Below are positions 1-64,000 of a stretch of 64,000 bases of DNA, piece after piece (the first letter of the stretch is position 1; each line of letters opens with the position of its first letter). The notes beneath the pieces were generated by a model. It searched no databases, had not been told where the DNA came from, and was given only the letters and a program-made list of their open reading frames with translations. This DNA is from Epinephelus fuscoguttatus. Lineage: Eukaryota; Chordata; Actinopteri; Perciformes; Serranidae. A program made the translations under genes and the position numbers. The stretch covers positions 40,890,033-40,954,032 of the forward strand of contig NC_064769.1 of NCBI RefSeq assembly GCF_011397635.1. Direction: 5' to 3'.

Positions 1-275
1 ACCCTCTCCATCATGCCCTCTGTCCAAGATAGATAAGGTCAGGTTACGACTACCAACAATAAGCACACCCCTACATTTCCTATGGTAAGACGACGATGCT
101 AAAATCTGGTATCGCTTATTGCTGAAACGAGAAACATCCTCTTTAAGAAGATGAGATTCCTGAATAAAGGCAATATCAATTTTTTTCCTATGTAATAGAT
201 CCAGACAATTTATTCTCTTATTAGGGAGATTGAGACCGTGAGCGTTCAGAGATAATATATTTATTCTACCCATCA
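1..275 (-). mobile_element. LINE endonuclease relic (L1/Tx1-like), truncated by the window edge
   Basis: Reading the minus strand from about 275 towards 1 gives an uninterrupted frame of roughly 90 residues. It contains the hallmarks of an apurinic-type LINE endonuclease N-terminus: an ILSLNAHGLN block, then after about 25 residues an IAFIQES block corresponding to the catalytic Q-E-T/S motif, then a conserved run around SSSYHRKCRGV. The order and spacing fit the L1/Tx1 group. The remainder lies upstream of the window. The frame has no clear start because it is an internal piece of a retrotransposon ORF. Family assignment is from motif memory only. Confidence 0.7.
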
Positions 276-815
276 ATCAGCTAAGACATCACAATGGTCT
301 AAACAATAAACAAAAATCCCTAAATAAGAAAGGCTATAAGCCTGGATAAGTGCTAGGATACCGTAGAGCCACCATCTCAATCCGTACTTGTTTCCCCTGC
401 AAGACTTTGTAAATGAGAAAATGAATACTGTGAATCTTACTGTGTTTGATGTGATGCTATATTTTATTTCCAGTAGGATGGAGAACAACACTGCCTACAT
501 AATACAACTTCTAATTATTCTTGGAAAGTTTCATTTACACAAATCAAAATGGTCTGGCTCTAAATCCTGTTTTCGTCGTTTCATTGTTGTACTCCAGCAG
601 TACGGCACCACACTTGCATGTGTTAACAACAACAAAGCTGCAAAGACTCTCAACCTGTTAAAGACTGCATTTAATTTGATTTTTGAAAGGTCTGGCAATG
701 AACTCTAGTACCCCTGGTCTGTTCAGTGTTCAATGATTTTCTGACATGTGTTCGTTAAACCTCATATTTGCAAATAAAACATTGTGGGTGGAGGGGAGAC
801 TAGCCGGAACACCGC
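276..815. other. Intergenic stretch without a recognised gene
   Basis: No conserved protein or RNA could be recognised. A 106-residue open frame at 388-708 (+) has no family resemblance that I can see. An AATAAA occurs at about 774, so the 3' end of an upstream transcript or of a retroelement is possible but not shown. Confidence 0.4.
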
Positions 816-821
816 CAGTCT

Positions 822-850
822 CCCGGAAGTAAAGAAGTAGAACTTCCGGG
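822..850. promoter_or_regulatory. Inverted pair of ETS/GABP-type sites in the slc25a46 promoter
   Basis: CCCGGAAGT at 822-830 and its exact reverse complement ACTTCCGGG at 842-850 are separated by 11 bases, about 170 bases upstream of the slc25a46 start codon. CCGGAAGT is the core recognised by ETS factors, including GABP (NRF-2), which commonly drives housekeeping and mitochondrial genes. The sequence around 950-1290 is CpG-rich, as expected for such a promoter. Factor identity is inferred. Confidence 0.55.
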
Positions 851-1016
851 TAGCAGGTGTATGTTGTTTTGCTGCGGGTCAAATCAATCAGGGACGAATA
901 TTCCTCCTGTCGTTATTTTCCCAGGACGTGGGTGTGTTCATGTTGATACCCTGTGACATCATTTAGCCGGGTCTCGCTCACCGTCCTCCCGCAGTTCGCC
1001 CCGTACCGACCCTCTC

Positions 1017-8320
<7,304 letters not shown>

Positions 8321-8462
8321 AGGTGTTACCATGGAGACGCAGCATCACTTCGTGTACACAGGTCATCTGCAAAAATGATTTCTGACACCGTGAAAACCAA
8401 ACTATCTCTGTTTCTCTTGACAACCAGGATAACATTAAAAAGATTCAGTGATGTGGTTAAAA

Positions 8463-9427
8463 TAAGTTGTAACATGTCCTTATAACAACATAACGACAGG
8501 TTGTAACGTCCTTATAACAACATAACGACAGGGTGTAACATGTCCTTATAACAACATAACGACAGGGTGTAAGATGTCCTTATAACAACATAACGACAGG
8601 CTGTAACATGTCCTTATAACAACATAACGACAGGTTGTAACATGTCCTTATAACAACATAACGACAGGTTGTAACATGTCCTTATAACAACATAACGACA
8701 GGTTGTAACATGTCCTTATAACAACATAACGACAGGTTGTAACATGTCCTTATAACAACATAACGACAGGCTGTAACATGTCCTTATAACAACATAACGA
8801 CAGGGTGTAACATGTCCTTATAACAACATAACGACAGGGTGTAACATGTCCTTATAACAACATAACGACAGGCTGTAACATGTCCTTATAACAACATAAC
8901 GACAGGGTGTAACATGTCCTTATAACAACATAACGACAGGGTGTAAGATGTCCTTATAACAACATAACGACAGGCTGTAACATGTCCTTATAACAACATA
9001 ACGACAGGTTGTAACATGTCCTTATAACAACATAACAACAGGTTGTAAGATGTCCTTATAACAACATAACGACAGGTTGTAACATGTCCTTATAACAACA
9101 TAACGACAGGGTGTAACATGTCCTTATAACAACATAACGACAGGTTGTAACATGTCCTTATAACAACATAACGACAGGGTATAACATGTCCTTATAACAA
9201 CATAACGACAGGTTGTAACATGTCCTTATAACAACATAACGACAGGTTGTAACATGTCCTTATAACAAGATAACGACAGGTTGTAACATGTCCTTATAAC
9301 AAGATAACGACAGGTTGTAACATGTCCTTATAACAACTTAACGACAGGTTGTAACATGTCCTTATAACAACATAACGACAGGTTGTAACATGTCCTTATA
9401 ACAACATAACGACAGGGTATAACATGG
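8463..9427 (+). repeat. 34-bp minisatellite just 3' of slc25a46 (about 28 copies)
   Basis: The unit is GACAGGTTGTAACATGTCCT followed by TATAACAACATAAC, with few substitutions (GGTTG/GGGTG/GGCTG, ACATG/AGATG). It starts about 140 bases after the stop codon, so if the mRNA extends past it the array is part of the 3' UTR. The low divergence suggests recent expansion or homogenisation. Confidence 0.95.
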
Positions 9428-9847
9428 CATAGCTACGACATGCAACATCCACATGTTAATAACATGTTTAACACGTTAACACATTATGATGACATGTTAT
9501 AATGTGTCATTATAACATGTTATAATGGCATGTTAAGAACATGTAATGACATAACATGTTGTTCTGACATGTTGTAATGAGAGTAGGCTGTGGTTGAGAG
9601 CGTTGTAACGAGAGTGTTGTGACGAGCAGCCTATGGGTCAGAGCATCGTAAGGAGAGCAGCCCATGTGTTGTGAGGAGAAACAGCAGATACAGGGTGGTG
9701 TGTCGTGCTGACAGCTAATTGGTGTAAAATAAGAAAAAATAATAGTTTATAAAACAGTGAAACATCTTTAAATTTTTCCAAAAACAATACAAAACGATCT
9801 TCTCGTTGATGTTGTGATCATGTGACTGTTTTCATGTTTCCTGTCTG

Positions 9848-9850
<3 letters not shown>

Positions 9851-9884
<34 letters not shown>
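9851..9884. repeat. (TG)n microsatellite
   Basis: A perfect dinucleotide run of about 17 units. Similar runs occur at 24267-24308, 29399-29433 and, as AC, at 50001-50033. Confidence 0.95.
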
Positions 9885-9886
<2 letters not shown>

Positions 9887-11680
9887 TGAGCCATAGAAAT
9901 GGGCAGAGCGACTGCCATTTTTATGTGGACAGTTGCTGCAGTGACCGTAGTCACTAATGTCTCCGTAAACAAACATACTGGAGGCAGGTCTTTATCTGAT
10001 TTATTTTCCTGTTCAAACCAAACACACGTTATGTTGTTGCAGTACGACAAGGCGTCTGCTGTGCACTTTCTCTGTGCTGCAGACGGGAAGTGAGGACTAC
10101 ATGAGGTTCCTCTGAGATCCTCCTTGTGAATTAAACTGGCCATAGCAACCAGTGGAAAAGCTCTAGCAACTGCCAGGAGCCGACTCACACTTCAGCTCCT
10201 CTCAGCTCACACACGACTCACACTTCAGCTCCTCTCAGCTGTAGTTCAGTTGATGTTTCAGTGGTTACAGTGTAAGTGCCATTTCAGCCCTCAGTTACAA
10301 CATTCACACCACATTTCCAGCAGTGCAAAACTCCAGGTCATGTTTAGCTTAGCTTAGCACAAAGGCTGCAGGCAGGGGGAAACTGTCAGCCTAGCCTAGC
10401 ACGGTATGAAAGCATGACCTCATGACCCTGTGTTGAAAACAATATCCTTTTTGTGTTCAAATACCGAAAGCTCATTGGTCACCTAGCTGTTTATAAATCA
10501 GCACTCATATACACATGTATTGATCAGCACTGATATATCGATGCGTTCCTACAGAGAAAAGTGATAAATCGTCAACAGCAGAATTACAGAGCCACATTTT
10601 ATTTGTATAAAGTTGTAAAAAAAAAAAAATGTATGAAAAGAACTGTAGATTTAGATGAAATTATTTGTGACTGATATTTATTAAATCAATATTCAAACCA
10701 AAGGAGTGAAGAATAAATGGATGGACTTTTCAGAATGTGTGAACATTTTTCAGGGTGAAAATAAAACTGCTTCTTCAAAGTGTTTCAGTCTAAATCACAG
10801 AATCTGCACTTGTCGTATTTTTGTTGTAAATGTCACGTTTGCTGTCGTGCTGTAGAAAAATCAAATCTGAACTCTGCTGTAAATTTGTCTTCCTGTGAAA
10901 TAAAATGAGCTGCTCACTTCTGAGTATAGAGTCGTCATGAATAATAACTGAACCATAAACTGCTCACTGTGCAGGTTTTATGTCACTGGTTATAACAGGA
11001 ACACCAAAACAAAATGTTTATGTTACCGGCCTCAAGCCTAGGGGGTACCTGGGCCAGTAGCTATTTTCGCCACACAGTCCTGGGAGGTCTGTGAAGCTGT
11101 GAAGCAGTAAGGAACAGTGACAAATTATTCATCTGCGATCAACTCGACCGCCATGTTTATTCTGCCGATCACATGACCACACGGGTTTAAGTTGTCTGTC
11201 CCCTACTGTGCCTGGTCCTACAGCGACACCTACTGTCGCAAGAAAATAGCAGCAACATTTATCCTAAATGTTAAGAGGGACTGACTCATGTCTGTGATGA
11301 ACTAATTAATAAAGAAATCATTTATATGTCCAAATACATGAAAAAAATAATAGAGGGGGGTCAGTTTTTCTTTCACTTATTACAATGGCTTTTTTCCCCA
11401 ACCCTTTACATTTACACCACAACAAATGAGTATATTATTTATCCTTTTACACCCTCGTCTTCCTTTTTGTGAATCCAGAGCAGTTTCATATTATGAGAGA
11501 TTTTTATTATGTTAATATTAGATTGATTAGTACTACATTTGTGTCATTATTTAATTATTGTTATTTTCCTTGTGGTTTTGAAATCATTATTTTTTAAATA
11601 ATATACACACACATATATACATATACATGTATACCTTTGGTTTCTGTACATTGATATTTATATTATTTCTTTTTGATTTC

Positions 11681-11771
11681 CCGGAACCTTCGTGTTGGAG
11701 CGGGTTGTTTCCAGTCTGTGTGTAATGTCTTGTCTTCCGGAACCTTCGTGTTGGAGCGGGTTATTTCCAGT
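11681..11771 (+). promoter_or_regulatory. wdr36 proximal promoter with a duplicated ETS-like block
   Basis: The block CCGGAACCTTCGTGTTGGAG continuing CGGGTTnTTTCCAGTC occurs twice, starting near 11681 and 11736. Each copy begins in a TTCCCGGAA/TTCCGGAA context, an ETS-like core. The pair is 130-220 bases upstream of the start codon in a GC-rich region, so it probably lies in or next to the core promoter. The duplication is direct observation; the regulatory role is inferred. Confidence 0.45.
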
Positions 11772-11902
11772 CGGACTCAGTTCCTCGGCGCTCCTCCATG
11801 TGTTGTGTGCATCTCTGTTCAGCTCAGTCTGTCCGGTGAAACTCTGCCGTTGTTTGTTCAGTGTTTGATCCTCCGCTGGTACCGAACCGAACCGGACCGG
11901 AT

Positions 11903-14900
11903 ATGCCGGGCGGCGGCAGCTCTTTGTTCTCCGGGTTCCGGGTTCTGGGACTTTATTCGAACCACGTACCGCACGCGCTCCGGTACCACAAGAAGCACCG
12001 GGAGTTTTACGTGGTGACGTCGGTGGGCAGATGTTTCCACACGTACAATGTAAGAACCTTTATTTATGTTGTTTACACAGACAAACAGGTAAACATTGTT
12101 ATTAGTGAGACACAGGACGGGACAGGAAGTCCAGGGGCCTCATGTACAAAGGGTGCGTACGCACAAAAACGTGGCGTACGTCTTTTTCCACGCAAAGTTA
12201 AAATCTGTCAAGAGTGAAATGTGCGCTGCCTCACGCCAACTTCATGGCTGGCGTACGCACGTTTCTACAGCTGTTGATCCTTTGGCGACACTTAGAGGTG
12301 ATGCTGGGAAACTGTTGTAATAAATACACGTGAAAACAATCAGTCCTCAGAGTGATGTGCACATCAGACACACATGAACAATTAACACACCTTTCATGTA
12401 CTGCCGTGTTTAAATTTGAATTCAAAAGATTTATTTCAAACCAAATAATGCCATACACACAACATTTACACATGAACCTCTGTGAGCAGGCTGTTGTCTG
12501 ACCCGTATGAGTTACACAGATGTATAGGTCAGGGCTTAACGCTAACTTTTTTCCCAAGGACCACATGTGCTCCTAAGTTGAAAAGGTACCTTTTCAACCT
12601 ACGACGTACCTACGTCGTTGCCGTGACGCCGTCGTGAACCCTTCAAACTTCTCCGTCACTCCATTTCGTTGCGGTGCAATTCACCGCCAGAGTGGTAGGA
12701 GGCTGCGTTCATTTACTGAACGGTTATCGTCGTCTCTAGTTGATTCTTTGTTTAGCTTCTGGCTTTTCCGGTCACAGAGAAATGAACGCGGAGCACGGAC
12801 AGACGGCTCCGTCTGTATCCGTATTGAACATTGAGCATAAATGGGCCTTAATACTGCAACATCTGCATCGCAACAGAAGATGTTTACAAGATGGCGGGGA
12901 TGGTGCAATCTGGAAATACAGAACCGGAAATGCGTTGCTACCAAGCAAACCAATCACAGCCCTCTCGGTCTGCGCTGGGTCTGTGTCGCCTTGACGTGTA
13001 GTTACATTTTTGGGGAGGTGCACGTCAGGCTACGCCGGGGGCTACAGCGAGCCTTCTGCGTAGCCACGTACCTGCCGACATAGCGACGTTGTTGATTTAA
13101 CGTAGCACCATAAATTAGGCTTAAGGAGCGCACAAAGAACTTTAGGGGCACAATGTAAATTGATCAAATAATGTGTTTTCCGTAATAAACGTGATGCAAA
13201 TAGACTTTTACAAGCAAAATTATTTAATGAATTTGTATACAAAATGTACAGAAAGGTAAAATCATCAAGTTTTGAAAAAGTATTGCATTTTAATTTTGTC
13301 TTTAATGTTATTATCTTATATATATTTTATCTTTGCAATATGATTATCTCTTCCGGATCTACTTCAGGCTCTTCTTAGCTATTGGACTCGCGGTGCCAAG
13401 GTATTGTCACAGCGCATTGCGGTGAAATTAAAAAAATTTCAATTCGAGCGCAGGCTGGCGGCGTGCGCCTCTCGCGCGCATCTCAGCTCGGCGGCAGAGC
13501 GTTGCACTCTTGCGCCGCGGTAGCACATACACAATGAATGGGTTCGTCAGCGGAGGTCTGCGCTTTGCGTGCTGTGTGTGAAAAGGGCTTTATTTCCACC
13601 CTGCCCAGCAGCGGTACCGTGGCAAACAGTCTCTAAAGGCCTCTACGCATGATCAGCTGTAAAACCGCTTTGCGCTGGCTGTCCCATTGTTTGTCTATGG
13701 AGAGGGCAGCAACGCCTGACAAAGCAGCACCGCTACCCTTGGCGTCGCGCACCGCACTGATTTTCCGCCTGAGCGCTGCACTCAGAGTTGAAATTATTTG
13801 AACTACGGGGAGAACGGAGCAGGCTTCCCCGGAGATTCACCCGGTCCGTCTCCGCCACACTTTGACTTATTTCCACGCTGCCGACAGTGGGACTTACATT
13901 CATTGTGCCGACAGTGGCTTGGAAACCACCCATAACCGTGTCACACGGGGAAGAGGGAAGGCGGCTGGAGTTCCTCAAACATTTGCAGTTAGATTATCAT
14001 ATTTTTTTATTGACAAAAATATAGGCTGCTTCGGCTGATTTTTTTCATGCGCACATGTGCCCCTAAATATTTTTTACAGGTCGCACACACCTATTTTTAG
14101 TCGCAAATGTGAGTGAAACGCTCGCACTGTCGAGCCCTGGTATAGGTATTTACCCACATATGCTCCCCCACCCCTCAGAGAGCAGAGTCACCCACAGTTG
14201 TGGCAACTCTCTGTTCAAACAGGGTGAGCTCCTCCTCTCCTGCCCCCCCCCCCCCCCCGTTATGGCCACACTGTGGTGGTGGACAGCCGTCCTCCGCTTC
14301 ACGTCCACCTTAATGTCGGACCACTTCTTTTTTTAATTCTGTGTGTTAGGGTTGGGTCGGTTCTCGGTAATACAAATTCGGTCTGGTACTCTGTCTTTGA
14401 GCCAGACGAAGGAGGCAACCCTTGTTTGCACTGACTGAGTAAGCTGCAAAATTTATTTGTAATGAATAAAAGAAACAACTTGTTACCGTCACTCTGTTGT
14501 CCTAAGGTCGTTTTTTATTTTAAATGAGTCAATTGCGCCCCCAAGTGGTGAAAATCCAGTATTACCGACTTGATGTGTTGTTTTTTTTTTGTTTTTTTTT
14601 TTGTTTTTGTTTTTTGTTTTGTTTTTTTACAAAAACCGGACCGTTTTTTTTTTTCTCATACCGACCCAACCCTACTGTGTGAACACTTTTCTGACCCCAC
14701 AGCACTGACAGCCTCACACACTCCTCCTGCGTTTGGTATTGATGCTGGAGGACAGCATGCCACAATACATTTTTGCACATCAGCACATCAGTGAGTAGAG
14801 CCTCCACTTCAGTGAGTAGAGTCTCCACTTCAGTGAGTAGAGTCTCCACTTCAGTGAGTAGAGCCTCCACTTCAGTGAGTAGAGCCTCCACATCAGTGAG

Positions 14901-17900
14901 TAGAGCCTCCACTTCAGTGAGTAGAGCCTCCACTTCAGTGAGTAGAGCCTCCACTTCAGTGAGTAGAGCATCCACTTCAGTGAGTAGAGTCTCCACTTCA
15001 GTGAGTAGAGTCTCCACTTCAGTGAGTAGAGTCTCCACATCAGTGAGTAGAGCCTCCACTTCAGTGAGTAGAGTCTCCACTTCAGTGAGTAGAGTCTCCA
15101 CATCAGTGAGTAGAGCCTCCACTTCAGTGAGTAGAGTCTCCACTTCAGTGAGTAGAGCCTCCACATCAGTGAGTAGAGCCTCTACTTCAGTGAGTAGAGC
15201 CTCCACATCAGTGAGTAGAGCCTCCACTTCAGTGAGTAGAGCCTCCACATCAGTGAGTAGAGCCTCCACTTCAGTGAGTAGAGCCTCTACTTCAGTGAGT
15301 AGAGTCTCCACTTCAGTGAGTAGAGTCTCCACATCAGTGAGTAGAGCCTCCACTTCAGTGAGTAGAGCCTCCACTTCAGTGAGTAGAGCCTCCACATCAG
15401 TGAGTAGAGCCTCCACTTCAGTGAATAGAGCCTCCACATCAGTGAGTAGAGCCTCCACATCAGTGAGTAGAGTCTCCACTTCAGTGAGTAGAGCCTCCAC
15501 ATCAGTGAGTAGAGCCTCCACTTCAGTGAATAGAGCCTCCACATCAGTGAGTAGAGCCTCCACTTCAGTGAGTAGAGCCTCCACTTCAGTGAGTAGAGTC
15601 TCCACTTCAGTGAGTAGAGCCTCCACTTCAGTGAATAGAGCCTCCACATCAGTGAGTAGAGCCTCCACATCAGTGAGTAGAGTCTCCACTTCAGTGAGTA
15701 GAGCCTCCACATCAGTGAGTAGAGCCTCCACTTCAGTGAATAGAGCCTCCACATCAGTGAGTAGAGCCTCCACTTCAGTGAGTAGAGTCTCCACTTCAGT
15801 GAGTAGAGCCTCCACATCAGTGAGTAGAGCCTCCACTTCAGTGAATAGAGCCTCCACATCAGTGAGTAGAGCCTCCACTTCAGTGAGTAGAGCCTCCACA
15901 TCAGTGAGTAGAGCCTCCACTTCAGTGAGTAGAGCCTCCACTTCAGTGAGTAGAGCCTCCACTTCAGTGAGTAGAGCCTCCACTTCAGTGAGTAGAGCCT
16001 CCACTTCAGTGAGTAGAGCCTCCACATCAGTGAGTAGAGCCTCCACATCAGTGAGTAGAGCCTCCACTTCAGTGAGTAGAGCCTCCACTTCAGTGAATAG
16101 AGTCTCCACATCAGTGAGTAGAGCCTCCACTTCAGTGAGTAGAGCCTCCACATCAGTGAGTAGAGCCTCCACATCAGTGAGTAGAGCCTCCACTTCAGTG
16201 AATAGAGCCTCCACATCAGTGAGTAGAGTCTCCACATCAGTGAGTAGAGCCTCCACATCAGTGAGTAGAGCCTCCACTTCAGTGAGTAGAGTCTCCACTT
16301 CAGTGAGTAGAGTCTCCACTTCAGTGAGTAGAGCCTCCACTTCACATTCTGTTAAGTTTTTCTTTTTCCCATCTTACTCATTCTTTTGTTTTAGTTTTCT
16401 GATGGTGCAGAGAGGGGAATCTCAGTTCATTTAAATATGATTTGAATATTTGAATGGGGGCGTGGACAGGGAGGGGTCGGGTACTCCAACATGTGCTCAG
16501 TTCCACGTTGATTGGGATGTACAAAGGAAATTTACTTGGATTAATGTGTACGCACAGATTCATACATCTGGATGTTTTTGTGCGTACAACGTTTTCTGGA
16601 TTTCAGCGTACGCCGTGTTTCAGTAGGAAATCCACTCATCGTGTTGATCAGCATGATGATCAGCGTGTTCATCAACGTGTTCATCAATGTATTGATCAGT
16701 GTGTTGATCAGCGTGATGATCAGCGTGTTGATCAGCGTGTTGATCAGCGTGTTCATCAATGTATTGATCAGTGTGTTGATCAGCGTGATGATCAGCGTGT
16801 TCATCAACGTGTTCATCAATGTATTGATCAGTGTGTTGATCAGCGTGTTGATCAGCGTGTTCATCAGCGTGTTGATCAGCGTGTTGATCAACGTGTTCAT
16901 CAATGTATTGATCAGTGTGTTGATCAGCGTGATGATCAGCGTGTTGATCAGCATATTGATCAGCGTGTTCATCAATGTATTGATCAGTGTGTTGATCAGC
17001 GTGATGATCAGCGTGTTGATCAGCGTATTGATCAGCGTGTTCATCAATGTGTTCATCAGTGTATTGATCAGTGTGTTGATCAGCATGATGATCAGCGTGT
17101 TCATCAATGTATTGATTAGCGTGATGATCAGCGTGTTGATCAGCTTGATGATCAGCGTGTTCATCAACGTGTTCATCAATGCGTGTTGATCAGCGTGTTG
17201 ATCAGCATATTGATCAGTGTGTTGATCAGCGTGATGATCAGCGTGTTCATCAATGTGTTCATCAATGCGTGTTGATCAGCGTGTTGATCAGCATATTGAT
17301 CAGCGTGTTCATCAATATATTGATCAGTGTGTTGATCAGCATATTGATCAGCGTGTTCATCAATATATTGATCAGCGTGATGATCAGCATATTGATCAGC
17401 GTGTTCATCAATATATTGATCAGTGTGTTGATCAGCATATTGATCAGCGTGTTCATCAATATATTGATCAGCGTGATGATCAGTGTGTTGATCAGCGTGT
17501 TGATCAGCATATTGATCAGCGTGTTCATCAATATATTGATCAGCGTGTTGATCAGCGTGATGATCAGCATATTGATCAGTGTGATGATCAGCGTGTTCAT
17601 CAATGTATTGATCAGCCTGATGATCAGCGTGTTGATCAGTGTGATGATCAGCGTGTTCATCAATGTATTGATCAGCCTGATGATCAGCGTGTTGATCAGC
17701 TTGATGATCAGCGTGTTGATCAATGTATTGATCAGCGTGTTCATCAGTGTGTTCATCAATGTATTGATCAGCGTGTTCATCAGTGTGTTCATCAATGTAT
17801 TGATCAGCGTGTTGATCAGCATATTGATCAGTGTGATGATCAGCGTGTTGATCAGCATATTGATCAGTGTGATGATCAGCGTGTTGATCAGTGTGATGAT

Positions 17901-20900
17901 CAGCGTGTTCATCAATGTATTGATCAGCCTGATGATCAGCGTGTTGATCAGTGTGATGATCAGCGTGTTCATCAATGTATTGATCAGCGTGTTGATCAGT
18001 GTGTTGATCAGCGTAATGATCAGCATGTTGATCAGTGTGTTGATCAGCGTATTGATCGGTGTGTCGATGTGTTTCAGGTGAACAGATTGGGGATCGTCGC
18101 TGTCAGTGAGTACATTTCAACCCTTTGCAAACTGTGATGATGATGGTGGTGAGAGCTCTGCTCGCCGATTGGCTGCTTTGTTGTGATGTGATGTGGTGGT
18201 TGCTCAGGTAACAGCCTGTCAGATGACATCAGCTGTGTGGCAGCAGACAGGATGTTGGTGTTTGCCGCCGCCGGGTGCCTCATCAGCGCCTTCGCCCGGA
18301 ACAAAGAGGTGACAAAACTTTCTGAACAGACAAGAGGGGACAGAGACAGGACGCCACACTGACATGACCCTCTGCACTCTCTGTACAGGTGGTGATGTGT
18401 TACCATGGACACAAACAGGAAGTGCGTTTGCTGCTTCCTCTGGGTGATCAGCTGATCTCAGCCGACAGCGGCGGTGATGTCATCGTGTGGGACGTACAGA
18501 GCGGGGGTGAGGGGGTGGAGCTTCACACACTCTCACCTACTTCTTTCTGTTGCCTGTCCTGTTAGCCATCATGCCTCTCTGTCTCCGTCAGACATCTACC
18601 TGCGGCTGCAGTTCGACCTCGCCACCTTCGACGTGTCAGCCATGATGCACCCCAGCACCTACCTGAACAAAGTGCTGCTGGGGAGCTCCCAGGGTGCACT
18701 GCAGCTGTGGAACATCAAGACCAGGTTAGCATGTTAGCGTCCTGGCTAACGGGCCTCTCGACTGCAGCACGTGATCTGTGATCAGTCATTGACGTCTCTA
18801 ACCAGATGTTTCCTGTTTGTGTTTTCAGTAAGTTGTTGTTCACGTTTGGTGGCTGGTCGGCTCGAGTCACAGTCCTGCAGCAGGTCGGTCACTTCACTCA
18901 TCGAGCCTGATGTTTGTTTTCTTTTTATTGTTTGTTTTTATTTAAACTTTTCATAATTCTAAAAGAATAAATCTGAACTTTAATCTTTTGTAAACAAAGT
19001 TAATGTCGTCTGAATGTTGCCGAAAGGAAAACATCGTATTTATTCACTCTTTTATTCTAACCATCATTTCCCAGAGTCCCGCTGTAGATGTGGTTGGCGT
19101 TGGCACAGCGACGGGACGCATCATCATTCACAACATCCGATTGGACGAGATGCTGATGAGCTTCACGCAGGACTGGGGACCAATCAGCTCGCTCGCTTTC
19201 AGAACAGGTGAGGGTGGAATATGAGACAGGTTCTTCACAGAACGTTCCCGTAACGTTCCTGGCAGGCTCCCTCCAGGTTCCCATTTCGGTAACCCCCCCA
19301 CAACGTTGTAAGAACGTTGTTCCGATGGGTTTGATAAACCAAACGTTCCCAACGTTGTAATAACCACATGGAAGAACGTTTTCAGTGTCATTTGTATCAC
19401 GTTCCCCGCAGGTTGTCCTTTAAGTAATCCTCCCACAGCGTTCTGGGAACGTTACAATAAGTCTGCGTTTTTCTGTCGGTGTTTATTGACCGGGAGACTT
19501 CATGACCGTTTTTGAAATAATGTCCTTCTCTGTGTCAGATGGTCCTCCCACCCTGGTGTCGGGCAGTCCTCAGGGCCACATTGCATTCTGGGATTTGGAG
19601 CGCCGTCAGCTGATCACTCAGCAGAGACACGCCCACAGCACGGCCATCGCCGCCGCAACCTTCCTGCACGGGGAGCCGCTATTGGTCACTAACGGAGCCG
19701 ACAATGCCATCAAGGTAAAACATCAGACAGGTGTGATGTCATCACCACATGTTCATGTGTTGATTTATTTTTGATAAGATGTGTTTTATTTGGTTCACTT
19801 AATTATTAACTCTCTGAACCAGTGTCTGCCGTGGTGATGTCACTTCCTGGATGGTATTAAAATGGGGTCATAAAATATATTCAGTTCATTTCAGTTCAGT
19901 TTTATTTATAAAGCCCAATATCACAAATCATAATTTGCCTCAGATAATTTACAGCATACAACATCCCTCTGTCCGTAGGACCCTCACATCAATAAAAAAT
20001 CAGTTTTTATTTATTCTTTTTTTTTATGTATTCTACAAAATAAAAACACAGAACATTTTTAAATGTCGAAAGATAAAGAAAATATCTTTCGACAGTATCT
20101 GTCAGTGATCTGAAGTGTCTTAGTTTTTAAAATATGATTATTGTTATGAACAGAGTGAAAAAATGTGATGGATTCATCCTTCAGTCCTCTGGCGACACTG
20201 TGCAGTTTTACACCACACATGACGCACCGCTGTGACATCATTACGAGCGCCCAGTGTGATCACGGGGAGCTCAGACGCCTCACCGTTCTGCAGTAAAAAT
20301 AATTCATGTTATAGATATTATGGTTTTAATTTTACGTCCATATATGTGCAAGATTATACAAACAATAGTCTCCTGCGGCTGCTGGGGGAAACTCTGATGT
20401 AATCACGGCAAAATACTACGTCTGTACGACATGCGAGGTCAGGTGACGTCATGAGGTGATGGTGGTGACGACAGAAGCCTGAGCTTTAAACAGGATCATA
20501 AGACCAGTGCAGGGTGAAAGGCGTAGCTCCTCCTCCTCTCACAACGATAACCTATCGTGTTTTTTCAGGTGTGGATATTTGACCAGGAGGGAGGCGGAGC
20601 CAGATTGCTGCGGAGTCGTCAGGGCCACAGCGCCCCGCCCACCACCATCCGTCACCACGGTAACGACGGGAAAAATATCCTCAGTGCTGGTCAGTAAACA
20701 CGTTCATCATCTGCAGAGAACATGATTCATTTTTATTTGTTTACCTGTTTTATTTGTTTGCTTGCTTTCAGGACTGTTAATTTATTTCATCCAGTTATGA
20801 AAAAAACACAAACATTTTTTTAGCACTTTTTTCATCAGATAGTTTCTCATACGGTTTTTCTGAATATTTTGCGGACTGTCTCTGTGTCCCGCTGTGAGTA

Positions 20901-23900
20901 AATCAGACGTGTCTTCTGCCCCCTGCAGGTCAGGACGGGACGCTGCAGTCCTTCTCCACCGTCCACGAGCGTTTCAACAAGAACCTCGGACACGGTCAGT
21001 TCAGACTCACTAAACACTCGGCTCACAGACTCAGACTGAGCCGCTGTGTGATTTGGTTTCCATGGTAACAGCCAATCAGAGTTTATGGAGTAAAATAGGA
21101 TGGTTAGTTTAGTTTCCTGTTCCTGAGTGAGACAGGAAGTTAAAGGGACATTGTGTAACATTTTCAGTTGTTTATTGGCAAAAATTGATGTCTGCATTCA
21201 TAAATATGTCATCACTGGTGTACTATTACCTCCACCAATAATCTGACTTATTCTCGTAAAATGAGAATTTCAGATTTGTTTGTACATTGTGCGGGTAAGT
21301 CGTCTGTGGGGTTCCATTACGTTTCGCCATCTTGAGAATACACCCGCCAGCAAGGAACATACAGCACCGCCTTCGGCGTTTTCATTGAGAGCCAGGTCAG
21401 CACTGCGTGACTGAGGAGCCGAAGGAGAGGAGCGAGAGGCGCCTCGCTACTACCCTGGCAAATATGAAACAAACTCCCACTCTTTAAGCATAATGCAGGA
21501 TCATGCATATGCAGCATCATGGGAGACAGAATCCTTGTCGCCAAGAAAGCGCAAAAGGCAATAGAAAAGGCAGCGTGACCGGCAAATTAAAAAAACAAGG
21601 GTCAGCATCGGGGTAGCCTTTCCCAGGTGGAGAGCTGCTGAGGGAGAATGGTAATGCAATCACAGGCCAGCGCCGCTGTTGGCTGTTAGCCGCTGTTAGC
21701 GGCCAATCACTAACAGCCTCATCCCTCTCCTTGCATCACTGCGCCGCTGTTAGCTGTTAGTTGTTAGCCACTGTTAGCCGCTGTCAGCCGCTGTTAGCGC
21801 TGGCTTGTGATTGTATTACCTTTCTCCTTCAGCAGCTCTCTCCGCCTGGGAAAGGCAACCCCAATGCTGACCCTTGTTTTTTTAATTTGCCGGTCTCGCT
21901 GCCTTTTTGATTCCCTTTTGCACTTTCTTAGCGATGAGGATTCTGTCTCCTGTGATGCTGCATAATACATGATCCTGCATCATGCTCAAAGAGTGGGACT
22001 TTGTTATGCGGCAGTAGTGCCGCTGGCCACTAACAGCTGTTATCGGCGCAGTAATGCGAGGAGAGGGATGAGGTGTGTGAGGTTGAGCCACTTGTCAGTT
22101 GTCAAAGGACAAGACGTGATTGGTTTGTTTCAATTTACATCCGCCCCAATAGTCCTACGTTGTAAACACAGCCAGCATGGTGAGGAGGGGGTTTGTCAAC
22201 TCGCGTCACGTGTGTCTGTGTAGCAGCCTGAATGAGTACTCCATGAAGTATCGGATGACGTGGTTTCACCAGTGTTATCATAGCTTTTTGGTACACAGCA
22301 GCTACTGTAGTTGCAATACATGTTTGAAACAGCGAGGCGCTAGAGTGCGCCATCTGTTTGAATACAATATATGATTTCAACGTTAGATGGGAGAAATTCC
22401 TACACACTGTGGCTTTAAGGTGGTGTCTCAGTTCAGGGCTGCAGCCTTCGACGCCTGCGCCTGAAGACCGACACTGAGGCCGTCCCACATCGAAGGCTCC
22501 TTCAGATGCAGCCTTGTGTCCCAGACTCTGGAGGATGTAACCGATGAATCCTTCGTGGCCCAGCCTATCCCAAGATGCATTGCACACTGATGACGATTAT
22601 ATATTAAGTGCAGTTAACTGGCTGATGCTTAACTGTTGCTAACATTGCGTTAGCTAAAAGCTCACAGCTCAAACAATCTGAATTTAATATGGTTACCTGA
22701 AAACGCTGCGTCAGCCTGAAATACATCAGACGGCGGTGAATCATCTTCATCATCAACATATTTAATACCAACCTGTGGGTCCATGATTCAGCACCAACTA
22801 ACTCACTAGCTTACTCCTTCTTTCCTCAAGTGCAGCTGGTTGCTAGGTAACAGGGACGCCCACAAGTTGGGGCGAGAACAACTGGTGATGCAACCAGGAA
22901 ATGCTCTGCAGACCAGACCATCCCATTTCAGAGACTGTTAAGTTTGAGTGGTGCGTCTTCAGAGAACGCGGCCGACGTCGACCACGAAGGTGGTTAATGG
23001 TTAGATTATTTGTGTAGTTTTCAAAAGTTGGGGCCTTAGAATGACAGAGTGCAGTGACGAGTCCACAGATAGGGGTTACTGTGGTTCTGTTGTGTTGTCT
23101 TGCTGTTGGCTCAGTGGTTTCCTTGGTGGTGAGGGACCATGTGAGGAGACGGGGTCAGTTTGTGTCTGAATCAGCAGGGTGAGATCTGATGTGGTCTGAT
23201 CTTGTTACTGACGTACAGTTTGTATTTGAGATTCTTTGTCAAGTTCTGAATGTGTCGATCAGTGAGATGTGAGTCAAGGAATACTCCGACACATCTGCAG
23301 GTTTCTGTGTTTCTTTGACAAACTGGACAGGGTCGGACATAGATACTGTTTTTTCAGGGGGATGAAATACATACATCCTGTTTTTTCTTGTGGTTCAGAT
23401 CAGACGATGTGTCAGATTAAGGACGTCAGTGTCAGACAGAAACATTACAGTGTCATCGACACATAGAAAACAATTAGAATATTGACACACGTTAGGGTCA
23501 CTGATGTGAAGGAGGAAAAGTAGAGGACTCAAAACGCTGCCATGTGGAACTCCCATATTATGGGTCAGAGGGAGAGGAGCTACCTGATTGATTTTTATTT
23601 ACCTGAGACGTGTTAGACAGACGACAGGAGAGCAGTGACATCACAGACGGGGAGATGAGGATGACTCAGGGCAGTTTGACAACCTGCTGTCTATCATTGG
23701 GTCGTATAGCTCTGGGTATCCAGCAACCACTACCACCAGTTTCTCCTCCATTGTTTACCAGCTGTAAACTTGTTGTCATGACCACCACAGAAGCCCCGCC
23801 TCTCAAATCATCCCATTGGACAATGGGGGAAAAAAGTGGCGATGACGTGGGGCGCTCCTCTATCCTGAGTTGAAGTTTTAGCAACTCGAGGAATTCAGAC

Positions 23901-24264
23901 GGCAGGCGCCTAGAGAGCAGAAACACAAGGTGCGTCCCAACAACAGTGAGCAAAAAGCTTCATTCTGATTTAAAACAAAATGGCGCCTCGAGCTGCTGAG
24001 TCACTTCCTGTGTGACCAGGACCTTAATCTGCACATTCATCACCCAACACATCAGCACATTGTTTTCTAGTCGGAGCGGCGCCTCGATGAGCAGTGCTAA
24101 CATCAACCTGCATAGTTGGTCCTCCAGTGTGACATCAGAAAGTGTCACATTTCTTCTTCTTCTATGGTTTGTTTACTTCCTGGATTCTGACCAATCAGGA
24201 GCAGCTTTCTTGTGCAGGCACTTGATCTGGTCCGCCTGTAAATGCTGAGAACACGAACCAACTC

Positions 24265-24308
<44 letters not shown>

Positions 24309-27300
24309 TGTATGTCAGGCTCCATCAACAAGAAAAAGGAGCAGAAGAAGAAGAAGGGGCTGTCCTACGAGGAGCTGCGTCTACCTGCCATCACAGCGTT
24401 CTCCTCAGGTGGGCACTCTGACTCAGTCTCATCACGTTCTCCACACAGGAAACATCTCATTTAACCATTTCCTCCTCTGATGATTGACAGCTGCCGCTCG
24501 TCAGTCAGACTGGGACGGCATTGTCGCGTGTCACCGTGGTCGCCTGGCAACCACCACATGGAACTACCAGCGCTGCACCATGGGAGCTCATCACCTGCAG
24601 CCGCCAGCCGCTAGCAGGACCAGTATCGCCACGGTAACATAACTTTAACTCCCTTTGTTTCTCTAAGTCCCTCCCCCATCTTTCTCTGATGGTCACGTGA
24701 CTTCCTGTCTCTGTTTCCAGGCTGTCGACATCACTTCCTGTGGCAACTTTGCTGTGATTGGGTCGTCGTGCGGCCGTGTCGACGTCTACAACCTGCAGTC
24801 CGGCCTGCACCGTGGTTGCTATGGCAATGAGGAGAAAGGTGTGTTCACCTGTTCTTGTCTGTGATAGGTCCATTCTGTGTCTCCTTCCATCAATAACCCC
24901 GCCCCCTTCTGTTCCAGCTCACAGCGGGGCAGTACGAGGCCTTGCCACGGATACCCTGAACCAGTTGACTCTCACCACAGGCTCTGATTGGCTGCTCAAG
25001 TTCTGGCACTTTAAGAGCAGGAAACAGGAAGAGCAGCTGAAGCTACATGCTGCGCCAGCTAGCATGAAGCTACACAGAGACAGGTAGCTAACAGTAATCA
25101 CGAAGCTACACAAAGACAGGTAGCTAACAGTTATCACGAAGCTACACAGAGACAGGCAGCTAACAGTTAGCACGAAGCTATACAGAGACAGGTAGCTAAC
25201 AGTTAGCACGAAGCTACACAGAGACAGGTAGCTAACAGTTAGCACAAAACTACACAAAGACAGGTAGCTAACAGTTAGCACGAAGCTACACAGAGACAGG
25301 CAGCTAACAGCACAAAACTACACAGACAGGTAGCTAACAGTTAGCACGAAGCTACACAGAGACAGGTAGCTAACAGTTAGCATGAAGTTACACAAAGACA
25401 GGTAGCTAACAGTTAGCACGAAGCTACACAGAGACAGGTAGCTAACAGTTAGCACAAAACTACACAAAGACAGGTAGCTAACAGTTAGCACGAAGCTACA
25501 CAGAGACAGGTAGCTAACAGTTAGCATGAAGCTATGCAAAGATAGGTAGCTAACAGTTAGCACGAAGATACACAGACAGGTAGCTAAGAGTTAGCATGAT
25601 GCTACACAGAGACAGGTAGCTAACAGCACGAAGCTACACAAAGACAGGTAGGTAACAGTTATCACGAAGCTACACAGAGACAGGTAGCTAACCGTTAGCA
25701 TGAAGCTACACAGAGACAGGTAGCTAACAGTTATCACGAAGCTACACAGAGACAGGCAGCTAACAGTAAGCATGATGCTACACAGGGACAGATAGCTAAC
25801 AGTTAGCATAAAGCTATACAGACACAGGTAGCTAACAGTTGGTATGATGCTCCATGGAGACAGGTAGCTAACAGTTAGCATGAAGCTACACATACAGTTA
25901 GCTAACAGTGTTCTCTTTCTTTTATGTTAGTGGGATGTTAGCATTAGCACTGGATGACTTCACGCTACTGGTGGTCGACATAGAAACCAGACGGGTGGTC
26001 AGGAAGTTTGTTGGTCACCACGGCAACATTAACGACATGGTGGGTCCGCTAAAGCTAACTAGGCTAACATCTTGCTAAAGGTGTTGAATAAGCTAGAGTG
26101 CTAACAGACTGCTAACAGCATTCACTTTGTTTTTTCTTTCTCAGACATTCAGTCCTGATGGCCGCTGGCTGGTTACCGCAGCGATGGACTGCACCATTCG
26201 TACCTGGGATCTACCCTCTGGATGGTAAAAATGGAACAGTCCACTGCTTTTACTATTACCATGCCACACAGATTCAATTTCGAATCAATCAATTTTATTT
26301 ATAAAGCCCAATATCACAAATCACAGTTTGCCTCACAGGGCTTTACAGCATACGACATCCCTCTGTCCTTATGACCCTCACAGCTGATCAGGAAAAACTC
26401 CCCAAAAAACCCTTTAACGGGGAAAAAACGGTAGAAACCTCAGGAAGAGCAACTGAGGAGGGATCCCTCTTCCAGGACGGACAGATGTGTTGTTCACACC
26501 TTCACACAGGCGCCGTTCACACCTTCACACAGGCGTTGTTCACACCTTCACACAGGCGCCGTTCACACCTTCACACAGGCGTTGTTCACACCTTCACACA
26601 GGCGCCGTTCACACCTTCACACAGACGCCGTTCACACCATTCACACCTTCACACAGGCACCGTTCACACCTTCACACAGGCGCCATTCACACCTTCACAC
26701 AGGCGCCGTTCACACCTTCACACAGGCGCCGTTCACAACTTCACACAGAGATCATTATATAGAAACAGGAATAATTATATGTTTTTCTTTTTTCAGTCTT
26801 GTTGACTGTTTCCTGGTTGCCATGGCGCCTGTGGGCGTGTCCTTGTCGCCAACTGGAGACTTCCTGGCGACTGTTCATGTTGACAGCCTGGGCGTCTACC
26901 TCTGGTCTGAACCAATCATCTCTTTTTCCCGACCAATCACATTGCAGTGTTTTGTTACAGTAGCCAATCAGATATGTTGTCAGTTTAATTTCTTTATTGA
27001 TGAGTCACTGTCAGCTGATCCTTCCAGCAGCCAATCACAGTGCAGCTCTCCTCCCTCAGGACCAATAAGAGTCTGTGTGGGCCTGTTGGGCTCCGCCCCC
27101 TCTCAGTTGACCATCAACCAGCTGAGGAGATGCTTCCGGGGGTCACTGCAGACGAGTCGGGACAGGAGGTGGCATTAGAAGAGGCTGATGATGCGTATGA
27201 GTCAGCTGAGCAGTTGGGGGCAGAGCTTGTGACTCTGTCTCTGCTGCCGGAGTCCCGGTGGAAAAGTCTGCTGCACCTGGACGTCATCAAGGTAAGTCTG

Positions 27301-29393
27301 CCGCCAGGTGAGAGTCTGCCGCCAGGTGAGAGTCCGCCCAGCTTCATGGAGTCAGGTCACACAGCGCCATGTCTGAGAATATGAGCATGTAAAACAACAC
27401 TGTTTACTTATAAACAGGACAGTGTGTTGGTGCAATCAGTGAGCTGTTTATGATTTATTAGTAAACAATAAACAGAGAAACAATGTGTTTGTATGACATT
27501 GCCGTTGATGACAGTCACTGAGAAGCTGAATGTGTTGTGTTGTCTGTAGAGAAGGAATAAACCTGTGGCGCCCCCTGCTGCTCCGGCTGCCGCTCCGTTC
27601 TTCCTGCCGACACTTCCTGGTCTCACGCCTCGATTCACGTCGCCCCCAGCAACAGAACAAGAAACACAGGTACAGTCCGTGTTCTGTCTTCTTATCTTTC
27701 CCGCTGAGCTTTTATTTCTAAAATCCTGTTTTCCTGCTGTCAGGCATCTGTGTTTTCACTTCCTGTAGAGACGTTACTGAACAACAACAACAACAACAGT
27801 AATATTGTTCGTAATTATAGTTTGTTTGTTTCCAGTCAAAGCTGATGAGTTGGGGTTCGTTGTGTCAGAGGTCAGAGTTCAGCTGTGCTCTGGAGTCAGC
27901 TCTTCAGTCTGGATCATGTGAGTCTCAGCTGGTTCCTTCATTTTGATGACCAACATCCGCACCATATCACACCTGGAGACAGCTGTAATGCTGTGCAGTT
28001 ATTGGACAGGGGGCGTGGCCAGTGGTTTTCGTTAAGCCCTCAAATACATGCCGGGGTCGGGACAACGTTCCTCTGATGGGTTAGGCGTTTCTCTCATCTG
28101 TAAAAACAATTAACTGACAGGAAGTCATGTTCTTCATGAAGACGCCGTTCACACCTTCGCTCATACACTGTTCACACCTTCGTACAGACTGTTCACACCT
28201 TCACCCAGACACTGTTCACACCTTCGTACAGACACTGTTCACACCTTCGTACAGACTCCGTTCACACCTTTGTACAGACACTGTTCACACCTTTACCCAA
28301 ACACTGTTCACACCTTCACACAGACACTGTTCACACCTTTACCCTGACACTGTTCACACCTTCACAGACACTGTTCACACTTTCACAGACACTGTTCACA
28401 CCTTCACCCAGACTCCGTTCACACCTTCGTACAGAGACTGTTCACACCTTCGTACAGAGACTGTTCACACCTTCATACAGACACTATTCACACCTTCGTA
28501 CAGACACTGTTCACACCTTCGTACAGACACTATTCACACCTTCGTACAGACTCCATCCACACCTTCACCCAGACACTGTTCACACCTTCACCCAGACACT
28601 GTTCACACCTTCACCCAGACACTGTTCACACCTTCGTACAGACACTGTTCACACCTTCGTACAGACTCCATCCACACCTTCACCCAGACACTGTTCACAC
28701 CTTCGTACAGACACTGTTCACACCTTCGTACAGAGACTGTTCACACCTTTACCCAGACACTGTTCACACCTTCGTACAGACACTGTTCACACCTTCACAG
28801 ACACTGTTCACACTTTCACAGACACTGTTCACACCTTCACCCAGACTCCGTTCACACCTTCGTACAGAGACTGTTCACACCTTCGTACAGAGACTGTTCA
28901 CACCTTCATACAGACACTATTCACACCTTCGTACAGACACTGTTCACACCTTCGTACAGACACTATTCACACCTTCGTACAGACTCCATCCACACCTTCA
29001 CCCAGACACTGTTCACACCTTCACCCAGACACTGTTCACACCTTCGTACAGACACTGTTCACACCTTCGTACAGACTCCATCCACACCTTCACCCAGACA
29101 CTGTTCACACCTTCGTACAGACACTGTTCACACCTTCGTACAGACTCCGTTCACACCTTTGTACAGAGACTGTTCACACCTTTACCCAGACACTGTTCAC
29201 ACCTTCACACAGACACTGTTCACACCTTTACCCTGACACTGTTCACACCTTCACAGACACTGTTCACACCTTCACACAGACACTGTTCACACCTTCACCC
29301 TGACACCGTTCACACCTTCACACAGACACTGTTCACACTTTCACACAGACACTGTTCACACACATTGACGCTGATAATATATACGTGCGTGCA

Positions 29394-29434
<41 letters not shown>

Positions 29435-29924
29435 TGATAACATGAAACTTGGACAAACTGTTGATATAAGCTATAAATAAAGTGTTTTTTTTCCGTGCAG
29501 TCGATCACCCGCTGCGTCTCCTGAAGGATTATGGGCCGGCGGCGCTCTCTGTCGAGCTGACCGGTTTGACATCAGAGGAGGGAAGGGCCAGCAGCCTTCT
29601 CCTTGCCTTCATTCACATGATTGATAGCATGTTGGCCAGTGGACGGGACTTTGATCTGGCTCATGCTTACCTGGCTCTCTTCCTGAAGGTCAGCCAATCA
29701 GAACACAGCAGTCTTTTATTGTGAAAATGTTTCCTCAATTTCCTGTGTCATTACTTTATGTTCATGTCTTTCAGCTCCATCTCCGCTCCGTGTCACAGGA
29801 CTCTGTTACCATGGCAGCGCTGCTCTGCCTCTCCTCCCGGCTGGAGTCAGGGTGGGTGGAGCTACAGGCATCATTTGACCAATCACTGTGTCTGCTTTCA
29901 TACACCAAGAGTGCCCTGCTGTGA
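11903..29924 (+). CDS. wdr36: WDR36 (Utp21), small-subunit processome WD-repeat protein (22 coding exons)
   Basis: Coding exons: 11903-12049, 18078-18105, 18208-18308, 18389-18506, 18592-18724, 18829-18883, 19075-19207, 19539-19714, 20569-20689, 20929-20994, 24319-24408, 24491-24633, 24721-24838, 24918-25083, 25931-26039, 26145-26224, 26797-26904, 27060-27291, 27550-27669, 27836-27917, 29501-29688, 29775-29924. All phases join, giving 887 aa (human about 895 from the equivalent start). Two WD40 propellers cover about residues 20-630, with blades ending VIVWD, LQLWN, IAFWD, LLKFW and IRTWDLPSG (589-594). The C-terminal Utp21 domain has the SLLPESRWKSLL and LAHAYLALFLKL blocks and ends KSALL. 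WDR36 belongs to the nucleolar UtpB module that processes 18S pre-rRNA. The least certain junction is exon 17/18, where the donor is GTCTGA. Exon 14 ends inside a minisatellite unit. Confidence 0.95.
12530..14139. mobile_element. hAT-type non-autonomous transposon with perfect 8-bp target duplication
   Basis: It begins CAGGGCTTAACG and ends GTCGAGCCCTG, so the tips are the hAT-like CAGGG/CCCTG. It is flanked by the identical octamer GTATAGGT at 12522-12529 and 14140-14147. An 8-bp duplication is the hAT signature. The 1.6-kb interior has no intact transposase; it holds CACATGTGC motifs near both ends and possibly a further nested insertion around 12600-13100. Confidence 0.85.
14347..14674. 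mobile_element. hAT-like MITE
   Basis: A 15-bp terminal inverted repeat, TAGGGTTGGGTCGGT at 14347-14361 and ACCGACCCAACCCTA at 14660-14674, is perfect. Flanking octamers are CTGTGTGT (14339-14346) and CTGTGTGA (14675-14682), 7 of 8 identical, consistent with an 8-bp hAT target duplication. The interior is non-coding and contains long T tracts. Confidence 0.85.
14786..16342 (+). repeat. 21-bp minisatellite in wdr36 intron 1 (about 74 copies)
   Basis: The unit is AGTGAGTAGAGCCTCCACTTC with recurrent variants (CC/TC, TTC/ATC, GAGT/GAAT). Since 21 is a multiple of three, all frames without a stop stay open, producing spurious frames over 500 aa on both strands. Blocks containing the GAATAG variant recur with a regular spacing between about 15420 and 15860, suggesting segmental duplication within the array. 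Confidence 0.97.
16641..18063 (+). repeat. 12-bp minisatellite ending at the wdr36 exon 2 acceptor
   Basis: The unit is GTTGATCAGCGT with variants GTTCATCAACGT, GATGATCAGCGT and ATTGATCAGTGT, about 118 copies. Most units contain the palindrome TGATCA. The array stops about 15 bases before the start of exon 2 at 18078, so the exon 2 branch point and polypyrimidine region must lie in or very near the array. Frames rich in VDQR or LISV are artefacts. Confidence 0.97.
19232..19460. repeat. Degenerate AACGTTC-rich repeat in wdr36 intron 7
   Basis: AACGTT-centred motifs (GAACGTTCCCGTAACGTTCC and similar) recur irregularly in both orientations because AACGTT is palindromic. Unit length is not constant, so this is an old or diverged array. 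Confidence 0.65.
19877..19980 (-). mobile_element. L2-like LINE 3'-end fragment, copy 1
   Basis: On the minus strand this ends with the GTGATATTGGGCTTTATAAA-type sequence followed by a short AAC/TGAA-rich tail, the same 3' end as at 26270, 42071 and 51050. Only about 100 bases remain. Confidence 0.6.
21144..22414. mobile_element. TTAA-flanked fold-back element with an internal palindrome
   Basis: It is bounded by TTAA at 21140-21143 and 22415-22418, the target of piggyBac-type transposases. The ends are related but imperfect inverted repeats (AGGGACATTGTGTAACATTT versus AGCCACAGTGTGTAGGAATT when reversed). Inside, about 21460-21690 is the inverted copy of about 21795-22010, with short CGCTGTTAGC repeats in the loop. 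No transposase is present, so it would be non-autonomous. The internal palindrome may be a second nested element. Confidence 0.6.
22430..23160. other. wdr36 intron 10, no recognised feature
   Basis: Nothing coding could be supported. The sequence has the texture of an old non-autonomous DNA element but neither ends nor duplications could be fixed. Confidence 0.3.
23170..23562 (-). pseudogene. Decayed LINE reverse-transcriptase fragment
   Basis: The minus strand from about 23555 reads GVPHGSVLSPLLF, which matches the conserved G-V-P-Q-G-S-V-L-S-P-L-L-F block of LINE reverse transcriptases. About 35 codons on it reads FLCVDDTVMF, the altered counterpart of the catalytic Y-A-D-D motif. Stop codons follow downstream. 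It lies antisense in wdr36 intron 10 and is a dead insertion. The clade could not be assigned. Confidence 0.75.
25060..25915 (+). repeat. 36-bp minisatellite that includes the wdr36 exon 14 end and its 5' splice site
   Basis: The unit is ACGAAGCTACACAGAGACAG followed by GTAGCTAACAGTTAGC. The first copy spans the 3' end of exon 14 (residues SMKLHRDS) and the exon/intron junction at 25083/25084; about 23 further copies fill intron 14 up to about 16 bases before exon 15. Nearly every copy repeats CAG|GTAGCT or a close variant (CAGGCAGCT, CAGATAGCT), so the intron holds many copies of its own donor. Confidence 0.95.
26270..26482 (-). mobile_element. L2-like LINE 3'-end fragment, copy 2
   Basis: This is the reverse complement of the same 3' segment seen at 42660-42856 and 51350-51545, including CAACTGAGGAGGGATCCCTC and the AAGCCCAATATCACAAATCA block. 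It lies in wdr36 intron 16 directly next to the 23-bp minisatellite. Confidence 0.75.
26491..26750 (+). repeat. 23-bp minisatellite in wdr36 intron 16 (about 11 copies)
   Basis: The unit is GTTCACACCTTCACACAGGC plus GCC. It ends about 47 bases before exon 17. The same 23-bp unit type, with CAGACACT instead of CAGGCGCC, makes the array in intron 20. Confidence 0.95.
28140..29360 (+). repeat. 23-bp minisatellite in wdr36 intron 20
   Basis: The unit is GTTCACACCTTCACCCAGAC plus ACT, with variants TTCGTACAGACACT, TTTACCCAGACACT and a shorter CTTCACAGACACT. A block from about 28395 to 28685 is repeated almost verbatim about 425 bases later (28820 onward), so larger segments have also been duplicated. 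A 369-aa plus-strand frame is an artefact of the array. Confidence 0.95.
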
Positions 29925-29948
29925 TACTCACACGCCGCTTTGTTTTTT

Positions 29949-29954
29949 AATAAA
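29949..29954 (+). terminator. wdr36 polyadenylation signal
   Basis: AATAAA lies 25 bases after the wdr36 stop codon and is followed by a GT/T-rich stretch, a normal short 3' UTR arrangement. Confidence 0.75.
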
Positions 29955-30085
29955 AGTTGTTGTTGATCTTTCTGCTTCTGTGTTGTGAGTTTTTCTGTGA
30001 TAATACACGTAGTAGTGTGGAAGGGGTGGAGCCTCAGAGACGAGTCAGCTGATGTGATTCCAGATTAATCAGGTGCATGATTTAT

Positions 30086-33000
30086 GATGACATACTATAC
30101 TATGACTTTTTTTCCTGATTTTGGACGACATGCTATACTATGACTTTTTTTTTCATGATTTTGGACGACATACTATACTATGACTTTTTTTCGTGATTTT
30201 GGACGACATGCTATACTATGACGTTTTTATTTCATGATTTTGGACGACATGCTATACTAAGATGTTTTTTTTCATGATTTTGGACAACATGCTATACTAT
30301 GACCTTTTTTTTCATGATTTTGGACGACATACTATACTATGACTTTTTTTCGTGATTTTGGACGATATGCTATACTATGATGTTTTTTCATGATTTTTGA
30401 GCACATGCTATACTACGACATTTTTTTTGTGATTCTGGACGACTTACTTTACTATGACGTTTTCTGGTGATTATGGACGACATGCTATACTGTGACGTTT
30501 TTTTCTTGTGCCTGTACGCCATATGACATTTTTTCATGATTTTTGAGCAGATGCTATTCTATGATGTTTTTTCGTGATTATGGACGACATGCTATACTGT
30601 GACGTTTTTTTCTTGTGCCTGTACGCCATGTGATGTTTTTTCATGATTCTTGAGCAGATGCTATACTATGACGTTTTTTCGTGATTATGGACGACATGCT
30701 ATACTGTGACGTTTTTTTCTTGTGCCTGTACGCCATGTGACCTTTTTTTCATGATTTTTGAGCAGATGCTATACTATGACGTTTTTTTGTGATTATGGAC
30801 GACATGCTATACTCTGATGTTTTTTTTCTTGTGCCTGTACGACATATGATGTTTTTTCATGATTTTTGAGTAGATGCTATACTATGACGTTTTTTTGTGA
30901 TTATGGACGACATGCTATACTATGATGTTTTTTTTTCTTGTGCCTGTACGCCATATGACGTTTTTTCATGATTTTTGAGCAGATGCTATACTATGACGTT
31001 TTTTTGTGATTATGGACGACATGCTATACTATGATGTTTTTTTTTCTTGTGCCTGTACGCCATATGACGTTTTTTCATGATTTTTGAGCAGATGCTATAC
31101 TATGACGTTTTTTTGTGATTATGGACGACATGCTATACCATGATGTTTTTTTTCTTGTGCCTGTACGACATATGACGTTTTTTCATGATTTTTGAGCAGA
31201 TGCTATACTATGACGTTTTTTTGTGATTATGGACGACATGCCATACTGTGACGTTTTTTCTTGTGCCTGTACACCATATGATGTTTTTTCATGATTCTTG
31301 AGCAGATGCTATACTACGATGTTTTTTTGTGATTATGGACGACATGCTATACTGTGACGTTTTTTTCTTGTGCCTGTATGACATATGACGTTTTTTCATG
31401 ATTTTTGAGCAAATGCTATACTATGACGTTTTTTCATGATTTTTGAGCACATGCTATACTACAACATTTTTTGTGATTCTGGACGACTTACTTTACTATG
31501 ACGTTTTTTCGTGATTATGGACGACATGCTATACTATGATGTTTTTTTCTTGTGCCTGTACGCCATATGACGTTTTTTTCATGACTTTTGAGCAGATGCT
31601 ATACTATGACGTTTTTTCGTGATTATGGACGACATGCTATACTGTCATGTTTTTTTCTTGTGCCTGTACGCCATATGACGTTTTTTCATGATTTTTGAGC
31701 AGATGCTATACTATGACGTTTTTTTGTGATTATGGACGACATGCTATACTGTGACGTTTTTTTCTTGTGCCTGTACGCCATATGACGTTTTTCATGATTT
31801 TTGAGCAGATGCTATACTATGACGTTTTTTCGTGATTATGGACGACATGCTATACTGTGACGTTTTTTTCTTGTGCCTGTACGCCATATGACGTTTTTTC
31901 ATGATTTTTGAGCAGATGCTATACTATGACGTTTTTTCGTGATTATGGACGACATGCTATACTGTGACGTTTTTTTCTTGTGCCTGTACGCCATATGACG
32001 TTTTTTCATGATTTTTGAGCAGATGCTATACTACAACGTTTTATTGTGATTATGGACGACATGCTATACTGTGACGTTTTTTTCTTGTGCCTGTACGCCA
32101 TATGACGTTTTTTCCTGATTTTTGAGCAGATGCTATTCTATGACGTTTTTTCGTGATTATGGACGACATGCTATACTGTGACGTTTTTTTCTTGTGCCTG
32201 TATGACATATGATGTTTTTTCATGATTTCTGAGCAAATGCTATACTACAACGTTTTTTTGTGAAGATGGATGACATGCTATATTGTGACGTCTTTTTCTT
32301 GTGCCTGTATGACATATGACGTTATTTGATGATTTTTGAGCACATGCTATACTACGACATTTTTTTGTGATTCTGGACGACTTACTTTACTATGACGTTT
32401 TTTCGTGATTATGGACGACATGCTATACTGTGACGTTTTTTTCTTGTGCCTGTACGCCATGTGATGTTTTTTCATGATTTTTGAGCAGATGCTATACTAT
32501 GATGTTTTTTTGTGATTATGGATGACATGCTATACTGTGACGTTTTTTTCTTGTGCCTGTACGCCATATGACGTTTTTTCATGATTTTTGAGCAGATGCT
32601 ATACTACAACGTTTTATTGTGATTATGGACGACATGCTATACTGTGATGTTTTTTTCTTGTGCCTGTACGCCATATGACGTTTTTTCATGATTTTTGAGC
32701 AGATGCTATACTACAACATTTTATTGTGATTATGGACGACATGCTACACTGTGACGTTTTTTTCTTGTGCCTGTACGCCATGTGATGTTTTTTCATGATT
32801 TTTGAGCAGATGCTATACTATGACGTTTTTTTGTGATTATGGACGACATGCTATACTGTGACGTTTTTTTCTTGTGCCTGTACGCCATATGACGTTTTTT
32901 CATGATTTTTGAGCAGATGCTATACTACAACGTTTTATGGTGATTATGGACGACATGCAATACTGTGACGTTTTTTTTCTTGTGCCTGTACGCCATATGA

Positions 33001-36000
33001 CGTTTTTTCATGATTTTTGAGCAGATGCTATTCTATGACGTTTTTTCGTGATTATGGACGACATGCTATACTGTGACGTTTTTTTCTTGTGCCTGTATGA
33101 CATATGATGTTTTTTCATGATTTCTGAGCAAATGCTATACTACAACGTTTTTTTGTGAAGATGGATGACATGCTATATTGTGACGTCTTTTTCTTGTGCC
33201 TGTATGACATATGACGTTATTTGATGATTTTGAGCACATGCTATACTCGACATTTTTGCGATTCTGGACGACTTACTTTACTATGACGTTTTTTCGTGAT
33301 TATGGACGACATGCTATACTGTGACGTTTTTTTCTTGTGCCTGTACGCCATGTGATGTTTTTTCATGATTTTTGAGCAGATGCTATACTATGACGTTTTT
33401 TTGTGATTATGGACGACATGCTATACTGTGACGTTTTTTTCTTGTGCCTGTACGCCATATGACGTTTTTTCATGATTTTTGAGCAGATGCTATACTATGA
33501 CGTTTTTTTGTGATTATGGACGACATGCTATACTGTGACGTTTTTTTCTTGTGCCTGTACGCCATATGACGTTTTTTCATGATTTTTGAGCAGATGCTAT
33601 ACTATGACGTTTTTTTGTGATTATGGACGACATGCTATACTGTGACGTTTTTTTCTTGTGCCTGTACGCCATATGACGTTTTTTCATGATTTTTGAGCAG
33701 ATGCTATACTACAACGTTTTATGGTGATTATGGACGACATGCAATACTGTGACGTTTTTTTTCTTGTGCCTGTACGCCATATGACGTTTTTTCCTGATTT
33801 TTGAGCAGATGCTATTCTATGACGTTTTTTCGTGATTATGGACGACATGCTATACTGTGACGTTTTTTTCTTGTGCCTGTATGACATATGACGTTTTTTC
33901 ATGATTTTTGAGCACATACTATACTATGATGTTTTTTCATGATTTTTGAGCAAATGCTATACTACAACGTTTTTTTTGTGAAGATGGATGACATGCTATA
34001 CTGTGACGTTTTTTTCTTGTGCCTGTACGCCATGTGACGTATTTTCATGGTTTTTGAGCAGATGCTATACTACAACGTTTTATTGTGATTATGGACGACA
34101 TGCTATACTGTGACGTTTTTTTCTTGTGCCTGTACGCCATGTGACGTGTTTTCATGATTTTTGAGCAGATGCTATACTACAACGTTTTATTGTGATTATG
34201 GACGACATGCTATACTGTGACGTTTTTCTTGTGCCTGTCGCCATATGACGTTTTTTCATGATTTTGAGCAGATGCTATGACGTTTTTTGTCATTATGGAC
34301 GACATGCTATACTGTGGCGTTTTTTCTTGTGCCTGTACGCTATGTGATGTTTTTTCATGATTCTTGAGCAGATGCTATACTATGACGTTTTTTTGTGATT
34401 ATGGACGACATGCTATACTGTGACGTTTTTTTCTTGTGCCTGTACGCCATATGACGTTTTTTCATGATTTTTGAGCAGATGCTATTCTATGATGTTTTTT
34501 CGTGATTATGGACGACATGCTATACTGTGACGTTTTTTTCTTGTGCCTGTACGCCATATGCTTTTTCATGATTTTGAGCAGTTGCTATTCTATGACGTTT
34601 TTTGGTGATTATGGACGACATGCTATACTGTGACGTTTTTTCTTGTGCCTGTACGCCATATGACATTTTTTCATGATTTTTGAGCAGATGCTATACTACA
34701 ACGTTTTATTGTGATTATGGACGACATGCTATACTGTGACGTTTTTTTCTTGTGCCTGTACGCCATATGACGTTTTTTCATGATTTTTGAGCAGATGCTA
34801 TTCTATGATGTTTTTTCGTGATTATGGACGACATGCTATACTGTGACGTTTTTTTCTTGTGCCTGTACGCCATATGACATTTTTTCATGATTTTTGAGCA
34901 GATGCTATACTATGATGTTTCTTCGTGATTATGGACGACATGCTATACTATGACGTTTTTTTCTTGTGCCTGTACGCCATGTGACATTTTTTCATGATTT
35001 TTGAGCAGATGCTATACTATGATGTTTTTTCGTGATTATGGACGACATGCTATACTGTGACGTTTTTTTCTTGTGCCTGTACGCCATCTAACGTTTTTTC
35101 ATGATTTTTGAGCAGATGCTATTCTATGACGTTTTTTCGTGATTATGGACGACATGCTATACTGTGACGTTTTTTTCTTGTGCCTGTATGACATATGACG
35201 TTTTTTCATGATTTTTGAGCACATACTATACTATGATGTTTTTTCATGATTTCTGAGCAAATGCTATACTACAACGTTTTTTTGTGAAGATGGATGACAT
35301 GCTATATTGTGACGTCTTTTTCTTGTGCCTGTATGACATATGACGTTATTTGATGATTTTTGAGCACATGCTATACTACGACATTTTTTTGTGATTCTGG
35401 ACGACTTACTTTACTATGACGTTTTTTCGTGATTATGGACGACATGCTATACTGTGACGTTTTTTTCTTGTGCCTGTACGCCATGTGACGTTTTTTCATG
35501 ATTTTTGAGCAGATGCTATACTACAACGTTTTATTGTGATTATGGACGACATGCTATACTGTGACGTTTTTTTCTTGTGCCTGTACGCCATATGACGTTT
35601 TTTCATGATTTTTGAGCAGATGCTATACTATGACGTTTTCTGGTGATTATGGACGACATGCTATATTGTGACGTTTTTTTCTTGTGCCTGTACGCCATGT
35701 GACGTGTTTTCATGATTTTTGAGCAGATGCTATACTACAACGTTTTATTGTGATTATGGACGACATGCTATACTGTGACGTTTTTTTCTTGTGCCTGTAC
35801 GCCATATGACGTTTTTTCATGATTTTTGAGCAGATGCTATACTATGACGTTTTTTTGTGATTATGGACGACATGCTATACTGTGGCGTTTTTTTCTTGTG
35901 CCTGTACGCCATGTGATGTTTTTTCATGATTCTTGAGCAGATGCTATACTATGACGTTTTTTTGTGATTATGGACGACATGCTATACTGTGACGTTTTTT

Positions 36001-38531
36001 TCTTGTGCCTGTACGCCATATGACGTTTTTTCATGATTTTTGAGCAGATGCTATTCTATGATGTTTTTTCGTGATTATGGACGACATGCTATACTGTGAC
36101 GTTTTTTTCTTGTGCCTGTACGACATGTGACCTTTTTTTCATGATTTTTGAGCAGATGCTATACTTTGACGTTTTTTCGTGATTATGGACGACATGCTAT
36201 ACTATGATGTTTTTTTTCTTGTGCCTGTACGCCATGTGACATTTTTTCATGATTTTTGAGCAGATGCTATACTATGATGTTTTTTCGTGATTATGGACGA
36301 CATGCTATACTATGACGTTTTTTTCTTGTGCCTGTACGCCATCTAACGTTTTTTCATGATTTTTGAGCAGATGCTATACTATGACCTTTTTTTGTGATTA
36401 TGGACGACATGCTATACTATGACATTTTTTTCTTGTGCCTGTACGCCATCTGACGTTTTTTCATGATTTTTGAGCAGATGCTATTCTATGATGTTTTTTC
36501 GTGATTATGGACGACATGCTATACTGTGACGTTTTTTTCTTGTGCCTGTACGCCATGTGACCTTTTTTTTATGATTTTTGAGCAGATGCTATACTATGAC
36601 GTTTTTTCGTGATTATGGACGACATGCTATACTATGATGTTTTTTTGTGATCATGGACGACATGCTATACTGTGACGTTTTTTTCTTGTGCCTGTACGAC
36701 ATATAACGTTTTTTTCATGATTTTTGAGCAGATGCTATACTATGACGTTTTTGCGTGATTTTGGATGACATACTATACTACGACGTTTTTTCATGATTAT
36801 GGACGACATACTATACAACATTTTTTTGTGATTATGGACTACATACTATACTGTCACGTTGTTTTCTTGTGCCTGTACAACATGACATTTTTTTCATGAT
36901 TTTTGACTAAATATTATGCTGTGACATTTTTTTTCTTGATTTTGAACGGCATTATGGTTTTTCATGATTTTGGACGACATACTATACTACAACATTTTTT
37001 TGTGATTATGGACAACATACTATACTATGACTTTTTTTGGCGATTTTTGACAAGATACTATACTATGACGTTCTTTCATGATTTTGGACGACACGCTACA
37101 CTACGACGTGTTTTTGTGATCATGGACAACATACGATACTATGATGTTTTTTTTGCGATTTTTGACGACATACTATGACGTTTTTTTGCGATTTTTGACA
37201 ACATGCTATACTGTGACGTTTTTTTCTTGTGCCTGTACGACATATGACGTTTTTTCATGATTTTTGAGCAAATGCTATACTATGATGTTTTTCGTGATTT
37301 TGGACGACATAGTATACTACGATATTTTTTCGTGATTATGGACAACATACTATACTATGACTTTTTTTGTGATTATGGACAACATATTATACTATGACGT
37401 TTTTTGTGATTATGGACAACATACTATACTATGACGTTTTTTTGTGATTATGGACGACATACTATACTACGTTTTTTTGTGATTATGGACAACATGCTAT
37501 ACTGTGACATTGTTTTCTTGTGCCTGTACGACATGTGACATTTTTTTCATGATTTTTGACTAAATATAATGCTGTGACATTTTTTTTCTTGATTTTGAAT
37601 GCCATTATATTTTTTCATGATTTTGGACGACATACTACACTACAACGTTTTTTTGTGATCATGGACAACATACTATAGTATGACGGGTTTTTTTTGCGAT
37701 TTTTTACGACATACTATACTATGGCGTTTTTTCATGATTTTGGACGACACGCTACACTACGATGTGTTCTTTTGATTATGGACAACATACTATACTATGA
37801 TGTTATATTGCGATTTTTGACGACATACTGTACTATGACGTTTTTTCATGATTGTGGACGACATGCTACATTATGACGTGTTTTTGTGATTATGGACAAC
37901 ATACCATACTCTGACGTTTTTCCGTGATTATAGATGACATACTATGCTATGATGTTTTTTTAATTATTTTTGATGACATACTATACTATGATGTCTTTTC
38001 ATGAATTTTGATGCTATATTATGACGTTTCGTGATTATAGGCGACATACTATACTATGATGTTTTTTTCATGATTTTGAACGACGTCCTATACTATATTT
38101 TTTCATGATTTTTGATGAAATATTATATTATGACGTTTTGTCATAATTTTTGACGACATACTATACTACTACCTTTTTTTCATGATTTTTGAGGACATGT
38201 TATACTATGATGTTTTGTGATGATTTTTGACCACATACTATACTACGACCTTTGTTTCATGATTTTTGAGGACATATTGTACGACGTTTTTTTTCATGAT
38301 TTTTGACATCTTATACTATGACGTTTTCTTCATGTTTTTTGATGACATGCTATACTATGATGTTTTGTCAAGATTTTGGACGACATGATATACTGTTTTT
38401 TCATGATTTTGGACAACGTATTATACCATGACTTTTCTTTATGATTTTGGACGACATATGACGTTTATTCGTAATTTTTTACGACATACTATAGTATGAC
38501 GTTTTGTCATGATTTTGGACAACATACTGTA
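30086..38531. repeat. Satellite with 107-bp higher-order repeat between wdr36 and prpf4
   Basis: At the edges the monomer is about 37 bases, of the type TTTTTTCATGATTTTGGACG plus ACATACTATACTATGAC. From about 30500 to 36700 three monomer types alternate: a CTTGTGCCTGTACGCCATA type (31 bases), a CATGATTTTTGAGCAGATGC type (38) and a GTGATTATGGACGACATGC type (38), giving a 107-bp higher-order unit (for example CTTGTGCCTG at 33441, 33548 and 33655). Edge monomers are more diverged than central ones. Smaller blocks of the same satellite continue at 38868-39068 and 39627-39777. No gene is hidden in it. Confidence 0.97.
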
Positions 38532-38867
38532 GTGACTGGGGCTGTGACTGTGATAAATGAACTGTAAAATGTTGAATGGTCCCATTAAGGGCTCTACCCA
38601 GAATGCACAGTGTTCAGGAGAAGTGTTTGTTGTTGTTGTTTCGTGCGCTCGGAGAGGCATGTTTTTTTTTTTAGTGTTCAATCTGCCTGTGTGTGAGTCT
38701 CATGCAGAAGAGTTTTGTTCCCTTGAGTCTCGGGGTATGCGTTAAGACGGCTTCACGTCAGTTGCAGGATGCCACGCTCTGTTGATGTTCAGGAACGACC
38801 AATAAAAGGGAGCTTTGAGTTTTAAGAAATCCGGTGTTGACTAACTTCAAACTGCTGCTCGTCACAG
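38532..38867. mobile_element. Insertion in the satellite, possibly a solo LTR
   Basis: About 336 bases of unrelated sequence interrupt the satellite. It contains CCAATAAAAGGGAGC (an AATAAA), a T run and an end of the TG...CA kind (GACTGGGGCTGTGAC ... CTGCTCGTCACA). This looks like a single LTR, but the target duplication is unclear (TACT on both sides at best). Confidence 0.4.
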
Positions 38868-39068
38868 TACTATACTATGACGTTTATTTCATGATTTTTG
38901 ACGACATACTATACTACGACGTTTTCTTTATGTTTTTTGATGACATGCTATGCTATGACTTTTTTCATGATTTTTGACGACATACTATAGTATGACATTT
39001 TTTCATGATTTTGGACGACATGCTAAACTATGACGTTTTTTCTTTATTTTGGACAACATACTATCCTA

Positions 39069-39626
39069 TAGGGCTGTCAAAATTGCTCAAAAATGACGTT
39101 AAAACATTCGTTCTAAAAATAATTCAGGTTTGAACCATTTGAATTTTTTTTTTTCACATTATGTACACAAGAGGGCAAACTAATACAAGGAAATATACTT
39201 CTGTATGTATTAATACAAGGAAACATAACTACTTGTAGGTATTTTTATTTCAACAAACGTCTTTGAAAACATTTACATACCTACGCATTAAAACAATTAT
39301 CTATATCATTACGTTACAAACAACTGTGGACCTCTCGCTCGTCCCCCCTCTCTGACCCGTCAGGCCACACCGCCCGCGGAAACGCTGCGAATAGCCTCGA
39401 AACGCCGAGAAGCGAAGCCAGTTTCCTTTCAGCGCCATGTTAACCGATTGTGTCATCCACACCGGCTGCGCTGCACCGCGCAGCTCCGTGGCTGCTCCCA
39501 CCTCCCACTTGCAAAGAGGACAGCTGCAGTGGTGTTTTTTTTCTCCACAATCAAATATCAATTTTTACATTCAAAGGTCCATTTTTTTTTTCAAATTCGA
39601 ATTGAGAATATTTGTTGACAGCCCGA
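39069..39626. mobile_element. hAT-like element inserted in the satellite
   Basis: The ends are TAGGGCTGTCAA and TTGACAGCCCGA (inverted, one mismatch). Flanking octamers CTATCCTA (39061-39068) and CTATACTA (39627-39634) agree at 7 of 8 positions, as for a hAT target duplication. The interior is non-coding, GC-rich in the middle. Confidence 0.75.
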
Positions 39627-39906
39627 CTATACTACGACCTTTTTTTCATAATTTTTTTTTACGACATGCTACACTATAAATTTTTTCATGATTTTTGACA
39701 TGCTATACTATGGCGTTTTGTCCATGAGTTTTGGTATGCTTTACTATACTACTAATTTTTTTCATGATTTTTGAGAAAAAAATGAAAACAAACATCCAGA
39801 GAGCGTCAGAAGTTAAATAGATGGTGATGATGAAAAAGGGACGCGTTTCCAAAACATGAACTTTTATTTCATTTGATATAAAAACACTGAAACATGAAGT
39901 CTTTTC

Positions 39907-39912
39907 TTTATT
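39907..39912 (-). terminator. prpf4 polyadenylation signal
   Basis: TTTATT on the plus strand is AATAAA on the minus strand, 87 bases after the prpf4 stop codon at 39999. Confidence 0.7.
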
Positions 39913-39998
39913 TCAAAAAACAAAACAAAAACAAAACAAAAACTTTCTGTCATGTGTTGTGCTGCTGCCATGAGATCAGTCCTGACATTATCATGACA

Positions 39999-56930
<16,932 letters not shown>

Positions 56931-58170
56931 GTCTCCTCTCTTCTGCTGTCGACCCCCAGAGGCTGCTGGGAAAACTGCACATTAACCATGTTACACTGAA
57001 ACATGTGTCTGCGATGTCACTAAATAAAATGACATCACAGGAAACAGGAAGAAGAGGACAGGAAGAATAAGCTGCAGACTGTGTGAAACTACCGAGGCTG
57101 AAAATGAATACATGAATGTTCCTATCTGAGCTAATGTGTGGTTTGTCCCTTCTGAGCTACTGTACAAACATGGCGTTCTCTGTATGTGCAGAGTTTCACA
57201 CACGTTCGGGTATCTGTGGCGACGCGCCACCACTAAAGCTTCTGCCGCCACATTTAGATGCTGTATTCTTGGAGCGTTGGTTCGGGGTGGACGAGGCAAT
57301 GAGACACATGTTCCAACAGCGTGTTTCCGTGGTGACAGAGTTCAGGTACCAGACCGACCTGTCTCCTACTGGACATGTGTGGGACATGAAGAAGTGTCGA
57401 CCACGGAGAGGTGCATCATGGGACTGTTCGTGTCCTCAGTTCCCAAACACTGAGTGAGGTGATGATGTCACACAGTGACAGGAAACAGGCTCCTGTGAAA
57501 CCTTTATTAGAAGCTGAGTGTTCATTTACAAAGAACAATAAAGTTTCTCAGTTTGAATATTGAATGTCTCCTGACTGTCTCTGTGTCCTGGTTCTGTTGG
57601 ACAAGGGTTCTTCCTCACCCAGGGATCTGACCATCAGTAGAACCAACATTTACTCATCAATAACTGATCGATACATCGATCTGGTTCTCTGCAGAGAGGA
57701 GTCTGGAGGAGAACCATGTGAACCCTGTATGTTCTTGATGATGAAGATGATGAAGATTATCATTATTATTATTACAGCCGAATGACAGAGGGAACCTCAC
57801 AGTGACAGATGTGACGTCACATTCGATGCTGAAACGTCACAAAGGTTCTCAGAGAATGAACCAAACTAAAATCAGACCTTTTTCTGACGGAGTCTGGAAC
57901 AAACACCAACGACGCGGTGCGGGCAGCTAATGTTAGCGTTAGCATTTGCATTAGCATTAGCATTAGCACACAGACAGGAGAGAAACAGACTGCGTAACAA
58001 GTCATGTCGGCCGCACGTGAGCCGACACACGGCAGGTGTGAGTGACACCTGCGACACGTCAACAAACACCTGGACACTTTGACATTTTACAGACTCACCT
58101 GCGAGAGAAAGAACGGAGCGGCCGGCGGATCTCAGCGGCGTCACACGGACGTACACACGTCATCAGCTGC
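56931..58170 (-). other. prpf4: prpf4 5' untranslated exons
   Basis: The coding exon appears to start at an acceptor near 56965 (TTTTCCCAG). A non-coding first exon ends at 58099 with the donor CAG|GTGAGT (minus strand) after TTTCTCTCG. The true transcription start should lie within about 58150-58200. Both boundaries are inferred from splice-site sequence only. Confidence 0.5.
57100..57780. other. prpf4 5' UTR intron, no recognised gene
   Basis: Several open frames (57116-57457 and others) have no family resemblance. AATAAA and ATT-rich runs are present near 57537 and 57757. I see nothing I can name. Confidence 0.3.
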
Positions 58171-58266
58171 CGGGTCAAACGTTCTTCTTCCGGTTGACGG
58201 CGCGGCAGCAAACAAACACGAGAAGAGGGAAAACCCGGGAAAATACCGCCACAGCTCACCTGTCAG
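58100..58266. promoter_or_regulatory. Bidirectional prpf4/cdc26 promoter
   Basis: The prpf4 first exon donor (58099, minus) and a plus-strand donor CAG|GTAACT (58266/58267) face away from each other within 170 bases. The interval is GC-rich and contains an ETS-like CTTCCGG near 58186 and an ACGTCA near 58156. A shared PRPF4/CDC26 promoter is known in human, which supports this reading. Confidence 0.7.
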
Positions 58267-61200
58267 GTAACTGTACTCACGGTTATTACACTGTTAAAGC
58301 AGAGAACGTGAGCGAGGACCGTTTGACCGTTTCCGGTTTCAGCAAATGTTTTTATATGTTGGAATAGACGTTAGCCTGTTAGCTTAGCATCTGTTTACCG
58401 TTCACACCGAGACAACAACGGTCCCGGTACTTCCTGTAAAAATCATTCAGATTGGTTGAAAACAGATGATCACTTATTAAAAGTGTATCAGATAAACTGA
58501 CAGGAGATGGACCGATCGATCAGCTGATTGTAGCTCTTCATGTTAATCAGACAGACGGATCAATGACAGACGTGAAGATGGAAATATGAAGAAAACAACC
58601 ACAGGAAGGGTTTTTTTGTTTTTATTTCGTTGTTAAAGTTACATTATCAATAAAGTTTATTATCACATTTATTGTGAAACGTTCTTCTTCTGTGGTTTTT
58701 AAAAATCCAGACGCGATGATATCAAATCTGTGAAGATCAGAAGAAAATAAAAAGACATACTCAGCTCTTCTTCTTCTTCTTCTTCTTCTTCTTCTTCTTC
58801 TTCTTCTTCTTCCTGTCTTGGTGGCTGTGCCGTCAGTGATCGGTGGGCAGATCGTTATTGATCATCCTGATGGTTCAGCTGGGACATGAACCATCACTTC
58901 AATTCAGACACTCTGATTGTTTGTTTACAAACAAGGAGCCTGAACAGAGAACGTCCCCAGGGGCCTGTATCACGAAGCAGGATTAATGTCTCAGCGAGGT
59001 AACTTCAGGGTTAACCCTGGGTTTTCGGTCTCACGAAGCCGGTTCAGTTCTTATCGGGGTAGATCACCATGGTAACTTACTCTGAACGGCTATCCTGCTC
59101 CGGAGCAGGGTAAGTTCAGGGTTGAATCTGATCCTATAAAAAGCACCACCCACTGGCCAATCAGCTGTTGATGGCTGACAGAAATGCAGCCCAGTCATGA
59201 CGGGAAGTTTAATTCATTTGATTGATTTTGATTTGAAAGTTTATTTTGAACATTAAAAAAGAAAAGAAAGCAACAACAACAGAATGAAAAGATTGTTCAA
59301 AAAGGAGTGGAAAGAAGTGGAACTTTCATCCCACCCCTTCATAAGAAAGAAACTGATCATTAGCGGACACTTAATAGCACCATTAATTAGTGCCAACATT
59401 TTGTTTTGTTGGAGGAAATGATCCCTGTTAAAGATAATGGGCCTAACTGACAGCTTTGCTGCTGGAAATGTGGAAAGTAGCCTATCATGTCTACACTTCA
59501 TGGTGTTTGAGGGATTTTCCTTTTTGTTTCTTAAAGAGGGACACTAGGTATATTTCTGCACAGCTGTTAATTTCTAACACAGCTCAATATCAGGATGATT
59601 TTATTCAGACTATCAGTTTGGTGTTGATATGATTTAATTGTGGCGTCAGCTTTAAGCTTTATTGTAGCATATATAACGTTATGACAAAGAAGACCAGTTT
59701 ATCAGACGCAATGATGTTAGACGATAATTGTAATACACGCAGTTCATCTGCGCAGCATTGATTTCATGGGATTCAAGGGTGTGATCAGTGTCAGATGTAC
59801 AGGTACAGGTACTGCAGCTACTTGAACCAGTGATGAGTCATTTAACCTACACGTCATTTTATTTGCTGCCTTGTGTTGTCTTGATTTTTCCCTCTCTCCT
59901 CCTCTATTTCTTCTTTCCTCACCCGTTTCTTTTTCTTCTCTGTTATGTGATTTCATTGATGTTTTCACAGGGGAATTTCTTTGATAAGCTTTTAGTGGCT
60001 TCTAACCTCTCCGGCACTTTTCTTTTTTTAATCTTGTAAATGTTATACTGTCTGTTTTTAACATTATGTGCAAATAAACTAATCTAAACTAAAACTAAAC
60101 ATTATTCATCCCGTTATGCGTTGCCACGCATGTTTCCTCCTCCTGCAGCTGCCACGGTGTTGGCCTTTTCTCTAATGTTGCTTTTCTCCTCCTCATATTT
60201 TAGTAGAATTAATCTCTGATCCTCACATGAGAAATACTTTTTCCCCTCACATACGGCGCTCTGTGAGGACGCTCAGTGACGCTCAGTGACGCTGCGCTTC
60301 TCTCATGATTGTGATTGGTCCGCTGCGTGCGCGTTCACGGCTCTTGATAAAGCAACCCTGGGTTGAGTTACCGAGTTGATATCCAGCGTCGTGATACCGA
60401 TTATCCTGATTGCCATTGTTAGGGTTAGTCAACCCAGGATAGGTCTGGGTAACCCAGGAAAGGTTGATCTCGCTTCGTGATACAGGCCCCTGCTGAGTCA
60501 CAGGTTTGCTTCATGTCAGCCTGAGGCTGAGCGTGTAGCAGGAAGTAGAAACATGGCGTGTCCTTTAGTGAATGAAGTGGTGGAGGTTGAGGCCCAGTGT
60601 ATTCAGAGGCTGTTGTGTAAGGAGAAGGTGATTAGAGCCTGTTTGGATGTCTCCCTGGAGGAGTGTCTGTATGAAAGATACTGTTTGACCTCACACTCTA
60701 TCATTTATCTAACAATCTGTTCCACCCACATATATCACATATTACACATCCTGGATTTACATTATCATCACAGCACATTTTATGCATTGTCCTTTGATTC
60801 TTTTCTTTATAACATCAGAGACACTGAACACATCAGAGAGACAGCGGTTTGTCGGCCCGTAAGAAAAGTGTCTCTGGCTCTGAAAAGACTTTGGACCCTT
60901 GTTGTGGTTTTCCCTGGACATAAATCACAATCCATTATTAAAGTAATTACCACGGAGCATCGGTGGCTCAGTGGATGGAGCGGACACCCTGTGATCAGAC
61001 GCAGCGGCCGCGGGTTCAAACCCAGCCTGCTGTCCTGTGCTACATGTCGTTCCCTCTCTCCCCATAACGTTATGCTGTCCGGACATTAAAGGCAACAAAA
61101 GCCCAAAAATAATGTTTAAAAAAAGAACTGCAGGTTTGTCAGTGTTGATGAGAAATGAATCTACGTGGATACATGATGCAGTGATTCATGAATACTTTTC

Positions 61201-62193
61201 ATATATTCAGAGACTCTGCGGTGTAACTGGCTCACTGATGGGACTCAACATCCCATAATAGCTCCATGTGAGAATAAAGGAGATTACATGAAGTCATTTC
61301 ACAGCAGTTAAATGAACCTCAGCCTAATATTGACAGAGTGAAGTCAGTAGAAACAAAACTTTTACCAGTCTGTTTAATATCTGTGTGTTTGATGCTGAGT
61401 TTGTGCCCAGTGTGTCTGGGCTCCATCACGTTACTCCACTGATGATGTCTGTCAGTGCTCATCATGAACGCACCTCTCTCAGGCTGAACATACTCAGAGT
61501 TGATTGAACTGATGCTGATCAGCTGTTCTGTTTCTCAGCTCAGGCTCAGAGTTTGTTGAGCCTGAGCCTGAAATAGGGCGCTGTGTGTGTTTGTCTCTTT
61601 TCCGTCTCAACTGCCCGTCAGACTTTTCGTAAAGAGAACGGTTCCATGTGTCGGGTCTGTAAATAAAAACAGAGACAGCTGTCAGCCTGTGAATGTCTGA
61701 AGCCGTCACATGACGCTGTACGATGTGAAATGAATCAAGCGTCTGGAGTTGCTTCTAATTTTGCAGAATCGACCCTGAACAGGTGAGAGTCAGGTACACC
61801 ACAGGAAGCGGTCACATGTCAGACACAGCAGGAAGTGGTCACGTTACAGGTGGAGATCACCTGAAAACAGCAACAGCTGACCCGCCTCACTGTTTCCCGT
61901 TTCTCTGCCGTGGTTCACCTCACTGAGACTCACAGTAATGCTCACGTGCACGCTCACGTACATTGACTCATGTTCTCGCCCCGTCAAAGCGTCCTGTGAT
62001 CGCAGACTGTCCTCACTGACACTGATTTCTGAGGCCGCCGGACTGACGAGAATCACTGACAGTGATGTTTGTGTTTGTTTGTTTGTGAAGGCTCCTCTGA
62101 TACCAGGTAAAGATGTTGAGGAGGAAACCGACTCGTCTGGAGCTGAAGATCGACGACACAGAGGAGTTCGAGAGTGTCAAGAAGGAGCTTGAG
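58170..62193 (+). CDS. cdc26: CDC26, anaphase-promoting complex subunit, 5' part
   Basis: A non-coding first exon ends at 58266. The first coding exon holds 62113-62193 and encodes 27 residues beginning [15 protein letters not shown] and ending KKELE, before a GT at 62194. This is the highly conserved N-terminus of CDC26 (APC12), whose first residues insert into the TPR superhelix of CDC16/APC6 and stabilise the APC/C ubiquitin ligase. The acceptor is either at about 62090 or 62106. The protein is normally about 85 aa, so roughly two thirds is still to come; I could not find the next exon before 64000 and it should lie downstream of the window. Intron 1 carries a Harbinger element and a transposase relic. 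Confidence 0.88.
58766..58811. repeat. (TTC)n microsatellite
   Basis: A nearly perfect trinucleotide run of about 15 units in cdc26 intron 1. Confidence 0.95.
58961..60489. mobile_element. PIF/Harbinger non-autonomous element
   Basis: The ends GGGCCTGTATCACGAAGC and GCTTCGTGATACAGGCCC are perfect inverted repeats. Left and right flanking triplets are CAG and CTG, fitting a CWG-type 3-bp Harbinger target. The interior includes GGGTTAACCCTGGGTT-type subterminal repeats at both sides and a nested AT-rich insertion from about 59220 to 60110. It has no transposase of its own. Confidence 0.75.
60553..60954 (+). pseudogene. HARBI1-like Harbinger transposase fragment
   Basis: The frame starts [15 protein letters not shown], continues [16 protein letters not shown] and [17 protein letters not shown], and later [15 protein letters not shown] and VVFPGHKS. 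These are the N-terminal blocks of PIF/Harbinger (HARBI1-like) transposases. The DDE catalytic part is absent because a SINE cuts in at about 60955. Some stretches between blocks are degraded, so it is not functional. Confidence 0.75.
60955..61126 (+). mobile_element. tRNA-derived SINE (cdc26 intron 1)
   Basis: The head has A-box-like GGTGGCTCAGTGGATGG and B-box-like CGGGTTCAAACCC. A short body follows with a CATTAAAGGCAACAAAAGCC 3' part and an A-rich tail. The layout is the same as the SINE at 62245. Confidence 0.8.
61130..62085. other. Rest of cdc26 intron 1
   Basis: No conserved coding block is recognised. Segments may be remains of the Harbinger element. Nothing else can be supported. 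Confidence 0.3.
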
Positions 62194-62244
62194 GTTTGAA
62201 CCACTTCTATGTTCCTGTCAACACCCATCAATACTGTCAATACT

Positions 62245-62447
62245 GGGGGCGTCGGTGGCTTAGTGGTAGAGCAGGCGTCCTGTGTACAAGGCTGTTGCCG
62301 CAGTGGCTTGGGTTCGACTCCAGCCTGTGGCCCTTTGCTGCATGTCACTCCCTCTCTCTCTCCCCCTTCATGATCATCTGTCCTATCGATTAAAGGCTTA
62401 AAAATGCCCCAAAAAATATCTTTGGAAAAAAAAATAATAATAATAAC
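62245..62447 (+). mobile_element. tRNA-derived SINE with 15-bp flanking repeat (cdc26 intron 2)
   Basis: A-box-like TGGCTTAGTGGTAGAGC and B-box-like GGGTTCGACTCC are well preserved. The tail is (A)n(ATA)n. Flanks share AATACTGTCAATACT (62230-62244 and 62448-62462), which would be the target duplication, although the site is inside a minisatellite and a chance match of units cannot be excluded. Confidence 0.85.
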
Positions 62448-62470
62448 AATACTGTCAATACTGTCATTAC

Positions 62471-63483
62471 CAGTGTTGGGCAGTAATGCGTTATTAGTAA
62501 CGCAGTAACTGATACTCTAACGGGTTAGTTTTTAAATTCAGTAACTCAGTTACCGTTACCAAACGGTGCGTTACTCCGTTATTTTTGGCCAGGTTTTAAA
62601 ACGGCGCACAGCATGCAGTATTCCTTCACAAACTGAAGTTCCCTTTCACTAAAACATTTTAGCCCTGAACAATAAAAGATAGTCAAGTCAGATAGAGGTA
62701 TATGAACAGTTCTTACCAGAGCATCTTAATGAAACATGTCTCTCACCATCTCTCAAGTCACTGTCGACCTGCTGGCCTCACCACAGTGCTGTAACGTTAC
62801 ATTAAGCCATAGCGCTTCTTTAGATCTTTAGTCCCAGTGACGTGATATCCATTGTTATCCCGAGGAAGCTTTTGTTGTGGACAATGTCTGCGGTGAGCGA
62901 CAGACTCGACACTATCACGTATGTATCTTGTATCCAAGTACCGTAGTTGTTGCCTGACAGTGAGTGACTCCACTGTAGAAGACATGTTGCATGTTTCCTG
63001 TACCATTCAATAGTTTTGTCAAGTTGAAGTCTAACAGTCCCTTGGTTAAACTCCATCCTCTGTCTCTTAGGCGATGAAGCTACAAGTCAATAAATTTAGG
63101 AAATGTTTTGGGCTGCAGGGCTGAGTTTCCCAAAACATGATCCTTCTTAGCAACGCTGTCTTCTTTGTGACTTAGAAAAACTACACTGCAAAAAAGAAAA
63201 GCACCTGGCGCCCTCTAGTGACCCCACTCAGTCATCTACAGCCAGGACGTACTCAGAGTATAGATGACACTAGTGCACGTGTGTCAAGGTCATGGCATAT
63301 TGGCGAGACAAGTCGAGAGTCCTAAGTCAAGTTTTTTTCGGGAAGGGAAGTAACTAAAAAGTTACTTTTCTCAGTAACGCATTACTTTGTGGTTTAAGTA
63401 ACTGAGTTACTAACTGAGTTACTTTTTAATGAAGTAAGTAGTAATGGTAACTAGTTACGATTTCAGTAACTAGCACAACACTG
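62471..63483. mobile_element. hAT non-autonomous element with perfect 8-bp target duplication
   Basis: Ends are CAGTGTTGGGCAG and AGCACAACACTG (imperfect inverted). The octamer GTCATTAC is present at 62463-62470 and 63484-63491. The subterminal regions are rich in AGTAACT/AGTTACT motifs in both orientations, typical of this widespread fish family. No transposase frame. Confidence 0.88.
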
Positions 63484-63489
63484 GTCATT

Positions 63490-64000
63490 ACTGATCAATA
63501 CTGTCAACACCGATCAATATTGTCAATCAATACTGTCATTACTGACCAATACTGTCGTCACCGATCAATACTGTCAGCACTGATCAATATTGGTCAGAGT
63601 AATGCATTATTTTTTGGTTTAAGTAACTGAGTTACTTTTTAATGAAGTAAGTAGTAATGGTAACTAGTTACTATTTCAGTAACCAGCACAACACCGCTCA
63701 ATACTATCAATACTGTCAATACCGATCAATACTGTCAGCACTTATCAATACTGTCACTACCCATCAATATGGTCAGCACTGATCAATACTATCCATACTG
63801 ATCAATATTGTCAGCATTGATCAATACTGCCAACACTGATCAATAGTGTCAACACCAATCAATACTGTCAGAACTGATCAATACTGCCAACACCGATCAA
63901 TATGGTCAGCACTGATCAATACTGTCAACACTGATCAATATGGTCAGCACTGATCAATATTGTCAACACCAATCGATACTGTCAATACCGATCAATATGG
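63490..64000. repeat. GATCAATACTGTCAACACC-type minisatellite running off the window end
   Basis: Units of about 19-20 bases alternate CAACACC, CAGCACT and CATTACT. Single units before the SINE (62214-62244) and between SINE and hAT (62448-62470) show that both elements inserted into this array. A 97-bp piece of the hAT end lies inside it at 63598-63694. Confidence 0.9.

Follow-up and report, generated by a model that had tools for sequence, protein, structure and literature searches.

The wdr36 gene and the repeat in intron 14

The window analyzed here is a 64,000-nucleotide stretch of the Epinephelus fuscoguttatus genome. It carries an intact wdr36 gene on the + strand, which in the spliced model comprises 22 coding exons from 11903 to 29924 and encodes 887 residues. 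The human WDR36 protein (7mq8_LT) aligned with the fish product over residues 5–887 (1187 bits), and Utp21 (5jpq_I), a fungal protein, scored 431 bits against it. When matches of the fish protein were scored in the 1.05-Gb genome, 20 of 22 fell inside the gene itself and the other two were 36% and 35% identical; wdr36 thus appears to be a single-copy gene. At the exon 14/15 junction, fish ...LHRD-SG-M... stands against human LHRD-SG-I. The human gene has 23 coding exons, compared with 22 in the fish model, and fish exon 18 (27060–27291) appears to be the counterpart of two human exons, 18 and 19, in which the human residues I713 and V727, respectively, are located (PMC2664842).

The features of exon 14, intron 14, and the tandem array that joins them are as follows.

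24918..25083, + strand: wdr36 exon 14, 166 nt (intact 887-aa frame of the spliced model; human WDR36 alignment)
25056..25909, + strand: 36-bp array, 24 copies plus 4 bp, unit CAGTTAGCACGAAGCTACACAGAGACAG/GTAGCTAA (TRF; wrap-around alignment)
25056..25083, + strand: exonic part of copy 1, 28 nt, ending ...S-M-K-L-H-R-D (consensus identity; human/fungal homology)
25084..25930, + strand: intron 14, 847 bp (22-exon wdr36 model)
25902..25906, + strand: predicted branch site CTAAC, with its A at 25905, 25 nt from the acceptor G (YTNAY scan)
25910..25930, + strand: pyrimidine tract and acceptor, 21 bp, GTTCTCTTTCTTTTATGTTAG, the sole non-repeat part of intron 14 (sequence; array alignment)
25931..26039, + strand: wdr36 exon 15 (spliced model; human WDR36 alignment)

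TRF reported a 36-bp period from 25056 to 25909 with 24.1 copies and 85% matches, and the wrap-around alignment gave the same ends. A tandem unit of 36 bp with variant copies falls within the definition of a minisatellite or VNTR (unit of about 10–100 bp). Copy 1 consists of the final 28 coding nucleotides of exon 14 followed by the first 8 nucleotides of the intron, GTAGCTAA, and 23 further copies follow it. An earlier note, made from the sequence, had proposed that a repeat with about 23 extra copies duplicates the end of this exon together with its 5′ splice site; both the count and the composition of the unit were borne out. The note was right that the exon shares sequence with the repeat but placed the shared part at 17 nt, whereas its true length is 28 nt. 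Of the 28 exonic positions of copy 1, 26 are identical to the array consensus; in a simple 25% model, such agreement would arise by chance with a probability of about 5e-14. According to the wrap-around alignment, individual copies carry 0–7 substitutions relative to the consensus, and some also carry indels. The array makes up 826 of the 847 bases of intron 14, so the earlier statement that copies fill the whole intron holds except for the last 21 bp.

A second TRF period of 282 bp was found, and among the lags examined (1–15), identical copy pairs occurred at lags 2, 4, 6, and 8 only. This pattern is consistent with growth of the array in blocks. At unit column 4, all 21 intronic copies that have a letter there carry T, whereas the exon carries C, which would fit either amplification from one intronic copy or a later change in the exon. 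Copies 21–24, the most distal, share the T of the exon at column 10, and copy 23 among them is the most divergent. A genome-wide DNA search with the array, which passes over simple repeats and very common words, returned four matches, one of them the locus itself. Of the other three, two overlap each other on contig C6 (70% and 69%) and the third is on C23 (68%); in both regions, TRF detected other GCTAAC-rich units.

The predicted branch site, the best match in the last 50 bases of the intron, belongs to the terminal part of the array; one other YTNAY occurs in those 50 bases, 6 nt from the AG. In most units, a 5′ splice site is followed within a few bases by a branch-site consensus; by sequence, copies 15 and 17 are the exceptions. 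The acceptor lies outside the array, so the duplicated segment did not provide both splice sites. Without copies 2–24, intron 14 would measure about 33 nt, whereas the other wdr36 introns here are at least 79 nt. Since this remainder is shorter than any other intron of the gene, the repeat seems to have become the body of the intron.

Donor sites along the array and the reading frame

Three features describe the donor sites of the array and the consequence of their use.

25081..25089, + strand: authentic donor (donor 1), CAG/GTAGCT (conserved D-S-G junction; PWM 5.98 bits, U1 duplex −7.7 kcal/mol)
25085..25087, + strand: in-frame TAG present in any transcript spliced at a downstream donor (extended-exon translation)
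25645..25653, + strand: copy-17 decoy donor, CAG/GTAGGT, the strongest donor-like site of the array (PWM 10.05 bits, U1 duplex −13.4 kcal/mol)

The AG/GT core is kept in 19 of the 24 copies (18 of the 23 downstream of copy 1) and is lost in five, with GC in copies 3, 7, and 20, AT in copy 21, and TT in copy 24. The full 9-mer CAG/GTAGCT is present in 17 of the 24 copies, donor 1 included (16 downstream). Copy 14 has the weaker TAG/GTAGCT, and copy 17 is stronger than donor 1, with a PWM score about 4 bits higher and U1 pairing stronger by 5.7 kcal/mol; the donor PWM is a frequency table. Among the 21 wdr36 donors, donor 1 is the seventh weakest by PWM and the eighth strongest by U1 pairing, and copy 17 is exceeded by two of the 21 in PWM and by none in U1 pairing. 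The earlier picture of near-identical donors in tandem therefore stands for most downstream copies, but they are not all alike, copy 17 being far stronger.

The frame across donor 1 reads GAC AGG TAG, and with any downstream copy the protein would end one codon past the aspartate. The earlier expectation that a downstream copy adds multiples of 12 codons fails on this stop, which is met immediately, and allele length consequently cannot change the protein in 12-codon steps. By this translation, full-length protein would be obtained from donor 1 only. Eight introns lie downstream of the TAG. Messages with a stop upstream of several introns are expected targets of nonsense-mediated decay, and the downstream-donor transcripts are probably degraded.

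Probable selection of donor 1 among competing sites

The intact and apparently single-copy state of wdr36 implies that donor 1 must be used often enough to make the protein. If the gene works, donor 1 must prevail over 17 sites that lie nearer the acceptor, 16 with its own 9-mer and one that is better. According to passages of PMC6002489, the intron-proximal one of two comparable 5′ sites is favored by a mechanism that is not known, and an excerpt of PMC5585400 indicates that SRSF1 bound upstream of two sites also favors the intron-proximal site; from these preferences, trouble would be predicted for donor 1. The earlier note had called the choice of the first donor a real question, and this was a fair assessment, given that the same passages of PMC6002489 describe the mechanism of intron-proximal preference as not known.

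RNA folding was used to compare the 17 copies that share the 9-mer. In the predictions at three folding-window sizes, the probability that donor 1 is unpaired was about 106-, 103-, and 8-fold higher than the median of the 16 other copies, and its openness ranked 2, 1, and 2 of 17. The unit is self-complementary, in that AGCTAC can pair with GTAGCT. When copies 2–24 were permuted, donor 1 remained in the top two in 29/40 and 39/40 runs (two folding-window sizes), whereas when the consensus copy 5 was put first, the first place was in the top two in 1/40 and 20/40 runs. In this model, the openness advantage of donor 1 depends on both its position at the edge of the array and the sequence of copy 1 itself. 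However, compared with donor 1, lower openness was predicted for 9 of the 20 remaining wdr36 donors under one setting and for 17 of them under the other; openness by itself therefore gives little indication of use. Copy 17 was also predicted to be open, and after correction for structure, its U1 pairing (about −11 to −12 kcal/mol, compared with −3.9 to −5.5 kcal/mol for donor 1) was the best in the array at all three folding-window sizes. The modeled RNA structure is thus partly suggestive as the chooser of donor 1, but copy 17 wins once U1 pairing is added. Because the conserved protein needs donor 1, exon definition or the own enhancers of exon 14 probably carry the choice.

The properties of copy 17 lead to another reading of the array, in which a substantial, perhaps regulated, share of splicing goes to the downstream copies and to copy 17 in particular, so that the early stop and decay would allow array length and sequence to tune wdr36 output. 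Copy 17 has the best donor score of the array, its U1 pairing is stronger than that of all 21 donors of the gene and stays best after structure correction, and every downstream donor leads to the same early stop. A comparable proposal exists for human TERT, where a 38-bp VNTR in intron 6 is suggested to act as a splicing switch with nonsense-mediated decay (PMC11830802, excerpt). Divergence among the intronic copies was also lower in the donor columns (7/207 cells) than in the other columns (46/607 cells). However, the 9-column donor window ranks only 9/36 for low divergence among copies that are not independent, and AG/GT has been lost in 5/24 copies; selection to keep the decoy donors, considered as an explanation, received no clear support. 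On balance, we regard such tuning as unlikely.

A more specific version is similarly doubtful. According to Sharma 2011, as cited in passages of PMC6002489, U1 protection extends from 23 nt upstream to 12 nt downstream of a site, and this 35-nt footprint is close to the 36-nt period of the array. U1 snRNPs, up to 19 of them, could conceivably sit side by side on the array, with only the most intron-distal donor productive and copy 17 setting a decay loss that depends on copy number and sequence and tunes wdr36 dosage. If this were true, it would make the array a natural exception, and an extreme one, to intron-proximal preference.

Origin of the array and comparison with known systems

The reading that we prefer, with a probability of roughly 0.82, is a boundary-spanning minisatellite in an old intron, with donor 1 as the functional donor. 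The greater strength of copy 17 speaks against donor 1, as does the intron-proximal preference stated in passages of PMC6002489, which predicts use of a downstream copy.

The age of the exon end and of the intron was assessed by comparison with other species. The human WDR36 and fungal Utp21 proteins align through the 28-nt stretch at the end of exon 14, and 'lhrdsg' is present in both fish and human. Judged from this homology, the exon end is older than the array, which answers the question raised earlier of whether it preceded the repeat. The part of PMC2765470 that holds Table 3 gives human WDR36 boundaries at c.460, 710, 898, 1074/1075, 1348, 1609, and 2518. After alignment residue offsets of +61, +60, and +64 were added by hand to the fish coding ends, all seven agreed with fish boundaries; the human position of intron 14 itself is not among the seven. 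Five of them fit as printed, and 1609 and 2518 fit only if the printed minus is read as a plus, a sign that is indicated by IVS13+89 and IVS21+60 (PMC2664842). The human end of exon 14 is predicted at c.1775, and human WDR36 does have an intron 14, as seen from the variant IVS14+89 (PMC2664842). The old exon end and the agreeing human boundaries together suggest that the intron is old and that copies of its own 5′ boundary have since overgrown it.

For the boundary-spanning minisatellite, we infer that the 36-bp segment, with 28 nt from the end of exon 14 and 8 nt from intron 14, was tandemly duplicated. In this subterminal and very repeat-rich region, ordinary unequal exchange or slippage would then have multiplied the intronic copies, to the point where they make up nearly all of the intron. 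Duplications at the boundary can be tolerated, as the protein stays the same when the first donor is spliced; the exon copy would have been kept under protein selection, and the intronic copies would have been free to vary. Functional mRNA must come from donor 1, which is probably the donor mainly used, whereas use of a downstream copy would lead to an immediate stop and probably to degradation of the transcript. The array now also carries the predicted branch site.

Recent intron gain, in which intron 14 itself was born by tandem duplication of an AGGT-bearing piece of the exon, is very improbable. In its favor, copies of the exon end make up almost the entire intron, and gains of this type have been published, for example, in potato RdRp (PMC4974935, excerpt). 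As in those cases, the duplicated segment crosses an exon–intron boundary; in the published gains, however, a new intron arises, whereas in wdr36, an old intron appears to have been overgrown. An intron gain would also be marked by absence of the intron in outgroups, and in human, the outgroup considered, IVS14 exists and the boundaries given in Table 3 of PMC2765470 agree with those of the fish; moreover, the 3′ splice site lies outside the array. An assembly artefact with false or miscounted copies is just as improbable, since tandem arrays are prone to miscounting but this one spans only about 0.85 kb, and its copies show as many as 7 substitutions relative to the consensus, some with indels, which argues against duplication during assembly.

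The boundary-spanning minisatellite resembles systems described before. In IFI6/6-16, about 26 copies of a 12-bp unit extend from near the end of exon 2; the array starts in the exon, its first unit carries the authentic donor, and downstream use produces longer isoforms. The wdr36 array likewise starts in an exon (25056; exon end 25083) with the authentic donor in its first unit, and several downstream units keep a usable donor consensus (AG/GT in 18/23). It differs from IFI6/6-16 in that its 36-bp unit is mostly coding exon, fills the intron, and carries a branch-site match and in that downstream use would lead to a stop. Both are minisatellites whose repeat units contain splice donors (IFI6/6-16 as cited in parts of PMC2572611 and PMC4526556), and two downstream repeat units of IFI6/6-16 are used as donors (PMC4526556, excerpt).

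In human segmental duplications, passages of PMC2812944 describe internal tandem repeats at exon–intron boundaries with a mean unit of 30 bp and an average of 4 copies; manual inspection led to a report of 27 intron modifications, fewer than the 53 modifications located within exons. These repeats are, as in wdr36, minisatellites at exon–intron boundaries, but they belong to recently duplicated human genes, whereas the wdr36 array has 24 copies in an apparently single-copy conserved gene. The kind is therefore already known from IFI6 and from the boundary repeats of human duplicated genes, and wdr36 is an unusually complete example; it does not represent a new kind of system but is a striking natural case that can be tested. 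It indicates that a minisatellite can start from an exon–intron boundary and take the place of the intron body while the protein is unchanged. Because all wrong choices of 5′ site would carry an identical early stop, their rate could be measured in RNA, among copies with known single-base differences.

The surroundings of the array are rich in repeats. Tandem arrays with a period of 8 or more cover 36.3% of the window, compared with 1.07% of the 206,046 bases of 60 control loci from this genome, for which the top 30 of 139 kinase matches and the top 30 of 91 helicase matches were taken. An array touched the matched coding stretch in 0 of the 60 loci and lay within 200 bp in 1 of the 60; this comparison is rough, as the controls are matched domain stretches of about 3.4-kb loci rather than mapped exon ends, and long arrays are cut at locus ends. 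The end of the window is about 355 kb from the end of its contig (C18). The wdr36 array is thus one of many in the region and is special in having taken in a splice site.

Other long minisatellites in the window lie at 30076–39069 (about 9 kb), 46520–49611 (about 3 kb), and 4657–7391 (about 2.7 kb). In wdr36 itself, a second tandem was found on the donor side of an exon.

27292..27338, + strand: exon 18 donor AAG/GTAAGT, followed by two CAG/GTGAGA, 18-bp repeat (TRF 27295–27338; sequence)

By sequence, the extra donors of this tandem would, if used, add 16 or 34 nt and shift the frame. In intron 1, a 24/60-bp array (16636–18068) reaches to within 9 bp of the intron end (exon 2 starts at 18078). 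Introns 16 (26492–26748) and 20 (28140–29361) contain arrays whose 23-bp units, TTCACACCTTCACACAGGCGCCG and AGACACTGTTCACACCTTCGCAC, closely resemble each other, a similarity that looks as though one array had seeded the other.
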